From Shewanella avicenniae (lineage in GTDB: Bacteria > Pseudomonadota > Gammaproteobacteria > Enterobacterales > Shewanellaceae): a stretch of 64,000 nucleotides of DNA. Numbering within the stretch: the first letter of the stretch is position 1; each line of letters opens with the position of its first letter. The notes beneath the pieces were generated by a model, which saw only the letters and a list, made by a program, of their open reading frames with translations, ran no database searches and was not told where the DNA came from. Below are positions 1 through 64,000 of the stretch, one piece after another. Both the position numbers and the translations under genes were made by a program. Location: NCBI RefSeq assembly GCF_017354945.1, contig NZ_CP071503.1, forward strand, positions 3,534,001 to 3,598,000, written 5' to 3'.

Positions 1-1
1 G

Positions 2-1174
2 AATCAATGCCCTAAAATTCACCAGAAGCGACTTAATTCATTAATGATTGCTGTGCAATCATTACTTGAAGGACAGCGACTGTCCTTAACCGAGTTAGGA
101 CGAAATATTACTGGGCGAGTCGCCGCGAAACATAACATCAAACGCATAGACCGACTGCTTGGAAATCCCGCTTTGCATCAAGAGCGACTCGATATCTATC
201 GTTGGCATGCACACCTTCTTTGTGGCGCCAACCCAATGCCTATAATTCTGGTTGATTGGTCAGATGTGCGAGACAAAGTGCGGCATCTCACCTTGCGGGC
301 ATCAGTGAGTTTCGAGGGGCGCTCAGTCATTATTTATGAACGTGTTTTTGCTTCTGCCGACCATAACTCACCAGTGAAAAGTCACGCGCCTTTTATCAAA
401 GAGCTCGCAACAATCCTACCGCCTAACTGTTGTCCGCTGATTGTGACCGATGCAGGCTATGGCAATTCATGGTTTAGAATTATTGAAGCACAAGGATGGT
501 TTTGGCTCGGCCGAGTGCGCGGGCATATCGGCTTTAAACCATTCGGTAGTAAGCAATGGCATAGCAATAAGTCCTTCTATCCATCGGCTAACACTAAAGC
601 TCGCTGTTTGGGTTTTGGTGAGCTAAGCAAACGAAATCCAATTTATGCCACCCTGCATTTATACAAGGCTAATGCTAAAGGCCGTAAAGACGTACGTTCA
701 TACACGGCAGGACGTAACCATACATCCCAAGAAAGTTATCGCCTCGGAGCTAAGGAGCCATGGCTCTTAGCGACCAATCTCCCTGCTCAAGCCATGACAT
801 CTAAACAGCTCGTTAATATTTACGCCAAACGTATGCAAATAGAGGAAACTTTCCGTGATATGAAGAGCTCACAATACGGGCTAGGCTTGCGTCATAGCAA
901 TACGAGATGTGCTAAGCGTTTCGATATCTTAATGCTGATCGTAATGTTGGCTGAATGGACGCTACGATTGTTAGGGATGATAGCGACAAAACACAATTGG
1001 ACACGTGAGTTTCAGGCTAACACGACGCGTCACCGGAGAGTGCTATCGTTGATCCGCTTAGGCCGAGAGGTACGAAAACGCAGGCGAGATTACCCCATTA
1101 GTAGCGAAGACATAAGGTGGGCAATAAGGCATTACATCATGCAAGTTCATCACATGGGAATGCCTAAATTATGA
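2..1174 (+). CDS. IS4-family (IS10-like) transposase, 5' end outside the window
   Basis: This is a DDE transposase that cuts and pastes its own element. Counting from the internal ATG at 44, the first catalytic Asp is D71 in VDWSD, the second is D136 in IVTDAGYG, and the IS4 YREK signature is Y260, R263, E267 and K274. The reading frame stays open upstream of that ATG to base 2 and encodes residues matching the IS10 transposase N-terminus (CPKIHQKRLNSL). The ATG at 44 is therefore internal and the true start lies roughly 10 to 25 codons before the window. No frameshift or internal stop is seen, so the copy may be functional. Confidence 0.92.
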   Translation, partial: NQCPKIHQKRLNSLMIAVQSLLEGQRLSLTELGRNITGRVAAKHNIKRIDRLLGNPALHQERLDIYRWHAHLLCGANPMPIILVDWSDVRDKVRHLTLRASVSFEGRSVIIYERVFASADHNSPVKSHAPFIKELATILPPNCCPLIVTDAGYGNSWFRIIEAQGWFWLGRVRGHIGFKPFGSKQWHSNKSFYPSANTKARCLGFGELSKRNPIYATLHLYKANAKGRKDVRSYTAGRNHTSQESYRLGAKEPWLLATNLPAQAMTSKQLVNIYAKRMQIEETFRDMKSSQYGLGLRHSNTRCAKRFDILMLIVMLAEWTLRLLGMIATKHNWTREFQANTTRHRRVLSLIRLGREVRKRRRDYPISSEDIRWAIRHYIMQVHHMGMPKL

Positions 1175-1187
1175 GGGGATCCCCCAG
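1166..1187 (+). repeat. Right terminal inverted repeat of the IS10-like element
   Basis: Read on the minus strand, 1187 to 1166 starts CTGGGGGATCCCC and overlaps the transposase stop codon. The matching left repeat lies outside the window. Confidence 0.75.
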
Positions 1188-1285
1188 CGCCGCGCCGAGG
1201 GGTTATCGGAGTCGCCTGAAAATTGTGTGTTGACCAAATTTAAATTGGCGGCTATAGCCTTTCAATTAACGCCGTAAACGCCTGA

Positions 1286-2755
1286 TTATCTTTTTTTACC
1301 TGCATCTTTGGCTAATGCAAATATACCTAACATTGAACTAGACAACACTTTTCGCTCGTGTGATTCCTCAAGTTTATCCGCAGTGTATTTTCCACTGGCG
1401 GCCAATGCTAAAGGGATAGCAGCCCCTAAAAAAGGAGCCAAAGCTGGAACCATAGTTACAGCAAGACCTCCGCCTGCTATCAAAGCCGATTTCATGTGCT
1501 TTGCTTTATACTTCCCATTTAATATCTCTACTTCTTTTTGATGTGTAGCGATTAGTGACTCTACATGTGAGCATACTTCTGCAGCAGTGTAGTCAAGATC
1601 CTCAATTTTTACCGTTGGAAGACTAGTTATAAATCCTCTAAGATCATTCCTAAATTTGACGTTCTCATCACTCTTTCTAAGTTCAATTATTTGCTCATCG
1701 TTAATGTTTGCCAAATAATCCAATCGACTATTGGTCAATGCCGAAATAGCTGTATTAAGAATCTGATCGGAGCCCGATAATTCAAAAACCCTTGAATTAT
1801 CCATTCGGCTTAAAAGGGAGAAATAATGAGCTTGAGCAGGTATGCACAATAATGGATTGCTGTTCAGCTCATTAGAATTTTCAAATAAGTGAAATTGCGG
1901 TTGAATGCGTTCCATTATCCCATTTAAAACAATTTGACCTTCCGACGCATGAGCGAGCATTTCATTAAATTCTGCAGTTCTCCACAGCTCTGCCTCTTCT
2001 CTATAATTTTTTAAAGCATCTCTGATTGGCTCTCCAATTTCACCTCCGGGAGAAATAAAAAGTCCCTGTCTTTCAACCCCCACGAGAAAATTTTTCTCAT
2101 CACTAGCTACGTAATCAAAAACGTCAACAATGCTTAAAATTTCCCTGTTGACATAGTATGAGAAAAAGTCCGCGATAAGTTGATTCGTTTCATCCTTAGT
2201 TTGCTGGTCATTTTCTTCAAGTGACTTTTCCCAACTCGGAAAAACAAGAAATGGAGGGATGTCGAAGTCTTGCGAAAGCAGGTTTTTAAGATGTAGAGTA
2301 AAAAATACTGCTTGGATTATATTTACGAATCTGAATTTCTCATGCTCTCGCTTTGCCTCTAGCCAAGGCATAACCGGATCAGGAATCAATACGATATCAG
2401 AAATAAGAATAGTCTTTTTAACAGCATTGAGTTGTGTTTCTAGAAACCTACTGCTGCCGCCAAGATTGATCTTGCAACATTTTATGTTCTTGGCTGATTT
2501 AAAACACTCCATGCTTTCTTGCGAATATAACTTTCCTAGATTTTTAGCAAGATTCTCAAATGAAGTCATGCAGGCAGAAGACCGCTTTGAATCATTCCTA
2601 AGGGATTCTCCCAACTTATTAATGGCCTGTGAAAATTCTGAAGGTGAGGAAAATTTGTCAAATGCACAGCCGGTAGCACCAACAAAGAATTCTTCCAATA
2701 TTTCGAAATACGCTCTTTGATAGATCAACAGTGTATGTAAATCAGACTCTTGCAC
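1286..2755 (-). CDS. Unknown 489-aa protein with a C-terminal hydrophobic hairpin, cassette-like context
   Basis: I do not recognise the family. Translation starts at GTG (2755) behind a strong AAGGAAGG ribosome site; no ATG lies nearby. Residues 1-410 look soluble and mostly helical. Near residue 415 follows a Gly/Ala/Pro-rich hydrophobic stretch (roughly 415-450: LIAGGGLAVTMVPALAPF, then GAAIPLALAAS) able to form a membrane hairpin, and the tail is basic (AKDAGKKR). There is no signal peptide. The DNA is visibly more AT-rich than the arabinose genes. An attC site lies just upstream and an IS10-like element lies 99 bp downstream, which suggests an acquired gene. A defence or toxin role is conceivable because integron cassettes often carry such genes, but nothing in the sequence shows it. 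Confidence 0.7.
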   Translation of the reverse strand: MQESDLHTLLIYQRAYFEILEEFFVGATGCAFDKFSSPSEFSQAINKLGESLRNDSKRSSACMTSFENLAKNLGKLYSQESMECFKSAKNIKCCKINLGGSSRFLETQLNAVKKTILISDIVLIPDPVMPWLEAKREHEKFRFVNIIQAVFFTLHLKNLLSQDFDIPPFLVFPSWEKSLEENDQQTKDETNQLIADFFSYYVNREILSIVDVFDYVASDEKNFLVGVERQGLFISPGGEIGEPIRDALKNYREEAELWRTAEFNEMLAHASEGQIVLNGIMERIQPQFHLFENSNELNSNPLLCIPAQAHYFSLLSRMDNSRVFELSGSDQILNTAISALTNSRLDYLANINDEQIIELRKSDENVKFRNDLRGFITSLPTVKIEDLDYTAAEVCSHVESLIATHQKEVEILNGKYKAKHMKSALIAGGGLAVTMVPALAPFLGAAIPLALAASGKYTADKLEESHERKVLSSSMLGIFALAKDAGKKR

Positions 2756-2772
2756 CTTGCCTTCCTTTTAAC

Positions 2773-2833
2773 AGATAACGTTTAAACTAACCGGCCTCGC
2801 GTTAGCGCGGTCGGGTTGAGTGTTTTGTTAGGC
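2773..2833 (-). other. Integron-type attC recombination site
   Basis: On the minus strand the 61-bp segment begins GCCTAAC (fits RYYYAAC) and ends GTTATCT (near GTTRRRY). The intervening arms pair imperfectly around CGCG-CTAA-CGCG, with unpaired bases on one arm as in attC sites. Its arrangement closely parallels the attC of aadA-type cassettes. It directly abuts the stop codon of the 104-codon gene, as expected for a one-gene cassette. No integron integrase gene is in the window. Confidence 0.75.
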
Positions 2834-3148
2834 CTAATAGTTCGCTTCATCAATAGCTGCTTGACCTTTTTCCTTGATCCTTTTTATGTCGTTGTTTGCA
2901 TTCTCAATATATTCATCGATACAGCTCAAATATTGCTGTAGTTGAGAATTGTAAAGTTCGACATCAGAATTGTAGGAGTCGATTTCCCACTGACTGTTGA
3001 ATGAATATGGTTTAAACGGTTTGGTAGGCTTGGAGCAGGAGTGGGAAGGATAGCCTCTAAAGCCAAGATTGCTTCCCCCAAAAACCACAGCGTATGTGCT
3101 CAGTGGAAAAAGCAGAACCAGCAAAATTGATAGAATTCGTTTTTTCAT
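2834..3148 (-). CDS. Small secreted protein of unknown function, gene-cassette borne
   Basis: The 104-residue product has a clear signal peptide (MKKRILSILLVLLFPLSTYA, residues 1-20, cleavage likely after TYA). The mature part is hydrophilic, with an N-terminal Gly/Ser segment, a Lys/Pro patch near residue 40, two mature cysteines (38 and about 76) that could form a disulfide, and a helical charged C-terminus. The stop codon (TAG, 2836-2834) is immediately followed by the attC site, so the gene and the attC together look like one integron cassette. The family is not recognised; a periplasmic or secreted location is inferred only from the signal peptide. Confidence 0.65.
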   Translation of the reverse strand: MKKRILSILLVLLFPLSTYAVVFGGSNLGFRGYPSHSCSKPTKPFKPYSFNSQWEIDSYNSDVELYNSQLQQYLSCIDEYIENANNDIKRIKEKGQAAIDEANY

Positions 3149-3433
3149 TATCTGAAGCCCTAACAGTATTAGACGACATCATGTTGGAATTTATAACGAC
3201 AAGGAGCCGCATCACTCATCCTCACCGCTCAACTTAAGCGCATACGCCACTGAGCACAATAGAAAAATCAACAAATGTTGATCTCAATGTCTGTGTATAA
3301 AACGACTCTCTGACAGCACAACTGCATATAAAGCAACACTGAGTAAATCAGACGTATATCAAATAGCTTAAAGCATCCCCGATGTCGCAGGAGTACTCCG
3401 AGAATTCCCAGCACATGCGGACTTGTGGCCGTC
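3149..3433. other. Gene-free stretch between cassette gene and hairpin region
   Basis: Several short overlapping open frames exist on both strands from here to about 3976, but none has a ribosome site, family resemblance or consistent coding character. A GTTAGGG core-like heptamer lies just upstream of the 104-codon gene on the minus strand, but no matching second attC arm is visible. A 10-bp palindrome (GGAGTACTCC) lies at 3390-3399. Confidence 0.5.
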
Positions 3434-3690
3434 GCCAGCATGGATGCTGGCGCCGAGCTTCCAAGGATGGATTCACAGCGTGCCACAAGGATGCGTGTGC
3501 ATAAGCCCGCTGCAGGCGATTTATAGCGATGCGCTAACAAGCAGCTTTTCAACACTAATGAAAGTACCAACGTTCAGGCAACGCCAATTCCCCTTCGGCG
3601 CGGCGGAGGAGCGTTGGGCAGGCATCAAGCAATTGAGGCATGGATGCCTCAAAGCCGCGCCGAGGAATGGATTCCGAGTTGGCGGCGATT
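3434..3690. repeat. Two related intergenic modules centred on GCATGGATGC palindromes
   Basis: Module A has GCCAGCAT-GG-ATGCTGGC (3434-3451), then GCCGAG and a GATGGATTC element. Module B has TTGAGGCAT-GG-ATGCCTCAA (3633-3652), then GCCGCGCCGAG and AATGGATTC. Both share the core GCATGGATGC and the same order of downstream elements, which indicates copies of one dispersed intergenic repeat. Confidence 0.6.
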
Positions 3691-3750
3691 TGCGCAGATG
3701 ACAAACCAGAAGCGCCGTAGCGTTTCGCGACGTGGGGCGGCTGGGGGATT

Positions 3751-3906
3751 GATAAGGGGGCGAAGCCGTCTAGCCCCCTTATCCTCTGGTGTGGAACGAG
3801 TAGTTCCACGACTTTGCCAAGCGCAGCTTGGAATGGCGAAGCCATCAATCTTTCGCAACCGCAGGTTGCTATCGCGCAGCGATAAAATTGGAAAGCGTAG
3901 CTTTCC
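3751..3906. repeat. Tandem array of short perfect hairpins, mostly with GNA triloops
   Basis: In order: GATAAGGGGGC pairs with GCCCCCTTATC (3751-3761/3773-3783); GTGGAAC with GTTCCAC (3791-3797/3803-3809); CCAAGC-gca-GCTTGG (3817-3831); ATGGC-gaa-GCCAT (3833-3845); GCAACC-gca-GGTTGC (3855-3869); TATCGC-gca-GCGATA (3870-3884); GGAAAGC-gta-GCTTTCC (3890-3906). The last five are perfect stems with a GNA triloop, and four of them contain the heptamer GCGNAGC. They are almost back to back. Confidence 0.8.
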
Positions 3907-3913
3907 AGCCGCA

Positions 3914-3946
3914 ACAAAAAAGGCTCTGCAATCGCAGAGCCTTTCC
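3914..3946 (-). terminator. Rho-independent terminator of the arabinan operon
   Basis: On the minus strand AAAGGCTCTGC-gatt-GCAGAGCCTTT is followed by a T run (complement of 3915-3920). It lies 23 bp past the GH43 stop codon. Confidence 0.85.
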
Positions 3947-3968
3947 AATCACCAACAAGTGAAACTAA

Positions 3969-5798
3969 CTACTTAGTTTCACGCAAATGAAACACTTGGC
4001 AATTCGTACCCAGCGCTGGCGCTTGGGCAAAGTTAGTACCGTCGGCTAAGCCACAGCTCGATAAGTCGAGCACTTGCTTGGTGTAACGGTTGTGCAGCTC
4101 AATACCACCGCCTTCCAGTGGCGTAATGCGCCAATGTGAAGTCTTGGTTTGACACTGACCAGTGATCAGGTTGGCGCCAGGCACTACCGCATCATCTTTG
4201 GCTTCAATACATTGCTCGCCATTGCTGATGTGGAAGAAACCGTTGTCGGTTGGTTTGAAGTGCCATTTTTGGTTGGCGCTATCAGACCACGCGGATTGCT
4301 CCACGTTACCTTTGACAGTAGAAACCACTTTACCGGATTGTTGGCTAACAATCGCCACCTCGCCGGTTGGGTTCAGTTGCCACTGGCTGGCATCATCGAT
4401 TTTATCGACCAAGCTCAGGCCGTTAGCAGCCAACGCCAGATACTTGCCCGAGTCGCGATGTTTGATCAGGGTGTAACCACCCATTCCCACATCTAAATGC
4501 CACTCTTGGAATGGCTCGTTATGCCATACATCTTCGTTCACCTTGCCTGCAGCAACGCCAAGGAACTTGCCATCATCGCTGTTTGCCAGACGGAAGAAAC
4601 CTTTGGTGGTGGCATCAATCACCCAACCACTGGTGCTGGCAGAACATGCAGCAACGCCTGCGTCAGACGCGATACATTGCGTAGATTTGCCATCTTGCAG
4701 TTGGTAGCGTTGACCTTGAATCGCCGTTTTCAGTGGGCCATCTTCGCCAGAGGGTGGCGGCACTAATTCGCCCGGAGTCAGCGGCTTACCAAAGTTTGGC
4801 GTGCCGTCTGCGTGCCAAGTGAATTTTTGCGCCCGCAGTGAGCGGCTGGCGCCACAACCGTCGGTGACGTGATCGTTACCGTGGTACACCAACCAGTTTT
4901 CTTTACCGTCTGGCGAGGTGAAGAAACCGTTGTGACCAGGACCAAACACCTTGTCGGTGCGTTCAAATACTGGCTTAGGTGATTTCTTCCATGAATTGAT
5001 ATCCATTGGATCGTTACCGACCAATTCATACTGGCCTAACTTATAGTCAGGGGTATCACAGAAGCTGCCTGAATAGATCAAGAAGGTGCGACCATCGTGC
5101 TGCAGGATTTCTGGCCCTTCAGTCACTTTACGGCCACTAGTTTCCCAATCCAGCACTGGACGGGTCAGCACCACGTGTTTGGTGTCTGGCTTCAGTGTCC
5201 ATGGGTTTTCCATCTCTGCAATGATGTTACGTTGCTCATCGCCTTGCCACTGTGAGTACAGCAGATACAGGCCGCCGTTCACTTCGAGGTAAGTGCCGTC
5301 GATGTTCCACGTATTCGGCATCATTGAGCCTTTGTAGGTGTACGGGCCCATTGGGTCATCACCGGCGCTTTCCAGCACATTAAGGTGCTGATGGTCTAAG
5401 GTGCCGTCTTGGCCTGCGGTGTACATCATGTACCAACGATAGCCGTTCGGGCCTTTTAAGCGGTGGAATTCAAACGCCCAGAAGTTACAACAGGCTTCGG
5501 GCAGTGTTGATGACCAGACGTTGACCGGCGTAGCGTTGGCCAGACCTTCCAAGGTGGGTGATTTACGCATCACCAACTCTGAGGTCCAGGTGGTGGTGGT
5601 CAGGTAATAGTTGCCGTCCCAGTATTCCAACCATGGGTCGGCACCGTTTGGAAACAGTGGATTAGTGAAACTACCCTTGGGGGTTGTTTGTGCTGCGGAT
5701 GAAGTTGCCTGACTGACGTCCTGTTGCGTTGAGGCACAGGCGGCTAATGCAAGTGTCAGCGGCAAAAGTGCAAGCTTACTGCTTAGTCTGTTTTTCAT
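3969..5798 (-). CDS. GH43-family alpha-L-arabinofuranosidase/arabinanase lipoprotein with ricin-like C-terminal domain
   Basis: Predicted to release arabinose from arabinan or arabinose side chains outside the cytoplasm. Numbered from the ATG at 5798 (a TTG two codons earlier is less likely given the GAGAG ribosome site): a lipoprotein signal with lipobox LAAC (C21), then a five-bladed GH43 propeller to about residue 350. The candidate catalytic base is D54 (GADPW), the pKa-modulating Asp is D167 (NIDGTYL) and the general acid is E227 (TEGPEIL). Residues about 365-609 contain QxW-type repeats (EWHL, QWQL, KWHF, HWRI) of a ricin-B-like carbohydrate-binding fold. The blade sequences resemble the exo-1,5-alpha-L-arabinofuranosidase branch. 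It is the last gene of the operon, 12 nt after the GH97 stop. Confidence 0.85.
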   Translation of the reverse strand: MKNRLSSKLALLPLTLALAACASTQQDVSQATSSAAQTTPKGSFTNPLFPNGADPWLEYWDGNYYLTTTTWTSELVMRKSPTLEGLANATPVNVWSSTLPEACCNFWAFEFHRLKGPNGYRWYMMYTAGQDGTLDHQHLNVLESAGDDPMGPYTYKGSMMPNTWNIDGTYLEVNGGLYLLYSQWQGDEQRNIIAEMENPWTLKPDTKHVVLTRPVLDWETSGRKVTEGPEILQHDGRTFLIYSGSFCDTPDYKLGQYELVGNDPMDINSWKKSPKPVFERTDKVFGPGHNGFFTSPDGKENWLVYHGNDHVTDGCGASRSLRAQKFTWHADGTPNFGKPLTPGELVPPPSGEDGPLKTAIQGQRYQLQDGKSTQCIASDAGVAACSASTSGWVIDATTKGFFRLANSDDGKFLGVAAGKVNEDVWHNEPFQEWHLDVGMGGYTLIKHRDSGKYLALAANGLSLVDKIDDASQWQLNPTGEVAIVSQQSGKVVSTVKGNVEQSAWSDSANQKWHFKPTDNGFFHISNGEQCIEAKDDAVVPGANLITGQCQTKTSHWRITPLEGGGIELHNRYTKQVLDLSSCGLADGTNFAQAPALGTNCQVFHLRETK

Positions 5799-5810
5799 TA
5801 TCAACGTCTC

Positions 5811-7742
5811 TCAATTAAAAACCATCACAAAACCGGCGGACGGTTTCAGTGTTAGCTGGCGGATACTGCTGTCGATATCAGACTGCACCACCGCACGCGG
5901 GGTATCGCCGTCTTCAATTAACCATCCCTGTCCATTTCCCACAAAGGACAGATCCAGCGCGAGTGTTTTAGGTTCTTTTTCGGCGTTAATGCCAGCGATG
6001 AACCATTGTTTGCCTGCACGTCTGGCGATCACAGCGTATTTGCCGGGATATCCCCCAAGAAATCGACTCTCATCCCAACTGCCGGGCACAGAGCGCAGGT
6101 AACGCTTCACGAACTCAGGCATTGCACTCATCTGCTCAGGCGTGGTGACCAGATGTTGAATGCCTGAAGTTAATAACACCGGCAGCGCTAACTCAAAACC
6201 ATTGCTGGTTTTGCGCTCGATATTGGGAATATCGCCCAGTACCATCGGTGTGAAATCCATTGGGTCAAACAGGTTGCGGGTAAACGGCAACATGGCAATG
6301 TGGGTCGCTTCGCGATCGGCCACTTCTTGGAAGAAGGTGATCATCTCAAAGCCTTTCACCGCTTCTGCGGTGAGCAGGTTTGGCCAAGTGCGCTGCAAGC
6401 CACGGGGGAGCGTGGTGCCGTGGAAGTTCACCAGCAGTTGATGCTCAGCAGCATCTTTCAAAATATCTTGGTAATACTGCATCACTGAAGATGCATCACC
6501 AGGGAAGAAATCGACTTTAACGCCCTTGATGCCCATCTTTTGCAAACGGGCAAATTCGCGCTCGCGATCATCATGGGTCAGCAGTTGGCTTTTAGGGGTG
6601 TATTGGGTGCCGTTCCAAGGGCCAGAGGAGTTGTACCACACCAGTAAGCCAACATTTTTAGCTTTGGCGTAAGCCGCCAGTTCAGCCATTTTTTGGTAGC
6701 CGATGTTTTGATCCCAATTCACATCCACCAAGATGTACGGCCAGTGCATATCAGCCGCGTAATCAATAAATTGCTTTTGAATGGGGTAAGTGACTGACTC
6801 ATCTTTGAGTAAGCCCCAGCTCCATGCCGAAACGCCCGGTTTAATCCAAGCGGTGTCGGTGATTTTGGCCGGGTCAGCTAAGTCGGTGCCGAGGGTAGAG
6901 CTCATCAGGGTATTTAAGTCACCCACGGCGATAATCCGCCACGGAGAATGCAACGGCAGTTTGGCTTCAGGCAGCCATTTACCGTTGGTGAGCGCTTCTT
7001 TCTCGCTCGGGAAGCGTAACTGATACAAGCCATCAGGGCTTTGTTGTGCCAAGTTACTGCCAGCGTAGTGGCCGTCGTTGCCCGCTTCGGTAATCGCAAT
7101 CCAGTCGTTACCGTATTGATACAGTGCAGGATAGATCCAGCCGTTTTCAGTTGGGGATGGCGTGGTGACGCTGATATTTTGGCTGTAGTCTTCTTCGTAA
7201 GACGGGTTAGTCCGTTCCCAGCCCGACTTAGCATCGGCTTTGTGTTGCAGCCAAGCTTTGGTTTCAGGGAAGAAGTGGAAGCCAGTCAGTTCATTCATCA
7301 CAATGCGGCTATCGGTTGATTTTTCAGGCAATACATAACGGTATGCCAAACCATCATCGGATAAACGCATCTCAATGGTGAGCGTGTGCCCTTGCGGATT
7401 ACTGAAGCTGACTTTGATGTCGTTGGCTTGATACTCCACATGGCGTTGTTTGCCGGTCCACAGCTCGTATTGGCTACGTACCTGCTCTTGGCCGAACTCT
7501 TTTTTAAAGCTCAGCGCTTTATCAAACTGGGTGGTATTGAGGTTAAGCCCCAGTGGCGAAGGTTTCAGCACCGGTTGGTTATGGTGAAACAGCTGATACC
7601 ACAAACGGCCTTGCTCATCGAGGCTGAGTGAAGCGGATAGCTGTTTGTCTGGGCTGGTGAAGCGGGTTTGCCATGCTGCTGCGGATGCTGAGCATGTTGC
7701 CAACAGCGCCAATACGCCAGATAACGCCAGATAACCTTTCAT
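5811..7742 (-). CDS. Exported GH97 glycoside hydrolase
   Basis: GH97 enzymes act on alpha-glucosides (inverting branch) or on alpha-galactosides and beta-L-arabinopyranosides (retaining branch). The 643-residue protein has a signal peptide (residues 1-22), an N-terminal beta-sandwich (about 25-280), a TIM barrel (about 285-545) and a C-terminal beta domain. The barrel carries GVKVDFF with D411, at the place of the Asp nucleophile of retaining GH97 enzymes, and LTAEAVKGFE (E460 or E466 as acid/base candidates). This pattern plus the arabinan context favours alpha-galactosidase or beta-L-arabinopyranosidase activity over SusB-like alpha-glucosidase. That specificity is inference. The ribosome site AAAGGAATTC precedes the ATG. 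Confidence 0.85.
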   Translation of the reverse strand: MKGYLALSGVLALLATCSASAAAWQTRFTSPDKQLSASLSLDEQGRLWYQLFHHNQPVLKPSPLGLNLNTTQFDKALSFKKEFGQEQVRSQYELWTGKQRHVEYQANDIKVSFSNPQGHTLTIEMRLSDDGLAYRYVLPEKSTDSRIVMNELTGFHFFPETKAWLQHKADAKSGWERTNPSYEEDYSQNISVTTPSPTENGWIYPALYQYGNDWIAITEAGNDGHYAGSNLAQQSPDGLYQLRFPSEKEALTNGKWLPEAKLPLHSPWRIIAVGDLNTLMSSTLGTDLADPAKITDTAWIKPGVSAWSWGLLKDESVTYPIQKQFIDYAADMHWPYILVDVNWDQNIGYQKMAELAAYAKAKNVGLLVWYNSSGPWNGTQYTPKSQLLTHDDREREFARLQKMGIKGVKVDFFPGDASSVMQYYQDILKDAAEHQLLVNFHGTTLPRGLQRTWPNLLTAEAVKGFEMITFFQEVADREATHIAMLPFTRNLFDPMDFTPMVLGDIPNIERKTSNGFELALPVLLTSGIQHLVTTPEQMSAMPEFVKRYLRSVPGSWDESRFLGGYPGKYAVIARRAGKQWFIAGINAEKEPKTLALDLSFVGNGQGWLIEDGDTPRAVVQSDIDSSIRQLTLKPSAGFVMVFN

Positions 7743-7768
7743 ACCGAATTCCTTTCTGTTTGAAGAAA

Positions 7769-7793
7769 CGAATGTCGGCTAGGCCGACATTCG
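7769..7793 (-). terminator. Intercistronic hairpin between galM and the GH97 gene
   Basis: A perfect 11-bp stem, CGAATGTCGGC-tag-GCCGACATTCG, is followed on the minus strand by TTTCTTC. The T run is weak, so it may act as an attenuator or as a 3'-end stabiliser within the operon rather than as a full stop. Confidence 0.6.
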
Positions 7794-7818
7794 CATTGCT
7801 GAGTGAACAGCGCTCAGA

Positions 7819-9060
7819 TTAGATCGTAGTGAAGTGATACACGATTTGGATCTGATAGGTTTCCCCTGGACGCAACTCAGTGGTTGGCCATTCTGGGTGG
7901 TTCGGTGAATCTGGGTTGTGCTGAGGCTCCAACGCAAAACCGCTGTTTTTGCCGTAAGTTTTGCCTTTGCCTTTCAGTGAACCATCCAAGAAGTTACCTG
8001 AGTAGAATTGGATTGCAGGCTCGTCGGTCAGCACTTCTAACGCACGGCCGCTGACAGGATCAGAGACTTTCGCCGCCAATACCAGTTCGCCTTTGGCGTG
8101 TGGACGCAGCACGAAGTTGTGGTCGAAACCACCGGCCATTGTCAGCTGCTCGTTATCCACGTTGATGTCTTTACCGATCGCTTTTGGCTGACGGAAATCA
8201 AACGGCGTGCCTTCTACAGCTGCCACTTCGCCAGTTGGGATCAAGCCTGGGCGAGTTGGAGTGTATTGATCAGCATTGATTTGGATCTGTTGATCCAAAA
8301 TGCTGTCGCTATCCGCCAAGTTGAAGTAGCTGTGTTGGGTCAGGTTGACGATGGTTGGCTTGTCAGTGGTGGCAGTAAACTGCATATCAAGCTTGTTGTC
8401 TGCGGTCAGCTCGTAAACCACTTTGGTTTCCAGTGTGCCTGGGTAACCTTCTTCGCCATCAGGGCTGGTCAGGGTGAGCTCAACGCAGGCTTTGCCGTCT
8501 TTCACGAATGGCTTGATGCCCCACACTTTTTGGTCAAAACCCAATTTACCGCCGTGCAGGTGGTTATCACCATCGTTGGTGGCGAGGGTGTATTCTTTGC
8601 CATCAAGGGTGAATTTACCGTCAGCAATACGGTTGCCGTAACGGCCAATCAGCGCGCCAAAATATGGGTTACCGTTTTTAGAGGCAATGTATTCTTCCAG
8701 CGTATCAAACCCAAGGGCGATATCTTTCATATTGCCTTTGGCATCAGGGGTGATCATCTTGGTGATGATGCCGCCGTAGCTGATCACTTCCACTTCAATA
8801 CCGTTGGCGTTGGTCAGAGTGACCTGTTTTACTTCGGTGCCATCTGGCAGCGTGCCATAGCTTTTTTCTGTTGCACTGACTTTTGTTTCATTCATAGCGT
8901 GATGTTCCGTTGCTGCAGGCTTGGCAGTGGGGGCAGAGTTTTGTTCCGCAGGGCTACAGCCTGCTAACGCAATCCCGGCCAGCGATAAACCAGCTGCTTT
9001 CAGGCAATAACTCAGTAGGGATGGTTTGCCCCGTCCTCGTTGTTCAGTTTGTCCTTTCAT
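7819..9060 (-). CDS. galM: Aldose 1-epimerase (mutarotase), exported lipoprotein form
   Basis: Interconverts alpha and beta anomers of aldoses such as galactose, glucose or arabinose. The 413-residue product has a long basic N-region and then lipobox LAGC (C35), followed by a Thr/Ala-rich linker and the GalM beta-sandwich from about residue 65. Family motifs are visible: NGIEVEVISYGGIIT, GRYGNRIADGKF, NDGDNHLHGG, TQHSYFNLA, FDHNFVL and a C-terminal ALEPQHNPDSPNHPEW. GalM is usually cytoplasmic in enteric bacteria, so the lipoprotein form suggests anomer conversion at the cell envelope right after GH43/GH97 hydrolysis. It lies between the HAD and GH97 genes on the same strand. Confidence 0.92.
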   Translation of the reverse strand: MKGQTEQRGRGKPSLLSYCLKAAGLSLAGIALAGCSPAEQNSAPTAKPAATEHHAMNETKVSATEKSYGTLPDGTEVKQVTLTNANGIEVEVISYGGIITKMITPDAKGNMKDIALGFDTLEEYIASKNGNPYFGALIGRYGNRIADGKFTLDGKEYTLATNDGDNHLHGGKLGFDQKVWGIKPFVKDGKACVELTLTSPDGEEGYPGTLETKVVYELTADNKLDMQFTATTDKPTIVNLTQHSYFNLADSDSILDQQIQINADQYTPTRPGLIPTGEVAAVEGTPFDFRQPKAIGKDINVDNEQLTMAGGFDHNFVLRPHAKGELVLAAKVSDPVSGRALEVLTDEPAIQFYSGNFLDGSLKGKGKTYGKNSGFALEPQHNPDSPNHPEWPTTELRPGETYQIQIVYHFTTI

Positions 9061-9127
9061 GCCTATACCTTTTTCAATGGGTAAATTTATCGTTTTATAT
9101 TATAAATAAACGGCAAGTTGCAAGCTT

Positions 9128-9712
9128 TTAACACTGGATCTTGCCATCTTTCACAATTACACAATCCATTCCTGCTGCGGCCGCAGCATTGGCACCAATT
9201 TGCGTGTCTTCAAAGACCACACACTCGGCGGGAGTGAGCCCTAACTGTAACGCAACGTCCAGAAAGGTATCTGGTGCAGGCTTACCATTTTTGACATCAG
9301 ATGCCGTCACTAACGCATCAATTCTTGGCAGAATGCCGGTGGCTTCGAGCATCTCAATGGCGTGAGCGCGCTCTGCACCAGTGCCAACACCTATTTTCAT
9401 GCTCGGGCGGTAATGTTCAAATACGGCCAAAGTATCAGCAATCAATTTAGGGGTATGGTCGCCGTTTTCCCACAGCTGTTTTTTACGGTTGGCGACTTCT
9501 TCAGGGTTATGGCTCATGCCATATTTTTCATTGAGTACCACCACAGTTTGCAGCGTTGGCACACCACCGAGGCTGTACATATACTCCTCGTTCCATGGAT
9601 AACCATATTCTTCAGACACTAAGCGCCACGCCTCTTGGTGTGAGCCCATAGAATCAATCAGAGTGCCATCCATATCAAAGATAATGCCGCGATATCGGCT
9701 TAAGTCGATCAT
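9128..9712 (-). CDS. HAD-family sugar-phosphate phosphatase (YqaB/beta-phosphoglucomutase-like)
   Basis: A 194-residue HAD subfamily IA enzyme. Motif I is FDMDGTLID with nucleophile D13 and acid/base D15. Motif II lies in VGTGAER, the motif III lysine is in KNGKPAPD, and motif IV is FEDTQIGANAAAAAG. Size and cap resemble E. coli YqaB, which dephosphorylates fructose-1-phosphate and related sugar phosphates. Its position between araA and galM suggests removal of a sugar phosphate that accumulates during pentose use; the substrate is not shown. The ATG at 9712, six bases after AGAGG, is preferred over a TTG at 9715. Confidence 0.85.
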   Translation of the reverse strand: MIDLSRYRGIIFDMDGTLIDSMGSHQEAWRLVSEEYGYPWNEEYMYSLGGVPTLQTVVVLNEKYGMSHNPEEVANRKKQLWENGDHTPKLIADTLAVFEHYRPSMKIGVGTGAERAHAIEMLEATGILPRIDALVTASDVKNGKPAPDTFLDVALQLGLTPAECVVFEDTQIGANAAAAAGMDCVIVKDGKIQC

Positions 9713-10080
9713 CAAATACCTCTAAATTTTGTGTCTGCAATAAGTGGGGTTGTTTGTTATCGGATTCGCTCTCAGACGAACTTAACGACCAGCAAACAAG
9801 GTTTGCCAGCTAAACATATTCCGAATGGCTTGGCTATTAGCCGCGCTACTCACCATTCGCTTTTTCACTCTTTCGCTTTCGCGTTTTGGCTCTTCACTCT
9901 TTCGCTTTAACGCTTATCTCACTGCTTTTTTCTTGTCGCTTTTGCTCTAACCAAACATGCAAGCAATGGCAGAGTGCGAGTTGGTTTTCCTGCTAGGCGG
10001 CGGGCGCGACGCGTAGTGGTCTACGCGAGCGCTACGCCAACAACGCAGGGGAATCAAATCGCCTCTGCGCTAAAACGACA
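9713..10080. other. Gene-free stretch with direct repeats between araA and the HAD gene
   Basis: No credible gene. It holds a 16-bp direct repeat (TTCACTCTTTCGCTTT at 9864-9879 and 9893-9908), several further CGCTTT-rich copies, and an interrupted palindrome CGCGTAG-tggt-CTACGCG (10010-10027) inside a GC-rich segment with GCTACGCC. A promoter for the HAD-galM-GH97-GH43 unit is expected here because the araA terminator precedes it, but none could be placed with confidence. Confidence 0.5.
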
Positions 10081-10114
10081 AAAAGGCCAACTCCGTCACC
10101 GGAGTTGGCCTTTT
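10081..10114 (-). terminator. Terminator of araBDA
   Basis: A perfect 15-bp stem, AAAAGGCCAACTCCG with CGGAGTTGGCCTTTT, with a TCAC loop. On the minus strand it is followed by a T run. It starts 13 bp past the araA stop codon and is symmetric enough to act in both directions. Confidence 0.88.
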
Positions 10115-10127
10115 CTAAACTCAGATC

Positions 10128-11630
10128 TTACAGACCTTTGCTCAGGTGGTAGTAAGCAGCACTCTGACGCAATTCATTCTTGAATGAACGCACAGTGGTA
10201 TCACCATCAATCACCGCACATTCAACACCGGCCATTTCTGCATAATCGATGATCATGTCAGTGTTAACAGCTTGGCTGTAGGCAGTGTGGTGCGCGCCAC
10301 CAGCGTAGATCCATGCTGCAGCAGCGGTGGCCAAGTTTGGACGTGGTTCCCACAGTGCAGAAGCCACTGGCAGTTTAGGGGTATCAGCAGGTGGATTCAC
10401 TGCGTCAACTTCGTTCACGATGATACGGAAACGATCACCCAGATCCACTGGCGATACCGCAACACCAGCACCGGCTTTGCCTTTGAACAGCAGACGAGCA
10501 GTATCACATTTCACACCGATGGTGTGGCGATGGATTTCCACTTTTGGCTTAGCAGCAGCGATTGTTGGACATACTTCCAACATGTGTGCTTGCAGGGCTT
10601 GGTCAACTGCACCGAAGTTGTAAGTGTAGTCTTCCATGAATGAACAACCACCGTCACGGCCTTGACCCATCACTTTCATGATGCGCACCATGGCAGAAGT
10701 TTTCCAGTCACCTTCTGCACCGTAACCGTAACCTTGAGACATCAGGCGTTGGGTTGCCAAACCTGGCAGACCAGTCATACCTGGTAAGTCTTGGAAGGTG
10801 TTGGTGAAGGCACCGAAGTTACCGGCTTCAAGGAAGCGTGCCATACCCAGTTCCAAACGTGCTTCGTTTTGCAGCATTTTGAATTGGTATTCATCTTCCA
10901 GCAGCGCAGCGGCTACATCGTATTCTGTACGATAGATTTCGATTTGGCCTTTAACGTCAGCGTCGGTCACTTGGTTGATCACTTCAACGAGGTCAGCTAC
11001 GCCGTAACCGTTAACTTCATAACCGAAAGTGATTTGGGCGCTAACTTTGTTACCTTCAGTTACCGCTACGTCACGCATGTTGTCGCCGAAACGGGCAACT
11101 TTCAGGTTACGAGATTCGTTCCAGCCCAGTGCTGCACGACACCAATCATCGATTTGGCTCTGTACAGTTGGGTTTTGCCAGTGACCTACAACCACTTTGC
11201 GCTCTTTGCGCATACGGGTACCGATGAAGCCGAATTCACGGTCACCGTGAGCACTCTGGTGAGTGTTCATGTAGTTCATGTCGATTTCAGCCCAAGGCAG
11301 CTCAGCACGGAATTGGGTATGCAGGTGCAGCCAAGGTTTGTTCAATACGCTCAGACCTGCAATCCACATTTTGGCTGGAGAGAAGGTGTGCATCCACAGT
11401 ACCAAGCCCACGCACTCAGTGCTTGAGTTTGCTTGTTGGCACAGGTTGTAGATCTCTTCTGGGCTTTTTACGGTTGGTTTACATACCAATTTTACTGGCA
11501 GTTTACCGGTTTCATTCAAGCTGGCTACGATAGTAGCGCTGTCATCAGCAACGGTTTCCAACACTTTTGGTCCGTACAGGGTTTGTGAACCTGTAACAAA
11601 CCACACTTCTTTATTTGCAATGCTATTCAT
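10128..11630 (-). CDS. araA: L-arabinose isomerase
   Basis: Cytoplasmic, Mn-dependent isomerisation of L-arabinose to L-ribulose, the first step of arabinose catabolism. The length (500 aa) equals E. coli AraA. Family segments are present throughout: [12 protein letters not shown] at the N-terminus, [11 protein letters not shown], the active-site region with [20 protein letters not shown] and [27 protein letters not shown], and the HTIGVK and GGAHHTAYS metal-binding histidine regions. It is the third gene of araB-araD-araA, 37 nt after araD, and is closed by a strong terminator. The ribosome site GAGGT precedes the ATG. Confidence 0.98.
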
Positions 11631-11667
11631 AACGACCTCGATTTAGTTGAAAGCGGGGCTTACGTGG

Positions 11668-12360
11668 TTAGTTTTGACCGTAGTAAGCGTTTTTACCGTG
11701 CTTTCTGTAATAATGCTTGTCTGCGATTGCTTGGCTCAGCACTGTGCCTTGTGGCGCCAGTGTGCGCGTCAGATATGACATCTTGGCAATCTCTTCGAGC
11801 AGCACTGCGTGGTATACCGATTTGCCTGCATCAACACCCCATGTAAATGGCGCGTGACCAGCAACCAGCACCATCGGTGCAGCTTCATAATCTTTGTCTT
11901 TGTAGCAATCGGTGATTTGAACACCGGTTTCTTCTTCGTAATCACGGGTGATCTGCTCTGCAGTCATCTCTGCAGTACATGGGATTTCACCGTATACGAA
12001 GTCTGCGTGCGTAGTCCCCAAACATGGAATAGCCACTTTGGCTTGTGCCCATGCGGTTGCATAAGTGGAGTGGGTATGAGTCACGCCACCAATTTTGTCA
12101 AAATGACGGTACAAGTGAGTATGGGTTTTGGTATCAGAAGAAGGACGCATTTTGCCTTCGACGATATTGTTTTCCAGATCCACAATCACCAAATCTTCAG
12201 GCTGCAACTTATCGTAAGATACGCCACTTGGTTTAATGGCGATCACACCTTTGTCGCGGTCGATTTGAGATACGTTACCAAAGGTGTAAACCACCAAATT
12301 ACGGGTTTGCAGCTCCATGTTGGCTTCATAAGCCTGGCGCTTGAGTTCCTTGTAACTCAT
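11668..12360 (-). CDS. araD: L-ribulose-5-phosphate 4-epimerase
   Basis: Converts L-ribulose 5-phosphate to D-xylulose 5-phosphate, delivering arabinose carbon to the pentose phosphate pathway. The 230-residue protein is a class II aldolase-fold enzyme with a Zn site: D/E in the DTKTHTHLYRHF region, HTHSTYATAWAQ and CLGTTHADF, plus a C-terminal VLAGHAPFTWG histidine. Its ATG overlaps the araB stop codon by one base (TAATG), which indicates translational coupling. The gene order B-D-A differs from the E. coli B-A-D order. Confidence 0.97.
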   Translation of the reverse strand: MSYKELKRQAYEANMELQTRNLVVYTFGNVSQIDRDKGVIAIKPSGVSYDKLQPEDLVIVDLENNIVEGKMRPSSDTKTHTHLYRHFDKIGGVTHTHSTYATAWAQAKVAIPCLGTTHADFVYGEIPCTAEMTAEQITRDYEEETGVQITDCYKDKDYEAAPMVLVAGHAPFTWGVDAGKSVYHAVLLEEIAKMSYLTRTLAPQGTVLSQAIADKHYYRKHGKNAYYGQN

Positions 12361-14015
12361 TATTTTGCTCCGTTAACGTACTGACCCAGCGCCTGATATT
12401 TCTTATACAGACGGTCATACACCGCTGCATTTTCAGGAATAGGTTGATAAGTTTTACATACAGGTGACGCCATCACAGCTTGTGCAGCTTCGACGGTGTC
12501 AAACTCACCGGCGGCTACCGCTGCGAAGATGGCTGCACCAAGCGCACAGCTTTGGTCACTTTCCAATACTTCAATCTGGCAGTTCCACACGTCGGCACAA
12601 GTCTGCATCACGAAGTCAGATTTCTTCGAGATACCGCCGATGGTGACTACTGACTCGATGTTCACGCCTTCTTCGCGGAAACGTTCGGTAATCGCCCGGG
12701 CGCCAAACGCGGTTGCTTCAACCAGACCACGGAAGATTTGCGGTGCGCTGCTGCCCATTTTCAGGCCCGTAATTGCCATGCTCACGCCTTGGTTAGCATC
12801 AGGGGTACGACGGCCGTTCACCCAATCCAGCGCAACAATACCCTGTTCGCTGATAGGCAATTTAGCGGCAGCATTAGACATGGCCACTAAAGTTTTATCT
12901 TCAAACGCTTGCGCTAACGCCGCTTGATCAACACCTTCAATGGTTGGCAACACTTCGCGGATTGGCCACAGCAGCAGGTTTTTGAACCATGCATACAAGT
13001 CACCAAATGCTGATTGACCAGCTTCCAGACCAATCATGCCTGGCAGTACAGAACCATCCACTTGACCACAGATACCGCGCACTGACTTGCCCGCCAGTTG
13101 CTCTTTTGAGGTCACAGTGATGTCACAAGTAGAAGTGCCCATCACTTTGGTCAGCACGCCTGGACGTACCTTGGCAGCCACTGCGCCCATGTGGCAGTCA
13201 AACGCGCCATAACCAATTGCGATACCTGCTGGCAGACCCAGTTTCGCCGCCCACTCTTCAGTCAGGCGACCTGCCACTTGGCCAGCGGTTTCGGTTGCTG
13301 GGTTTAAGGTATCCACCAAACCGTCTAACAGTGGGTCGATACCAACAAAGAATTCATTCGGTGGGAAACCGCCCCACTCTTCGTTCCACATGATTTTGTG
13401 GCCCGCTGCGCAGCGGCCCATGCGGAATTTTTCTGGATGGGTAGTACCAGCTAGAATCGCGGTGATCCAGTCACAGTGCTCAACCCATGAATAGGTGGCT
13501 TCACGCACTTTGGCATCGCTACGGTAAACATGCAGCGCTTTAGCCCAGAACCACTCAGATGAGTAGATGCCGCCCATATGCTTGAGGTAGTTCACCTCAC
13601 TCTTGTTAGCAGCGTTGGTGATTTCAGCCGCTTCTTCAATCGCTGTGTGGTCTTTCCACAGGACGAACATCGCATTTGGGTTTTCAGCAAACTCAGGCGT
13701 CAATGCCAATGGCACGCCGTCTTTGTTCACCGCAACGGGTGTTGAACCCGTGGTGTCGAAACTGACACCAACAACCTTGTCCGCTGCACCTGCAGGAGCA
13801 ACTTGCCACAGACCTTGGAGTACTTGTTCCAAGCTGTCGAGGTAGTCGAGAGGATGTTGACGGAATTGATCCTTTGCCGGCTCGCAATACAAGCCTTTGG
13901 ACCATCTAGGATAGTAAATCAAATGGCTAGCCACCTCTTCACCAGTTGAGGTGTCTACCAAGAGGGCTCTGACGGAGTCTGAACCGTAGTCCAAACCTAA
14001 GGCATAACGAGACAT
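12360..14015 (-). CDS. araB: Ribulokinase
   Basis: ATP-dependent phosphorylation of L-ribulose to L-ribulose 5-phosphate. It is a FGGY-family kinase of 551 residues (E. coli AraB has 566). The N-terminal ATPase fold starts with LGLDYGSDSVRALLVDT, and GVSFDTTGSTPV follows at about residue 105. The substrate region contains YGAFDCHMGA with the catalytic Asp, and the C-terminal domain has VTIGGISKKSDFVMQTCADV and CALGAAIFAAVAAG. It is the first gene of the operon; AAGGG precedes the ATG. A 626-bp upstream gap holds the regulatory elements. Confidence 0.97.
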   Translation of the reverse strand: MSRYALGLDYGSDSVRALLVDTSTGEEVASHLIYYPRWSKGLYCEPAKDQFRQHPLDYLDSLEQVLQGLWQVAPAGAADKVVGVSFDTTGSTPVAVNKDGVPLALTPEFAENPNAMFVLWKDHTAIEEAAEITNAANKSEVNYLKHMGGIYSSEWFWAKALHVYRSDAKVREATYSWVEHCDWITAILAGTTHPEKFRMGRCAAGHKIMWNEEWGGFPPNEFFVGIDPLLDGLVDTLNPATETAGQVAGRLTEEWAAKLGLPAGIAIGYGAFDCHMGAVAAKVRPGVLTKVMGTSTCDITVTSKEQLAGKSVRGICGQVDGSVLPGMIGLEAGQSAFGDLYAWFKNLLLWPIREVLPTIEGVDQAALAQAFEDKTLVAMSNAAAKLPISEQGIVALDWVNGRRTPDANQGVSMAITGLKMGSSAPQIFRGLVEATAFGARAITERFREEGVNIESVVTIGGISKKSDFVMQTCADVWNCQIEVLESDQSCALGAAIFAAVAAGEFDTVEAAQAVMASPVCKTYQPIPENAAVYDRLYKKYQALGQYVNGAK

Positions 14016-14641
14016 AACAAACCCTTCGCTTAAACTGAAATATGGCTGAAATTAGTCAATCTTGAACATATTGTATGATAATAAGACCAAGGGCTACTTG
14101 TAAAGATGTTGCGCAAATTACCCGACAAAATAGAAACTGTTTTATGGCTCATAAACAGCGGCAGTTTTGTGACCTAGGTAAAACTTAGCTATCGATTCAG
14201 AGTGGCTAATTTTCGTATTAAATCGTACAAATCACCAGCAATTTTTCACTGGTTATTTTCGATAATACTTATCGATGAAAACGATAAGAATTCCTTTATT
14301 CATGCGGGTTAACAGGGTGCTGAAATCCGCATTAGCAGCGCTGAGACAGGGGTGAAATCATCCCAAGGAGCCGCTTCAGAAGGCGTAATTTTACTACAGA
14401 GATAAGCGGTGGGAGTTAGCGAAATTTTTCATCTTGTTTTGTGATCTTGATATAACGCGCAAATTTTCAGATTTTCGCCTCACTCATCTGATGAGTCACT
14501 CAAGGTAAAAGCAAACCGCATCGGCACCAAGCAGTCAGGTCATTTCAGCGTAACCGAAGCATGGCTAATTATTTTAAGCCAAATAGCAAAAGGGATACCG
14601 CTGTGGGTATCCCTGTAAATTAACCTGCGCTGATTGAGCGA
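14016..14641. promoter_or_regulatory. Upstream control region of araBDA
   Basis: The gap has no gene. Two similar elements face each other: TTGTATGATAATAAG at 14071-14085 (plus) and TTGTACGATTTAATA at 14230-14216 (minus), sharing TTGTAYGAT. A perfect palindrome TCGATAA-tac-TTATCGA lies at 14259-14275. These are reasonable operators for an arabinose repressor, whose gene is not in the window. Core promoter hexamers could not be assigned confidently. Confidence 0.45.
14591..14614 (-). terminator. Terminator of the SDR gene
   Basis: AGGGATACC with GGTATCCCT (14591-14599/14606-14614). On the minus strand the stem runs into TTTTGC. It lies 28 bp past the SDR stop codon. Confidence 0.65.
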
Positions 14642-15409
14642 TTATTGAATGGTAAAGCCGCCATCAACCGCCAAGGCATGGCCAATCACAAAGCTTGCCG
14701 CATCACTGCTTAACCACAATACCGCATTGGCGACCTCTTCCGGGCGACCCAAACGGTTGATCGGTTGTTTTTTGGCAACAAACTCTTCGGTGATCACCCC
14801 TTTATCAATCATGTCTGACACCATTGGGGTATTGATTGCGCCGGGGCAAACAGCGTTGATACGGATGCCGCGCTCAGCATATTCCAACGCAGCGCTTTTG
14901 GTCATTCCCAATACGCCGTGTTTTGAAGCGTGGTAAGAGGCCAGTTTTTCTAAGCCAACTAAGCCACCGACCGATGAACAGTTGACGATGGAGCCTTTGC
15001 CTTGTTCACGCATATATTGCAGTTCATGCTTCATACAAGCCCACACACCGCGCAGGTTGATGGCATTCACTTTATCAAAGTTTTCTGCTGTCTCATCGGC
15101 GGCATCAACGGCAGGCACTTGAATACCGGCATTGTTATAGGCCATATCCAAGCCGCCAAAAGTGGCCACGGTATGGTTAACTAAATCGGCAACCTGCGCT
15201 TCATCGGTGACATTACACACAAAACCGGCCACTTGGCCTTTTTCAGCGCTTAATTCGGCGACAGCTTTGTTCAATGCAGTTTCATTAACATCAGACAGCA
15301 TGACGGCTGCACCTGCTTGTGCATACGCTTTTGCTGCAGCAAAGCCCATACCGGACGCTGCACCAGTAACTAAGGCAACCTTGCCTGTGAAATCATAAGT
15401 GACATTCAT
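14642..15409 (-). CDS. SDR-family NAD(P)-dependent oxidoreductase
   Basis: A classical short-chain dehydrogenase of about 255 residues. It shows the nucleotide-binding TGAASGMG motif, NNAG (YNNAGIQVP), a catalytic Ser in NCSSVGG, the YHASK active-site pair, and PGAINTPM after it. The acidic residue after strand 2 (LSDVNE) favours NAD(H). The substrate is not evident. I chose the ATG at 15409 because it lies 7 bases after AGGAG; in-frame ATGs at 15415 and 15433 are too close to, or ahead of, that site. It is a single gene with its own terminator. Confidence 0.9.
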   Translation of the reverse strand: MNVTYDFTGKVALVTGAASGMGFAAAKAYAQAGAAVMLSDVNETALNKAVAELSAEKGQVAGFVCNVTDEAQVADLVNHTVATFGGLDMAYNNAGIQVPAVDAADETAENFDKVNAINLRGVWACMKHELQYMREQGKGSIVNCSSVGGLVGLEKLASYHASKHGVLGMTKSAALEYAERGIRINAVCPGAINTPMVSDMIDKGVITEEFVAKKQPINRLGRPEEVANAVLWLSSDAASFVIGHALAVDGGFTIQ

Positions 15410-15538
15410 TGTCATACTCCTAATCTGTACCACTTAAAAAGCGTGATCATTATCACTCATTTCTAGCGTGCTACATTAGTGTTCTCGAATAATACGCTTA
15501 TGACTTTATCTAATGAATCCACTGGTAGATGCATAAAA

Positions 15539-15574
15539 AAACAGCGTAATACGCGGTAACCTATTACGCTGTTT
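15539..15574 (-). terminator. Terminator of the DUF89 gene
   Basis: A perfect 13-bp stem, AAACAGCGTAATA with TATTACGCTGTTT. On the minus strand it is followed by seven T residues. It lies 29 bp past the DUF89 stop. Confidence 0.85.
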
Positions 15575-15603
15575 CTATGCAAATGTGACTGGATAACCGC
15601 CGT

Positions 15604-16485
15604 TTATGAGGCTTGCGCTACACGCTCTGGCTGATGTTTGGTGATCACCCAATCGCCCACCGCAAATGCGGAGCGCTCCGCCATCACCCAACATTTAATC
15701 TGGGTTAAAAAGTAGATTTCGCGCTCAGCATCATGCAGTGATTCAAAGTTAGCCATCCCTTTGGCAATCACCACATCGGCGCTATCAAAGTAATGTTTAA
15801 AGCTCACCGAACACTGGGCTAACGGCACACCAGGCGCATCACAGCCGGTATCAATCACTTTGGCCAACGCCGCAATGCCCGCATCAACCGTATCCGCTTC
15901 GGTCGCATCATTAATAACCGGTGATGCTTTTACGGCGTAAATAACTTCAACATGCGGTGGCAGTTGTTCGATTAACAGTTTATCGAAGAAGGTTTCACCC
16001 ACATTGTCCGCCAAGATCAACACCCGCTCAGCGGTTTGCAGCTCAGCTTTCAGCTGCGCCACCATTGCGGTATCAATTGGCTGCACCAGCGCTTTATCGA
16101 GGATCTGCGGAGCATGTTCAAACGCCGCAATCGGCAACGCGCCAAAATCGATAATATTCCCTGCAATCGCAAAGCGCAGTGCGGCTTCAAACGGATCATC
16201 GGCACAGGCAATTTCCCGCTTGGCATTGTGTGCCAGTGATAACGCAATCGCAGCGGATTGAGCTTTCATCTTGGCGTAGGGATCGTGGCAATCGGTTTCT
16301 TGGCGCAATACTCGATGGATGAGTTGTGCCATTTCCGGCGGTGACAATGACAGATCAAAAGCGGCCGTTTGGGCAAGCACGCGCTGTAGCACTTGCTCCG
16401 CTTGAGCTTCATCGGTACATGCTTGCTTGGCCGCCTCTGCGGCTTGGCGCGTTAAACACGCAATACACGCTGCACTGGTTTTCAC
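15604..16485 (-). CDS. DUF89 (ARMT1-like) damage-control phosphatase
   Basis: Metal-dependent DUF89 phosphatases remove damaged or excess phosphometabolites. The 293-residue product has the subfamily N-terminal Cys pair (ACIACLTRQ), LADNVGETFFDKLL with the Asp/Asn metal ligands, IYAVKASPVINDAT, and the late ADVVIAKGMANFESL motif with the phosphate-binding Lys. Cysteine-bearing members occur in bacteria and archaea; the physiological substrate is unknown. The start is GTG (16485); an upstream ATG is out of frame. It lies downstream of rhlE but is separated by a hairpin terminator. Confidence 0.85.
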   Translation of the reverse strand: MKTSAACIACLTRQAAEAAKQACTDEAQAEQVLQRVLAQTAAFDLSLSPPEMAQLIHRVLRQETDCHDPYAKMKAQSAAIALSLAHNAKREIACADDPFEAALRFAIAGNIIDFGALPIAAFEHAPQILDKALVQPIDTAMVAQLKAELQTAERVLILADNVGETFFDKLLIEQLPPHVEVIYAVKASPVINDATEADTVDAGIAALAKVIDTGCDAPGVPLAQCSVSFKHYFDSADVVIAKGMANFESLHDAEREIYFLTQIKCWVMAERSAFAVGDWVITKHQPERVAQAS

Positions 16486-16628
16486 TTGGCACCATCCTAT
16501 TCAAATTCCTTTTAGCCGAACGAGTTAGCATAAGCCAAAAATTTGGGTCGGAAATTGATGTAAGTCCAAGATCCAGCCTGCCGTGCTGAGTGGCTAACTT
16601 AGCGCGGGCTGGCGCCTAAAAAACAAAA

Positions 16629-16657
16629 CGGCGGTGATTCTATTTGAATCGCCGCCG
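16629..16657 (-). terminator. Terminator of rhlE
   Basis: CGGCGGTGATTC with GAATCGCCGCCG (one G-T pair). On the minus strand it is followed by TTTTGTTTTTT. It lies 53 bp past the rhlE stop. Confidence 0.85.
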
Positions 16658-16709
16658 CTATTACACAAGCTGTTTGAGCTGTTACCTAGCCCACAGGGCT
16701 GGCTACGAA

Positions 16710-18257
16710 TTACTTTTTCGCACCACTAAGCCAAGGGTTAAATGCTGGCTGCTCGCCGCTTGGCGTGGTGTTGCTATCATCGTTTCTGGTTTTTTTGACT
16801 TCAGTGGGTTTATTCATTTCAGTAGGTGCATTCACCTCAGGACGACTACGACGCAGTTGGATGCGGCCACGCGCTGGCTCAGGATGCTGCTCGCCCTTAC
16901 GCTGTTCACCTTTAGCCGCTGCCAGCTCTTGCTGCGTACGTGGCAAATGGTTTGGTTTTGGTTTGGCTTTAGCGCTGCGATGCTTTTTGGCGTGGCTGCT
17001 ATCGAAACCGCCTTCACTGCTACGCTGAGCATCACCTGCTTGTGAATCGCGCTGACGCGGCGCTGAGCCTTGTTTGGCGGTTTTACTTTTTGGCACAAAA
17101 TTCAGCACAGACACCGGCACTGGCTTTTTCGGAGCAAAGCCTTCAATGTCGCGGCGCTCAATCAACTGATTTAGGCGGCGTTCAATGGCGCACAGATTGC
17201 GAAAATCATCTTTTGATAATAGCGAAACCGCTTCGCCGACATTGCCCGCGCGTCCAGTACGGCCGATACGGTGGATATAATCATCGGCCTCATCAGGTAA
17301 GTCGTAGTTGACGACGCGCGACAAGCTATCAATATCGATTCCGCGCGAAGCCACCCCAGTGGCCACCAGAAACCGCAACTTGCCCGCTTTAAAATCTTCC
17401 AGCAGTTGTTCACGCGATGCTTGGCTACGACCACTGTGAAATGCTTCGGAGGCAATGCCGCGTTTTTCTAACTGGCTGACCAACTTTGCCGCACCGTGTT
17501 TGGTACGAATAAAAATCAGCGCTTGCTGCCAGCCTAGCGTATCAATCAGGTGACTCAGTAACGCGGATTTGGTGTCTTTATCAACCGTCACCAACCACTG
17601 TTCAATCTTAGGCGCATTGGCTTTGCTGCGAGTCAGTTCGATCTCGACCGGATCAAACACCACTGTTTTGGCTAAGCCTCGTACTTGGTTTGATAAGGTA
17701 GCGGAAAACAACAGGTTTTGGCGTTGTTCAGGCAGACGTTCGATGATCTTATTGATCGCATCAATGAAGCCCATATCGAGCATGCGATCGGCTTCATCCA
17801 GCACTAACACTGAGGTCTCATCAAAGTGAATCGCCCGCTGCGTGTACATATCCAGCAAGCGCCCCGGCGTTGCCACCAGAATATCAACCCCTTCAATTAG
17901 CCGCTGCTTTTGTGGTGCTTCATCGACGCCGCCATACATCGCCATGGAGGTTAATTTCAAATGCTTGGCGTAGCGAACGATGTTGTCGTGCACCTGCAGC
18001 GCCAGTTCACGCGTAGGCGTTAAAATAATCGCACGCACGCGCTTAGGGCGAATCGGCGCACAATCGGCAAAACGCTGGAGCAGCGGCAACACAAAGCTCG
18101 CGGTTTTACCGGTACCGGTTTGCGCCGCAGCTAACAGGTTTTTCCCTTCAAGCACCACCGGAATCGCTTTCTGTTGAATAGGCGTAGGTTGGGAATAACC
18201 CAGCTCGGTTAAAGCGCTAACGATAGAATCGCGTAATCCCAGTGAAGCAAATGACAT
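16710..18257 (-). CDS. rhlE: DEAD-box ATP-dependent RNA helicase RhlE
   Basis: Unwinds or remodels RNA, with roles in ribosome assembly and RNA decay in the family. The 515-residue protein starts with the RhlE-like MSFASLGLRDSI. It has Q motif PTPIQQKAIP, Walker A AQTGTGKT, PTRELALQ, TPGRLLD, VLDEADRMLDMGF, SAT (FSATL), and the helicase C domain with ATGVASRGID and HRIGRTGR, ending near residue 370. The C-terminal tail is low-complexity, basic and Gln-rich, as expected for RNA contacts. The ATG at 18257 is chosen because homology begins there; the frame extends 16 codons further upstream without family resemblance. Confidence 0.93.
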   Translation of the reverse strand: MSFASLGLRDSIVSALTELGYSQPTPIQQKAIPVVLEGKNLLAAAQTGTGKTASFVLPLLQRFADCAPIRPKRVRAIILTPTRELALQVHDNIVRYAKHLKLTSMAMYGGVDEAPQKQRLIEGVDILVATPGRLLDMYTQRAIHFDETSVLVLDEADRMLDMGFIDAINKIIERLPEQRQNLLFSATLSNQVRGLAKTVVFDPVEIELTRSKANAPKIEQWLVTVDKDTKSALLSHLIDTLGWQQALIFIRTKHGAAKLVSQLEKRGIASEAFHSGRSQASREQLLEDFKAGKLRFLVATGVASRGIDIDSLSRVVNYDLPDEADDYIHRIGRTGRAGNVGEAVSLLSKDDFRNLCAIERRLNQLIERRDIEGFAPKKPVPVSVLNFVPKSKTAKQGSAPRQRDSQAGDAQRSSEGGFDSSHAKKHRSAKAKPKPNHLPRTQQELAAAKGEQRKGEQHPEPARGRIQLRRSRPEVNAPTEMNKPTEVKKTRNDDSNTTPSGEQPAFNPWLSGAKK

Positions 18258-18443
18258 GGTAAATCTCAGGTGATAAATGATGAAAGGTGGCAGTGACGCT
18301 AACACGCGGTGTGCCTAAATCAATATGCGGAATAATCGTCCGCCAATTGCGGCGCAAGTATAGTTGAATGTTGGGGGTAAAGGTAGCTTAGTAAACACTC
18401 CAACAAATGAAGCACGTTAACGAAAGTCCACCGTCTAAAAGAA

Positions 18444-18468
18444 AAAATGAAGGCTAAGCCTTCATTTT
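18444..18468 (-). terminator. Terminator of the MDR oxidoreductase gene
   Basis: AAAATGAAGGC-taa-GCCTTCATTTT, a perfect 11-bp stem with A/T-flanks on both sides, 23 bp past the stop codon at 18492. Likely active on the minus strand (TTTTTTC follows). Confidence 0.8.
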
Positions 18469-18491
18469 CATGGGTCATTCACTCTGAGCGC

Positions 18492-19505
18492 TTACCACTC
18501 CACACAGATTTTACCGAAGTGCTTACCGCTCAATTGCAACTTAAAGGCTTCGGCCAGCTGCGCGAATGGCAAGGTGGTATCAATCACTGGGCGAATACCA
18601 TTGACTTCCATCGCGGTGATAAAGTCTTGTTGGTCTTGGCGACTACCGACAATCAAACCTTGTAAGCGTGCTTGTTTAGCCATCAACAACGCCGTTGGCA
18701 CTTCGCCTTGCACACCGGTCAGCACGCCAATCAGCGCAATATGCCCACCGACTTTTACTGAGGCAATCGATTGAGCCAAAGTGCCTGGGCCACCAACTTC
18801 AACCACATGATCCACACCTTGGCCATTTGTTAGACGCAATACATCTTCGGCCCATTGCGGATGCGATTTGTAGTTCACCACCTCATCAGCCCCCAGCGCC
18901 TTCACTTTGGCTAACTTCTCATCGGACGAAGAGGTTGCAATCACCCGCGCGCCCATCGCTTTGGCTAACTGAATTGCGGCAATAGACACACCACCCGTTC
19001 CCATGGTCAACACAGTGTCACCGGCTTTTAACTGACCATCCACCACCAACGCTCGCCATGCGGTTAATGCGGCCGTGGTGATCGTGGCACTTTCCGCGTG
19101 GCTCCAACCGCTTGGTGCTTTGGTAAATGCGCTTACTGGGCGCACCACATATTCTGCCGCCATTCCTTGTTGGCCATCGCCTGGGGTATGACCAAAATGC
19201 CCAACGTCGGCAAAGGCTTTGCCTGCACTCCAGTTTGGAAAGAAGGTAGAGACCACAGCATCACCCACGGCAAATTCGTCGACGCCCTCGCCCACGGCTT
19301 CCACCACACCCGCACCATCCGACATCAGAATGCGATCTTCTGCCGTAGGCACAGTGCCATTGGCGACCAAAAGATCGTGAAAATTCAGCGAACTGGCTTT
19401 AATTGCCACGCGGATTTCGCCAGCCGCTGGCTGACCCGGGTCAGCCAGTTCCGTCAAGGTGATCTGCTCAAAACCGCCGGGTTGCTTCAAGGTCATGGCT
19501 TTCAT
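18492..19505 (-). CDS. Zinc-independent MDR-family alcohol dehydrogenase/quinone reductase-like protein
   Basis: A 337-residue medium-chain dehydrogenase/reductase. The GroES-like N-terminal domain has SSLNFHDLLVANG and lacks the Cys/His zinc ligands of classical alcohol dehydrogenases. The Rossmann domain shows TMGTGGVSIAAIQLAKAMGA and VVEVGGPGTL. This points to an NADPH-dependent quinone or enone reductase rather than a zinc alcohol dehydrogenase; the substrate is unknown. The ATG at 19505 follows AAGGAATTCGAT; an in-frame ATG 11 codons earlier has no ribosome site. Confidence 0.88.
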   Translation of the reverse strand: MKAMTLKQPGGFEQITLTELADPGQPAAGEIRVAIKASSLNFHDLLVANGTVPTAEDRILMSDGAGVVEAVGEGVDEFAVGDAVVSTFFPNWSAGKAFADVGHFGHTPGDGQQGMAAEYVVRPVSAFTKAPSGWSHAESATITTAALTAWRALVVDGQLKAGDTVLTMGTGGVSIAAIQLAKAMGARVIATSSSDEKLAKVKALGADEVVNYKSHPQWAEDVLRLTNGQGVDHVVEVGGPGTLAQSIASVKVGGHIALIGVLTGVQGEVPTALLMAKQARLQGLIVGSRQDQQDFITAMEVNGIRPVIDTTLPFAQLAEAFKLQLSGKHFGKICVEW

Positions 19506-19764
19506 ATCGAATTCCTTTTGTTGGTGTAATGCACGCATGCGAGGTACAAAAAATCACTGTGAGATTAACAATCAATATTGGGATAGGATAGAAGATCACA
19601 AGGATGATGAGTGAATTAGCTTCGATTAAAGCTGACATCATAGCTAACGCGCATGACATTCATAAATCGTGATTTTTTGTTAGTCGCTTAGGCGATGTGA
19701 CTCTGATAGATTACTTATCAATCAATCGTTTTGCTGCAGCAATACAATTCGTGAAGGGAAAATC

Positions 19765-20004
19765 ATGAGAATCATCTTGTTATTAATCGTATTAGTCATT
19801 ATCGCGTGGCTATCGGTGAATCAATTGAAAACGGTGAGTCCGGTTGCCAACCAAGATGCCCAAACGGGTGGCGAAGTTGTTGTTCCGCAAAACGCGCAAG
19901 ATCTTAAAAAACTTAAAAGTAATCTTGATTCACTGGTGCAAAAGTCCGCTGAAAACACTCAGCAACAAATTGATGCGGCGACTAAGCAAGATAACAAGGA
20001 TTAA
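19765..20004 (+). CDS. Small single-pass membrane protein of unknown function
   Basis: A 79-residue protein with an N-terminal hydrophobic helix (residues 3-18, IILLLIVLVIIAWLSV). A charged periplasmic or cytoplasmic tail follows, with a predicted helix (LKKLKSNLDSLVQKSAENTQQQIDAATKQ). The helix is more likely an uncleaved anchor because no clear signal-peptidase site follows. The start is supported by AAGGGAAAATC before the ATG. It lies 62 bp before the DUF3224 gene and may share its transcript. The function is not recognised. Confidence 0.75.
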   Translation: MRIILLLIVLVIIAWLSVNQLKTVSPVANQDAQTGGEVVVPQNAQDLKKLKSNLDSLVQKSAENTQQQIDAATKQDNKD

Positions 20005-20066
20005 TGCCGCATTCCGCAAGCACTTGCTTTGACGATGCGAGAACACCCTACATAAAGGAAGATACG

Positions 20067-20459
20067 ATGAAGATTTCAGGTAAATTCGAGGTCAGCGTTA
20101 AACCGCTAGAAACATATGCGACAGGCAAACAGGGAGTCAGTCTTGGGCGCATGTCGATTGATAAGCATTTTTTCGGTGAACTTGAAGCACAAAGCCAAGG
20201 CGAGATGCTTAGCGCTATGTCACCGGTAAAGGGTTCTGCCGGATATGTCGCCATCGAACAAGTCGAGGGCTCGCTTGCAGGAAAACAGGGCGGATTTGTA
20301 CTGCAACACTTCGGCACGATGGCACATGGCAGCCAACATCTTACGCTTGAAGTGGTGCCCAATTCTGGCACTGGCGAATTGGTCAACCTGTCAGGTTCTA
20401 TGGCGATAAAAATCGAAAACGGCCAGCATTTCTATGAATTTGATTACGAATTGAGTTAA
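20067..20459 (+). CDS. DUF3224 domain protein
   Basis: A 130-residue cytoplasmic protein with the DUF3224 pattern: a beta-barrel-like fold with TGKQGVSLGRMSIDKHFFGEL, GYVAIEQVEGSLAGKQGGFVLQH near the middle, and a tail of alternating strands ending in HFYEFDYELS. The family has no established biochemical function. The start at 20067 is set by AAAGGAAG seven bases upstream; the open frame begins 21 codons earlier without a ribosome site. Confidence 0.85.
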   Translation: MKISGKFEVSVKPLETYATGKQGVSLGRMSIDKHFFGELEAQSQGEMLSAMSPVKGSAGYVAIEQVEGSLAGKQGGFVLQHFGTMAHGSQHLTLEVVPNSGTGELVNLSGSMAIKIENGQHFYEFDYELS

Positions 20460-20539
20460 TAGGGTTGCTACAAAGACACGATCTTTGCGCGTATCTGAGA
20501 ATTTCAGGACGGGACTATTTCAGGACAGAACCCAACAAA

Positions 20540-20563
20540 AAAGCCACTGTAATCAGTGGCTTT
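20540..20563. terminator. Bidirectional terminator between DUF3224 and ssb
   Basis: AAAGCCACTG-taat-CAGTGGCTTT between two convergent genes, with a T run on the plus strand and an A run that gives T's on the minus strand. Confidence 0.85.
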
Positions 20564-20604
20564 TCTCTATTTAATCGTAGAAGCGCTTGCTTCGTTAAAT
20601 ACGA

Positions 20605-21294
20605 TCAAAATGGAATATCATCATCCCAACCATCATCCAGATCTGGGGTATAGTTCTGTTGTGGTTGCTGTGCTGGCGCAGGCTGCTGTGGCGCTGGACG
20701 TTGAGCCGCTTGTGGCTTAGGTGCGTAACCGCTGTTTTGTTGCGGTTTTGGCGCATAACCAGTGTTTTGCTGTGGCTGCTGATACGCAGGTGCGGCAGCT
20801 TGTGGTGCATTATATTGCTGCTGTGGTTGCTGTTGCTGTGGCGCGGCATATTGTTGTTGAGGTGCTGCACCGTAGTTATTGTCGCCACCTTGCGGCGCAT
20901 AACCGCCACCCATGTTGCCAGCGGCTTGACCACCTTGTTGACCTTGATTACGGCCACCAAGCATCTGCATAGTACCGCTTTGATCGACCACGATTTCAGT
21001 GGTGTAACGGTCTTGACCACTTTGGTCTTTCCACTTGCGGGTTTGCAGTTTACCTTCCAGATAAACTTGCGAACCTTTGCGCAGGTATTCTCCAGCAATT
21101 TCAGCTAGCTTGCCGAAAAACACCACGCGATGCCATTCGGTACGCTCTTGTTGCTGACCTTGTTGGTCTTTCCAAGAATCACTGGTAGCAACCGTGATAT
21201 TGGCAACGGCGTTGCCGTTTGGCATGTAACGTACTTCTGGATCTTGTCCAAGGTTACCCACCAGAATGACTTTGTTAATACCACGACTGGCCAT
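20605..21294 (-). CDS. ssb: Single-stranded DNA-binding protein
   Basis: Binds single-stranded DNA during replication, repair and recombination. The 229-residue protein has an N-terminal OB fold (about 1-110: [47 protein letters not shown]). A long Gln/Pro/Ala-rich disordered linker (about 115-215) follows, ending in the acidic protein-interaction tip [10 protein letters not shown]. The linker is longer than in E. coli Ssb (178 aa in total). It follows yajR on the same strand after 39 bp. No CTGT-N8-ACAG LexA box was found nearby. Confidence 0.97.
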
Positions 21295-21333
21295 TTAACT
21301 CTCCTGAATTTTGCTTAGCTGTGCATAAACGAT

Positions 21334-22701
21334 TTAACTGGCAGAGCCTAACACAGCTCGCGCCTGTCTTAAATCAAATTTGTCATCAACCTTGAGGTAA
21401 GCGACCTTCTCTTCAAGCACCACAATCGCTTCGGCAACGCCCGCCAATTGCGATAATTCAGTGGCCATTTTCCGTGCTTGTTCGCGGCCATTTACTTGCG
21501 CTTCAAGGGTGTAACTTTTGAGCAGTTTAGGGTTTTGCATGCCAAAGGTCAGTGACAACCACAGCAACATTAAGACGATGCCCGCACAAAAAACGCCCTC
21601 AGCGCCCACTAGCTGATAAGCACCGCCGCCGAGCACACCGCCACAAAATGCTCCGAAGAATTGACTGGTCGAGTAAACGCCCATCGCTGAGCCTTTTGCC
21701 CCTATTGGACAGAACTTGGAAATCAAACTTGGCAGTGAGGCTTCGAGATAGTTAAAGCCAGTGAAGAAGGCCACAATCGCAATGCATAACATCACCAGCG
21801 AGTGCGAGAACATCGCCATCAACAACAAGGCAATCACCATGATCACTAACGCGACTTGGAACATCTGCTTAGTATTGGCGCGTTTTACGCCGATGATGAT
21901 CATTGGCACCATCAAAAAGAACGACAAGACAAAGGCTGGGAAATACAGCATCCAGTGTTGTTCTTTGGCTAAGCCCGCATCGACTAAATCCAACGGCAAG
22001 GCGACAAATACCGCGGTGAGCGTTAAGTGCAGCAGGAAGATCCCCGCATCTAAGCGGAACAGCTGCGGATCTTTCAGCATTTTCAGCAGCTTGCCAGCAT
22101 CAGCAGTGGTATCGCCACTCGGTGCTTGCCCCACGGGATTAGGCACCAACAGGTACATAATCGCCATCCCCACCAAGGCTAATACGCCGGTTAACCCAAA
22201 CAGGCCGGACAGCCCTAGATACTGAGTCACTACCGGCCCAGCCAGCAGCGCTAACGCAAACGAGCCGCCGATGCACATGCCGATGATGGCCATCACTTTA
22301 GTGCGCTGTTCATCGCGGGTTAAGTCTGCCGCTAAGGCTAATACGGCAGCGGCAATCGCCCCCATACCTTGCAATGCGCGACCTGCAACCACGCCATAAA
22401 TGGTATCTGACATCGCTGCAACCACACTGCCAGCAGCAAACACTAACAGCCCACCGAGGATCACGGGTTTGCGCCCAATTTTATCGGAAAGCATGCCCAT
22501 CGGGATCTGTAATAGCGCTTGAGTCAGACCGTACGCGCCAATGGCGATACCGACCCAAAATGGAGAAAAACCTTGCAGGTGCTGACCATATAATGCGAAC
22601 ACGGGCATGATCATGAACAAGCCCATCATTCGCAGTCCAAACACACTCGCGAGCGAAAACGCGACCCGTTTTTCGGTGCCGGAAAGCCCGTTATTGGCCA
22701 T
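21334..22701 (-). CDS. YajR-like MFS transporter with C-terminal ferredoxin-like domain
   Basis: A drug:H+ antiporter-type major facilitator of 455 residues, near the 454 of E. coli YajR. Twelve membrane segments are apparent. Motif A is present between TM2 and TM3 (GMLSDKIGRKPVIL), and GRALQGMGAIAAAVLALAADLTRDEQR follows. Residues about 385-455 form a soluble domain with a beta-alpha-beta pattern (GVAEAIVVLEEKVAYLKVDDKFD), matching the YAM domain that sets YajR apart from other MFS proteins. The transported compound is unknown. It is probably cotranscribed with ssb and divergent from uvrA. Confidence 0.88.
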   Translation of the reverse strand: MANNGLSGTEKRVAFSLASVFGLRMMGLFMIMPVFALYGQHLQGFSPFWVGIAIGAYGLTQALLQIPMGMLSDKIGRKPVILGGLLVFAAGSVVAAMSDTIYGVVAGRALQGMGAIAAAVLALAADLTRDEQRTKVMAIIGMCIGGSFALALLAGPVVTQYLGLSGLFGLTGVLALVGMAIMYLLVPNPVGQAPSGDTTADAGKLLKMLKDPQLFRLDAGIFLLHLTLTAVFVALPLDLVDAGLAKEQHWMLYFPAFVLSFFLMVPMIIIGVKRANTKQMFQVALVIMVIALLLMAMFSHSLVMLCIAIVAFFTGFNYLEASLPSLISKFCPIGAKGSAMGVYSTSQFFGAFCGGVLGGGAYQLVGAEGVFCAGIVLMLLWLSLTFGMQNPKLLKSYTLEAQVNGREQARKMATELSQLAGVAEAIVVLEEKVAYLKVDDKFDLRQARAVLGSAS

Positions 22702-23058
22702 TTTTGCGATGCCTTTTAATTATCAAAAACTTAATAAAGTGAATGTTAACACGAGGCCAATGTTCACCCAAAAGCAAAATCAATCACTTGCGAGCTCGCA
22801 CGCTAAAAAATTAATTTAAGTTTAATTTTTCAACGAGATAGCTGAATTAAATTGTGTTAATCCAGCAACCGTGTTTTGTCGACACTTGCGCGCTTGGCAC
22901 TGAGCGACCGCCGCAAACTGCGGCAAATCGCCTTTCGCAACGCGGCGTTTACCTGTTGACGCCCGGGGATAAATGAACATGCGTTGCATCTATGAGCTGT
23001 GTTGATTTTGTGCAATACTGCACGTTTTCCTCCAGCAAGCAGTAAAAGCCTTTTCAAC
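22702..23058. other. Divergent intergenic region between yajR and uvrA
   Basis: No gene. It contains a small GC-rich inverted repeat (CCGC-aaact-GCGG near 22910) and AT-rich stretches near 22800-22860. I looked for a LexA operator (CTGT-N8-ACAG) and saw none, although uvrA is an SOS gene in many relatives. Confidence 0.4.
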
Positions 23059-25884
23059 ATGGAAAACATCGAAATCCGCGGTGCCCGCACCCATAATCTG
23101 AAAAATATCAATCTCACCATTCCTCGCGATAAATTGATTGTAATCACCGGGTTATCTGGCTCAGGCAAGTCATCGTTGGCGTTTGATACCCTGTACGCCG
23201 AAGGTCAGCGTCGCTATGTTGAGTCGCTGTCAGCCTATGCGCGACAGTTCCTTAGCTTGATGGAGAAGCCGGATGTTGATCATATTGAAGGCTTGAGCCC
23301 AGCGATTTCGATTGAACAAAAATCCACCTCGCATAACCCGCGTTCGACCGTCGGTACCATTACCGAAGTATACGATTACCTGCGTTTGCTGTTTGCCCGC
23401 GTGGGCGAACCGCGTTGTCCAACCCACGGTGAAACACTGGCGGCACAAACAGTCAGTCAGATGGTTGACCAAGTGCTGGCGCGCCCCGAAGGTGAACGTT
23501 TAATGCTGCTGGCACCGGTGATCCAAGGCCGTAAAGGCGAGCACGTTAAACTACTGCAAAGCTTGGCAGCACAAGGTTACATCCGTGCCCGCATCGATGG
23601 CGAAGTGTGCGATCTGTCCGACCCACCAGAGCTGGAGTTACACGTTAAACACACCATCGAAGTGGTGGTTGACCGCTTTAAAGTGCGGGCTGATTTGCAG
23701 CAACGTTTAGCCGAATCGTTTGAAACCGCACTGGAGCTGTCAGGCGGTATTGCCTCTGTGGTGAGCATGGATGACGAGTCTGCGCCGGAGTTACTGTTCT
23801 CGGCTAATTTTGCTTGCTCCCAATGTGGCTATTCAATGGCCGAGCTGGAACCGCGCTTATTCTCGTTCAACAATCCAGCCGGTGCTTGCCCTACCTGTGA
23901 CGGTTTGGGTGTGCAGCAGTTCTTTGACCCTGCGCGGGTCATTACTAATGATGAGTTGTCGCTGGCGGGCGGTGCAATCCGTGGTTGGGATCGGCGTAAT
24001 TTCTATTACTTCCAAATGTTGAAGTCGCTAGGGGAACACTACCACTTCAGCGTGGAAACCCCGTTTGCCGAACTGCCAAGCGCTATTCAGCAGATGGTGC
24101 TCAACGGCTCTGGTGAAGAAACCATTGCCTTTAAATACATCAATGATCGCGGCGACGTGGTGGTACGTAATCACCCGTTTGAAGGCATTCTCAACAATAT
24201 GGATCGCCGTTATCGCGAAACTGAATCCAACACAGTACGCGATGAACTGGCCAAATTTATCAGTACCCGCCCTTGCGCCAGCTGTGGCGGCTCACGTCTG
24301 CGTGAAGAAGCGCGCAACGTATTTATTGGTGATATCACCCTGCCCACCGTCAGCGACTGGTCGATTGCCGATGCCAGTGACTATTTCAATCAGCTCCAGT
24401 TTTCTGGTCAGAAAGCGCAGATCGCTGAAAAAGTGCTGAAAGAGATTGGCGATCGTCTCGGCTTTTTGGTCAACGTCGGGCTGAATTATCTGAGCCTATC
24501 GCGCTCTGCCGATACCCTTTCTGGCGGTGAAGCGCAACGGATTCGGCTGGCGAGCCAAATTGGTGCGGGCTTAGTTGGTGTAATGTACGTACTCGACGAA
24601 CCCTCGATTGGCTTGCATCAACGCGATAACGAGCGTTTGCTAAGCACCCTGACCCACCTGCGCGATTTGGGCAACACCGTGATTGTGGTGGAACACGATG
24701 AAGATGCGATCCGCATGGCGGATCATATTATCGACATCGGCCCAGGTGCTGGCGTGCATGGTGGCGAAGTGCTCTGCGCTGGCGATCTTGCCAAAATCAC
24801 CGCCTGTGATGCGTCCATCACCGGCCAATATTTGTCAGGCAAGAAAAAAATTGAAGTCAGTTCACTGCCAACGCCGTGCGATCCGAACAAGATGATCAAA
24901 CTGTTTGGCGCCAGCGGCAACAACCTCAAAGATGTCGATCTCGAGATCCCGGTGGGGCTGCTGACCTGTATTACTGGCGTGTCGGGATCAGGTAAATCGA
25001 CCCTGATTAACGATACCTTTTTCCGTATCGCCCACAAGATGCTCAACGGCGCGACAGTCACCGAGCCTGCGCCGTATAAAAGCATTGAAGGCATGGAGCA
25101 GTGCGACAAAGTGGTCGACATCGACCAAAGCCCGATTGGCCGGACACCGCGCTCCAACCCAGCCACCTATACCGGCATCTTCACCCCAATCCGTGAGCTG
25201 TTCTCGGCGACCCAAGAATCACGTACCCGCGGTTATCAGCCGGGGCGTTTCTCGTTCAACGTCAAAGGCGGTCGCTGCGAAGCCTGTCAGGGCGACGGTT
25301 TGATTAAAGTGGAGATGCACTTTCTGCCCGATGTGTATGTACCGTGCGACGTGTGTAAAGGCAAACGCTATAACCGCGAAACGCTGGAAGTGAAATACAA
25401 AGGCAAGAGCATTCACGAAGTGTTGCAGATGACCGTTGAAGAAGCGCGTATCTTCTTTGATGCGGTTCCTGCAATTGCCCGTAAACTGCAAACCCTGATG
25501 GAAGTGGGCTTGTCTTATATTCAACTTGGCCAAAGCGCGACCACACTTTCAGGCGGTGAGGCGCAGCGGGTGAAACTGGCCAAAGAGCTGTCAAAACGCG
25601 ATACCGGCCAAACCCTGTATATTTTGGATGAGCCCACCACCGGGCTGCACTTTGCCGATATTCAGATGCTGTTGGATGTATTGCATCGCCTCAAGGGCCA
25701 AGGAAACACCATAGTGGTGATTGAGCACAACCTTGATGTGATCAAAACCGCTGATTGGATTGTCGATCTCGGCCCGGAAGGTGGCGCGGGCGGTGGTACC
25801 ATTTTAACGGCTGGAACACCTGCTCAAGTCGCTCAGCACCCAACATCGCATACAGCGCGTTTTTTGAAACCGATGTTGAGTTGA
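23059..25884 (+). CDS. uvrA: Excinuclease ABC subunit A
   Basis: Damage-recognition ATPase of nucleotide excision repair, acting as a dimer that loads UvrB. The 941 residues match the family length. ATPase I has Walker [15 protein letters not shown] and signature [11 protein letters not shown]; ATPase II has [14 protein letters not shown] and [11 protein letters not shown]. Zinc fingers include [21 protein letters not shown] with a second Cys pair, CASCGGSRL, and [19 protein letters not shown] with [10 protein letters not shown]. The ATG at 23059 gives the family start [17 protein letters not shown]; the frame is open 20 codons upstream but without homology. Confidence 0.98.
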
Positions 25885-26120
25885 GTTTTTTCGGTGAAAC
25901 AAATAGTTACCCGCTAGACACAATTTGATAAAAAAGACAGTTATCTCAAGCGTAAGCTGGCGATTTCGCGGGCTTGCGCTACAATTTTGTGGATATTTGT
26001 TGGCCACAGCGCTATAATCCGCCCCTTTTTAACGGAAAAGTCGGCGCGGGGTCGGATTTTCCGTCTGTGTGAAACCATTCCTGTGTCTATTTTGACACAT
26101 CCACAAGGCTACAAAATTCA
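25885..26120 (+). promoter_or_regulatory. Promoter and long leader of deaD
   Basis: A TATAAT hexamer lies at 26013-26018, about 100 bp before the ATG, without a clear -35 hexamer. The leader contains an inverted repeat ACGGAAAA (26032-26039) with TTTTCCGT (26057-26064). Long structured leaders are typical of cold-shock helicase genes; here that role is inference. Confidence 0.4.
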
Positions 26121-28010
26121 ATGTCATCTGAACTTACTTTCCGTGAACTCGGTTTGTCCGAGGAGCTTTTAGTTGCGCTCAACGAGCTTGGCTATGAGCA
26201 TCCAACCCCTATCCAAGCAGCGAGTATCAAACCGCTGATCGAGGGCAAGGATATCCTTGGTCAAGCCCAAACTGGTACCGGTAAAACCGGTGCATTTGCG
26301 TTGCCGTTACTGAACGCAATCAAACGTGACCTCAACGCCCCGCAGATTCTGGTTCTGGCGCCAACGCGCGAACTTGCTGTACAAGTTGCCGAAGCCTTTT
26401 CCAGCTATGCCAAATTTATCAAAGGGTTCCACGTACTGCCTATCTATGGCGGTCAAAGCATGCATCAACAGTTGCAAGCTCTGCGTCGTGGTGCTCAGGT
26501 TGTTGTAGGTACACCTGGCCGCGTGATGGATCATATGCGTCGCGGCACGCTTAAACTTGATAATCTGCAATCTTTAGTGCTCGACGAAGCCGATGAAATG
26601 CTCAAAATGGGCTTCATCGATGACATTGAATGGATTCTTGAGCACACCCCAGAAACTCGCCAATTGGCACTGTTTTCAGCCACCATGCCTGAGCAGATCA
26701 AGCGTGTGGCAAACAAGCACCTGAACGAACCAGTCAATATCAGTATTGCGGCCAGCCACACCACCGTTGATTCTATCGAACAACGTTTTGTGCAAGTTGC
26801 GCAACACAACAAACTGGAAGCCTTGGTGCGCGTACTGGAAGTGGAAAACACGGAAGGTATCATCATCTTCGTGCGTACCCGTAACTCATGTGTGGAACTG
26901 GCTGAGAAGCTGGAAGCCCGCGGTTACGCCAGTTCACCACTGCATGGCGACATGAACCAACAAGCGCGTGAACGCGCAGTTGAACAGCTGAAATCTGGCA
27001 AGCTGGATATTCTGATTGCGACTGACGTTGCAGCGCGTGGTTTGGACGTTGAACGTATTGGCCACGTTATCAACTACGATATTCCATACGACACCGAAGC
27101 CTACGTACACCGTATTGGCCGTACTGGCCGTGCTGGCCGTACCGGTATGGCGATCCTGTTTGTGACTAACCGTGAAATACGCATGCTGCGCACCATCGAA
27201 CGCGCCACCAACAGCCGTATTTCGCCAATGAAGATCCCAGGTCCAGAAGTGGTGGCAGAGCGTCGTTTGTCTCGTTTAGGCGAGCAGATCGGTAGCGTCA
27301 TCAACAATGAACAGTTGGACTTTATGCAAAGCGCTGTGGGCACCCTGTGTTCACAACTGGAAATCGAAATCGATACCCTGGCTTCAGCACTGCTGTACTT
27401 AGTACAACAAGAGCGTCCACTGCAACCACCAGCGATCCAAGAACGTGTGCGTGATAGCCGTGACAGCCGCGAAGGTCGCGATGGTCGTGATGGCGGTTCA
27501 CGTGGCGATGACCGTAACGGTGATCGTAAACCACGTCGCGCCCGCCCAACTGGCGATCTCGGTATTGCTGAACAGCTAAAAGACAACCCAGAGATCAAGA
27601 TGGCGCGCTACGTGATTGAAGTGGGTCGTGACCACGGTGTAGGTGTGGGCAACATTGTTGGCGCGATTGCTAACGAAGCCAACATCGACAGCCGTTACAT
27701 CGGTCAAATTCAATTGCTGGATCAGATCAGTACTGTTGACCTGCCTACTGGCATGCCAAAAGAAGTGTTAGCCCACCTGCGTGGTGTGCGTGTATGTGGT
27801 CGCCCAATCAATATCCGTGAAGCGGGTACTGAAGTTGAAGGCGCTTCATCATCACGTCGTCCACGTCGTGACGGCGGCGCACCTCGTCGCAGTGAAGGTC
27901 GTGGTGAAGGTCGCAGCAGCGAAGGCCGTAGCGAAGGTCGTGATGGCCAACGCCGTGAACGCCGCAGCGAAGGTGGCGAACGTAAGCCACGTCGTCGTGA
28001 CAGCAAATAA
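26121..28010 (+). CDS. deaD: DEAD-box ATP-dependent RNA helicase DeaD/CsdA
   Basis: Cold-shock RNA helicase that assists ribosome assembly and mRNA turnover. The 629-residue protein has Q motif PTPIQAASI, AQTGTGKT, PTRELAVQ, TPGRVMD, VLDEADEMLKMGF, FSATMP, and helicase C with ATDVAARGLD and HRIGRTGR. Unlike RhlE it carries a DbpA-like C-terminal RNA-binding domain (about residues 490-570, KMARYVIEVGRDHGVGVGNI) between two Arg/Gly/Asp- and Arg/Gly/Ser-rich tails, the DeaD/CsdA layout. It is a single gene with its own promoter and terminator. Confidence 0.95.
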   Translation: MSSELTFRELGLSEELLVALNELGYEHPTPIQAASIKPLIEGKDILGQAQTGTGKTGAFALPLLNAIKRDLNAPQILVLAPTRELAVQVAEAFSSYAKFIKGFHVLPIYGGQSMHQQLQALRRGAQVVVGTPGRVMDHMRRGTLKLDNLQSLVLDEADEMLKMGFIDDIEWILEHTPETRQLALFSATMPEQIKRVANKHLNEPVNISIAASHTTVDSIEQRFVQVAQHNKLEALVRVLEVENTEGIIIFVRTRNSCVELAEKLEARGYASSPLHGDMNQQARERAVEQLKSGKLDILIATDVAARGLDVERIGHVINYDIPYDTEAYVHRIGRTGRAGRTGMAILFVTNREIRMLRTIERATNSRISPMKIPGPEVVAERRLSRLGEQIGSVINNEQLDFMQSAVGTLCSQLEIEIDTLASALLYLVQQERPLQPPAIQERVRDSRDSREGRDGRDGGSRGDDRNGDRKPRRARPTGDLGIAEQLKDNPEIKMARYVIEVGRDHGVGVGNIVGAIANEANIDSRYIGQIQLLDQISTVDLPTGMPKEVLAHLRGVRVCGRPINIREAGTEVEGASSSRRPRRDGGAPRRSEGRGEGRSSEGRSEGRDGQRRERRSEGGERKPRRRDSK

Positions 28011-28030
28011 TTCACGCCAACGCTAAATGC

Positions 28031-28060
28031 AAAAGGGAACCCATGGGTTCCCTTTTTCGT
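28031..28060 (+). terminator. Terminator of deaD
   Basis: AAAAGGGAACCC-atg-compatible palindrome with GGGTTCCCTTTT (28031-28056), followed by TTTC on the plus strand, 20 bp past the stop. Confidence 0.88.
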
Positions 28061-28127
28061 ATCGCGATTACCGTTACATGAACATAGATGAGCTGAGCCA
28101 TCGATAAACCGCCTTAGAGCTCAGCGG

Positions 28128-29156
28128 TTAAGTCCCGAAGCGCGTCATCTCAAAGCGGTTTAGCAGTCGGTGGATCAAATACAGCACCACCAAGGTTGCC
28201 ACAATCGAGCCAAGAATACTGCTGATGCGGTACATGGCGCTAAACACCATATCGCTATTTGGCGACAGATATTGCCCAAACAAAATACCAAGGGTGGTCA
28301 TTGAACCAAAGCCGATGCCAGAGCCCGAACGCTCTTTGACGTGGATTTGAGCACAGAGCATGACGCATATCCAAAACAGCGGTAGCAGGAACAGCAAAAT
28401 CTCAGCCCAATCATAGAGTAAGATTTGAATCATTAATCCCATCCCTACGCCCACAATCGTACCGTAAGCGCGCTTACGAGCGTAACCTAACGCACCGTTC
28501 CAATGCATCGGGAACAACAGCAGTAACGTTGTAGCTTGGGCCGATAATGAGTCTTGCAGATCAAACATCTGAAACACCACAAACGACATGGTTGCCATCG
28601 TGGCGCCGAGTATCGCTTCATGGCGACGGCGATGGGGCTGTTTGCCTTCAGGCTTAAATGCTGGACGTTGTTCAACATCGGGGATGAGCCACTTCATCAA
28701 GTAGGCAATGCCCACAGCCACAAAGGCCGACATCAGGTTCAGAGTGATGAGGTCATTCACATCCACCGTTGAATAGCTGGCAAAGTGCAGCATGATGCTG
28801 AGATTGATGACACCACTCGCGCCGTACAGAAACAACGGCCCTTTCGACATACAGGCAAACCGATGCAGAAATAACACAAAGGCAAACAAGGTCATCGCCA
28901 CCGGATGACTGCCCAACATGCCACCGACCAAGCCCACCTCAAGCGCGCATAACACACTGGAGGCAATCATCTGTCTGGCCGCATGCGCATTCATCACCGG
29001 CACCAAGCCAAGCAACAACATCGGCGTCACTACAAAAAATACGCCGTTGTCCCAACCCATAACCTTGCACAGGGCAAAGCCCAAGGTCGCGCCGGTGGCA
29101 ATCCGTAAACATTGGCGTAAGTCGTTTGCAGTTAACGACATATGAGGTAAAAACAT
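28128..29156 (-). CDS. DUF2955 family inner-membrane protein (FUSC/AaeB-like efflux partner)
   Basis: A 342-residue membrane protein with two blocks of about five hydrophobic segments (residues 15-160 and 190-330) split by a basic cytoplasmic loop (PEGKQPHRRRHEA). This is the half-size aromatic-acid-exporter/FUSC-like arrangement of DUF2955. It follows an EmrA/HlyD-type adaptor after 8 bp and a MarR regulator before that, so it is probably the inner-membrane component of an efflux pump for toxic aromatic or amphipathic compounds. The substrate is unknown. Confidence 0.85.
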   Translation of the reverse strand: MFLPHMSLTANDLRQCLRIATGATLGFALCKVMGWDNGVFFVVTPMLLLGLVPVMNAHAARQMIASSVLCALEVGLVGGMLGSHPVAMTLFAFVLFLHRFACMSKGPLFLYGASGVINLSIMLHFASYSTVDVNDLITLNLMSAFVAVGIAYLMKWLIPDVEQRPAFKPEGKQPHRRRHEAILGATMATMSFVVFQMFDLQDSLSAQATTLLLLFPMHWNGALGYARKRAYGTIVGVGMGLMIQILLYDWAEILLFLLPLFWICVMLCAQIHVKERSGSGIGFGSMTTLGILFGQYLSPNSDMVFSAMYRISSILGSIVATLVVLYLIHRLLNRFEMTRFGT

Positions 29157-29164
29157 AACGGCCT

Positions 29165-30223
29165 TTAGTAGATGTAGTGCAGCAAGGCAATGAACTTAAT
29201 TTGCGCTTTGGCAAACCAGTGCATGATGCCGGACTCAGGCAGCAGTTGCACTGTGGCACGCGCGCCAGCGGCCAGTTCACGTTGCGATGGATGCTCCAAG
29301 GTAAAGTGCAACCGTAGGCGCTGTGCATCACGCACCCAGCGGTTAGATTGCTCTGGCGCAGCCAAAGAGCCATCGGCAGAAAACTGCCCAGCACTCACAC
29401 CGGCATCAATACTGCTAACACTGGCGGCATACAGCATGCCCGGATCACCGTCGAAGGTGACGTAGGCGCGATAGCCTTGCGCAACATTGCGAATGGTTTT
29501 TTCACGAAAGTCAGCAATCACATCAAGCTGATCAGACACCAAAGCCATCACCGGCGCATTGGCGGATAACACGCTACCTTGCTGCAACTGCAGGTTACTG
29601 ACCACTCCATCTTGATCCGCTTTCACTTGGGTGTAGGACAGATTCAGCTTTGCTTGCGCCAATTGGTTTTTGGCCAGTCGTAAGCGCAAGTTATCTTCGC
29701 CAACACTCCCGCGAGACACCTGCAATCTGCGTAAGGTTGCCCGTGCGGCATCTAAGCTTGCTTGGGCGGTTTTCACATCGGTAAAACTTTGCTCTTCGCT
29801 CTGGCGCGACACACTGTTATCTGCCACCAGTTTATGCAAACGCCGTGCTTCACGTTGGGCTTGCTCTAGCGCCGCATCATCGGCAATCACCGTGGCTTTG
29901 GCAGCGGCAATCTGCGCATCGAGTTCGGCGTTATCTTGCAGTGCTTGCTCTAAGTTCAATTGTGCTTGTTGCAGTGCTAACTGATAAGGTGCAGCGTCAA
30001 TCTCAAACAGCACTTGCCCTTGTTTGACGTGTTGGTTGTTACTCACCTGCACATTGACGACTTTGCCCGATACCTGCGGTGCCACTTTGGTGATTAGCCG
30101 GGTCGCCATCGCTTGGGGAGTTAATGGCGCCGACATATCCGCAAAAATAAAATAGCCAAACAGCAAAACAAACCCACAGATAGCGAATTTAATAATGCGG
30201 GCGAATTGTTGATCTGGTGTCAT
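29165..30223 (-). CDS. HlyD/EmrA-family periplasmic adaptor protein
   Basis: A membrane-fusion protein of 352 residues. It has one N-terminal TM helix (about 12-30, FAICGFVLLFGYFIFADM), a biotinyl-lipoyl half (ISGKVVNVQVSNNQHVKQGQVLFEID region, 45-75), a long coiled-coil hairpin (about 80-200, Gln/Ala-rich heptads), the second lipoyl half (QVKADQDGVVSNLQLQ), and a beta-barrel domain ending near residue 330. It would link the DUF2955 inner-membrane protein to an outer-membrane channel not encoded here. It lies 16 bp after marR and 8 bp before the DUF2955 gene. Confidence 0.9.
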   Translation of the reverse strand: MTPDQQFARIIKFAICGFVLLFGYFIFADMSAPLTPQAMATRLITKVAPQVSGKVVNVQVSNNQHVKQGQVLFEIDAAPYQLALQQAQLNLEQALQDNAELDAQIAAAKATVIADDAALEQAQREARRLHKLVADNSVSRQSEEQSFTDVKTAQASLDAARATLRRLQVSRGSVGEDNLRLRLAKNQLAQAKLNLSYTQVKADQDGVVSNLQLQQGSVLSANAPVMALVSDQLDVIADFREKTIRNVAQGYRAYVTFDGDPGMLYAASVSSIDAGVSAGQFSADGSLAAPEQSNRWVRDAQRLRLHFTLEHPSQRELAAGARATVQLLPESGIMHWFAKAQIKFIALLHYIY

Positions 30224-30239
30224 TTACAACAAGGCTCCT

Positions 30240-30713
30240 TTAACGGTCTAAGGTTTTTAATTGATCGAGTTTATCCAGTGCTGACTGAGTGATTTGACTC
30301 AGCACTTGTTCGAAAATCTTGAGTTGTTCAGAGGAGACGTCTTGCAACATTTCAGCGCGAATTTTGACGATACGCGACTCGAGCTGTGCTAACACTTGGC
30401 GGCCAGCCTCGGTGGTGTTCACGATGCGGGCGCGTTTATCTTGGGTACAGCTCACGCGGGTGACTAGCCCCTGCTCCTCAAGTTGACCAAGCGTACGCAT
30501 TAACGAGGGCAGTTCGATCTCCAGCGATTCCGCCAACTGCTTTTGGCTCACACCATCGCCCATGCGCTTTAATTTCCACAGCGCGGTCCAGCGCGGATGG
30601 GTTAACCCTAATGGCGCCAATTCAGCATCGGCCACCATGCGCCATAACCGCTGGCAGCGCCCAAGATGTTCAACGAGTGAGTACTCGCGCAGATGTGTAG
30701 CTTCGGCGGTCAT
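30240..30713 (-). CDS. MarR/SlyA-family transcriptional regulator
   Basis: A 157-residue winged-helix regulator, first gene of the efflux operon. The DNA-binding region spans about residues 35-100: LTHPRWTALWKLKRMGDGVSQKQLAESLEI, LMRTLGQLEEQGLV, and a wing with RVSCTQDKRARIVNTTEAG. Flanking helices would form the dimer. The gene lies just downstream of two palindromic sites that overlap its expected promoter, consistent with autorepression relieved by a ligand of the pump. The ligand is unknown. Confidence 0.92.
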   Translation of the reverse strand: MTAEATHLREYSLVEHLGRCQRLWRMVADAELAPLGLTHPRWTALWKLKRMGDGVSQKQLAESLEIELPSLMRTLGQLEEQGLVTRVSCTQDKRARIVNTTEAGRQVLAQLESRIVKIRAEMLQDVSSEQLKIFEQVLSQITQSALDKLDQLKTLDR

Positions 30714-30725
30714 GTGATCTCCAAC

Positions 30726-30770
30726 TTACTTAGCAGGCGAAGTATTATATTTATTTAGCCTGCTAAGTAA
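30726..30770 (-). promoter_or_regulatory. Paired MarR-type operators
   Basis: Two palindromes, TTAGCAGGCGAA (30730-30741) and TTAGCCTGCTAA (30755-30766), fit TTAGC-N2-GCTAA and are 25 bp apart centre to centre. They also sit in a larger perfect inverted repeat of 13-bp arms (30726-30738 and 30758-30770). They lie 13-57 bp upstream of the marR start. Confidence 0.7.
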
Positions 30771-30859
30771 ACAGTAAATACTAATTTTCTAAAGAAGATT
30801 TAGATCACGTTTTACAATTGGTGGAATAAGCGCCGAAATGACACCAAGAGAGCAATAAA

Positions 30860-30882
30860 AAACCCGCAACTAATGCGGGTTT
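30860..30882 (-). terminator. Terminator of metF
   Basis: AAACCCGCA with TGCGGGTTT, followed on the minus strand by TTTTTATTGC, 21 bp past the metF stop. Confidence 0.82.
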
Positions 30883-30902
30883 ATGGAAAGTTTGCGCAGC
30901 GC

Positions 30903-31856
<954 letters not shown>

Positions 31857-32058
31857 GTATACTAGAGAAACTGACACTGAAGTCAAGCAAAAAACAGCCT
31901 AGATCACAGTATAAATGGCGTGCGATCTATCGAGTCGTTAATTTTTATTGGGGACAATTGCGAATATGTGAATATGCAATAAGAAATGAATGGATACTGG
32001 CGAGATTAAAATCGTAGATGGGTACGCTAAGCCAAGGTACTTAGGCCAACTGAGATGC

Positions 32059-32223
32059 TCAAATAGAAAAGATCAACCAGCCAAACGCCAGCATTAAGGC
32101 AATCGACAGCAATACCATCACCACTAACATTCTTGAGCGACGCATTGATTCACCAAGCGCTTTCATCGCTTGCGTCGGCAACGCCGATAAACTTTGTAGA
32201 ATTAAACTGACGATACCGTCCAT
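32059..32223 (-). CDS. Small membrane protein of unknown function
   Basis: A 54-residue product with an amphipathic N-terminal part (MDGIVSLILQSLSALPTQ), a basic patch (SMRRSR) and a C-terminal hydrophobic helix (MLVVMVLLSIALMLAFGWLIF) that likely anchors it with the N-terminus in the cytoplasm. The ATG at 32223 follows GAGGGAAACA; a longer in-frame extension overlaps the VOC gene and lacks a ribosome site. No family was recognised. Confidence 0.6.
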   Translation of the reverse strand: MDGIVSLILQSLSALPTQAMKALGESMRRSRMLVVMVLLSIALMLAFGWLIFSI

Positions 32224-32263
32224 TGTTTCCCTCAATTTAGCTACGAAAGCTAACGTCATTATT

Positions 32264-32611
32264 TTACTCAGACCACACAGCAAACTCATTGCCACTGGGT
32301 TCCAAAAACTGGAACCGGCGACCACCGGGAAAGCTAAAAATAGGTTTAATAACCTCACCGCCATTGGCGACGACTTTGGCCAAGGTAGCTTCTAAATCAG
32401 CGCTATAAAACACCAGCAACGCGCCACCAGAAGCCGTTTGACTTGCCGCCGCAGCCTGATAAAAACCGCCATCCAAGCCTTGGTTACTAAAGGCGGTGTA
32501 GTCTGGGCCATAATCCACAAACGCCCAGCCAAATACCGCCGTAAAGAATGCTTTGGTGGCCACTAAATCTTGCGCGGCAAATTCAACATAGTTGAGTTTT
32601 TCATGTTCCAT
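32264..32611 (-). CDS. VOC-family (glyoxalase/bleomycin-resistance fold) protein
   Basis: A 115-residue single VOC module pair with KLNYVEFAAQDLVATKAFFTAVFGW at the N-terminus, GGALLVFYSADLEATLAKVVANGG in the middle, and FLEPSGNEFAVWSE at the end. This is the CPPU/YdeN-like 'enzyme-related to lactoylglutathione lyase' pattern. Such proteins usually bind a metal and a small molecule as a dimer, but the substrate is not inferable. The ATG follows a weak site, 41 bp upstream of the small membrane protein gene. Confidence 0.82.
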   Translation of the reverse strand: MEHEKLNYVEFAAQDLVATKAFFTAVFGWAFVDYGPDYTAFSNQGLDGGFYQAAAASQTASGGALLVFYSADLEATLAKVVANGGEVIKPIFSFPGGRRFQFLEPSGNEFAVWSE

Positions 32612-32728
32612 GGTGCTACATCGCTAAGCTGTTGTGCATTAGGCTTCAACTTACGCTAGTTAGCTGAATTGTCCATAAAAAAACCAGGAGAGATTCACCA
32701 GCTTTCGCACCAGCCTGTTTGACAGTAT

Positions 32729-33256
32729 TTAGAACTGATAACCTACCGCAAAGCCGCCGGTGAAGCCCTCTTTATCAAAGTCGGCACCGGAGATCCGCCC
32801 ATAGCCCCACTCAAGCCGTACCCGTAGGCCGCGTTCACTTAGGCCGTGACGGTTATAGCTATAACTCACGCCTAGCCCGTTTACCGTATGATTATCAAAG
32901 GGTTCAGCAAGCGCAGTGCCAATTGCGCAGCCCATCGTATAACCAACACTGCCGGACTCGCTGTCACTACCACACCATTCCTTATGGCCATTACGCACCC
33001 CAAGAGCGCCAGCAACAATCCCCAGCGCATGGCGATTATTATCATCCACTGCCTGTTCAAAACCGGCGGATACACCATCATCCAACCCCACTTTGTAGTT
33101 GGCGAACCAACGCTGTTGGTCATTTGGGTGATAGGAGACTTCGGGGATCACCATAAACGGCAAGCCACCGGTAAGGCTGAAGTGCGTTTCGCCCGCGACA
33201 GCAGGCAAGGTAGAGGCAGCAACGACAACCGCTGCAGCAGCAGAGATGAATTTCAT
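32729..33256 (-). CDS. Exported hypothetical protein, probable small outer-membrane beta-barrel
   Basis: A 175-residue protein with a signal peptide (MKFISAAAAVVVAASTLPAVA, cleavage after AVA-GE). Alternating strands follow with aromatic ends (HFSLTGGLPFMVIPEVSYHP, WFANYKVGLDDG, LGVSYSYNRHGLS, LRVRLEWGYGRI) and a final strand GFAVGYQF that ends in Phe, the outer-membrane C-terminal signature. A pair of Cys (WCGSDS and MGCAIG) could form a disulfide. Function not recognised. It stands alone between the VOC gene and metL. Confidence 0.7.
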   Translation of the reverse strand: MKFISAAAAVVVAASTLPAVAGETHFSLTGGLPFMVIPEVSYHPNDQQRWFANYKVGLDDGVSAGFEQAVDDNNRHALGIVAGALGVRNGHKEWCGSDSESGSVGYTMGCAIGTALAEPFDNHTVNGLGVSYSYNRHGLSERGLRVRLEWGYGRISGADFDKEGFTGGFAVGYQF

Positions 33257-33420
33257 TGGATATCCTTATCGACATTAAGCAATGATGCATTGGAACTTTC
33301 ATAATACAAACACAGTCGACCATCACCAAGAGCACAAATGTAAATTCTCTTTAATAAGCATACTGTTAGCATCTTTAACTGGGCTTGAACCTACCCAAAG
33401 CGTTGGCATTGATCTCCAAC

Positions 33421-33446
33421 AAAAAAGCTCCCGAAGGAGCTTTTTT
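33421..33446 (-). terminator. Terminator of metBL
   Basis: AAAAAAGCTCC-cgaa-GGAGCTTTTTT, a symmetric stem with A and T runs, 27 bp past the metL stop. Confidence 0.88.
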
Positions 33447-33472
33447 CGCGTGCGGTTGAGACGGCGAATCGG

Positions 33473-35866
33473 TTAGTCTTGCAACAAATCTTTACAGATC
33501 TGCACTAAATCAGACTGCACCGCAGCAGCAGTGACTTCGCGCCCCGCCCCCGGACCACGAATGATCAGCGGATTGCCTTGATAGAAGGTACTGCGAATAA
33601 CAAATACGTTGTCACCAGGGGTTAAGTTGGCATACGGATGCGAGTTTTCCACCCATTGCAATGAAACTTCCGCTTGAAGGCTATCACCTGAACGATCCAA
33701 CGCCGCCACGTAACGCAACACTTTGTTTTGCTCATTGGCCGCAGCAAACTGTTGCGCCAAATCATCATCCATCTCATGCATGCGCGCCAGAAACTCATCC
33801 AACGGCACATCCACCAGATTAGCGGGCACCAGTGAACTCAATTGAATATCTTCCAGCTCTAACTCTAAACCAATCTCGCGGGCCAAAATCAGCAGCTTAC
33901 GTTGCATATCACGGCCAGAGAGATCGTCACGCGGATCGGGCTCGGTAATGCCCAAGCCCTTGGCTTGCAGCACCAATTCAGAGAAAGGTTTTACCCCATC
34001 ATATTGTTCAAATAGCCAACACAAAGTGCCAGAAAAGATACCGCCAATTGCCGCCACTGAGTCACCGCTGTTATGCAGATCGTTCAACGCATGTTGGATC
34101 GGTAAACCGGCACCACAGCTGGCGTTATAACGCCAGAACAAGCGGCGGTTACTGAGCATCTGCTTCAGTTCACGATAGAAAGTTAGCGGGCCAGAACCGG
34201 CCAACTTATTGGCGCTGACCATGTGAATGCCGCGGCTGAAAAACTCTGGGTATTGCAAAGTCAGCGCCGCACTGGCACTGATGTCGAGCGCTACCAACTC
34301 ATCGGCGGTCAGAGTTTCAATGCGCTCAAACAAGTGATCATATTGATACGGCGTGGCTTCGTTAGCCATCCGCGCTTGCCAATCGCTGCTGCTGATACCG
34401 TTATCATCCACTAATGCTTCACGCGAGCGCACGATGCCGACCAGTTCAACTTGGGCTTCTAGCTCACGGCTCAAACGCTTTTGCGCGCTTTCAAACAAGT
34501 TCAACCAAGCTTCACCAATGTTGCCAACACCCAGCACAATAATGCCGATGCGTTTACGCGGTCCAGCACAGCGGCGATGTACTTTTTGGGTCAGCAGCGA
34601 CACTTGGCCTTGTGGCACTAAGGTCACGAGGCTCAATTCATCTTGATACAGCGGCCGCGCATCACGGCTGAGCAAACGGGCAAAACTGCGACGATACTGC
34701 GCGGCGGCACTGCTCACCAAGGCGACTAAGCCAAAGCCGAGATGTTCTTGAATATCGCTAATCTGCAACTCAGCGCTGACGGATGTCAACAGCGCTTGGG
34801 CTTGCTTACGCAGTTCCGGGGTGAACACCACTTCATGGCGGAATTTGCTGTGTTGCCAATGCGCTAACGGGCGTAACCCTGCGGCAATAAAGGCGTCAAA
34901 TAATGCATTCCACTCACTGTCTAATTGGAAAGTGATCGACAGCACTTCATCCAGATTAGTCACCACTGGCGCACTAGCCGCGTCGCATTGCGGCGTCACC
35001 AGGGTAAATTCGGTTTGCGGCGCATAGCTTGAGCGCACCGCTAAGCTGACCTGAGTGTCAAACAGCGGTTGCAGTGTGCGCGAGTGCAGCACCGGCGAAC
35101 CAAGGCGTGCCAAGCGATCTGCTTCAACCAATGACATGGTTTTCAGTAGCTTAGCACCTTGGATCTTGTTCGGATCGGCATTGAATACCCCTTCGACATC
35201 GGTCCAAATGGTAACGCGATCGATATCGGCGAGGCTGGCAATCAAGGTGGCGCTAAAGTCAGAGCCATTGCGCCCCAACAACAGCGTTTCACCGTTCGGG
35301 TTGGCGCAGATAAACCCGGTGATCACCAAGCGCTCATCAGGATGTTCCTGCAGCGTTTTTTGCACCAACTCGCGCGATGCCTCGGTGCGGATTTTCGGTA
35401 CTGCGCCTTCATCGGCAATCAGCAGCTGTCGCGCATCGATGTTGCTGGCGGCAACGCCCGATTCACGTAACAGTGCCGCCATCAAACGGGCGGACCAACG
35501 CTCACCAAAGCTCACCACTTCGCTGCATTGGTATTCGCTCAGTTGCTCGAGTTGCAATAAGGTCATCAGCTGCGAGCGATCTGAACTCAAACGCTCGCGC
35601 AGTTGCCGCGCTTGCTCGTTGCCTAGCAGCTGTTCAATCAAGTTTTGCTGATAGTTCATCAGCACTTGCAGCTCTTCTTGCCACAACTGCTTGGCTTCGC
35701 GCAGGGCGAGTAATTTGTAGAGGAAATTGGTGGTTTTACCTGCCGCCGACACCACGACCAAATCATCTGGGCGTCCATGAGTAAGCAGGATATGCGCAAC
35801 GCGGCGATAGCAATCTGGGTCTGCCAGACTTGAGCCGCCAAATTTATGCAAGTGACTACGCGCCAT
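33473..35866 (-). CDS. metL: Bifunctional aspartokinase II/homoserine dehydrogenase II
   Basis: Catalyses two steps from aspartate toward methionine and threonine. The protein has 797 residues from the ATG at 35866. The aspartokinase part (1-300) has HKFGGSSLAD, VVVSAAGKTTN and GRNGSDFSATLIASLADIDRVTIWTDVEGVF-like motifs. A regulatory linker follows (300-440). The homoserine dehydrogenase part (about 450-797) starts with the Rossmann GIIVLGVGNIGEAWLNLF and carries SANKLAGSGPLTFY, ASCGAGLPIQ and GIFSGTLCWL. It lies 20 bp after metB; a TTG nine codons upstream is less likely than the ATG behind GGAG. Confidence 0.96.
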   Translation of the reverse strand: MARSHLHKFGGSSLADPDCYRRVAHILLTHGRPDDLVVVSAAGKTTNFLYKLLALREAKQLWQEELQVLMNYQQNLIEQLLGNEQARQLRERLSSDRSQLMTLLQLEQLSEYQCSEVVSFGERWSARLMAALLRESGVAASNIDARQLLIADEGAVPKIRTEASRELVQKTLQEHPDERLVITGFICANPNGETLLLGRNGSDFSATLIASLADIDRVTIWTDVEGVFNADPNKIQGAKLLKTMSLVEADRLARLGSPVLHSRTLQPLFDTQVSLAVRSSYAPQTEFTLVTPQCDAASAPVVTNLDEVLSITFQLDSEWNALFDAFIAAGLRPLAHWQHSKFRHEVVFTPELRKQAQALLTSVSAELQISDIQEHLGFGLVALVSSAAAQYRRSFARLLSRDARPLYQDELSLVTLVPQGQVSLLTQKVHRRCAGPRKRIGIIVLGVGNIGEAWLNLFESAQKRLSRELEAQVELVGIVRSREALVDDNGISSSDWQARMANEATPYQYDHLFERIETLTADELVALDISASAALTLQYPEFFSRGIHMVSANKLAGSGPLTFYRELKQMLSNRRLFWRYNASCGAGLPIQHALNDLHNSGDSVAAIGGIFSGTLCWLFEQYDGVKPFSELVLQAKGLGITEPDPRDDLSGRDMQRKLLILAREIGLELELEDIQLSSLVPANLVDVPLDEFLARMHEMDDDLAQQFAAANEQNKVLRYVAALDRSGDSLQAEVSLQWVENSHPYANLTPGDNVFVIRSTFYQGNPLIIRGPGAGREVTAAAVQSDLVQICKDLLQD

Positions 35867-35886
35867 CTCGTTTAATGCTCCAATAT

Positions 35887-37047
35887 TCAGCAAGCTGCAA
35901 CAGCAGCGAGGCCCGCAGCGATATCATTCAGCAGGTCTTGCGGATCTTCAATACCGACCGACAGGCGGATCAGTGTCTCTTTAATGCCAGCTTCAGCGCG
36001 AGCTGCTGGCTCCATCGCACGATGGGTCATGGTGGCCGGAACTGCCACGAGGCTTTCCACCCCGCCTAAACTTTCCGCCACTGAAAAATAGTTAAGTGCG
36101 CTTAAAAATGCCGCCACTTCTTGCTCGCCACCCTTGAGCTCGAAACTCAGCATGGCACCAAAGCCTTTTTGTTGCTTGGCAGCGATCTCATGGCCGGGAT
36201 GCGATTTCAACCCTGGATAATATACCTTGTCTACTTGATCGCTGTTGCTTAATAACGCAACTATTTGTTCGGCGTTACTTTGATGCTCGCGAATGCGCAA
36301 TGACAAAGTGCGTAAACCACGCAGCGTGAGGTAACTGTCAAACGCGCCGCCGGTCAAGCCAAGGGTATTTGACCACCAGTGCAGTTGCTCAGACACCGCA
36401 GGATCTTTGGCAATGACGGCACCGCCAATCACATCGCTGTGACCATTGATGTATTTGGTGGTGGAGTGCACCACGATATCGGCACCCAAGGTCAACGGTT
36501 GTTGCAGCGCGGGGGATAAGAAGGTGTTATCCGCCACCAGCAGCGCACCAACCTTTTGGCATTCAGCGGCCATCGCCGCAATATCCACCACCCGCACTAA
36601 CGGGTTGGAAGGGGTTTCAATCCATACCATTTTTGGCGTTTGCGCAAAGGCTTGATTGACTGCATTGGCATCGGTTTGATCAACCACCAGCAGCTTAAAG
36701 CTGCCTTTCTTGGCCAGATTGGTGAACAAACGATAGCTGCCACCGTAACAATCGTGCGGCACTATCAATAGGTCGTTTGGCCCAAGCAAGCTGGTGACCA
36801 GCGTAATCGCCGCCATACCACTGGCAGTGATTACGCCCGGGCAACCTTGTTCTAATTCACCGAGCGCATCGCCGAGAATCGAACGGGTTGGGTTACCTGA
36901 ACGACTGTAATCAAACGCACGTGGATTTTTGTGGCCATCAAAGGCATAGTTAGTCGAAAGATAAATCGGCGGAACCACGGCCCCGTGCTGTGTATCGGAT
37001 TCAATCCCTTGACGGACAGCCGCTGTTGCTATTTTCCGCTGTGTCAT
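35887..37047 (-). CDS. metB: Cystathionine gamma-synthase
   Basis: PLP enzyme joining activated homoserine to cysteine to make cystathionine. The 386 residues equal E. coli MetB. Seen: AVVPPIYLSTNYAF, the substrate-binding YSRSGNPTRSILGD, ASGMAAI, DCYGGSYRLF, WIETPSNPLVRVVDIAA, ADNTFLSPALQQPL, HSTTKYINGHSDVIGG with the PLP lysine, and SLGGVESLVAVPATMTH. It is the first gene of metBL, with MetJ boxes directly upstream and metJ diverging from the same region. Confidence 0.97.
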   Translation of the reverse strand: MTQRKIATAAVRQGIESDTQHGAVVPPIYLSTNYAFDGHKNPRAFDYSRSGNPTRSILGDALGELEQGCPGVITASGMAAITLVTSLLGPNDLLIVPHDCYGGSYRLFTNLAKKGSFKLLVVDQTDANAVNQAFAQTPKMVWIETPSNPLVRVVDIAAMAAECQKVGALLVADNTFLSPALQQPLTLGADIVVHSTTKYINGHSDVIGGAVIAKDPAVSEQLHWWSNTLGLTGGAFDSYLTLRGLRTLSLRIREHQSNAEQIVALLSNSDQVDKVYYPGLKSHPGHEIAAKQQKGFGAMLSFELKGGEQEVAAFLSALNYFSVAESLGGVESLVAVPATMTHRAMEPAARAEAGIKETLIRLSVGIEDPQDLLNDIAAGLAAVAAC

Positions 37048-37072
37048 TTTCGACTCCTCTGCATGCGGTTCA

Positions 37073-37104
37073 ACATCTATAGATGTCTGGACGTCTAAAT
37101 TCTA
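37073..37104 (-). promoter_or_regulatory. MetJ operator (met boxes) of metBL
   Basis: Contiguous 8-bp units ACATCTAT, AGATGTCT, GGACGTCT, AAATTCTA; the central two match AGACGTCT best. They lie 26-57 bp upstream of the metB ATG. Confidence 0.82.
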
Positions 37105-37133
37105 CCAAGCTAACCACTATCGTCAATAGGCAT

Positions 37134-37165
37134 ATAGACGTTTAGACATCTAAAAGTATAGAATT
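37134..37165 (+). promoter_or_regulatory. MetJ operator (met boxes) of metJ
   Basis: Units ATAGACGT, TTAGACAT, CTAAAAGT, ATAGAATT form a second array in the metB-metJ divergent region, suggesting metJ autoregulation. Confidence 0.7.
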
Positions 37166-37260
37166 CTATCTATCCAACACAGTTTTTGCCTACCGACATT
37201 TGACTGGCTGCCTTTAGCGGTTAAAATCGGCGGCGAATTTAAGATATAGCAGGTGCAACG

Positions 37261-37575
37261 ATGACTGAATGGAACGGAGAATACATCAGCCCATACGCTG
37301 AGCACGGCAAGAAGAACGAACAAGTGAAAAAAATCACTGTATCGATTCCGCTCAAAGTGCTGAAGATTTTGACTGATGAGCGTACGCGCCGCCAAGTAAA
37401 CAATTTACGTCATGCCACCAACAGCGAACTGTTGTGTGAAGCCTTCCTGCATGCTTACACAGGTCAACCCTTACCGAACGATGGCGATCTATGTAAGGAT
37501 CAACCCGATAGTATTCCTGCCGATGCCAAACGTCTGATGGACGAAATGGGCATTGAATGGGAAGAGTTAGAATAA
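37261..37575 (+). CDS. metJ: Methionine repressor MetJ
   Basis: S-adenosylmethionine-dependent repressor of methionine genes. The 104-residue ribbon-helix-helix protein has the DNA-contacting strand [23 protein letters not shown] and the helix [27 protein letters not shown], then an acidic tail ending MGIEWEELE. This is nearly the whole E. coli MetJ sequence pattern and length. It diverges from metB, and three operator arrays for it are visible in this window (metF, metB, metJ). Confidence 0.98.
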
Positions 37576-37631
37576 CGCTTGCCGTTAATCATTAAAGCGG
37601 TCTTTGACCGCTTTAATGCTTACTTATCATC

Positions 37632-38366
37632 ATGCAGTCACTTATCGACCCCACCACGCTGCTACTCGCCTCGCTGATTATCTTTTCTGGGGCTGTGGTA
37701 CAAAGCCTCATCGGCTTCGGCCTAGCCGTTGTCTCCGCACCGCTACTCTATATTGTTGACCCTGAATTGGTTCCTGTGCCAGTGATTTTAATGGGATTCA
37801 CTATCTCGTTACTCACGCTAGTGCGCGAACGCAGCCATCTTGAATTTAATGGCTTGCAATGGGGCTTAGTGGGGCGTATTCCCGGCGGCTTAATTGGCGC
37901 CACTTTATTATTGCTGGCACCGCAGCCTGTACTGGGCTTAATGATTGCCGCGATTGTGGCAATTGCGATTCTGCTCAATGTAAAGCACTACAGTATTGCG
38001 GTGAACCGAGTCACCATGTTTATCGCTGGTATCTTTTCGGGGATTTTTGGCACTATTGCTGGCATTGGCGGCCCACCAATGGCGCTGCTGCTTACGGGGC
38101 GTGATGCGGGTAAGTTTCGTGCGGCACTGTCGGCCTTTTTTGCGCTTGCGAGTTTGCTCAGCCTGCTGATCTTATTGTGCGTTGGCAAACTACATTGGCA
38201 CCATCTATTACTGGCATTGGTGCTCGTCCCAGCGGTATTTATCGGATTTTGGGTGTCGAATTTTATCGTGCCTTATATTGACCGGCGCCGCACACGTCAA
38301 TTTACGCTTGCGCTTTGTAGCCTCAACGTCTTGGTATTAACAGTTAAATCCTGTTTAAGCTGGTAA
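37632..38366 (+). CDS. TauE/SafE (TSUP) family anion permease
   Basis: A 244-residue inner-membrane protein with about seven to eight hydrophobic helices. TSUP hallmarks are the repeated AVVQSLIGFGLAVVSAPLLYIVDPELVPVPVIL near the N-terminus and GIFGTIAGIGGPPMALLL in the second half. TSUP proteins move sulfite, sulfonates or other organic and sulfur anions. It sits between metJ and the psr operon, so export of sulfite or a related product would fit, but the substrate cannot be read from sequence. The start follows a short 56-bp gap after metJ. Confidence 0.85.
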   Translation: MQSLIDPTTLLLASLIIFSGAVVQSLIGFGLAVVSAPLLYIVDPELVPVPVILMGFTISLLTLVRERSHLEFNGLQWGLVGRIPGGLIGATLLLLAPQPVLGLMIAAIVAIAILLNVKHYSIAVNRVTMFIAGIFSGIFGTIAGIGGPPMALLLTGRDAGKFRAALSAFFALASLLSLLILLCVGKLHWHHLLLALVLVPAVFIGFWVSNFIVPYIDRRRTRQFTLALCSLNVLVLTVKSCLSW

Positions 38367-38371
38367 AAAAA

Positions 38372-38391
38372 GAGCCCGCAATGGCGGGCTC
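38372..38391 (-). terminator. Terminator of psrABC
   Basis: GAGCCCGC-aatg-GCGGGCTC, followed on the minus strand by TTTTTTTACC, 68 bp past the psrC stop. It also separates the convergent TSUP gene. Confidence 0.82.
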
Positions 38392-38459
38392 AAAGACGCT
38401 AACAACCACAACTAACTTAGCTTGCGTTTCACGGATGTCGCTTTTAACTGACGCGGCGC

Positions 38460-39392
38460 TTAACTGATATAGCTTTGACCGGCATACAAAATGAAGTGCC
38501 GCAGTGCCAATACTCCGGTCAAACTGGCGCAGGCCGCTAATACGGTCACGCCTTTGCCATGACGCAGCTCGGCAGGGAGTAACCGTGATAACAGCGGAAT
38601 ACCAAAGCCCACCCCAACCACCAGCGCCCAGAACACTACTGCCCATTGGCCCGTGGTCAGTGACGCCAGCGCCGATGCTGCCGCACCACCTTTGAAGTAC
38701 AGCGCGGAGAACAGCATCAGCAGAAACAGCATCTCGATACCCACAACAGGCAGCTCAACCCTATGCAAGCCACTGATTTCGGCGCTATGGCTATCGGTTT
38801 TAAACCAAATCAATGCGACTAAGGCATTGGCCGCTGCACCTGCAGAAATCCCTGACACCAAGAACAGCGCCGGTAAAATTGCGGTATTGAGCATCGGGTA
38901 CACATTCATGGCAGAGATCAAAAAGCCAGTGTAAGCGCCCACCACAATCCCTAAGCCAAACAGCAACACTTCCAGCGGTTTGCGCCATCCAAGCAACGCC
39001 TCGGCAACTCCGCCCAATAGCGGCCAGTTGGCTAATGGCGCACGGAATACCAGCAGCGCATAGGCAAAGGTCAGCGGAATGTAGAGCAGCAGTGCAATCA
39101 CCCCAATCGACATCACTGAGCTGAGATTGTAGTTAATCAAAATCAGCCAGAAGTGGAACGGTTTGGTCAGGTCAAACACCAAACACAGCATGCCTAAACA
39201 GATCGCCAGCGGTGCCACCAGTGCCGCCGCTTTGATAATTGGGCTTTCAAACTGTTCGCCTTTGGCCCAGCGTAGCGCCAATGCCACCATGACCGCCCCA
39301 GCGGACAACCCCGCCAGAAACAGATAGACCGCGATTACCCAGTGCCAAGTCACCGGATCATATTGGCTCATGTCGCCCCAAATATTGTTCAT
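38460..39392 (-). CDS. psrC: Polysulfide/thiosulfate reductase membrane anchor, NrfD/PsrC family
   Basis: Integral quinol-oxidising subunit that feeds electrons to PsrB and PsrA. From the ATG at 39392 it has 310 residues with about eight TM helices, starting WHWVIAVYLFLAGLSAGAVMVALAL, the NrfD N-terminal signature. PFHFWLILINYNLSSVMSIGV and LFLVSGISAGAAANAL also fit. The ATG overlaps the psrB stop (ATGA), and AGGAGGAATCGC precedes it, so the long upstream extension of the frame is not used. Confidence 0.93.
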   Translation of the reverse strand: MNNIWGDMSQYDPVTWHWVIAVYLFLAGLSAGAVMVALALRWAKGEQFESPIIKAAALVAPLAICLGMLCLVFDLTKPFHFWLILINYNLSSVMSIGVIALLLYIPLTFAYALLVFRAPLANWPLLGGVAEALLGWRKPLEVLLFGLGIVVGAYTGFLISAMNVYPMLNTAILPALFLVSGISAGAAANALVALIWFKTDSHSAEISGLHRVELPVVGIEMLFLLMLFSALYFKGGAAASALASLTTGQWAVVFWALVVGVGFGIPLLSRLLPAELRHGKGVTVLAACASLTGVLALRHFILYAGQSYIS

Positions 39393-39961
39393 GATGCGAT
39401 TCCTCCTTTTTTGGCGGGAATTCGATACACCCGAGGCTCTGCGCCCAGATGGACTTTGTCGCGGTAAGTTGCGCGAGTTGCGATGATTTGTGCCACTTCG
39501 GAGCTGGCATCGTTGGCATCGCCAAACACCAAGGCGTTGGTTGGACACACGGTCACGCAAGCCGGTTGTTCACCGCGTTTCAGGCGTGTATCGGTACAGA
39601 AGTTACATTTATCGGCTACCCGAGTGACAGGGTTCATAAAGCGCACTTTGTAGGTACACGCCGCCACGCAGTATTGGCAACCCACGCACTTATCTTTGTT
39701 GATGGTGATAATGCCATCATCATTGCGATAGGCTGCGCCAGTTGGGCAAACCTTGATACAAGCGGCATCCTCACATTGTTGGCAGGAGATGCGCGCATAG
39801 CTGTAGTGCAGATTAGGCATCTCACCAAAGGGGCCTTCAACGCGCACTTGCAATCTTGCTACGCCATCGGGCACATCGTTTTCAGTACGGCAGGCGACAT
39901 TACACGCCTGACAGCCGATGCATTTGTTTTCGTCATGCACCATGACATATCGCTTATTCAT
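39389..39961 (-). CDS. psrB: Polysulfide/thiosulfate reductase iron-sulfur subunit
   Basis: Electron-transfer subunit with four [4Fe-4S] clusters. The 190 residues show CIGCQACNVAC (12-27 region), CQQCEDAACIKVCPTG, CVGCQYCVAACTY and CNFCTDTRLKRGEQPACVTVCP. There is no signal peptide, so it probably crosses the membrane with the Tat-targeted PsrA. It lies 12 bp after psrA and overlaps psrC by 4 bp. GGGGAGGCC precedes the ATG. Confidence 0.95.
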   Translation of the reverse strand: MNKRYVMVHDENKCIGCQACNVACRTENDVPDGVARLQVRVEGPFGEMPNLHYSYARISCQQCEDAACIKVCPTGAAYRNDDGIITINKDKCVGCQYCVAACTYKVRFMNPVTRVADKCNFCTDTRLKRGEQPACVTVCPTNALVFGDANDASSEVAQIIATRATYRDKVHLGAEPRVYRIPAKKGGIAS

Positions 39962-39973
39962 GTTGGCCTCCCC

Positions 39974-42253
39974 TTATGCCTTTTCCAATTTCACGCCGGT
40001 GGTATGGACACACATACCGCTAATAGGCGCTGTTTGGTGAGGTAGCAAATTACCGCAGTGGATCCCCTTACCTGTGGCACGGGTGAGTTCGCGGTTCTTC
40101 GAGCCAAAGCCCATGTAGGCAAAAACCGTATCGGGACGTATGCCCTTGGTGACCAATGCCTTGCCCTCTTCACTGCCAGCACTTGAGGTCAGCCGAATCT
40201 TATCGCCATCGGCAATACCGCGTGCGGCTGCCGTTTTGGGATGGATCCACACCGCGTTGTCAGACATTAAGTTGGCCAGCATCGGCACATTGTGCGTGGC
40301 ACCGTTGGTGTGTACCGCGACTTTGCCTTGAATAAAGTAGAGCTCATCGGGTTGCTTGAGGGTGACATCACGGAAGACGATGTTGCCGCGTCCAGCAACA
40401 AGGGCTTCAACCGTGTCGGAGTACAGCTCAATTTTGCCGCTTGGAGTTTTAAATTTCAGATGCGAGCCATAACTGCCATCGTCGTCAGCCGCGATAGCAG
40501 TGGCAAATTCCGCAGTAAAGTCGGCCACCATTTTTGGTTCGCGCAGCATCAGCGGCTTACCAAAACTGACATAACCCTCTGTTTTAATGCGCTTCAGTAA
40601 CGCATAATCTTTATGGACTTGGGCTAGTTGCAGAGTATGAATATCGTCCCATGGATAATAGTCTTGATACCCCAATTTGATGCCTAATTCGCGGAAGATC
40701 TGCCACGCTGGCTTGGTATCGCCAATCACCTCAACCACTTGTTGGCGCACATAATAGGCAGGGTTCTTACCTGACTTATCGGCAATCTCTTCATCCCGCT
40801 CCAGATAGGTTGACTCAGGCAGCATATAATCAGCGTAAGCCGCGGTTTCGCTGATATACAGATCGCAGGCCACCACCAGATCGAGCCCTTTGAGCACTTT
40901 TTCGATGCGCGCTCTGTCGGTCATGGTTTGCATTGGATTGGTACGCGCCATAATCCAGCCATGGATTGGATAAGGCTTGCCCGTTTCAAAGGTATCGAGA
41001 ATCGATTGATACACCCCGCCCATGCTGGCAACGAGGCTGAATTGTTTATCGTAGGTGTCGATCCGTTCAGCAGTCGGACTTGGGATTTTCACCCCAGGTT
41101 TTGCCAGACTCGGGGCCACATCAGCACCGGCAAACTTGTTGTAAGTTTTGGCTTTTTTACCGGCATAAATGCCGCCTTTACGCTCAAAGTTGCCAATCAA
41201 CACGTTGGCGGCATAGATGGCGCGGCGCAGTTCAAACTCTTCTGGCGTAAAGGTATTGCGGTGACCAAAATCGACCACCGCATGGGGTGCAGCTTTGGCC
41301 AGCTCATGGGCAATACGGCGAATGTCCTTGGCCGACACATCGGTTAAGCTTGCCGCCCATTCAGGGGTGTAGTCACGCATCTGCGCTGCAAACTGTTCAA
41401 AGCCCGCGACATAACGTTCAACAAAGGCTTTGTCGTAAAGATTATCGGCAATCAGCACATGGTTCAGCGCCAATGCGATGGCAATATCACTGCCGGGTTT
41501 GACCGGATACCATTCGTCCGCTTTGGAGGCGACCACTGAAAACCGCGGATCAAACACCACTAGTTTGGCGCTTTTCTCCATCTGCGCCTTCATCAACCCG
41601 CGGGTTTCCGACATGTTGATGCCTTCGTAAAGGTTATGGCCAAAGTTGATAATGTATTTGCTGTTGCCAAGATCGCGTTTGACCTTAGTGCCAAACATCA
41701 CTTGCGCTGCGACACCATAAGCACCGGGGCAAAGCGAGAAGTGAGTAAAGGTATTGGGGCTGCCGTAGGCTTTGGCGAGATCAAACACATAGCCATGCTC
41801 AGAGCCAGATTTAGACGAAAACACCACGCTTTCTGCGCCATGTTGTTGCTTGATCTGCTGCATTTTTTCAGCAATTTCGGCGTAGGCTTGCTCCCAGGAG
41901 ATCTCTTGCCACTTACCTTCGCCACGCTCGCCGACACGCTTCAATGGCTTCACAATCCGCTGTGGATCGTAGAGTAAGCTGTGCCCAGCACCACCACGGG
42001 CGCACACCTTACCGCCAAAGGATTTGGCCGCTTTATTGCCTTCAATAAAGACGGTTTTGCCATCGACCACTCTGGCCGAAATTGGACAGCGAGTTGAACA
42101 CATTTCACACATGCTATTGACGGCGGTTGCACTGCCTTTGAGTGGCTCAGCGCCCATTGCGGCAATGGAGCCGGGCAGCCCCCCTGAAAATGCACAAGCC
42201 GCCCCACTGGCTCCTGCGCCTTTCAGAAAGGCCCTTCGATCAAGCTTAATCAT
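39974..42253 (-). CDS. psrA: Polysulfide/thiosulfate reductase catalytic molybdopterin subunit
   Basis: Periplasmic Mo-bisPGD enzyme of the PsrA/PhsA type that reduces polysulfide or thiosulfate to sulfide in anaerobic respiration. The 759 residues begin with a Tat signal (DRRAFLKGAGASG). An FeS0 cluster follows (C49, C52, C56, C84), and THFSLCPGAYG supplies C175 as the likely Mo ligand, as in PsrA/PhsA. The C-terminal molybdopterin-binding domain ends near KGIHCGNLLPHQTAPISGMCVHTTGV. In S. oneidensis the homologous operon is required for sulfur and thiosulfate respiration. PhsA is the alternative name. Confidence 0.93.
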   Translation of the reverse strand: MIKLDRRAFLKGAGASGAACAFSGGLPGSIAAMGAEPLKGSATAVNSMCEMCSTRCPISARVVDGKTVFIEGNKAAKSFGGKVCARGGAGHSLLYDPQRIVKPLKRVGERGEGKWQEISWEQAYAEIAEKMQQIKQQHGAESVVFSSKSGSEHGYVFDLAKAYGSPNTFTHFSLCPGAYGVAAQVMFGTKVKRDLGNSKYIINFGHNLYEGINMSETRGLMKAQMEKSAKLVVFDPRFSVVASKADEWYPVKPGSDIAIALALNHVLIADNLYDKAFVERYVAGFEQFAAQMRDYTPEWAASLTDVSAKDIRRIAHELAKAAPHAVVDFGHRNTFTPEEFELRRAIYAANVLIGNFERKGGIYAGKKAKTYNKFAGADVAPSLAKPGVKIPSPTAERIDTYDKQFSLVASMGGVYQSILDTFETGKPYPIHGWIMARTNPMQTMTDRARIEKVLKGLDLVVACDLYISETAAYADYMLPESTYLERDEEIADKSGKNPAYYVRQQVVEVIGDTKPAWQIFRELGIKLGYQDYYPWDDIHTLQLAQVHKDYALLKRIKTEGYVSFGKPLMLREPKMVADFTAEFATAIAADDDGSYGSHLKFKTPSGKIELYSDTVEALVAGRGNIVFRDVTLKQPDELYFIQGKVAVHTNGATHNVPMLANLMSDNAVWIHPKTAAARGIADGDKIRLTSSAGSEEGKALVTKGIRPDTVFAYMGFGSKNRELTRATGKGIHCGNLLPHQTAPISGMCVHTTGVKLEKA

Positions 42254-42817
42254 GGTTAACCTCCAACATCTTCCTCAGAAGATGAGTCGCTCACTTTTGA
42301 ATTTTGCTTCGGTAACTTACGCAGTTACCTGTGTATTCGAGCGTATTGTTAATCCACTCAGAAATTATCGGTATTGTGGTAAACCACAATGGTGAAATGA
42401 CTGTGATCTAACACACTAGGCTATTTCACAGAATTGATTTAAATGTGAACGAAATAACATTTTAAATTAATGTTAAATCCAACCAATTTTATTTTCGCTG
42501 GCAATCTTTTTTATTGCGCCATTTTCACAAATGTTAACTTGGTCACTATTAAAAAATGCCATTAAGCCTGGGTATATTTATTTATCATGAATTATTAAAG
42601 TTATTTCATCTTAATGATTTTACTAGATTTATTAATTCATAAAATTCTTATCAATTAGATTTTTTTCAATGAAATTTTTATCAATTAGAAAAATTTCATG
42701 AAAGTGATCAGCCTCAAATCTTCACATTTATACCTTTGCTAAATTGTTAACCGTTAAAAAAACAAAAATTCATTTCGCTAAAGAAATGAGCATTAAAATA
42801 CGCAATATGAGGACTCG
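42254..42817. promoter_or_regulatory. Divergent control region between psrA and the tetrathionate reductase cluster
   Basis: A 564-bp AT-rich gap without a gene. Visible elements: a perfect 18-bp palindrome ATTGTGGTAAACCACAAT (42373-42390); a CRP-like site TGTGA-N6-ACACT at 42402-42417 (8 of 10 consensus positions); and two copies of TTATCAATTAGA (42648-42659 and 42678-42689) exactly 30 bp apart with similar flanks. The first two lie nearer psrA; the repeat pair lies about 130-170 bp before the cytochrome gene. Confidence 0.5.
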
Positions 42818-43144
42818 ATGATGAAAACTAAACTCCAGCTTGGTGTGGTATTGCTGGCCGCTTTATTCGCTGTTGGCGCAACCGCGGCGGAAGGTGGAAA
42901 CCCTAAAAAGGGCAAACATCTCTACAAAAAAGAGTGCAAAGTTTGCCATAGCAAAAGTGACGCCGCAGGGGAGATCACCCCAATGAGCAAAACCATGGCG
43001 CAATGGGACCGTTTCTTTGACAAAGACAAGCACGGCGCTAAACCCGAAGTGTTTGAAAAACTGTCAGAGCAAGATATCAAGGATATTCAACAGTTCCTGT
43101 ATGACCATGCGGTGGACTCAGCACAACCACAAACGTGTGGTTAA
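42818..43144 (+). CDS. Periplasmic monoheme c-type cytochrome
   Basis: A 108-residue class I cytochrome c. It has a signal peptide (about 1-24, cleavage after ATAA or TAA-EGG), heme motif CKVCH (C40-H44), and a likely axial Met in EITPMSKTMAQW. The C-terminal helix (EQDIKDIQQFLYDHAVDSA) and a terminal Cys follow. It is the first gene of the cluster with the DUF3373 barrel and the octaheme reductase, and would shuttle electrons to the latter. In S. oneidensis the same three-gene order precedes the octaheme tetrathionate reductase. The ribosome site GAGG precedes tandem ATGs. Confidence 0.93.
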   Translation: MMKTKLQLGVVLLAALFAVGATAAEGGNPKKGKHLYKKECKVCHSKSDAAGEITPMSKTMAQWDRFFDKDKHGAKPEVFEKLSEQDIKDIQQFLYDHAVDSAQPQTCG

Positions 43145-43266
43145 GCCAAACCACGCTAGTTCGTCACCCACACCAATTTAATTGAAGGCAGTAAAAAATA
43201 ATGGGGCTCAGCCTCAGGGACACTTGCTGCCTAAAAAAGACCGGATCACCGGTCAGGAGAGAGAAT

Positions 43267-44994
43267 ATGCGCACTCTTGTCGCGATTGTTGTTGCACAGG
43301 CGTTAGGGTTATCCGTGATGGCTGCCCCTGCTGTTTATGCCGCCGATCAACAGGATTCTGCCAAAATTGCCGAGTTGAAAAAGCAGCTGGCGGATCTTAC
43401 CGAGGAGTTAGAAGATCTGACGACTCGCGTCTCGAAAAACGAACGCCATAGCGCTACCGACCGCATCGTACTGAGCGGCGATTTCCGCGTGAAAGCACAC
43501 TCATTGCATTACCAAAACGTGACCTGGAATCCTGCGATTGCAGTGAACTTCAGTGATTTTGGTATGCGCGCTATGGCAGGTGAATATGGCAATCCTATGG
43601 ATGCTAACTCACCGCTAGGCAAGATGATGACCGCCAATCCCGATCTGGCCATGGCGTTTCAGAGCGGCATGTTGCAAGGGGTGATGCCGTACGTTTTAGC
43701 CAACCCAGAAACCCAAGATATCGATAATGATCTGCTGTACACCACTCGGTTACGCCTCAACCTCAAGGCAAAAGTGTGGGACAACGTCGACTTTGCTGGC
43801 CGCCTGAGCATGTACAAAAACTGGGGTGATAGCACTGGCGTGCAAGTGTTTGATTCTTGGCGTTCATTCTCAATGGATGGCACCAACTCGGGTAACACAT
43901 CCGGCGATTGGTTGCGGGTAGAACGCGCCTACTTTGACTGGCGTGATATCGGCGGTTCCCCCTTCTATTTATCGATTGGTCGTCGTCCATCTACTTATGG
44001 TCCTCCTAGCCAATACCGTGAAAACGAACTGCGTGGCGGCACCCCATCTGGCCACTTAGTTAACTTCAACTTTGATGGTTTGACCTTAGGTTACAAACTG
44101 GGTGAATTGCTTGATGTTGAAGGCATGGTTGTGCGCTTCTGCTACGGCCAAGGCTTTGAATCACAATGGGGCAATGGCGAACTGTTTGGCGACACTGTCA
44201 CCAAAGATACCCACCTGGGTGGCTTTAACATTGACGTGATTAACGATGGCAACCACTTCCTGCAGTTAACCTTGTTTGGCGCCAAAGACATCAACGATGG
44301 CTTCAAAGGCACTATCGCCTTCCCTAACCAATTGGCCAGCATTTTTGCGCCAACCATGTATCAAGATCTGCAAAAGTTCGACAGCTTCAACTTTGTGACT
44401 CGCGTACAACCAAGTGGTGTGATTGGCGATATGTACTTGGGCGGCATCGGCTATGCCTACGAATCCGATGACGAACAGAAGTTTTTCGCCTCCTTTGGTT
44501 GGACCCAAACCAACGGTAACGGCAACGCCGGGATGTTTGGTGGCATGTTGTCTGACGCCGTATTCACTGCCGAGTTAAACGCTGACGGTACTGAAATCAT
44601 TATGAGCCCAGCTACCGCCGACGATGACAGCAGCCACAACGGTTACGGGGTGTATGTGGGCATGCAGATCCCTGCACCTTACGGCAAAGTAGGCCTTGAG
44701 TATAACTACGGTTCTAAATACTGGACCCCATTCACTCAAGCGCAAGACGACCCTATCGGCAGCAAGTTAGCCACCCGTGGCCACGTGGTTGAAGGCTACT
44801 ACATCTTTGATGTGAATCCGAAGATGTTCATCAAGCTGGCTGGCCTGTATTACGACTATGACTACACCGGCAGTGGCACCCCAGTGGGTGCGCCGCAAAA
44901 AGTGAGCGATGTCATCGCTGGGCGCGCTTACTCACTGCTGCCTGTGGTTGATAAGGCATACGACGTGAACGCCTCACTCACCGTGAACTTCTAA
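43267..44994 (+). CDS. DUF3373 outer-membrane beta-barrel protein
   Basis: A 575-residue protein with a signal peptide (MRTLVAIVVAQALGLSVMAA, cleavage near VYA-AD). A short coiled coil follows (about 28-60, KIAELKKQLADLTEELEDLTTRV), then a long barrel of aromatic-rich strands ending in AYDVNASLTVNF with the terminal Phe of outer-membrane proteins. DUF3373 has no settled function. Its fixed place between a monoheme cytochrome and the octaheme reductase suggests a porin for the substrate, or a sheath for electron transfer across the outer membrane. The ATG at 43267 follows AGGAGAGAGA; the frame is open 22 codons upstream without a signal. Confidence 0.85.
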   Translation: MRTLVAIVVAQALGLSVMAAPAVYAADQQDSAKIAELKKQLADLTEELEDLTTRVSKNERHSATDRIVLSGDFRVKAHSLHYQNVTWNPAIAVNFSDFGMRAMAGEYGNPMDANSPLGKMMTANPDLAMAFQSGMLQGVMPYVLANPETQDIDNDLLYTTRLRLNLKAKVWDNVDFAGRLSMYKNWGDSTGVQVFDSWRSFSMDGTNSGNTSGDWLRVERAYFDWRDIGGSPFYLSIGRRPSTYGPPSQYRENELRGGTPSGHLVNFNFDGLTLGYKLGELLDVEGMVVRFCYGQGFESQWGNGELFGDTVTKDTHLGGFNIDVINDGNHFLQLTLFGAKDINDGFKGTIAFPNQLASIFAPTMYQDLQKFDSFNFVTRVQPSGVIGDMYLGGIGYAYESDDEQKFFASFGWTQTNGNGNAGMFGGMLSDAVFTAELNADGTEIIMSPATADDDSSHNGYGVYVGMQIPAPYGKVGLEYNYGSKYWTPFTQAQDDPIGSKLATRGHVVEGYYIFDVNPKMFIKLAGLYYDYDYTGSGTPVGAPQKVSDVIAGRAYSLLPVVDKAYDVNASLTVNF

Positions 44995-45027
44995 TCGAGC
45001 GCCTCGGTTCGCCGAGGCAGGAGCAAC

Positions 45028-46410
45028 ATGATGAAACGACATTTACTGTTATTGCTGGCATTAGCCGCGAGCAGCAGTTACGCCGCAGGCCCTCACCAAG
45101 ATGTTCTGCAAGGCCCATTTGCCAACGGCTCAGCAGTGACTGAAGCGTGCTTAGCCTGTCACGAGCAAGAAGCCACTGACTTTATGACCAGCTCACACTG
45201 GACTTGGGAATTAGAGCAGAAGCTGCCAGATCGCACAGTTAAACGTGGTAAGAAAAACGCAATTAACAACTTCTGTGTGTCAATCTCCGGCAACGAACCA
45301 CGTTGTACCGTGTGTCATGCGGGTTATGGTTGGAAAGACAACAGTTTTGATTTTAAAGATAAAACCAAAGTGGATTGCTTAGTCTGTCACGACACCACCG
45401 GCAGCTATGTGAAAACCGTTGCGGGTGAAGCCATGGAGAATATCGACCTGGTGAATATCGCCCAAAACGTCGGCAAACCGGTACGTGATAACTGCGGTAG
45501 CTGCCACTTCTACGGCGGCGGTGGTGATGCGGTTAAACACGGCGATTTGGACTCCTCAATGGCCTATCCGAGCAAGTCTCTCGACGTCCATATGAACGCC
45601 GATGGCAATGATTTCAAATGCCAAGATTGCCACCAAACCACTGGGCACCAGATCAGCGGCAACGCCATGGGTGTATCACCCGGCGGTGAAGATCATATCG
45701 GTTGTGAAAACTGCCACGATAAAGCCCCACACGCCAATAAGCGCTTGAATGCTCACGTGGAAACCGTTGCTTGCCAAACCTGTCACATTCCATTCTTTGC
45801 TCGCGAAGAAGCCACCAAGTTGACATGGGATTGGTCTACCGCTGGTAAAGATCTGCCTGAATCTGAAGATGAATTTGGTCGTCACACGTATCTGAAGAAG
45901 AAAGGCAGCTTCACTTGGGGCAAGATGGTGAAACCAAGTTACGCTTGGTACAACGGTCATGCCGATGCCTATATGGCCGGCGACAAGATGGACCCAACCA
46001 AAGTCACCAAACTGGCGTATCCATTGGGTAACATCAGCGACGCTAAAGCCCGTATCTACCCCTTTAAAGTCCACATCGGTAAACAGGTTTACGATAAGAA
46101 GAACAACATCTTCTTAAATCCAAAAACCTACGGTAAAGGCGGCTATTGGTCAGATTTCGATTGGGATAAGGCGATCCGTCTCGGTATGGATGCCAGCGAG
46201 GCGATGAAAGCCGCCGGCGTGTCTTATAGCGGTGAGTTCGACTTCGCTCCAACTGAAATGTGGTGGCGCATCAATCACATGGTGTCACCAAAGGAACAAG
46301 CACTGAAATGCAGCGAGTGTCACTCTGCTGAAGGTCGCTTGGATTGGAAAGCCCTCGGTTACGATGGTGATCCAATGAAAGTGAAGTCTGGCGCGCGTCA
46401 CGCCAAGTAA
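45028..46410 (+). CDS. otr: Octaheme c-type cytochrome, tetrathionate reductase family (OTR)
   Basis: Periplasmic multiheme reductase; the S. oneidensis homologue reduces tetrathionate and also nitrite and hydroxylamine in vitro. The 460 residues have a signal peptide (1-20) and exactly eight CxxCH motifs: H45, H97, H121, H160, H202, H230, H253 and H432. The segment NNFCVSISGNEPRCTVCHAGYGW matches the OTR-specific region with a non-CxxCH cysteine. A Lys rather than a His is the distal ligand of the active-site heme in the known structure; which Lys does this here was not assigned. It is last in its operon, followed by a strong terminator. Confidence 0.93.
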   Translation: MMKRHLLLLLALAASSSYAAGPHQDVLQGPFANGSAVTEACLACHEQEATDFMTSSHWTWELEQKLPDRTVKRGKKNAINNFCVSISGNEPRCTVCHAGYGWKDNSFDFKDKTKVDCLVCHDTTGSYVKTVAGEAMENIDLVNIAQNVGKPVRDNCGSCHFYGGGGDAVKHGDLDSSMAYPSKSLDVHMNADGNDFKCQDCHQTTGHQISGNAMGVSPGGEDHIGCENCHDKAPHANKRLNAHVETVACQTCHIPFFAREEATKLTWDWSTAGKDLPESEDEFGRHTYLKKKGSFTWGKMVKPSYAWYNGHADAYMAGDKMDPTKVTKLAYPLGNISDAKARIYPFKVHIGKQVYDKKNNIFLNPKTYGKGGYWSDFDWDKAIRLGMDASEAMKAAGVSYSGEFDFAPTEMWWRINHMVSPKEQALKCSECHSAEGRLDWKALGYDGDPMKVKSGARHAK

Positions 46411-46428
46411 ACGCTCTCCACCCTGCTT

Positions 46429-46465
46429 GCCAGCCTGATGAGGTTTCTCAGGCTGGCTTTTTATT
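46429..46465 (+). terminator. Terminator of the tetrathionate reductase cluster
   Basis: GCCAGCCTGA with TCAGGCTGGC (46429-46438/46448-46457), extended by TGAG/CTCA pairing, followed by TTTTTATTT, 18 bp past the stop. Confidence 0.9.
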
Positions 46466-46620
46466 TCAGACAATACGTCCAACTGCTTAAACAATATGTC
46501 CTAATCCCCTACTTTATGAATGGATAATTATTACTAATTTGGTATTTTAGCGCCGGCGCAGATAATCAAAATTGGCACTATACTTGCCATTGACGGTTAT
46601 CTTTCACAACGGCAACCTCT

Positions 46621-47763
46621 ATGACATCTGACTCAAGTAACGCAAAATCAGCGAATCAGTTTGTTGGTGAACTGACTGGCGCCTTTGCGGATTTGGGGAC
46701 TTTTCTCCCGTTAGTACTTGGCCTTATCGCGTTAAACCAATTTTCCCCTCAAGGTATCTTTTTTGGCTTCGGTGTCATGTGCTTTGGCGTAGCACTGTTT
46801 TATCGTCGTCCGATCCCGGTACAACCCATGAAAGTGATCTCCGCCTTGGTGATCGCGCAGGGACTGAGCCCGGGCATGATGCAAGCCAGCGCCATGTTGA
46901 TGGGACTTATTTTGCTTGCACTGGCCTACAGCGGCGCAATTGAGTGGTTGGCGAAACAGATCTCTCAAGCGATCTCGATCGGTATTCAGTTTGCGATTGG
47001 GTTACAGCTGTTGTGGATGGGCGCCAAGATGATGTCGCTATCGCCACTTATTGGCTTTGGCGCGTTTGCGGTGATCTTCCTCGCGCGCTTCTTGCCACTG
47101 CGCTACCTGTCTATGCCACTGGTCATCGTGCTTGGCATGTTGTGGCAATATCATCTGGGCGATAACAGCGCAGAATTTCAGTTTAACGACACCGCTTGGC
47201 ACCTTGGCTGGCCAGCAATGAATGACTGGCAAAGTGCATTAACCTTGCTGGTGTTGCCGCAGTTGGCAATGACGCTGACTAACGCGGTGATTGCCTCGTC
47301 ATTTATGGCGAAAGATAAATTCCCGGAAGATGCAGCGAAATTTACCCCGAAAGCGTTTGCCACCAGCTCAGGTTTTGCCAATTTGTTGTTAGCCCCCTTA
47401 GGTTCGATTTCGATGTGCCACGGCGCGGGCGGCCTTGCGGTGCAATACCACTTTGGCGCACGCAAAATGTGGGCACCGCTGATTTTTGGTAGTTTCTGCT
47501 TGATGATTGCCTTGTGTTGGGGCGAAACCGTGGCGTGGCTATTAAGCCTGATCCCGATGGCAATTTTGGGCAGTTTGCTTTCAACCGCAGGGTTACAACT
47601 GGCTTGGTCAAAACGACTGATTGATGGTCGGCCATTCTGTATGGTGGTGATTGCGGTAACTGCAACATTTAGTTTGGCATTTAATGCAGCGATTGGGCTA
47701 CTGGCAGGTTTAGCACTGGAATTTCTGCGCCGCCGTTGGCATCTGGTAGCAGCCTTGCGCTAA
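46621..47763 (+). CDS. MOT1-type molybdate/sulfate transporter
   Basis: A 380-residue membrane protein with 10-12 hydrophobic segments. It matches the MOT1/SulP-like pattern: ELTGAFADLGTFLPLVLGLIALNQ at the start, RRPIPVQPMKVISALVIAQGLSPG, and after the midpoint LTLLVLPQLAMTLTNAVIASS and CHGAGGLAVQYHFGARKMW. MOT1 proteins take up molybdate with high affinity in plants and algae; bacterial relatives are annotated as sulfate or molybdate transporters. Its place next to a Mo enzyme and sulfur reductases makes either ion plausible. It follows the otr terminator with its own 154-bp upstream gap. Confidence 0.85.
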   Translation: MTSDSSNAKSANQFVGELTGAFADLGTFLPLVLGLIALNQFSPQGIFFGFGVMCFGVALFYRRPIPVQPMKVISALVIAQGLSPGMMQASAMLMGLILLALAYSGAIEWLAKQISQAISIGIQFAIGLQLLWMGAKMMSLSPLIGFGAFAVIFLARFLPLRYLSMPLVIVLGMLWQYHLGDNSAEFQFNDTAWHLGWPAMNDWQSALTLLVLPQLAMTLTNAVIASSFMAKDKFPEDAAKFTPKAFATSSGFANLLLAPLGSISMCHGAGGLAVQYHFGARKMWAPLIFGSFCLMIALCWGETVAWLLSLIPMAILGSLLSTAGLQLAWSKRLIDGRPFCMVVIAVTATFSLAFNAAIGLLAGLALEFLRRRWHLVAALR

Positions 47764-47801
47764 CCCTAGCGTTGCAATTCCCGCGCATATTGAGTTTGTG
47801 G

Positions 47802-49640
47802 TTACTGTTGCCCTTGTTCAGGAAAATAAGGTAGCCATAAACTCACTTCACAACCGCGTTGCGTCGACCGATTTTTTAGCTGCAACACGCCATGGTGCTC
47901 CAGCACCACATCACGACAAATCGCCAAGCCCAGCCCTAAGCCATTTTCTTTAGTAGATGCGAATGACTGCATCAGCGCTTCAACCGGCTTACTTAAGCCA
48001 CTACCTGAGTCGGTAATCTGCAACAGCAACCATGAATGCGGACTTTGTTGCTGTTCTACTGGTGCCGCAGTTTGATAATGCAGTTGAACCAGCAACTGCC
48101 GCTCATCTTGATTATCTTCCATCGCATCAATAGCATTTTTTAGCAGATTCACCAACACTTGGCTCAGGCCAACACTGTCGCCGTAAAACCTCGTGGCTTC
48201 GCCCTCAATGGTGACCTTGAGTTCAATCTGATGCTGCTCTAATGACTTATGAAGCAGTACCAACGCATCCTCTAACAGCTCACCCAATAACAAAAATTGA
48301 AAGCCGCTGCGGCGCTGCTTTAGCAAGCCGCGAATACGATGCACCACGCCCCCCGCACGTAACGACTGAGTATGAATTTTGGCGAGCACTTGGGCTAATT
48401 CATTCGGCAGCGCATTCGGCTGAGCTTGCTGTTGCAATAACATCAACGCGCCTTCGCTGTATTGGGTTATCGCCGCAATCGGCTGGTTCAGCTCGTGCGC
48501 TAACCCCGCGCCAATTTCGCCTACAATCGCGGCACTTTGCATCCGCTCCAGCTGCAACTCTTTCTCTTTAATCTCCCGCTCGGCGGCCAACAAGTGTTCA
48601 TTCTTTTGCCGAAAACGATACTCCAGCCACAAGTGATAAAACGGAGCACCCACGATAATCAATAGCAACGCCCACGCCCATTGACGCTGGCGTTTAAACC
48701 AATCGACCGCGACTTGATACAGTGGTGGCGGATTGTTTTGCAACTGCAGTTCATCGTACAAACGGATGACTGTTAGCTGACTCACCGGCGACGTCCAGCC
48801 CATTAATCTGGCAGTAATCGCAGCATTCGAATCGGCCGAGAGCTCGAACAGCGCCTGCGTCAGTTTTTGGGTAATCGGACTCGGCACCAAATCTGACGCC
48901 GCAAATGACCAGTTAGGATACAGCGTGGTGCTAGTATCACAATCGTAGCCTTTCAAGCGTTGACCGTTGATCACCCGAAAATCATCACGCCCGATTAGGC
49001 CCTCATCCACCATCTCTTCTAATGTGCAAAACGGGGTGATCGCCGCATCGACTGAACCATCACGTACTTGGTACACCAATGGCTCCAGCGGAAATCCCAA
49101 AAAATGCACAGTGCCAAAGAAGCGGTTGCCCTCAAACCCTTTTTTATTGAGTAAGCCTATGGTCGCTTGGTAGCCACCGAGAGCTTCAGGATCAGTTGCC
49201 ACAATAGTGCTGTTATGCAGATCGGCAATGGTTTGAATCGCGCTATCGGCACGGACGATAATTGCCGAGCCAATCGCATAAGTGGCACCATTGTGTTTGC
49301 GACTGCGCATGGTTGCTAACCATGAAAGCGGTAACTGATTGGAAAGATTAAGATATTGCCCAGGGTTAGTGACGATAAATTGAATACGATGCTCGATCAG
49401 TTGCTGATCCATCTGCTTAAACGTGAGTGGCACCACCTCAAAGCGATTACCGGGCAGGCGGTCGCTGAGATAATCCATCATGGGCTGCCAGCGCATAATG
49501 CCTTGGTTCACGCCATGATTGGCCAGCACCCCAACTCGGAAGGTCGCCTCGATGGGATAGTCGCCCATCTCCGCATCCGTGGTATTGGCAAACACCTTAA
49601 TGCAGTAACCGAGCAGCAACAGCCACAGTAAGCAACGCAA
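47802..49640 (-). CDS. ttrS: TtrS/ThsS-like sensor histidine kinase with PhnD-type periplasmic sensor
   Basis: A sensor of tetrathionate or thiosulfate is the nearest known type. The 612 residues have a signal/TM at the N-terminus (1-19) and a periplasmic PhnD-like binding domain (about 30-300) with two cysteines, C205 (PFCTLEEM) and C234 (GYDCDTST). A TM helix (about 320-337), a short coiled coil, HisKA with H382 (GLAHELNQPIAAI), and HATPase with NLLKNAIDAME, DSGSGL and GLGLAICRDVV follow. It diverges from the response regulator gene and ends convergent to the MOT1 gene. Whether it senses thiosulfate (ThsS) or tetrathionate (TtrS) cannot be read from sequence. Confidence 0.85.
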   Translation of the reverse strand: MRCLLWLLLLGYCIKVFANTTDAEMGDYPIEATFRVGVLANHGVNQGIMRWQPMMDYLSDRLPGNRFEVVPLTFKQMDQQLIEHRIQFIVTNPGQYLNLSNQLPLSWLATMRSRKHNGATYAIGSAIIVRADSAIQTIADLHNSTIVATDPEALGGYQATIGLLNKKGFEGNRFFGTVHFLGFPLEPLVYQVRDGSVDAAITPFCTLEEMVDEGLIGRDDFRVINGQRLKGYDCDTSTTLYPNWSFAASDLVPSPITQKLTQALFELSADSNAAITARLMGWTSPVSQLTVIRLYDELQLQNNPPPLYQVAVDWFKRQRQWAWALLLIIVGAPFYHLWLEYRFRQKNEHLLAAEREIKEKELQLERMQSAAIVGEIGAGLAHELNQPIAAITQYSEGALMLLQQQAQPNALPNELAQVLAKIHTQSLRAGGVVHRIRGLLKQRRSGFQFLLLGELLEDALVLLHKSLEQHQIELKVTIEGEATRFYGDSVGLSQVLVNLLKNAIDAMEDNQDERQLLVQLHYQTAAPVEQQQSPHSWLLLQITDSGSGLSKPVEALMQSFASTKENGLGLGLAICRDVVLEHHGVLQLKNRSTQRGCEVSLWLPYFPEQGQQ

Positions 49641-49819
49641 TCAGTCAGCTCCACCTATTTTGAATAATGTTTAGCCTACTGAGCAATCAATCCAAATTCT
49701 ATGAGCTACTGCAGATCCCCATATTTAGCGCGTGATCAGTCTCTAAAAGCGGGCAGTTACTGTTGCTGTGATAGATATTTAGTCGTTAGTCTGGCGTAAA
49801 ACGAGCGGGAGATTATGCG
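49641..49819. promoter_or_regulatory. Divergent promoter region of the sensor and response regulator genes
   Basis: A 179-bp gap between two divergent start codons. No operator or hexamer pair stood out. The response regulator ATG follows GAGCGGGAGATT. Confidence 0.35.
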
Positions 49820-50419
49820 ATGTCAGCTAACCCTGTGGTGTATTTGGTCGATGATGATGCGGCAATCCGCGACTCACTGACATTTATGCTAAAGCAGTAT
49901 CAATATCAATTGATTAGCTTCGAGAGTGGTGCAGAGTTTTGGCAGCAAGCCGCGTGGCACCAGCCCGGCTGCGTGATTCTCGATAGCCGCATGCCCAAAC
50001 AAAGTGGCCAAGAATTACAGCAACAACTTATCCAGCACGACAGCCCGCTAGCGATTATCTTTTTAACCGGTCACGGCGATCTGCCAATGGCGGTCGATGC
50101 CTTTCGCCAAGGCGCCTGTGACTTTTTCCAAAAACCTGTGAATGGTAAAGAGTTAGCCGCCGCCATTGCCAAAGCGCTCGACTTCAGCCAACGCACCTAT
50201 GAACAGCAGCAACTACAAACCCTGTATAGCAGCCTGTCTCAACGAGAACAGCAAGTAGTCGCACTGCTTATCGACGGCAATACCAATAAACAGATGTCTG
50301 AAAACCTGTGTTTATCACTGCGTACGATTGAGGTTCATCGCGCCAATGCGATGAAAAAATTGGGAGTACATACGATGGCAGAGTTAGTGAAATACACTCA
50401 GCTTTCTTCAGCGCAATAG
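49820..50419 (+). CDS. ttrR: TtrR/ThsR-like response regulator (FixJ/NarL type)
   Basis: A 199-residue two-domain regulator. The receiver has the acidic pocket DDD (11-13), phospho-acceptor D55 (VILDSRMPKQSG), the Thr of FLTGHGD, and Lys in FFQKPVNG. A LuxR-type helix-turn-helix follows (about 135-195: LSQREQQVVALLIDGNTNKQMSENLCLSLRTIEVHRANAMKKL). It is paired by divergence with the TtrS/ThsS-like kinase. Probable targets are the neighbouring otr, psr or MOT1 promoters, by analogy with known Shewanella thiosulfate and tetrathionate two-component systems. Confidence 0.87.
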   Translation: MSANPVVYLVDDDAAIRDSLTFMLKQYQYQLISFESGAEFWQQAAWHQPGCVILDSRMPKQSGQELQQQLIQHDSPLAIIFLTGHGDLPMAVDAFRQGACDFFQKPVNGKELAAAIAKALDFSQRTYEQQQLQTLYSSLSQREQQVVALLIDGNTNKQMSENLCLSLRTIEVHRANAMKKLGVHTMAELVKYTQLSSAQ

Positions 50420-50444
50420 CCTGATTTATATGCCTGAGACCCGA

Positions 50445-51401
50445 TCAAACCCAAGGTGAACTTGTCAGTGGCGCAAGCTCAAACTCAGCCTCAAAACCTG
50501 CGCAGCGCACCTCGCGATGTTGCTGCGTGAAAGGGTCTATAAAAGCTAAATGATACGCCACTAATTTAAGTGGCTTGTGGTAATCATCAGCTTGCTTGGG
50601 CTGCAAGTTGGGATAAAAACGATCATTGAGTAGCGGCATCCCTAACGCCTCCATATGCAAGCGCAGCTGATGGGTCTTGCCGGTGATGGGGCGCAGTGCA
50701 AACAATCCTAATCCGTCTTTTACCGTCAGTAAGCAGATTTCAGAATGACTATTGGGTTTGCCTTGCACACATTGCATGGTAAAAGTGGGATTACCCACCT
50801 CAATGCGATTACGCACAGTCCAAAAACGTGGTGTAGCTAATACACCATTTGGATATTGCGCCGCCAATTCTGGTGTGAGTTGAGCCACCGCCTGATAAGT
50901 TTTTTGAATATTGCCATCGCGAAATAATGCATGGTACGCATCACGACTCTCGACGGTGGCGGCCATCAACATCACTCCGGCAGTATCGCGGTCTAACCTA
51001 TGAGCAGGAATAATCGTGTCGATGCCACAACGGCGCCGCAATCGATTGATCAAACATTCATTCACATACTGACCACCGGGTGTCACCGGCAAAAAGTGAG
51101 GCTTAAACACTAACAGGCTGTGCACATCCTGCGCGAGGATCTGCTCGCTAAACGGAATAGCCGCTTCCGCCGCTACCTCGCGGTAGTAATACACCCGCGC
51201 ACAAGGACGGTAAGGCGTATCGGGGCTTATCAACTCACCATCTTGCCAATGCACCTTGCCATCACGTACCCGTGCTTGCCACACATCTGCACCAATCTGT
51301 GCAAAATGCTCGCACAAAAACTCCAGCACAGTGTCTGCCGTATGCTGCTGAGGCAAAACAACGAATGATGGCTGCGCCGCGATAGAAGTTGTCGAGGTCA
51401 T
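50445..51401 (-). CDS. RluA-family pseudouridine synthase
   Basis: Converts specific uridines in rRNA or tRNA to pseudouridine. The 318-residue protein has no S4 domain pattern but contains the catalytic motif AHRLDRDTAGVMLMA with the essential Asp. LVFKPHFLPVTPGGQYVNEC lies before it, and LFALRPITGKTHQLRLHMEALGMPLLND near the C-terminus. These place it in the RluA superfamily, probably the 23S rRNA/tRNA-type group without S4. The modified position is not known. It is a single gene in a convergent arrangement with the response regulator. Confidence 0.88.
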   Translation of the reverse strand: MTSTTSIAAQPSFVVLPQQHTADTVLEFLCEHFAQIGADVWQARVRDGKVHWQDGELISPDTPYRPCARVYYYREVAAEAAIPFSEQILAQDVHSLLVFKPHFLPVTPGGQYVNECLINRLRRRCGIDTIIPAHRLDRDTAGVMLMAATVESRDAYHALFRDGNIQKTYQAVAQLTPELAAQYPNGVLATPRFWTVRNRIEVGNPTFTMQCVQGKPNSHSEICLLTVKDGLGLFALRPITGKTHQLRLHMEALGMPLLNDRFYPNLQPKQADDYHKPLKLVAYHLAFIDPFTQQHREVRCAGFEAEFELAPLTSSPWV

Positions 51402-51499
51402 GGGTGATTTTAACAGTGAAAGACAAGCAGCATTTTATTGAAACTTCGACGCAGATGCGATGCTTTCAATCGCCGCTAAATCGAAATGGCAACCAAATA

Positions 51500-51531
51500 A
51501 AAATCCCTACTGACTACTCAGTAGGGATTTT
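51500..51531 (-). terminator. Terminator of the Oar-like TonB receptor gene
   Basis: A perfect 14-bp stem, AAAATCCCTACTGA with TCAGTAGGGATTTT, loop CTAC, then TTTATTTGG on the minus strand; 40 bp past the stop. Confidence 0.9.
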
Positions 51532-51570
51532 AAAAGATACAACGTTAATGATGCTGTTATATCAGCAGTA

Positions 51571-54525
51571 CTAGAATTTCACGCTCGCGCTAAATTCAAC
51601 ATAACGTGGCGTTTGGAACGCAGTGGTTGCACCGTAGTCTTCATCCAACTGACCTGGATCACCTAGTTCAAAGTACTCGTACTTACGAATGCTCGCAGAA
51701 GAGTTGAACACGTTATATACGTTGGCTTTCAGGATAACATCCAGATCTTTAGCCACTTCCCAAGTATAAGAAGCTGACAAGTCTAAACGGTAAACCCAAT
51801 CAGTTCTGCCTGCGCTACCACGAGGATTGTAGTCGTAGCTACCGTCTTCGTTCATTGTGTAGTAGGTGTCACCGTAGTCAGGAATACCTGATGGGCTGCC
51901 GATACCGAACTTGTTGCGTGGACGACCTGATTCGACGCTTAAGTTAGCACCGACGGTCAGATTTTCAGTCAAGGCATAAGCACCAAACACCTTCAACATA
52001 TGACGGCGATCGTTAGGCAGATAGCCATCAGCACCTTCCATCAGGATTGGGAAGTCGAAGTCTTGGGTCAAACCAGCGTCGGTTTGCGCGTTGTCTGATT
52101 TCACCAAACCTTCGGTGTTACCGTAGCTTTGTGACCAAGTATAAGTAACGTTCATGGTCCAATCATCTGACCAACCACGAGCCAAGTTCAGGTCGATTGC
52201 GTTATAAGTACGTTCCGCTTCTGGATAAAGCAGTTCTGCACCAGGAATAGTTTCCATAGTGTCAACCACGCCATCACAATCGGTGTCCAGTTTAACAGTC
52301 ATGTCTTTACCTGGGTTACCCAGTACATAACCGCCACCACCTGGATGTTCACAACCATACTTGTCTTCAGTCCAGTGACTGATAGTCATGTCGTCGATTG
52401 CACCATTCAACTTACGTTGAGTACCTTTAATACCCCATGACCAATCTTCGTTAATCATCGCTTGGTAACCAATGATGATTTCATCTTGGTACATAGGGTC
52501 TAGCTCTTGGTCAACAATCGCTTGAGTATCTGGGATTTCACCATCAGCCAGTACTGAGTCACCACCAATTTTATCGCCTAAGATTGGTGTTGGAACAGTT
52601 GCACCATTGATAACATCAGCGCCAGTGCCTTCCAGTACATAGTATTGACGTACGTCAAATTCGTTACCTGACAAACGAACGTTGGTGTTACTTGCAATCG
52701 GCAGATAGTAACGACCGATGTTCGCAAACAGTTTAGATTCACCGTCGCCATTGATATCCCATGAAGCACCAATACGAGGCGCGATCATGTCATCAATTTT
52801 CGCAAATGAATCACCTACTGAGTTCATGTTGTCAAATGAATCCCAACGTAAGCCGATGCTTAAGGTCAGGTCATCAGTCACACTCCAAGTATCTTCAATG
52901 TAGATAGCTTGAGACTCAACTTTAAAGTCACCGCCCACAGTACGCTGACGTGAACGCGCGTATTGAGTTACACCCACTGGAGTACGGGTACCGTTGGCCA
53001 ACATAGCACCAACAGCAGGGTTACCTACGTCGTAGTAAACCCAGTAAACACCACCTGGACCGGTGTAGAATTGGTTACTGTTAGATTTATTGTTTTCTTG
53101 GTCATAACCGAAGGTCAAAGTGTGTGATTCGTTAATCACCCATTCAAAGTCAGCGCGGAACTCTTTACGCTCGTCTTCACCTTCACTAACAAAATAAGCG
53201 TCAGAAGACACACAACCGTTGTAGTAATACTCAGCAACGTCACGCGTGTCGATGATCATGTTACATTGATCCATCACGTCTGAGGTTGTGGTTGAAGCTA
53301 GGCTGTATTTGTTGATGCCATACAGCAGCTTAGCGGTGAAATCATCGGTTAATTGACCGGTATAGGTCAGCACATAGTTATCACCACCAGACTCATCAAC
53401 CGCAGGGCTTAATGCTAAGCCAGTTGACAGTACATTAGTCTTGGTTGTTGACTTGTCTTTATCAGAGAAGCCTAAGAATTCCAAGGTGTGGTTTTCGGCG
53501 ATGTTCCAGTCTAATTTCAAACCCCAGAATGGGTTATCAGACTTACTAGAAGTTTCCCAATCACCTTGGTTAGTGATGGCATCTGACTTATTGCTACGTG
53601 GTTGGTACATGGCGAAGAAGAACAATTTATCTTTAACCAATGGACCAGATGCGTAGATGTTACCTTCATACAGGTCATTGCTATCGTTTGAGTTATCGAT
53701 ATACAAATCACCATTTGAGTTGTAACTGTTCGGTGCGTTAGAACTCAGTGAATCCGGGCGCCAACGAACGTTGCCACCAAATTCCCAATCGTTACTACCG
53801 CGTTTTACCACGGCGTTAACCACACCACCGGTCGAACGACCAAATTCAGCACCGTAACCACCGGTTTTAACTTCAAACTGGTCGTAGAAGTCAAATGGAA
53901 CGTTTGAAAAACCAAGACCGTTACGGAAGTTGGTTACGTTCAAGCCGTTAATAAAGAATGCGTTTTCAGCGACTGATGCGCCACCAAACGAAGCAAAGTT
54001 ACCAAAACGAGCATCACCACGAGTGGTACCTGGTGCCAACAGTGCAACGCTGGTTACGTCTTTTGGCAAAGGCAAACGCTCAATTTCAGCCTGGCTGATC
54101 ACCAGAGAAGATTCTGATGAAGTGGTATCAAACGCGGCTACACGACTTCCTACTACAGAAAGACGTTCCATACCTTCAACGTTCATCACCGAGGTAACTT
54201 CTGCGTTACCACCGATGGTTACCATCACATCATCAATTACCTTTTCATCATATCCGTCAGCGGTAATTGTGATGGTATATGAACCGATAGGTAAGCGAGG
54301 GATACGATATTTACCGGTAGCATCAGTAGTGATGCTACGGGTTAAACCTGTGGCTTTGTTTTTAATTAAGATAGAGGCGTTACTCAGGGGGGCCTCAGTT
54401 TGAGAAAGCACACTACCTTGAATCGTACCGTCAGTGTTACTTGCTGCAAATGTTGGAACACTAATTGCGAACAATGTTGACACTGAGGCAGCGATAAGCG
54501 ACCGCCTAAACTGTTTTTTTATCAT
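51571..54525 (-). CDS. Oar-like TonB-dependent outer-membrane receptor
   Basis: A 984-residue outer-membrane transporter. It has a signal peptide (about 1-28, ending PTFA-AS), an N-terminal carboxypeptidase-regulatory-like beta-sandwich (about 30-115, GTIQGSVLSQTEAPLSNASI), and a plug domain (about 120-240) with FFINGLNVTNFRNGLG and AEFGRSTGGVVNAVVKRGSN. A 22-strand barrel follows, ending FQTPRYVEFSASVKF with terminal Phe. Oar-type receptors lack the usual siderophore signatures; some import peptides or proteins. The adjacent exported S46 peptidase supports a peptide-related role, as inference. Start ATG behind AAGGAAGAGC. Confidence 0.92.
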   Translation of the reverse strand: MIKKQFRRSLIAASVSTLFAISVPTFAASNTDGTIQGSVLSQTEAPLSNASILIKNKATGLTRSITTDATGKYRIPRLPIGSYTITITADGYDEKVIDDVMVTIGGNAEVTSVMNVEGMERLSVVGSRVAAFDTTSSESSLVISQAEIERLPLPKDVTSVALLAPGTTRGDARFGNFASFGGASVAENAFFINGLNVTNFRNGLGFSNVPFDFYDQFEVKTGGYGAEFGRSTGGVVNAVVKRGSNDWEFGGNVRWRPDSLSSNAPNSYNSNGDLYIDNSNDSNDLYEGNIYASGPLVKDKLFFFAMYQPRSNKSDAITNQGDWETSSKSDNPFWGLKLDWNIAENHTLEFLGFSDKDKSTTKTNVLSTGLALSPAVDESGGDNYVLTYTGQLTDDFTAKLLYGINKYSLASTTTSDVMDQCNMIIDTRDVAEYYYNGCVSSDAYFVSEGEDERKEFRADFEWVINESHTLTFGYDQENNKSNSNQFYTGPGGVYWVYYDVGNPAVGAMLANGTRTPVGVTQYARSRQRTVGGDFKVESQAIYIEDTWSVTDDLTLSIGLRWDSFDNMNSVGDSFAKIDDMIAPRIGASWDINGDGESKLFANIGRYYLPIASNTNVRLSGNEFDVRQYYVLEGTGADVINGATVPTPILGDKIGGDSVLADGEIPDTQAIVDQELDPMYQDEIIIGYQAMINEDWSWGIKGTQRKLNGAIDDMTISHWTEDKYGCEHPGGGGYVLGNPGKDMTVKLDTDCDGVVDTMETIPGAELLYPEAERTYNAIDLNLARGWSDDWTMNVTYTWSQSYGNTEGLVKSDNAQTDAGLTQDFDFPILMEGADGYLPNDRRHMLKVFGAYALTENLTVGANLSVESGRPRNKFGIGSPSGIPDYGDTYYTMNEDGSYDYNPRGSAGRTDWVYRLDLSASYTWEVAKDLDVILKANVYNVFNSSASIRKYEYFELGDPGQLDEDYGATTAFQTPRYVEFSASVKF

Positions 54526-55101
54526 CTTGCTCTTCCTTGCTGCCGGACATGGCTTTTAGTAATTGTTTTCAAGTTGATACGATAACGCACAACGGTGTTA
54601 ATGTTTACACCCTTATTTAACATTGTTCAACATTAGATTGATAAACCTAGACAGAGGTTTTAACGCGAGAAAATCATGATTGATAAGCAATAATGCAAAA
54701 TTAATGCGAATTATTAACCAATGACGATTTTTATTGATAAAACATCAACACATCGCGCGATAAAATAGACAATACAAACATTGTTGCTAGATTTGTTGAG
54801 ATTAACATTTCGAACGCTACACATTCAGCTCCTCACAACCATCTAACACTCAAGGATATAAAACAGCAATTTCATTTAATATCAACAATTTATATTGAAA
54901 TACAAAGAAAAATTGGCATATCGACTTCCCAAGCGTCACTCAGATTGAACGGATTTGATTAACTAGCAGCTACAAAATTGACAAAATTTCAGCCAATAAC
55001 GCCTATTCAAAAATACGTAAGAAAGTATTTCAGTAACACCTAATGTGACAATCTTGTTTTTAATATGTTTATATTTAGATATTAATTAGTTAACAACAAA
55101 A
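54526..55101. other. AT-rich gap upstream of the Oar-like receptor
   Basis: A 576-bp gene-free stretch between the receptor start and the S46 terminator. It presumably carries the receptor promoter. No palindrome or repeat of note was found. Confidence 0.4.
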
Positions 55102-55124
55102 AGACCCTGAGTTATTCAGGGTCT
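55102..55124 (-). terminator. Terminator of the S46 peptidase gene
   Basis: AGACCCTGA with TCAGGGTCT, loop GTTAT, then TTTTTGTTG on the minus strand, 31 bp past the stop. Confidence 0.85.
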
Positions 55125-55154
55125 CTTAGGGCATTTAATGTAACAAAACTGTGC

Positions 55155-57356
55155 TTAATTGCTGTAGTTAACGCTGAGCTCTTGCTGCAGGTTATCGGCG
55201 TGATCGACTTCATCCATCATCCACAGGATGTAACGAATATCGACATGCACTGCACGGGTGATTGAGGTGTTGAAGAACCAGTCTTTGGTAATGGCTTCGT
55301 AGGTGGAATCAAAGTTCAAACCCACTAACTCGCCTTTGCCGTTAAACACTGGTGAACCTGAGTTACCGCCGGTGGTATCAACACTCGATAGAAAGTCGAC
55401 CGGCACTGAGTTGAACTGCTCGGGTGCGGCATCACAAGAGACTAACCGACATAACCAAGAACGATCATCTTGGTAAACACTCTTCACCATATGCTTGCCA
55501 AAGCGACGTTCTTTAATGGCATCTAACAGTTTTTGCGGTGAGTTGTACGGTGCTACGCCGGTATTCTTCTCCAAAATCCCTTCTACGCGAGTAAACGGTT
55601 GTTTGTACACCGCATCACGCGATTGATAGCCGTCCACTTTGCCGTAGCTGATCCGCAGCGTGCCGTTGGCATCTGGGTAAACGGGCTTACCTTGCGCCTT
55701 GTTGTATGCAATGATCGCCGCCATGTAAGCTGGGCGCGCAACCGACAGTTCACCGGCCAGATATTTATGTTGCTGCTCTAACTGCATATTGGTGTCATAC
55801 AGTTTTACCGCGAGCTGAATAAACGGATCGCTGGATTGTTCAAACGCAGCTGGCGTTTTTTCCATCCATGCGAGGCGCTTAGCTTGGTCGGTGAGTTCTG
55901 AGGCTTGATACAGCGCATCGACCAGCTCAGGTAAGTTTTGCGTTTTTTGCGCGGCCAACCAGCTATCAAATGCGGCAATGCGCGCATCTTGATTGATATA
56001 ACTGGTCAAATCCATCAGCCACAATTTTTTATCAACGCTCGGCGCAAATGAAGAGTCGATACGCTTTAGCCTTGAGGCAAACATATCCAGATCGCGCTGC
56101 TGATATCCCGGCTCACGCTCGGCATCGGGCTTTTGCTGCTCTTTTGCTAACCGGTATAAACGAATTGCAGTATCTAATAGCGTTGAAGAGCTGACGTTAT
56201 CAAAGAAGAATTCTTGCTGATAGGCGTGTTGTTGCTGGCTCAGCAGTTGCTCCAATGCCTCAATTTGCGCCAATGTGTCACTGTTTTTCTGCTGTTTTAA
56301 CCAATCAATAAAGGCAGTTTGCTGCTGCTCACGAATGCCTAGAATGTCGGTTTTATGGAAGCCATCCAGCAGACCGTTCAGTTTTTTCATGCGGTTCGCC
56401 ATGCTGGCCATGGTGCCGGCGTAACGGATCTCAATCGCTTTATCGGCGTTGCCCATCTCAGTGATGGTGTCGATACGCGCTTGATAACGTTTAGCTTGCT
56501 GCGGATATTCCCATTCGCTGGCAAACTTCAATTCAGACGGCAATTTGTAACGGCTGGTGCGACCTGGGTAGCCCGCCACAAATACGCCATCGCCGGCCTT
56601 CACGCCACTGCCATTGATCTTCAAAAAGCTCTTTGGCTGATAGGGCACGTTGTCTTTGTTATATGACGCAGGCTGACCATCTTTGCCTACGTAAGCACGC
56701 AAGAAGGAGAAGTCACCGCTGTGACGCGGAAACTCGTAGTTATCAATATCACCACCAAAGGCACCGATACTTTCTGCTGGCGCATACACTAAGCGCACGT
56801 CGCGAATGATCAGCTGTTTAATCAGGTAATATTCCAAGCCATCGTGAAAGCTACGCACATTACACCGGTAGTTGTCAGAACTTTCACATTGCTTCACCAG
56901 CGCTTTACTGCGATCTTCAATGGCTTGGTAACGCGCTAATGCTGCATCTGGTAGGTCTGTCGTCACAGTTTGAGTGACGTCTTTCACCTCTTCAGTGACG
57001 TACAAACGCTCATTAGGGCCTGCTGATGGTTCGGCATCCATTGTGCGCGCCAGAAAGCCCTCGTTCATGTAATCATGGTCTTCACTGGAGTTATACTGAA
57101 TCGCCCGAAACGCACAGTGATGATTAGTGACCACCAGCCCTTTTGGCGAAACAAAACTGGCTGTACAATAGCCCAAACCAACAACGGCATTCATTGGATA
57201 TTGACTAAGATCCGCCAGTTGTTCTGCGGGAATTGAGATGCCGCTTTCCTTTAGCTTATCGGCGATTGAGGGCATTTGGTAAGGTTGCCATTGACCTTCA
57301 TCTGCAACAACTGCATAAGATGAAAGCGCCAAGGCGACAGCCAGAGCGATACGCAT
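55155..57356 (-). CDS. S46-family dipeptidyl-peptidase (DPP7/DPP11 type)
   Basis: A periplasmic serine exopeptidase that removes N-terminal dipeptides. From the ATG at 57356 it has 733 residues with a signal peptide (1-18, VVA-DEG). The catalytic triad is His in VTNHHCAF (about 80), Asp in FGGDIDNYEFPRHSGDFSFLR, and Ser in TTGGNSGSPVFNGKGELVGLNFD (about 640). A helical domain lies between the two halves of the chymotrypsin-like fold, the S46 hallmark. Whether it prefers hydrophobic (DPP7) or acidic (DPP11) P1 residues depends on a residue near the C-terminal NFDSTYEAI region that I could not assign. Confidence 0.93.
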   Translation of the reverse strand: MRIALAVALALSSYAVVADEGQWQPYQMPSIADKLKESGISIPAEQLADLSQYPMNAVVGLGYCTASFVSPKGLVVTNHHCAFRAIQYNSSEDHDYMNEGFLARTMDAEPSAGPNERLYVTEEVKDVTQTVTTDLPDAALARYQAIEDRSKALVKQCESSDNYRCNVRSFHDGLEYYLIKQLIIRDVRLVYAPAESIGAFGGDIDNYEFPRHSGDFSFLRAYVGKDGQPASYNKDNVPYQPKSFLKINGSGVKAGDGVFVAGYPGRTSRYKLPSELKFASEWEYPQQAKRYQARIDTITEMGNADKAIEIRYAGTMASMANRMKKLNGLLDGFHKTDILGIREQQQTAFIDWLKQQKNSDTLAQIEALEQLLSQQQHAYQQEFFFDNVSSSTLLDTAIRLYRLAKEQQKPDAEREPGYQQRDLDMFASRLKRIDSSFAPSVDKKLWLMDLTSYINQDARIAAFDSWLAAQKTQNLPELVDALYQASELTDQAKRLAWMEKTPAAFEQSSDPFIQLAVKLYDTNMQLEQQHKYLAGELSVARPAYMAAIIAYNKAQGKPVYPDANGTLRISYGKVDGYQSRDAVYKQPFTRVEGILEKNTGVAPYNSPQKLLDAIKERRFGKHMVKSVYQDDRSWLCRLVSCDAAPEQFNSVPVDFLSSVDTTGGNSGSPVFNGKGELVGLNFDSTYEAITKDWFFNTSITRAVHVDIRYILWMMDEVDHADNLQQELSVNYSN

Positions 57357-57481
57357 GAGTAATCCTTTTTGTGAATTTGTGCGCACAACATCAAGTGCGC
57401 CCAACAACTCAGTTGCTGGTAATTAAATAGTCGCCGAATTTATAACACGTTTTAGCCATCGATTGGAGATTCGAAATCGCT

Positions 57482-58888
57482 ATGCCACAGCCTGCTGCTT
57501 TCAGCTCACGTGACAAACGCAAAGACGCACAAACAGAAGCGTTGAAATTACCGCCTCACTCCATAGAAGCAGAGCAATCTGTGTTGGGGGGCTTAATGCT
57601 GGATGCCGAAGCTTGGGACAAAGTGGCCGAATTGGTGGTGCGTGAAGATTTTTATTCTCGCGCCCACAAGCTGATTTTTACCGCCATGCAAAGTTTGACC
57701 GAACGCGGTCAACCAATCGATTTGATTACGGTTTCTGAGCAACTTGAGCTAACCGATGAGCTTGAAGATGCCGGTGGCTTTGCCTATCTCGGCGAAATTG
57801 CCAAAAACACCCCAAGCGCGGGCAATATTCTGTCCTACTCCGCCATTGTGCGTGAACGCGCTGTGGTGCGCGAGATGATCCGTGTTGCCCACGAAATTGC
57901 CGATGCGGGTTACAACCCTGAAGGACGTGACTCCAGCGCCCTGCTCGATCTCGCTGAAAGCAAAGTCTTTAAAATTGCTGAGCAACGCGCCAATGCCAAC
58001 GAAGGTCCAGAGGGGATCAAATCGATTCTGGAAAAAACCGTCGACAAGATTGAGCAGTTGTATAACAACCCGCACAACGGGGTGACAGGGGTGTCTTCTG
58101 GCTTTGGCGATCTCGACAAAATGACCGCTGGCTTCCAATCCGGTGACTTGGTGATTGTCGCGGCGCGTCCATCGATGGGTAAAACCACCTTTGCGATGAA
58201 CCTGTGTGAAAACGCTGCGTTAAGTGAAGATAAACCGGTACTGATCTTCAGCTTAGAGATGCCGTCCGAACAGATCATGATGCGTATGCTCGCGTCTGTC
58301 GGCCGCGTTGACCAAACTCGTATTCGTACTGGTCAGCTAGATGATGACGATTGGGCGCGAGTGTCCTCCACCATGGGCTTGATGCTCGAAAAAGGCAAAA
58401 TGTATATCGACGACAGCTCAGGGTTAACGCCCACTGAAGTGCGCAGCCGTGCCCGTCGTATTGCCCGCGAACACGGTGGCTTATCGATGATCATGGTCGA
58501 CTACTTGCAGTTGATGCAAGTACCCGCGTTGGCCGACAACCGTACGCTAGAAATTGCCGAAATCTCGCGCTCACTAAAAGCGTTAGCCAAAGAACTCGAA
58601 ATTCCGGTGATCGCGCTGTCACAGTTGAACCGCTCGCTCGAACAACGAGCCGATAAGCGCCCAGTGAACTCGGATCTTCGTGAATCAGGCTCTATCGAGC
58701 AGGACGCGGATTTGATTATGTTTATTTACCGTGATGAGGTTTATCACGATGACTCTCCAGATAAAGGCACTGCCGAAATCATTATTGGTAAACAGCGTAA
58801 CGGCCCCATTGGGCGGGTGCGTTTGACCTTCCAAGGTAAATTCTCACGCTTTGACAATTATGCTGGCCCTCAGTTTGAAGAAGACTAG
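57482..58888 (+). CDS. dnaB: Replicative DNA helicase
   Basis: Hexameric 5'-3' helicase at the replication fork. The 468 residues (E. coli 471) have an N-terminal primase-interacting domain (about 20-130, PHSIEAEQSVLGGLML), a linker helix, and the RecA-like domain. That domain has Walker A ARPSMGKTTFAMNL, FSLEMPSEQIMMRMLA, Walker B MIMVDYLQLM, the arginine finger region DLRESGSIEQDADLI, and KQRNGPIGRVRLTF. It diverges from the S46 gene and is followed 58 bp later by alr, the same neighbour pair as in E. coli. Confidence 0.98.
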   Translation: MPQPAAFSSRDKRKDAQTEALKLPPHSIEAEQSVLGGLMLDAEAWDKVAELVVREDFYSRAHKLIFTAMQSLTERGQPIDLITVSEQLELTDELEDAGGFAYLGEIAKNTPSAGNILSYSAIVRERAVVREMIRVAHEIADAGYNPEGRDSSALLDLAESKVFKIAEQRANANEGPEGIKSILEKTVDKIEQLYNNPHNGVTGVSSGFGDLDKMTAGFQSGDLVIVAARPSMGKTTFAMNLCENAALSEDKPVLIFSLEMPSEQIMMRMLASVGRVDQTRIRTGQLDDDDWARVSSTMGLMLEKGKMYIDDSSGLTPTEVRSRARRIAREHGGLSMIMVDYLQLMQVPALADNRTLEIAEISRSLKALAKELEIPVIALSQLNRSLEQRADKRPVNSDLRESGSIEQDADLIMFIYRDEVYHDDSPDKGTAEIIIGKQRNGPIGRVRLTFQGKFSRFDNYAGPQFEED

Positions 58889-58946
58889 CATTGAGAAATT
58901 CGAGCACAGCAACGCTGTGCTCATCAGTATGTAACGAAGGTATAAC

Positions 58947-60023
58947 GTGAAACCTTTTCCTCGAGCAGAAATCAGTCGTCAGGCACTGCAGCACAACCTG
59001 ATGCGTCTTCGTGAAGTTGCTCCCCACAGTAAAATCATGGCTGTTGTAAAAGCGAATGGATATGGACATGGGCTGTTGAATGTAGCCGAGTGTGTCAGTG
59101 ATGCTGACGGCTTTGGCCTTGCGCGACTGGAAGAAGCTCTGCAACTTCGCCAAGGCGGAGTTACTGCCAAGCTATTGCTATTAGAAGGTTTTTTTCGTGC
59201 AGAAGACTTGCCACTGCTGGTAGAACATCAGATCGATACCGTGGTACACCATGCATCGCAGATCGAGATGCTGGAACAAGCGAATCTGACAAAGCCGGTG
59301 ACCGTCTGGTTGAAGATCGACAGCGGTATGCACCGGTTAGGGTTTTCACCGGCGCAGTTTGCTGATGTTTATGCACGACTCAACCGCTGCGCGAATGTGG
59401 CCAAACCGATTAACTTTATGAGCCACTTTGCCCGCGCCGATGAACCCGAGCAACCGCACACGCTGCAGCAATTGAGTATTTTTGATCGTTTAGTGCGAGA
59501 GCTTCCCGGCGAGCGTACTTTGGCTAACTCAGCAGGCGTGTTGTTTTGGCCAGAGAGTCAAAAAGAGTGGGTTCGCCCAGGCATTGCGCTCTACGGTGTA
59601 TCACCGGTTCACGGCGACAATGGCCCAAAACACGACTTGATCCCCGCGATGACACTGGTGTCTCAGTTGATTGCTGTGCGAGACCATCAAGCAGGTGACC
59701 CTGTGGGTTACGGCGGTTATTGGACGGCCCCCGCCAACACCAAACTAGGTGTTGTCGCGATTGGCTATGGCGATGGCTATCCTCGCAATGCGCCAGAAGG
59801 TACGCCGGTGTTTATAAATGGCCGCCAAGTGCCGATTGTTGGTCGGGTATCAATGGATATGTTGACCGTAGATTTAGGTGAGGATGCCACAGATAAAGTG
59901 GGAGACAGCGCAGTCTTGTGGGGGCCGCAACTGCCAGTAGAAGAAGTGGCCGAAAAGATTGGCACTATATCCTACGAGCTGGTGACTAAACTAACGCCGC
60001 GCGTGGCGGTTTGTTTAGAGTAA
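58947..60023 (+). CDS. alr: Alanine racemase
   Basis: PLP enzyme making D-alanine for peptidoglycan. The 358 residues begin at GTG (58947) behind AAGG. The PLP lysine is in [10 protein letters not shown] (residue 34). The substrate-side region includes [13 protein letters not shown], and the second catalytic base Tyr lies in the [12 protein letters not shown] segment. The C-terminal domain has [12 protein letters not shown] and [13 protein letters not shown]. It probably shares a transcript with dnaB. Confidence 0.96.
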
Positions 60024-60076
60024 TAGAGTTTTTTTCTTGAAATAAGACGTAGCGCTTTGTTGTGCAACGCAAAGCG

Positions 60077-60541
60077 TTACTCTTCAAAACATATTTCGAT
60101 AAACGCGGTGCCATAAGGCGAAGTAAACGGCATGATAATTTTTTTGCCATTCGCTTTATGAGAAATCGTATGATTAAGCCCACAGACTACTGCGGGTGTG
60201 GCCATGTCAAAGTCATAACCCTTTTCCGCCAACAGTTTCTTGGCGCCGCCAGTGACCATATTGGTCAGTTCCCCCACCAGATCAGACACTTCCTCATTCA
60301 GCTTGCCTGGGTTTTCACCGAGCATATTTTGCATAATTTCGAGAATCAATCCCTGTTCAAAAGTGATCGACAGTGAGCCGCGAGTCTGCGGACTGATCAT
60401 ACCAATCACCCCTGAAATGTCGCCTTTGGCAAGGTTATCAGCTTTAAGTTTGGGCTTACCCGGTGTCAGTTTGAGATTAGCCATTGTCGAGGTGACATTG
60501 AGTAGCGCGATAAGAAAAGGATTAATAAATTCAACATTCAT
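60077..60541 (-). CDS. CheX-family chemotaxis phosphatase-like protein
   Basis: CheX proteins dephosphorylate CheY-P. The 154-residue product has the fold's MNVEFINPFLIALLNVTSTMA start. The central helix LNEEVSDLVGELTNMVTGGAKKLLAEKG carries the E-x2-N motif (ELTN) used by CheX and CheC phosphatases. The C-terminal strands GTAFIEICFEE end the protein. It stands alone, convergent with alr, with no other chemotaxis genes nearby. The ATG at 60541 gives the canonical start; 13 extra in-frame codons upstream are unlikely. Confidence 0.9.
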   Translation of the reverse strand: MNVEFINPFLIALLNVTSTMANLKLTPGKPKLKADNLAKGDISGVIGMISPQTRGSLSITFEQGLILEIMQNMLGENPGKLNEEVSDLVGELTNMVTGGAKKLLAEKGYDFDMATPAVVCGLNHTISHKANGKKIIMPFTSPYGTAFIEICFEE

Positions 60542-60872
60542 AGTTCGCTGCGCCTCACATCTTTGCGGCCAAAAATTCATTCGCGAGGTACAAGCTTAGA
60601 TCAGCTCAGCGCAACTTGAGAGTGAATAACCAAGATTTTTCCGCAAAGCCTACGAAAACGTCAGCAACAACCAAAGAGTGGCTTATCGCCAGTGGAATTA
60701 TCTAGCTAAGACAACAAATCAATTGATTGATTTTTGTATATTTAATTAATTTTAGTGTTAAACAAAGATGGGATAGTGAGATGAAATCTATAGCGTGATG
60801 GGGAGTGTAAAATTGGCCCCTGATCGGGGATAGCATCGGAATCTCAGACAGGAAAGACCTGAAAGGAATGGA

Positions 60873-60953
60873 TTATTTGCTGTTCTTTTTCGCCGCTTGT
60901 TTACGGGTGTTTTGCAGATACAGGTGATAGTAGTTTTGCATACCGTAGACCAT
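60873..60953 (-). CDS. 26-residue Tyr-rich peptide, paralogue of the upstream peptide
   Basis: A tiny gene below usual length cut-offs. It starts at 60953 behind a perfect AAGGAGAAACAAT leader and encodes MVYGMQNYYHLYLQNTRK followed by a short basic tail (QAAKKNSK). Its first 12 residues align with the 54-residue peptide encoded 23 bp upstream (MVYG-x-Q-N-[FY]-Y-x-[ML]-Y), and the ribosome-site leader is nearly identical. Shared start, spacing and orientation make a real duplicated gene likely. Aromatic-rich N-terminus and Lys-rich tail; no signal peptide and no cysteine. Function unknown. Confidence 0.7.
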   Translation of the reverse strand: MVYGMQNYYHLYLQNTRKQAAKKNSK

Positions 60954-60976
60954 ATTGTTTCTCCTTAAGGGTTCAG

Positions 60977-61141
60977 TTAGCACACTGCAACGTTGTTGGT
61001 TGCGAATGCTGGTGCTTTGTTTGATTGCGCACTTTTCGCAGCAGTTGTGTCCACTTTAGCGACTGTCGCTTGTGCTTTCACAGTTTTACGATTAGGGCGC
61101 TCGTAGTACATGTAATAGAAGTTTTGCGCTCCGTATACCAT
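60977..61141 (-). CDS. 54-residue Tyr-rich peptide of unknown function
   Basis: The ATG at 61141 is preceded by AAAAGGAGAAACAAC, a near-perfect Shine-Dalgarno. The N-terminus MVYGAQNFYYMYYERP holds six aromatics in 13 residues, then a basic step (NRKTVK). A Thr/Ala/Ser/Lys low-complexity stretch follows (AQATVAKVDTTAAKSAQSNK), and the end is Asn/Val with a terminal Cys. A longer frame to 61195 has a weaker start. It is the first gene of a two-gene unit with the 26-residue peptide. No transport or modification enzyme lies beside it in the window. Function unknown. Confidence 0.75.
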   Translation of the reverse strand: MVYGAQNFYYMYYERPNRKTVKAQATVAKVDTTAAKSAQSNKAPAFATNNVAVC

Positions 61142-61511
61142 GTTGTTTCTCCTTTTGTGTAAGTTAATTACTTTCGATGGTGTAATTATAGGCATCAGCG
61201 TGCGCTATCGCAACATTTTTGTGTAAAAAAATTACAAAAACAAATGTGCACACATAAGCATATGATTTACATCGTAATAAATACATATTACAGCATGAGC
61301 AGATGTGCCATACACCTTGAATTCTATGTTTTAAAATTACATAAATCGTCATTATCAGTGAAAAATCGTCATTTTTTGTAATTGTGTTACATATTAAATC
61401 ATTTGCCATGACAGTCACTGCTGCGCTACACGTCAACAAGATCTCACCCACAGTGACAGGCTCCCCTGCCAAATCAAAAGGTGCAGCGTTGATCGCGAAT
61501 GCGCAAACGAA
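61142..61511. other. Upstream region of the peptide genes
   Basis: No supported gene. Open frames on both strands (up to about 100 codons) cross it but lack ribosome sites and coding character. It is AT-rich near 61195-61390, where the peptide promoter is expected. Confidence 0.4.
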
Positions 61512-61796
61512 TCACGCTAAAAAGGTCAACAGTAGACCGCCAACGGCCGCGAGCAACCAAGCAAGGCGTGAATGTGGACTGTGGGTGCACAGATCGTTCA
61601 AATACAAGGCGCAGCCTGCGGCGAAGGCTTGTTGGCACCGCCCTAAGTCAGAGGCAGCCAGTATGTAATGGGACGAGATGAGTTTGGATAAAGCAACAAG
61701 GTAAACAGCAAGCGCAATCGGAAGGTATACAACGTGAGCAAATAAATACCATTCGCGTAATAAATTAAAAATCTGATGAAATATTAAACAGCACGG
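61512..61796 (-). pseudogene. 94-codon open frame with protein-like composition but no start codon
   Basis: Between a TGA at 61799 and a TGA at 61514 the minus strand is open for 94 codons. It reads as a plausible membrane protein: IFNLLREWYLFAHVVYLPIA then LAVYLVALSKL (first hydrophobic helix), SHYILAASDLGRCQQAFAAG, ALYLNDLCTHSPHSR, and a final helix LAWLLAAVGGLLLTFLA. No ATG, GTG or TTG occurs in the first half, so it could be the remnant of a gene whose 5' end is lost, or it could use ATT or ATA. No family was recognised. Confidence 0.35.
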
Positions 61797-61814
61797 TCAC
61801 TTGTGGGGGGAAAA

Positions 61815-62241
61815 CCTCAAACATCAGTATTCAATTAATTAATCGACCAATTTAATTAGCCACATCTAAATAACAACTCGCGCACAAAAATGTTAATATT
61901 TAATATTATTTGTTAACAATCTGATAATGAGTTTATAAGTTTTTCAATCTAAATTGTTTTATTTACAAAACACAGTTTAAATCGCGCAACCCCCAAAAAA
62001 CGGCTGTTTTTTAGTCAAACATAGCGATCGCGCAATTTATCAACAACAATAATATCAATATTTAAAATAGCTGCTTAATTACTGACGATATATTAATGAA
62101 TTGGCAAGCACGCAATTATGATTATTAAATTTTGAGTAGTTCTGTTTTGATTTCATTATTGCTTTCAAAAAAAATTTACACTAGCTTGATAGCTCATAAC
62201 AATAACTCCAAAATCACAACATAATTACAACAGAGGATTAT
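61815..62241. promoter_or_regulatory. AT-rich upstream region of the second TonB receptor
   Basis: About 430 bp of A/T-rich sequence (runs such as AATATTTAATATTATT) without a gene. It presumably carries the receptor promoter; no operator was identified. Confidence 0.35.
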
Positions 62242-64000
62242 ATGAGACTATCTATCATTTCGCTTGCTGTCGTCAGTCAGCTTGCGGCAATTGCGAGTGT
62301 GTCGGCAGCTGATGATGCCAAGATTGAGAAGATTTCAGTTGTAGGCTCTCGTTTAGCCGTGCGGACAGCGACCGATACCCCAGTACCGGTAGACATTATT
62401 ACCGCCGAACAGCTCGAAGCCACCGGTTTGACCGAAACAGCCAAGGCGCTGCAATCAGCCGCACCAAGCTACAGCTTTCCTTTTTCTGCAGTGACCGACG
62501 GCTCTGACGCGGTTCGCCCAGCCAGTTTACGCGGGATGTCCCCCGATCACGCGTTGGTATTGGTCAACGGCAAGCGCTATCACGGTTCAGCGTTGGTGCA
62601 TTTGAACGGTACCGCCAGTAAAGGTTCGTCCAACGTTGACTTGAACACCATTCCAATGACCGCTATTAAACGTATTGAAATCCTGCGTGATGGTGCCTCC
62701 GCACAATACGGTTCTGACGCGATTGCGGGCGTGATCAACGTGGTGCTAAAAGATGCTGACGATGGTGGTTTGGTTAATGCACAGACAGGCCAAACCTATA
62801 TGGGCGATGGCGAACAATGGCGTGTTGGGGTAAACAAAGGACTGCAAACCAATGAAGATGGTTTCGTCAACATCTCGATGGAAGCGCAACACAAAAACAG
62901 CACCAACCGCGCGGGTAACGACCCACGTCAACAATATGCTGCACTGGCCGATGGTAGCCCAGATCCACGCGAAGACAGCTTTGATAGAAAGAATCACCAG
63001 GTGGGCGACGGTACTTACGATAACTTGGGCATCTTTGTTAACGCCGGTCAAAGCTTCTCGGATAAAAGCAAACTGTATGCCTTTGGCGGCTTCAGTCATC
63101 GCGAAAACGAATCTGGCGCCTTCTATCGCCGTTCATTGGATGCGCGTAACTTAACCGCTATCTATGAAGATGGCTTCCTGCCAAAAATCGCTCCGAAACT
63201 GACCGACTACACTGCAGTGGTGGGCTACAAATTTAATCCGCTGGAGTGGGACGTTGATGTCTCAGCCGGTTACGGTAAAAACGAATTTGAATATCACGTC
63301 AACAACAGCTTGAACGTGTCTTACGGCGATGCCAGTCCAACCAGCTTCTACGCCGGTACCCTGTCAACTGATGAGCTCGACTTCACCATTGACGCATCAC
63401 GTTATATTCCGTTCTACAACAGTTCAGATTTGATGCTGGCACTAGGCGCTTTGTGGCGTGAAAACAGCTATAAGATTGAAGCTGGTGAAGAAGCCTCCTA
63501 CGCCAATGGCGGCTTTGGTGGCGCAACCGGTAGCCAAGGTTTCACAGGTTTTACCCCAGAGTCTCAAGTGGATGAAAGCCGTCATAACACTGGCGTTTAC
63601 GCTGAAGTTGAAAACCAACTGACGCAAGATTTCTACTGGGCTGCTGCGGCACGTTATGAGTACTACTCTGACTTTGGTAGCAACACTAGCTGGAAGTTAG
63701 CTACACGCTATGAACTGTCGGATCGCTTTGCGGTACGTGCTACTGCGAACACCGGCTTCCGCGCCCCAAGCGTACAACAGCTGTACTTCTCTAACATCTC
63801 TACCCTGTTCTCTAACGACCCAGTGACCGGCCAACCTGTACCAACAGAATCAGGTACCTTCAACAGTCTGTCAGATGTGGCCCATGCGTTGGGGATCAGC
63901 GAGCTGAAACCTGAGAAATCACAATCGATCAGCGGTGGCTTGGTGTTCACTGGCGATGATGGTTTGAGCATCACTCTGGATGCGTACCAAATCGATGTGG
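62242..64000 (+). CDS. TonB-dependent receptor, 3' end outside the window
   Basis: An outer-membrane active transporter, with 586 codons visible. The ATG at 62242 follows AGAGGATT. It has a signal peptide (about 1-22, SVSA-AD), a TonB-box-like IEKISVVGSRL, and a plug domain (about 30-165) with TPVPVDIITAEQLEATGL, LRGMSPDHALVLVNGKRYH and RIEILRDGASAQYGSDAIAGVINVVLK. Barrel strands follow, including the late NTGFRAPSVQQLYF motif. Such RGMSPD/NGKRYH receptors are abundant in Shewanella and its relatives and often take up sugars or peptides. The substrate cannot be assigned. Confidence 0.93.
   Translation, partial: MRLSIISLAVVSQLAAIASVSAADDAKIEKISVVGSRLAVRTATDTPVPVDIITAEQLEATGLTETAKALQSAAPSYSFPFSAVTDGSDAVRPASLRGMSPDHALVLVNGKRYHGSALVHLNGTASKGSSNVDLNTIPMTAIKRIEILRDGASAQYGSDAIAGVINVVLKDADDGGLVNAQTGQTYMGDGEQWRVGVNKGLQTNEDGFVNISMEAQHKNSTNRAGNDPRQQYAALADGSPDPREDSFDRKNHQVGDGTYDNLGIFVNAGQSFSDKSKLYAFGGFSHRENESGAFYRRSLDARNLTAIYEDGFLPKIAPKLTDYTAVVGYKFNPLEWDVDVSAGYGKNEFEYHVNNSLNVSYGDASPTSFYAGTLSTDELDFTIDASRYIPFYNSSDLMLALGALWRENSYKIEAGEEASYANGGFGGATGSQGFTGFTPESQVDESRHNTGVYAEVENQLTQDFYWAAAARYEYYSDFGSNTSWKLATRYELSDRFAVRATANTGFRAPSVQQLYFSNISTLFSNDPVTGQPVPTESGTFNSLSDVAHALGISELKPEKSQSISGGLVFTGDDGLSITLDAYQIDV

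Follow-up and report, generated by a model that had tools for sequence, protein, structure and literature searches.

The sulfur-oxyanion genes of the window, i.e., the whole 64,000-nucleotide stretch of Shewanella avicenniae DNA that was analysed, are very probably two modules and two bystanders which share an address, with a thiosulfate sensor pair (ThsSR) governing psrABC and the octaheme reductase OTR, subject to global anaerobic control, as a neighbour in position. Under this model, thiosulfate would bind ThsS in the periplasm, ThsS would phosphorylate ThsR, and ThsR would bind the one palindrome (42374-42389) and, together with a CRP-family protein, turn on psrABC. The Tat-exported PsrABC would then convert thiosulfate to sulfide and sulfite with electrons from quinol. 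The cyt-DUF3373-OTR operon would be driven from its own CRP/FNR-like site, under general anaerobic control and independently of ThsSR, MOT1 plausibly supplies molybdate, and TSUP would be a bystander with no special tie to psr. The gene identities, the sensor clade, the co-occurrence of sensor and psrA, the operator distribution and the paired deletions in the relative G073 were computed here. An earlier note on this DNA had described one jointly sensed and regulated pathway; a ThsSR-type sensor over psrABC survives from that description, and otr under the same sensor does not.

Gene content and layout

All genes named in the earlier note were found where it had placed them, and their identities were borne out by domain, family and structure matches. 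The features are as follows (positions in the window):

37632-38366, + strand: TSUP (TauE/SafE) permease (PF01925)
38372-38391, - strand: terminator-like hairpin closing psrCBA (pattern scan only)
~38460-39392, - strand: psrC, NrfD-type membrane subunit (PF03916; start codon is the analyst's reading)
39389-39961, - strand: psrB, 4Fe-4S subunit (PF13247, NrfC-like)
39974-42253, - strand: psrA/phsA, Tat-exported molybdopterin thiosulfate/polysulfide reductase (NF012032, RRAFLK)
42374-42389, no strand: predicted ThsR operator TTGTGGTAAACCACAA (from the published operator)
42703-42718, + strand: CRP/FNR-like site AGTGATCAGCCTCAAA, 115 bp ahead of cyt, assigned to the cyt-DUF3373-OTR operon
42818-43144, + strand: cyt, small monoheme c-type cytochrome (PF13442, one CxxCH)
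43201-44994, + strand: DUF3373 predicted outer-membrane beta-barrel (PF11853, 480 bits)
45028-46410, + strand: OTR, octaheme tetrathionate/nitrite/hydroxylamine reductase (TIGR04315, PDB 1sp3)
46429-46457, + strand: terminator-like hairpin between OTR and MOT1 (read from sequence)
46621-47763, + strand: MOT1-family molybdate transporter (PF16983)
47802-49640, - strand: ThsS-type thiosulfate sensor histidine kinase (PF12974, PF02518; phospho-accepting His382)
49820-50419, + strand: ThsR-type FixJ/LuxR response regulator (PF00072, PF00196; Asp55)

The earlier note left out the gene directions, which matter: TSUP and psrCBA are convergent, psrCBA and cyt-DUF3373-OTR are divergent, as are the kinase and regulator, therefore the genes of the island must be split over six or more transcription units. 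Neither an Rfam nor a tRNA scan had a match in the window.

PsrA scored 1311 bits against the NCBIfam PhsA model NF012032 (cut-off 694) and carries the Tat motif RRAFLK. For psrC, the open reading frame list has a TTG start at 39560, and the reading adopted here gives an ATGA overlap with psrB. The three genes form one operon encoding a Tat-exported PhsA-family molybdopterin subunit, an Fe-S subunit and an NrfD-type anchor, as in PsrABC/PhsABC systems. The likeness to PsrABC of S. oneidensis MR-1 and PhsABC of Salmonella covers the three subunits, operon order, Tat signal and PhsA family model, and no notable difference from window psrABC was found.

OTR scored 616 bits against TIGR04315 (cut-off 375) and has the eight CxxCH motifs of its family, with a whole-length match to the S. 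oneidensis OTR (SO_4144, PDB 1sp3). The cyt-DUF3373-OTR order is that of other OTR loci in the genus, with cyt upstream of DUF3373 in the OTR loci covering that stretch. The DUF3373 gene probably starts near 43267, and its protein model is low-confidence and porin-like (pLDDT 58), the porin matches indicating only a barrel; an MtrB-type conduit was not among the best 50 matches listed. In vitro, OTR is reported to act on nitrite, hydroxylamine and tetrathionate in the passages on the enzyme in PMC4484225 and PMC6449678, and it is chemically plausible that OTR may feed thiosulfate from tetrathionate into the psr pathway.

Assignment of the sensor pair

The window sensor has Phosphonate-bd, HisKA and HATPase domains, its partner is a FixJ-type regulator with Asp and HTH, and by sequence the pair is assigned to the ThsSR type rather than the TtrSR type. 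In a quick tree the ThsS clade (46 rows, SH-aLRT 99) took in the window sensor and S. halifaxensis ThsS, apart from TtrS; the S. halifaxensis entry is G053, recognised by its 342-bp intergenic region, two published 18-mers and Asp57. The S. halifaxensis ThsSR responds to thiosulfate and not to tetrathionate, which inhibits it (Daeffler 2017, PMC5408782), and by analogy the window strain probably uses the same ligand and operator. The earlier proposal of tetrathionate sensing was not borne out, given the position of the pair in the ThsS clade and this published response. The window regulator is 55% identical to S. halifaxensis ThsR; the window kinase shares just 48% identity with the ThsS that was assayed, which counts against the preferred reading.

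The ThsSR and phsAB-psrC locus of S. halifaxensis HAW-EB4 (Shal_3125-3129) has the same domain architecture and divergent kinase and regulator as the window, and shares with it the operator core and an operator upstream of psrA. The two differ in that the window has one operator copy and HAW-EB4 two, and in that window thsSR is 5.5 kb from psrA, across the OTR operon and MOT1, whereas S. halifaxensis thsSR is 342 bp from phsA.

Distribution of the ThsR operator

The ThsR operator has been published for S. halifaxensis (Daeffler et al. 2017, PMC5408782), and the exact TGTGGTNNACCACA occurs once in the whole 4.2 Mb window genome, at psrA. At up to 2 mismatches the operator was upstream of 50/50 psrA genes examined, the reversed control giving none at up to 3, and an exact copy was present in 72 of the 74 psr genomes vs 4 of the 23 psr-less ones (reversed pattern: 23 and 8 sites in all). 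Exact matches elsewhere (e.g., G009 C3, G044, G083 and G061 at 3.96 Mb) were about as common as hits of the reversed-pattern control. This operator upstream of psrA, along with the exact co-occurrence of sensor and psrA given below, supports a ThsSR-type sensor over psrABC.

Upstream of the OTR operon, the operator was found in 8/60 loci, all sharing the region with a divergent psrA, and as one relic; the other 51 upstream regions held none at up to 2 mismatches. In genomes that have thsSR close to OTR, with psr 80-115 kb away (e.g., G015, G036, G039, G042, G061), the exact site was at psrA and OTR had no exact operator. One sensor over both psr and otr, as previously claimed, is not supported, given a predicted operator upstream of psrA only, and an OTR that is gained and lost independently of the sensor. 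Operator-like sites upstream of DUF3373 (2/60 at 2 mismatches, 3 at 3; none in the reversed control) were taken as coding coincidence, because most of those inspected are the end of the cyt ORF (TGC GGT TAA or TGT GGT TAA, Cys-Gly-stop) and because genomes without psr (L118, L122) have some of them too.

A CRP pattern was present at up to 2 mismatches in 44 of the 60 OTR-operon promoters and in 10% of shuffles, having been refined on the same promoters it was counted in. The CRP site in the window psrA promoter is a loose match only. The OTR operon appears to lie outside the ThsSR regulon. In the window itself, psrA and the OTR operon share the intergenic region holding the predicted operator.

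A capture in both directions, in which the lone operator of the window lineage also activates OTR so that thiosulfate turns on both, with OTR elsewhere outside the regulon, is unlikely. It is suggested by the lone operator in the 564 bases that psrA and the OTR operon share in the window, and in the counterparts of that region (8 loci in all), but the predicted operator (42374-42389) is 428 bp from the cyt start vs 120 bp from the psrA start, the lineage's OTR promoters also carry a CRP/FNR-like match, and a psr-less relative keeps OTR while its operator starts to decay. It is likewise unlikely that the shared promoter puts OTR of the window lineage under the thiosulfate sensor in a positive feed-forward loop; if true, thiosulfate made by OTR from tetrathionate would turn on both its consumer and its maker, without a tetrathionate sensor.

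Co-occurrence and synteny across Shewanella

In a sample of 97 genomes of the genus, with counts not corrected for shared descent, the sensor was found in exactly the 74 genomes having psrA and was absent from the other 23, with G055 having both only in pieces. Sensor and OTR were both present in 55 genomes, with the sensor only in 19, OTR only in 12 and neither in 11 (p 0.07). The position of the sensor beside OTR had been called a notable arrangement, yet of the 55 genomes with both, 15 have thsS no more than 5 kb from OTR, and the two are also near each other in named genomes such as Shewanella sp. ANA-3 and S. decolorationis.

In the nearest relative, G073, two separate deletions took psrCBA (38354-42336) and most of thsS and thsR (47916-50191) from either side of OTR-MOT1, leaving the tails of thsS and thsR, a decayed operator and an intact cyt-DUF3373-OTR-MOT1 block (90-94%). 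This natural double deletion is a ready-made comparison strain. The window OTR adjoins the thsS and psrA regions, whereas in G061, presumably S. oneidensis MR-1, the distance from OTR is ~28 kb to thsS and ~83 kb to psrA. The rule that operator and sensor follow psrA wherever either gene sits predicts that the G061 sensor pair, ~28 kb from OTR, is the thiosulfate switch of psrABC.

The TSUP gene was present in 91/97 genomes, including 22 of the 23 psr-less ones, and several relatives without psr have it immediately between metJ and cyt; it is a near-core gene of the met/OTR neighbourhood, independent of the psr unit. These psr-less carriers tell against a role of TSUP in exporting the sulfite that PsrA makes, which would already lie outside the cytoplasm because PsrA has a Tat signal. 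The pairing of MOT1 with the molybdoenzyme was upheld, as 69 of the 74 psr genomes carry it vs 9 of the 23 without psr (Fisher p 2e-7, with no correction for descent), and MOT1 is associated with psr, not with OTR.

That all of this is one sulfur-oxyanion island is very unlikely; on that view psr and otr would both be turned on by the sensor in answer to thiosulfate and tetrathionate, with molybdenum coming from MOT1 and sulfite leaving through TSUP. The physical clustering of the genes, the MOT1 association with psr, and the OTR-phsABC adjacency and joint pathway proposed for Beggiatoaceae in passages of PMC6449678 speak for it, but the OTR operator is confined to the shared divergent region, OTR and sensor each occur without the other (12 and 19 genomes), G073 kept its OTR block after losing psrCBA and thsSR, published ThsSR is unresponsive to tetrathionate, and TSUP persists without psr. 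Counting against the separation of the two modules are the 13 genomes, of the 55 that hold psrA, OTR and thsS, in which all three are within 20 kb, the psrA-OTR intergenic region shared in the window's lineage, and the Beggiatoaceae proposal.

The TtrSR-ttrBCA systems of Shewanella baltica OS195 and Salmonella resemble the window pair in their Phosphonate-bd sensor kinase and FixJ-type regulator, but true TtrSR form a separate clade (37-43% identical) near ttrA in Shewanella genomes, have the regulator in tandem where ThsSR loci have it divergent, and adjoin a ttrB-like gene in 17/17 named loci. The window strain is without ttrBCA-ttrSR; ttrB/ttrA are missing from its genome, where no ttrA was found at E 1e-200 or below. 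It is extremely unlikely that the pair is a TtrSR-type tetrathionate sensor put to use for OTR after the loss of its ttrBCA operon, as the absence of ttrA and the sub-threshold scores against the TtrS model (374 of 750 bits) and the TtrR model (206 of 290 bits) might suggest, since the sensor clade, the divergent regulator, the exact sensor-psrA co-occurrence and the lack of an adjoining ttrBCA speak against a TtrSR assignment, which was rejected, leaving the ThsSR half of the previous "TtrSR/ThsSR-type" label. The NCBIfam TtrS cut-off was dropped as a discriminator; the model fails to separate ThsS from Shewanella TtrS, and a Shewanella TtrS located near ttrA itself reaches only 406.

The preferred reading, ThsSR over psrABC beside an independently controlled OTR, describes a known kind of system, extended genus-wide, and an island that is mostly ordinary. 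A sensor tested in one species is thereby extended to a genus-wide regulon, and gene neighbourhood is cautioned against as a poor guide to tetrathionate sensing or OTR regulation.

OTR outside Shewanella

In orange Beggiatoaceae (BOGUAY_2386 to 2381; PMC6449678), OTR lies near thiosulfate/polysulfide reductase genes as in the window; the passages on that locus mention neither a ThsSR pair nor DUF3373. Of 40 OTR regions taken from a sample of 398 genomes of the phylum, two had a PsrA-like gene near OTR (L279 and L283; weak matches) and two had DUF3373 (L260, and L267 of the same family), therefore linkage of OTR to psr or DUF3373 is rare outside the family. A psrB-like gene alone was near OTR in L259.

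Organisation of the island

All of the genes named in the earlier note were found in the window (G000:C1:3534001-3598000, on the single contig of a 4.20 Mb genome). Because of the gene directions, the island must comprise at least six transcription units:

Transcription units of the island (strand), and the predicted operator
TSUP permease, +, own unit
psrCBA (thiosulfate/polysulfide reductase), -, own unit
cyt-DUF3373-OTR (monoheme cytochrome, predicted outer-membrane barrel, octaheme tetrathionate reductase), +, own unit
MOT1 transporter, +, own unit
thsS (sensor kinase), -, own unit
thsR (regulator), +, own unit
42374-42389, predicted ThsR operator TTGTGGTAAACCACAA, 120 bases upstream of psrA, 428 upstream of cyt

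The operator lies between the divergent psrCBA and OTR operons (intergenic region 42254-42817). The island had been read as one pathway; what stands is a ThsSR-psrABC thiosulfate module with a plausible molybdate helper, while the OTR operon is separate and the permease unrelated. Beyond the island, an RluA-type pseudouridine synthase (50445-51401, PF00849) adjoins a 984-aa protein (51571-54525, - strand) whose sequence suggests a TonB-dependent receptor that bears a carboxypeptidase-like domain at its N terminus, and the metB-metJ intergenic region carries AGACGTCT-like repeats (37095-37160), which resemble MetJ boxes.

Identity of the sensor

We searched 97 genomes of one genus (taken as Shewanella on the basis of named matches), sampled evenly from a larger group. 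Sensors of the window's clade (approximately 49-68% identity to the window's) occurred in 74 of them; the 97 also held a second clade near ttrA (37-43%) and another located elsewhere (roughly 30%). A search of the window's genome for ttrA was negative at an E-value limit of 1e-200. In a quick maximum-likelihood tree of 66 rows, selected from 123 collected, the window's sensor and the S. halifaxensis protein shared a 46-row clade (SH-aLRT 99), and 16 TtrS-type rows formed the other group, with weak support (20) and one very long branch. Among 80 named loci, the regulator was divergent in all 63 of ThsS type, and tandem with an adjoining ttrB-like gene in all 17 of TtrS type.

G053 was taken as S. 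halifaxensis because its thsS-phsA spacing (342 bases), the published 18-mer, which it carries twice, and regulator Asp57 agree with the available text of Daeffler et al. (2017, PMC5408782). According to that text, thiosulfate was the sole tested acceptor to activate the S. halifaxensis sensor, eight others, including tetrathionate and sulfite, being inactive, and these two were inhibitors.

Some Phosphonate-bd sensor kinases, each with a tandem regulator, fell into a third clade (L226-L230, e.g., G061:C1:1473834-1475492). In the two loci scanned the kinase adjoins ApbE and FMN_bind, and in L228 also FAD_binding_2, which suggests that the sensor serves a flavin-dependent reductase of the periplasm. 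One ThsSR-psr locus (L160), whose record bears the name Marinobacter nauticus, grouped with Ferrimonas balearica in the sensor tree, probably through mislabelling or contamination of the record, or through a transfer.

The sensor and its operator accompany psrA

Co-occurrence of thsS and psrA was perfect, with both in 74 genomes and neither in 23, counting copies in pieces in G055. At that locus (L048, G055:C1:2377000-2391000) psrA, thsS, thsR, OTR and TSUP match only partly or in pieces, reflecting joint decay or else the poor quality of the assembly (completeness 96%). The two genes lay within 1.5 kb in 42 of the 74 genomes and 20-150 kb apart on one contig in 11; in several of these 11, thsSR is near OTR and the operator is nonetheless at psrA.

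Thiosulfate activation in S. halifaxensis requires the ThsR operator, TATGTGGTTTACCACAAT, according to the available text of PMC5408782. Exact TGTGGTNNACCACA occurs once in the whole genome of the window, where the reversed pattern had zero exact matches. Exact copies were present in 72/74 genomes with psrA (position established for most, not all, of the 72) vs 4/23 without, amounting to 114 and 4 sites (reversed-pattern control, 23 and 8), and the other two psrA genomes (G040, G048) have a variant at psrA instead. Allowing two mismatches, the operator was upstream of psrA in 50/50 fetched loci; it was upstream of thsS in 0/45, thsR in 0/45, MOT1 in 0/29 and TSUP in 0/12. For the OTR operon the figure was 9/60, comprising eight with a divergent psrA neighbour and a relic in G073. 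These 50 psrA and 60 OTR-operon promoters are the fetched loci, plus the window, with enough upstream sequence, from totals of 74 and 67.

Probable independence of the OTR operon

The proposal of a single sensor over psr and otr is not supported by the operator's place at psrA or by the imperfect co-occurrence of thsS and OTR (both 55, sensor only 19, OTR only 12, neither 11; p 0.07, uncorrected for descent). A shared switch is unlikely, save for a lineage-specific case at the window's divergent promoter. Among the open-licence papers listed in our searches, we found none on a ThsSR regulon across Shewanella or on OTR control by this pair.

CRP-like matches at up to two mismatches occurred in 44/60 cyt promoters (shuffles, 10%) and were retained in 10/12 psr-less genomes, the best match lying 100-135 bases before cyt in 50/60. 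A tighter pattern, NRTGATNNNNNTCAAM, gave 44 exact matches and matched all 60 at the same position, although it was drawn from the sites and is descriptive only.

G073, the window's nearest relative by OTR (92%) and MOT1 (90%), lacks the equivalents of 38354-42336 and 47916-50191. It retains 35 residues of the thsS end, approximately 78 of the thsR end, and the operator with one mismatch. Since G005 and G037 keep the window's psr and thsSR arrangement, the loss was on the G073 side. Two separate deletions, one of psrCBA and one of thsSR, thus lie on either side of a surviving OTR block (L053, G073:C1:105000-116000), which makes this relative a natural double mutant.

Biochemically, OTR may feed PsrABC. 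The available texts give nitrite, hydroxylamine and tetrathionate as in vitro OTR substrates (PMC4484225) and, for orange Beggiatoaceae, OTR beside phsABC genes, a proposed tetrathionate-thiosulfate-sulfide pathway and measured tetrathionate reductase activity (PMC6449678). Across 24 aligned copies, identity to the window's DUF3373 barrel (43201-44994) ranges over 75-87%, mostly slightly above that of OTR from the same operon (67-92%); such conservation is unusual in a protein of the outer membrane.

The TSUP and MOT1 transporters

The TSUP protein had been proposed to export sulfite made by PsrA. It is found in 91/97 genomes, 69/74 with psr and 22/23 without, and several psr-less genomes (e.g., L053, L123, L126, L128) have it with metJ on one side and the cyt-DUF3373-OTR operon on the other. 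A Tat motif is present in PsrA, and sulfite made by a Tat-exported molybdoenzyme would be periplasmic, therefore an inner-membrane sulfite exporter would be unneeded. This distribution and the Tat motif argue against the export role; TSUP is a permease unrelated to the thiosulfate module.

The suggestion that MOT1 supplies molybdenum for PsrA fared better, as its distribution follows psr (69/74 genomes vs 9/23 psr-less, p 2e-7) and shows no such association with OTR (p 0.58). Molybdate supply for psr fits and is plausible, though psr-less genomes may simply carry fewer molybdoenzymes. In S. oneidensis, H2S production from thiosulfate requires PsrABC and the psr operon is under Crp, according to the available text of PMC4412017. 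A second PsrA-like protein, 57% identical, is present in G016, G053, G080 and G092.

Follow-up and report, generated by a model that had tools for sequence, protein, structure and literature searches.

SgrS/SgrT and AzuCR of enterobacteria are small metabolic RNAs whose micro-proteins act on transport or metabolic proteins. In Vibrio cholerae, the 29-aa micro-protein VcdP binds and activates citrate synthase, and the VcdRP locus is laid out with its small open reading frame first, a conserved CCCC stretch for pairing close to the 3' end, and control by a carbon-metabolism regulator (PMC8672173). HexR has the consensus operator TGTAATTAAATTACA and is regarded as an activator where it binds upstream of a promoter (PMC11906056).

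Here, we compare these systems with a pair of micro-genes in the genome of Shewanella avicenniae (4.2 Mb, single contig), found in a 64,000-nucleotide stretch that we refer to as the window. Our best explanation, which we hold at slightly under an even chance as a whole, is that a HexR-controlled mRNA would encode a pair of paralogous micro-proteins, both cytosolic, which would bind a protein of central carbon metabolism and tune it. Its components differ in strength and are graded separately below.

Results

Micro-genes and their products

A sequence-only reading of this DNA had proposed two adjacent minus-strand genes of 54 and 26 codons, and both coordinates and sizes proved exact, with AAGGAGAAACAA ahead of each start (Table 1). 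The starts chosen there, at 61141 and 60953, are the right ones, since the longer in-frame readings (a 72-codon open reading frame from the ATG at 61195, and a GTG start for gene 2) are broken by a 1-nt indel and stop codons in Shewanella mangrovi. The two peptides have in common the block M-V-Y-G-x-Q-N-[FY]-Y-x-[ML]-Y, or, in a shorter and looser form, MxYGxQN[FY]Y. This shared block had also been noticed from the sequence, and it is not a chance likeness, since none of 1,000,000 shuffles of peptide 2 reaches the BLOSUM62 score of the two N termini. Both peptides are basic (pI 9.7-10) and of low complexity, with many Lys, Asn, and Gln residues, and Tyr codons are crowded near both starts (five of the first 13 in gene 1). 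At E <= 5, these two genes are the only copies in their own genome.

Table 1. Features of the micro-gene locus, in window positions
Feature	Position	Strand	Sequence or remark
HexR-type operator 2	61377..61391	.	TGTAATTGTGTTACA (S. mangrovi TGTAATTGTATTACA); 14/15 conserved within a 45%-identical stretch
HexR-type operator 1	61222..61236	.	TGTAAAAAAATTACA; 15/15 conserved; centre ~-51 from inferred transcription start
Sigma-70-type promoter	61185..61213	-	TTGCGA-N17-TATAAT; 10/12 consensus match, best in region
5' untranslated leader	61142..61178	-	86% identical in S. mangrovi
Gene 1 Shine-Dalgarno	61154-61143	-	AAGGAGAAACAA; inside 5' leader
Gene 1	61141..60977	-	54 codons; product MVYGAQNFYYMYYERPNRKTVKAQATVAKVDTTAAKSAQSNKAPAFATNNVAVC; 54-aa micro-protein MVYGAQNFYYMYYERPNRK...PAFATNNVAVC
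Gene 2 Shine-Dalgarno leader	60966-60955	-	AAGGAGAAACAA (S. mangrovi AAGGAGACACAC)
Gene 2	60953..60873	-	26 codons; product MVYGMQNYYHLYLQNTRKQAAKKNSK; paralog of gene 1
Conserved 3' element	60816..60872	-	two short hairpins and invariant linker; 89% identical over 57 nt
3'-element hairpins	60861-60849; 60829-60817	-	CAGG-CCTG; CCCC-GATCA-GGGG

Mapping the pair across 129 Shewanella genomes, that of S. avicenniae included, we found both genes in one further genome, Shewanella mangrovi YQH10, and no detectable copy in the other 127; at 28 other loci of the genus, no copy adjoins cheX. S. mangrovi keeps the gene order, both starts and frames, both Shine-Dalgarno leaders, and the stops. The two species group together in a cheX tree of 24 genomes (support 100/98). 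Beyond the genus, the start-block pattern matched only these two Shewanella among 394 genomes of the order, a profile search of 369 genomes of the class gave no believable relative, and the viral contigs, phages, and plasmids searched held no relative. No family match was found in Pfam, NCBIfam, PHROGs, or PADLOC profiles, and a search of solved structures returned a chance match only (E 0.065). Thus, the family appears undescribed in the libraries searched, in agreement with the earlier statement that no described family was known.

Several candidates were rejected along the way. Other Shewanella and the class yielded profile matches at E 0.02-5, which were checked, the best-scoring ones as sequence, and set aside; a match at one locus (L115, VHGVQNYYFLYRQRY) runs antisense within an OmpA-like gene, and a recurrent protein, MSKEQKNRKESKKQPLLSAKEKKAAKHAKNATKGFLDNTK (L029, L034, and L036), is an unrelated Lys-rich micro-protein. 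The latter, about 40 aa long, is itself conserved in several other Shewanella genomes.

The products of gene 1 and its S. mangrovi ortholog are 67% identical, with a nucleotide identity of 0.75. Constraint is uneven along this gene: dN/dS is 0.046 over codons 1-22 and about 0.65 in the tail, the middle drifts and carries one 3-nt indel that keeps the frame, and the C-terminal PAFATxNVAxC is kept, including the terminal Cys. The gene 2 ortholog, MIYGMQNYYHLYLQKNRKQAVKQNSK, has 89% nucleotide identity and a dN/dS of 0.21. Joining codons 1-22 of gene 1 with gene 2 gives a dN/dS of 0.108; 7 amino-acid changes are seen where 11.4 would be expected if substitutions were placed randomly (p = 0.008), as estimated from two species and 17 substitutions in the conserved blocks. 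Purifying selection on the start block and gene 2 is well supported by these comparisons. Some nucleotide-level constraint is also indicated, because pS is 0.30-0.50 in the micro-genes and 0.64-0.71 in dnaB and alr. The suggestion that these are duplicated, translated genes gains support from the kept frame, start, Shine-Dalgarno, and stop, the in-frame indel, and the low dN/dS, and we regard it as very probable that both genes are translated and selected.

Transcription unit and neighborhood

The micro-genes belong to a 430-bp transcription unit that is conserved in S. mangrovi and comprises two HexR-type operators, a promoter, the ribosome-binding site of each gene, and a 57-nt 3' element. 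Over a background identity of 33-45%, the unit rises in islands (operator 2, 0.93; operator 1, 1.0; promoter, 0.76; 5' leader, 0.86). Its flanks do not align: the alignment of the two species stops just past the 3' element, beyond which identity is 0.42. The S. mangrovi promoter, TTGCGT-N17-TATAAT, keeps the TATAAT and the spacing. From the single sequence, the leader and the genes had been recognized correctly, but the conserved operators, promoter, and 3' element had been missed.

In both genomes, dnaB-alr-cheX lies on the same side of the unit (78% nucleotide identity). In S. mangrovi, but not in the window, about 5 kb (L054 3421-8277) separates cheX from the micro-genes and encodes a two-component pair along with the flagellar genes flgH and flgT. 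The gene downstream of the unit is cheX in the window and a histidine kinase in S. mangrovi. The far side holds a TonB receptor in the window versus MarR-EmrAB in S. mangrovi. Since the flanking genes differ between the two species, the unit is most simply read as vertically inherited and independent of its neighbors. Around operator 2, no other gene is near in the window; in S. mangrovi, it lies about 100 bp from marR. The TonB-dependent receptor gene (62242-63999, plus strand) starts about 850 bp beyond operator 2, runs off the window end, and has no counterpart at the S. mangrovi locus.

HexR-type operators

Each operator in the window genome is one base off TGTAATNNNATTACA, and 39 bp separate operator 1 from the -10 box in both species. 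Strict TGTAAN5TTACA sites number six in the S. avicenniae genome and seven in that of S. mangrovi, two of them at the micro-gene locus in each. Because a reversed-pattern control yields four and two sites, respectively, the count alone is weak, and the pairing and conservation of the sites carry the weight; the chance of two near-consensus sites within one 250-bp region is about 8e-7. Other strict or near-consensus sites in the S. avicenniae genome lie ahead of adhE, ppsA/ppsR/aroG, gapA/gapB, and phosphoketolase, with S. mangrovi counterparts checked at adhE, aroG, and gapA. HexR itself is encoded between pykA and zwf (NF008451, 535.7 bits against a cut-off of 296). On this comparative evidence, HexR probably controls the twin micro-gene operon. 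No micro-protein member of the HexR regulon was found in the literature searched, a scope outside which the primary paper (Leyn 2011) fell.

Away from the micro-gene locus, a strict site conserved in both genomes directly precedes an aroFGH-type DAHP synthase gene, beside ppsR and ppsA. Another such site lies between two genes that are possible further HexR targets; their products are 111 aa (with a likely signal peptide) and 155 aa (RYWLFKSEPD..., no NCBIfam match) long.

Discussion

In the mechanism that we favor, a stand-alone small mRNA of ~380 nt would be made from one sigma-70 promoter and encode two basic, Tyr-rich micro-proteins, with HexR acting on the promoter from the two upstream operators. 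Activation is predicted because the operators sit upstream of the promoter: at low KDPG, as when lactate, acetate, or amino acids sustain gluconeogenic growth, HexR would activate the promoter, and sugars feeding the Entner-Doudoroff pathway would make it release the operators. The MxYGxQN[FY]YxxY block may provide the face that binds a single partner, most likely a central-carbon enzyme or complex; constraint is strongest in this block, common to both starts, and this argues for a partner that the two peptides share. Divergence of the basic tails would give the long form, which keeps its C-terminal Cys, and the short form different roles, such as effector and competitor. As for the 3' element, it could stabilize the mRNA, end it, or serve as a base-pairing RNA. 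AlphaFold gave no usable fold (mean pLDDT 52.9). We commit to a protein-binding role, tentatively, because known carbon-regulated small-mRNA micro-proteins bind metabolic proteins; by this analogy, the pair may act on a metabolic protein as its inferred target. Of the functions offered in the sequence-only reading, regulatory micro-proteins fit best, since the promoter carries two conserved HexR-type operators.

The locus could instead resemble SgrS/SgrT and VcdRP in producing a dual-function RNA, with a 3' element that base-pairs with metabolic mRNAs in addition to the two micro-proteins. Conservation of this element equals that of gene 2 (89%), and it contains an invariant linker and a CCCC stretch; the small open reading frames are conserved (dN/dS 0.11, Shine-Dalgarno, start, and stop), which suggests their translation. 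VcdRP shares the layout (PMC8672173). However, the CCCC sits in a hairpin stem, and neither species showed a Rho-independent terminator with a U-run downstream. Moreover, the element shows no extra fold stability over shuffles (z -0.20), no covariation, and no match in an Rfam scan, whose sole hit, FuFi-1, lies elsewhere and scores far below its gathering score. We consider this alternative unlikely. Slightly less probable is its fuller form, a HexR-controlled dual-function RNA whose long and short paralogs would act on the same target and, together with the base-pairing 3' element, form a switch, specific to this lineage, from sugar catabolism to gluconeogenesis and back. The partial matches to the 3' element that other genomes contain (L020-L024) fall outside any comparable locus, and reading the opposite strand as CsrA-type was rejected, since the hairpin GGA motif is not kept in S. 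mangrovi.

Binding to RNA or to membranes is less likely than a dual-function RNA. Basic Tyr-rich peptides might bind RNA or the ribosome in starvation, like small ribosome-associated proteins, and the high pI and low-complexity, Lys/Asn/Gln-rich composition would suit such a role, but no relation to known ribosome-associated proteins was found in Pfam or NCBIfam, and we judge it improbable. More doubtful are membrane-active micro-proteins or type I toxins. A membrane surface could accommodate an aromatic N terminus with a basic tail behind it, but neither peptide has a hydrophobic segment and the helical moment is like that of shuffles (p 0.21-0.44), so the earlier membrane-active suggestion finds no backing; for a type I toxin, the 3' element beyond the open reading frames does not fit, and no antisense RNA was identified.

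The two weakest readings fail for want of an enzyme, a conserved downstream gene, and a terminator. RiPP precursors, as once proposed, or secreted peptides are very improbable, although the products are small and aromatic, one with a conserved terminal Cys. Inspection by eye shows no signal peptide, and neither species has a modification enzyme beside the genes. In the window, where the neighbors are cheX, alr, dnaB, and the TonB receptor, no exporter adjoins them either; the S. mangrovi neighbors are a two-component pair, flagellar genes, and a MarR-EmrAB set whose pump has no like in the window. Conservation also lies in the N terminus and not in a C-terminal core, and the tail of gene 1 drifts. 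The lack of a signal peptide and of an adjacent modification enzyme had been seen from the sequence alone. Equally remote are translated leader peptides for Tyr-codon attenuation of a downstream gene, which the dense Tyr codons by the starts would suit, but the downstream gene is not conserved, both open reading frames have selected protein sequence, and no terminator/anti-terminator pair is found.

The HexR-controlled pair of protein-binding micro-proteins, if true, would be a compact and testable clade-restricted family wired to a central-metabolism regulator. Its frozen start block and drifting tails in a duplicated pair likely mark out a binding face. Few bacteria are known to have micro-proteins that act on metabolic enzymes, and a pair linked to HexR in a model for respiration such as Shewanella would contribute a new regulator and a new arrangement. 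The case also illustrates that the reading of a 26-codon gene from one window can gain comparative support.

Compared with described systems, the locus resembles VcdRP by layout, as a small mRNA that encodes a tiny protein (29 aa versus 26 and 54 here) and has a conserved 3' region and a promoter under a regulator of carbon metabolism, but VcdRP is controlled by CRP and not HexR, has one open reading frame rather than two paralogs, and has both a terminator and base-pairing that are proven. SgrS/SgrT and AzuCR are likewise small metabolic RNAs encoding micro-proteins, but they have other regulators and sequences, a single open reading frame, and proven pairing. With the HexR regulon of Shewanella (PMC3223726; motif, PMC11906056), the locus shares operators that match the motif, in a genome that encodes HexR and has sites at adhE, ppsA, gapA, and phosphoketolase. 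By analogy, a micro-protein pair comparable to VcdP or AzuC is the best reading. This is a known kind of system, a metabolically controlled small-protein mRNA, in which the duplicated pair and the probable HexR link are new.
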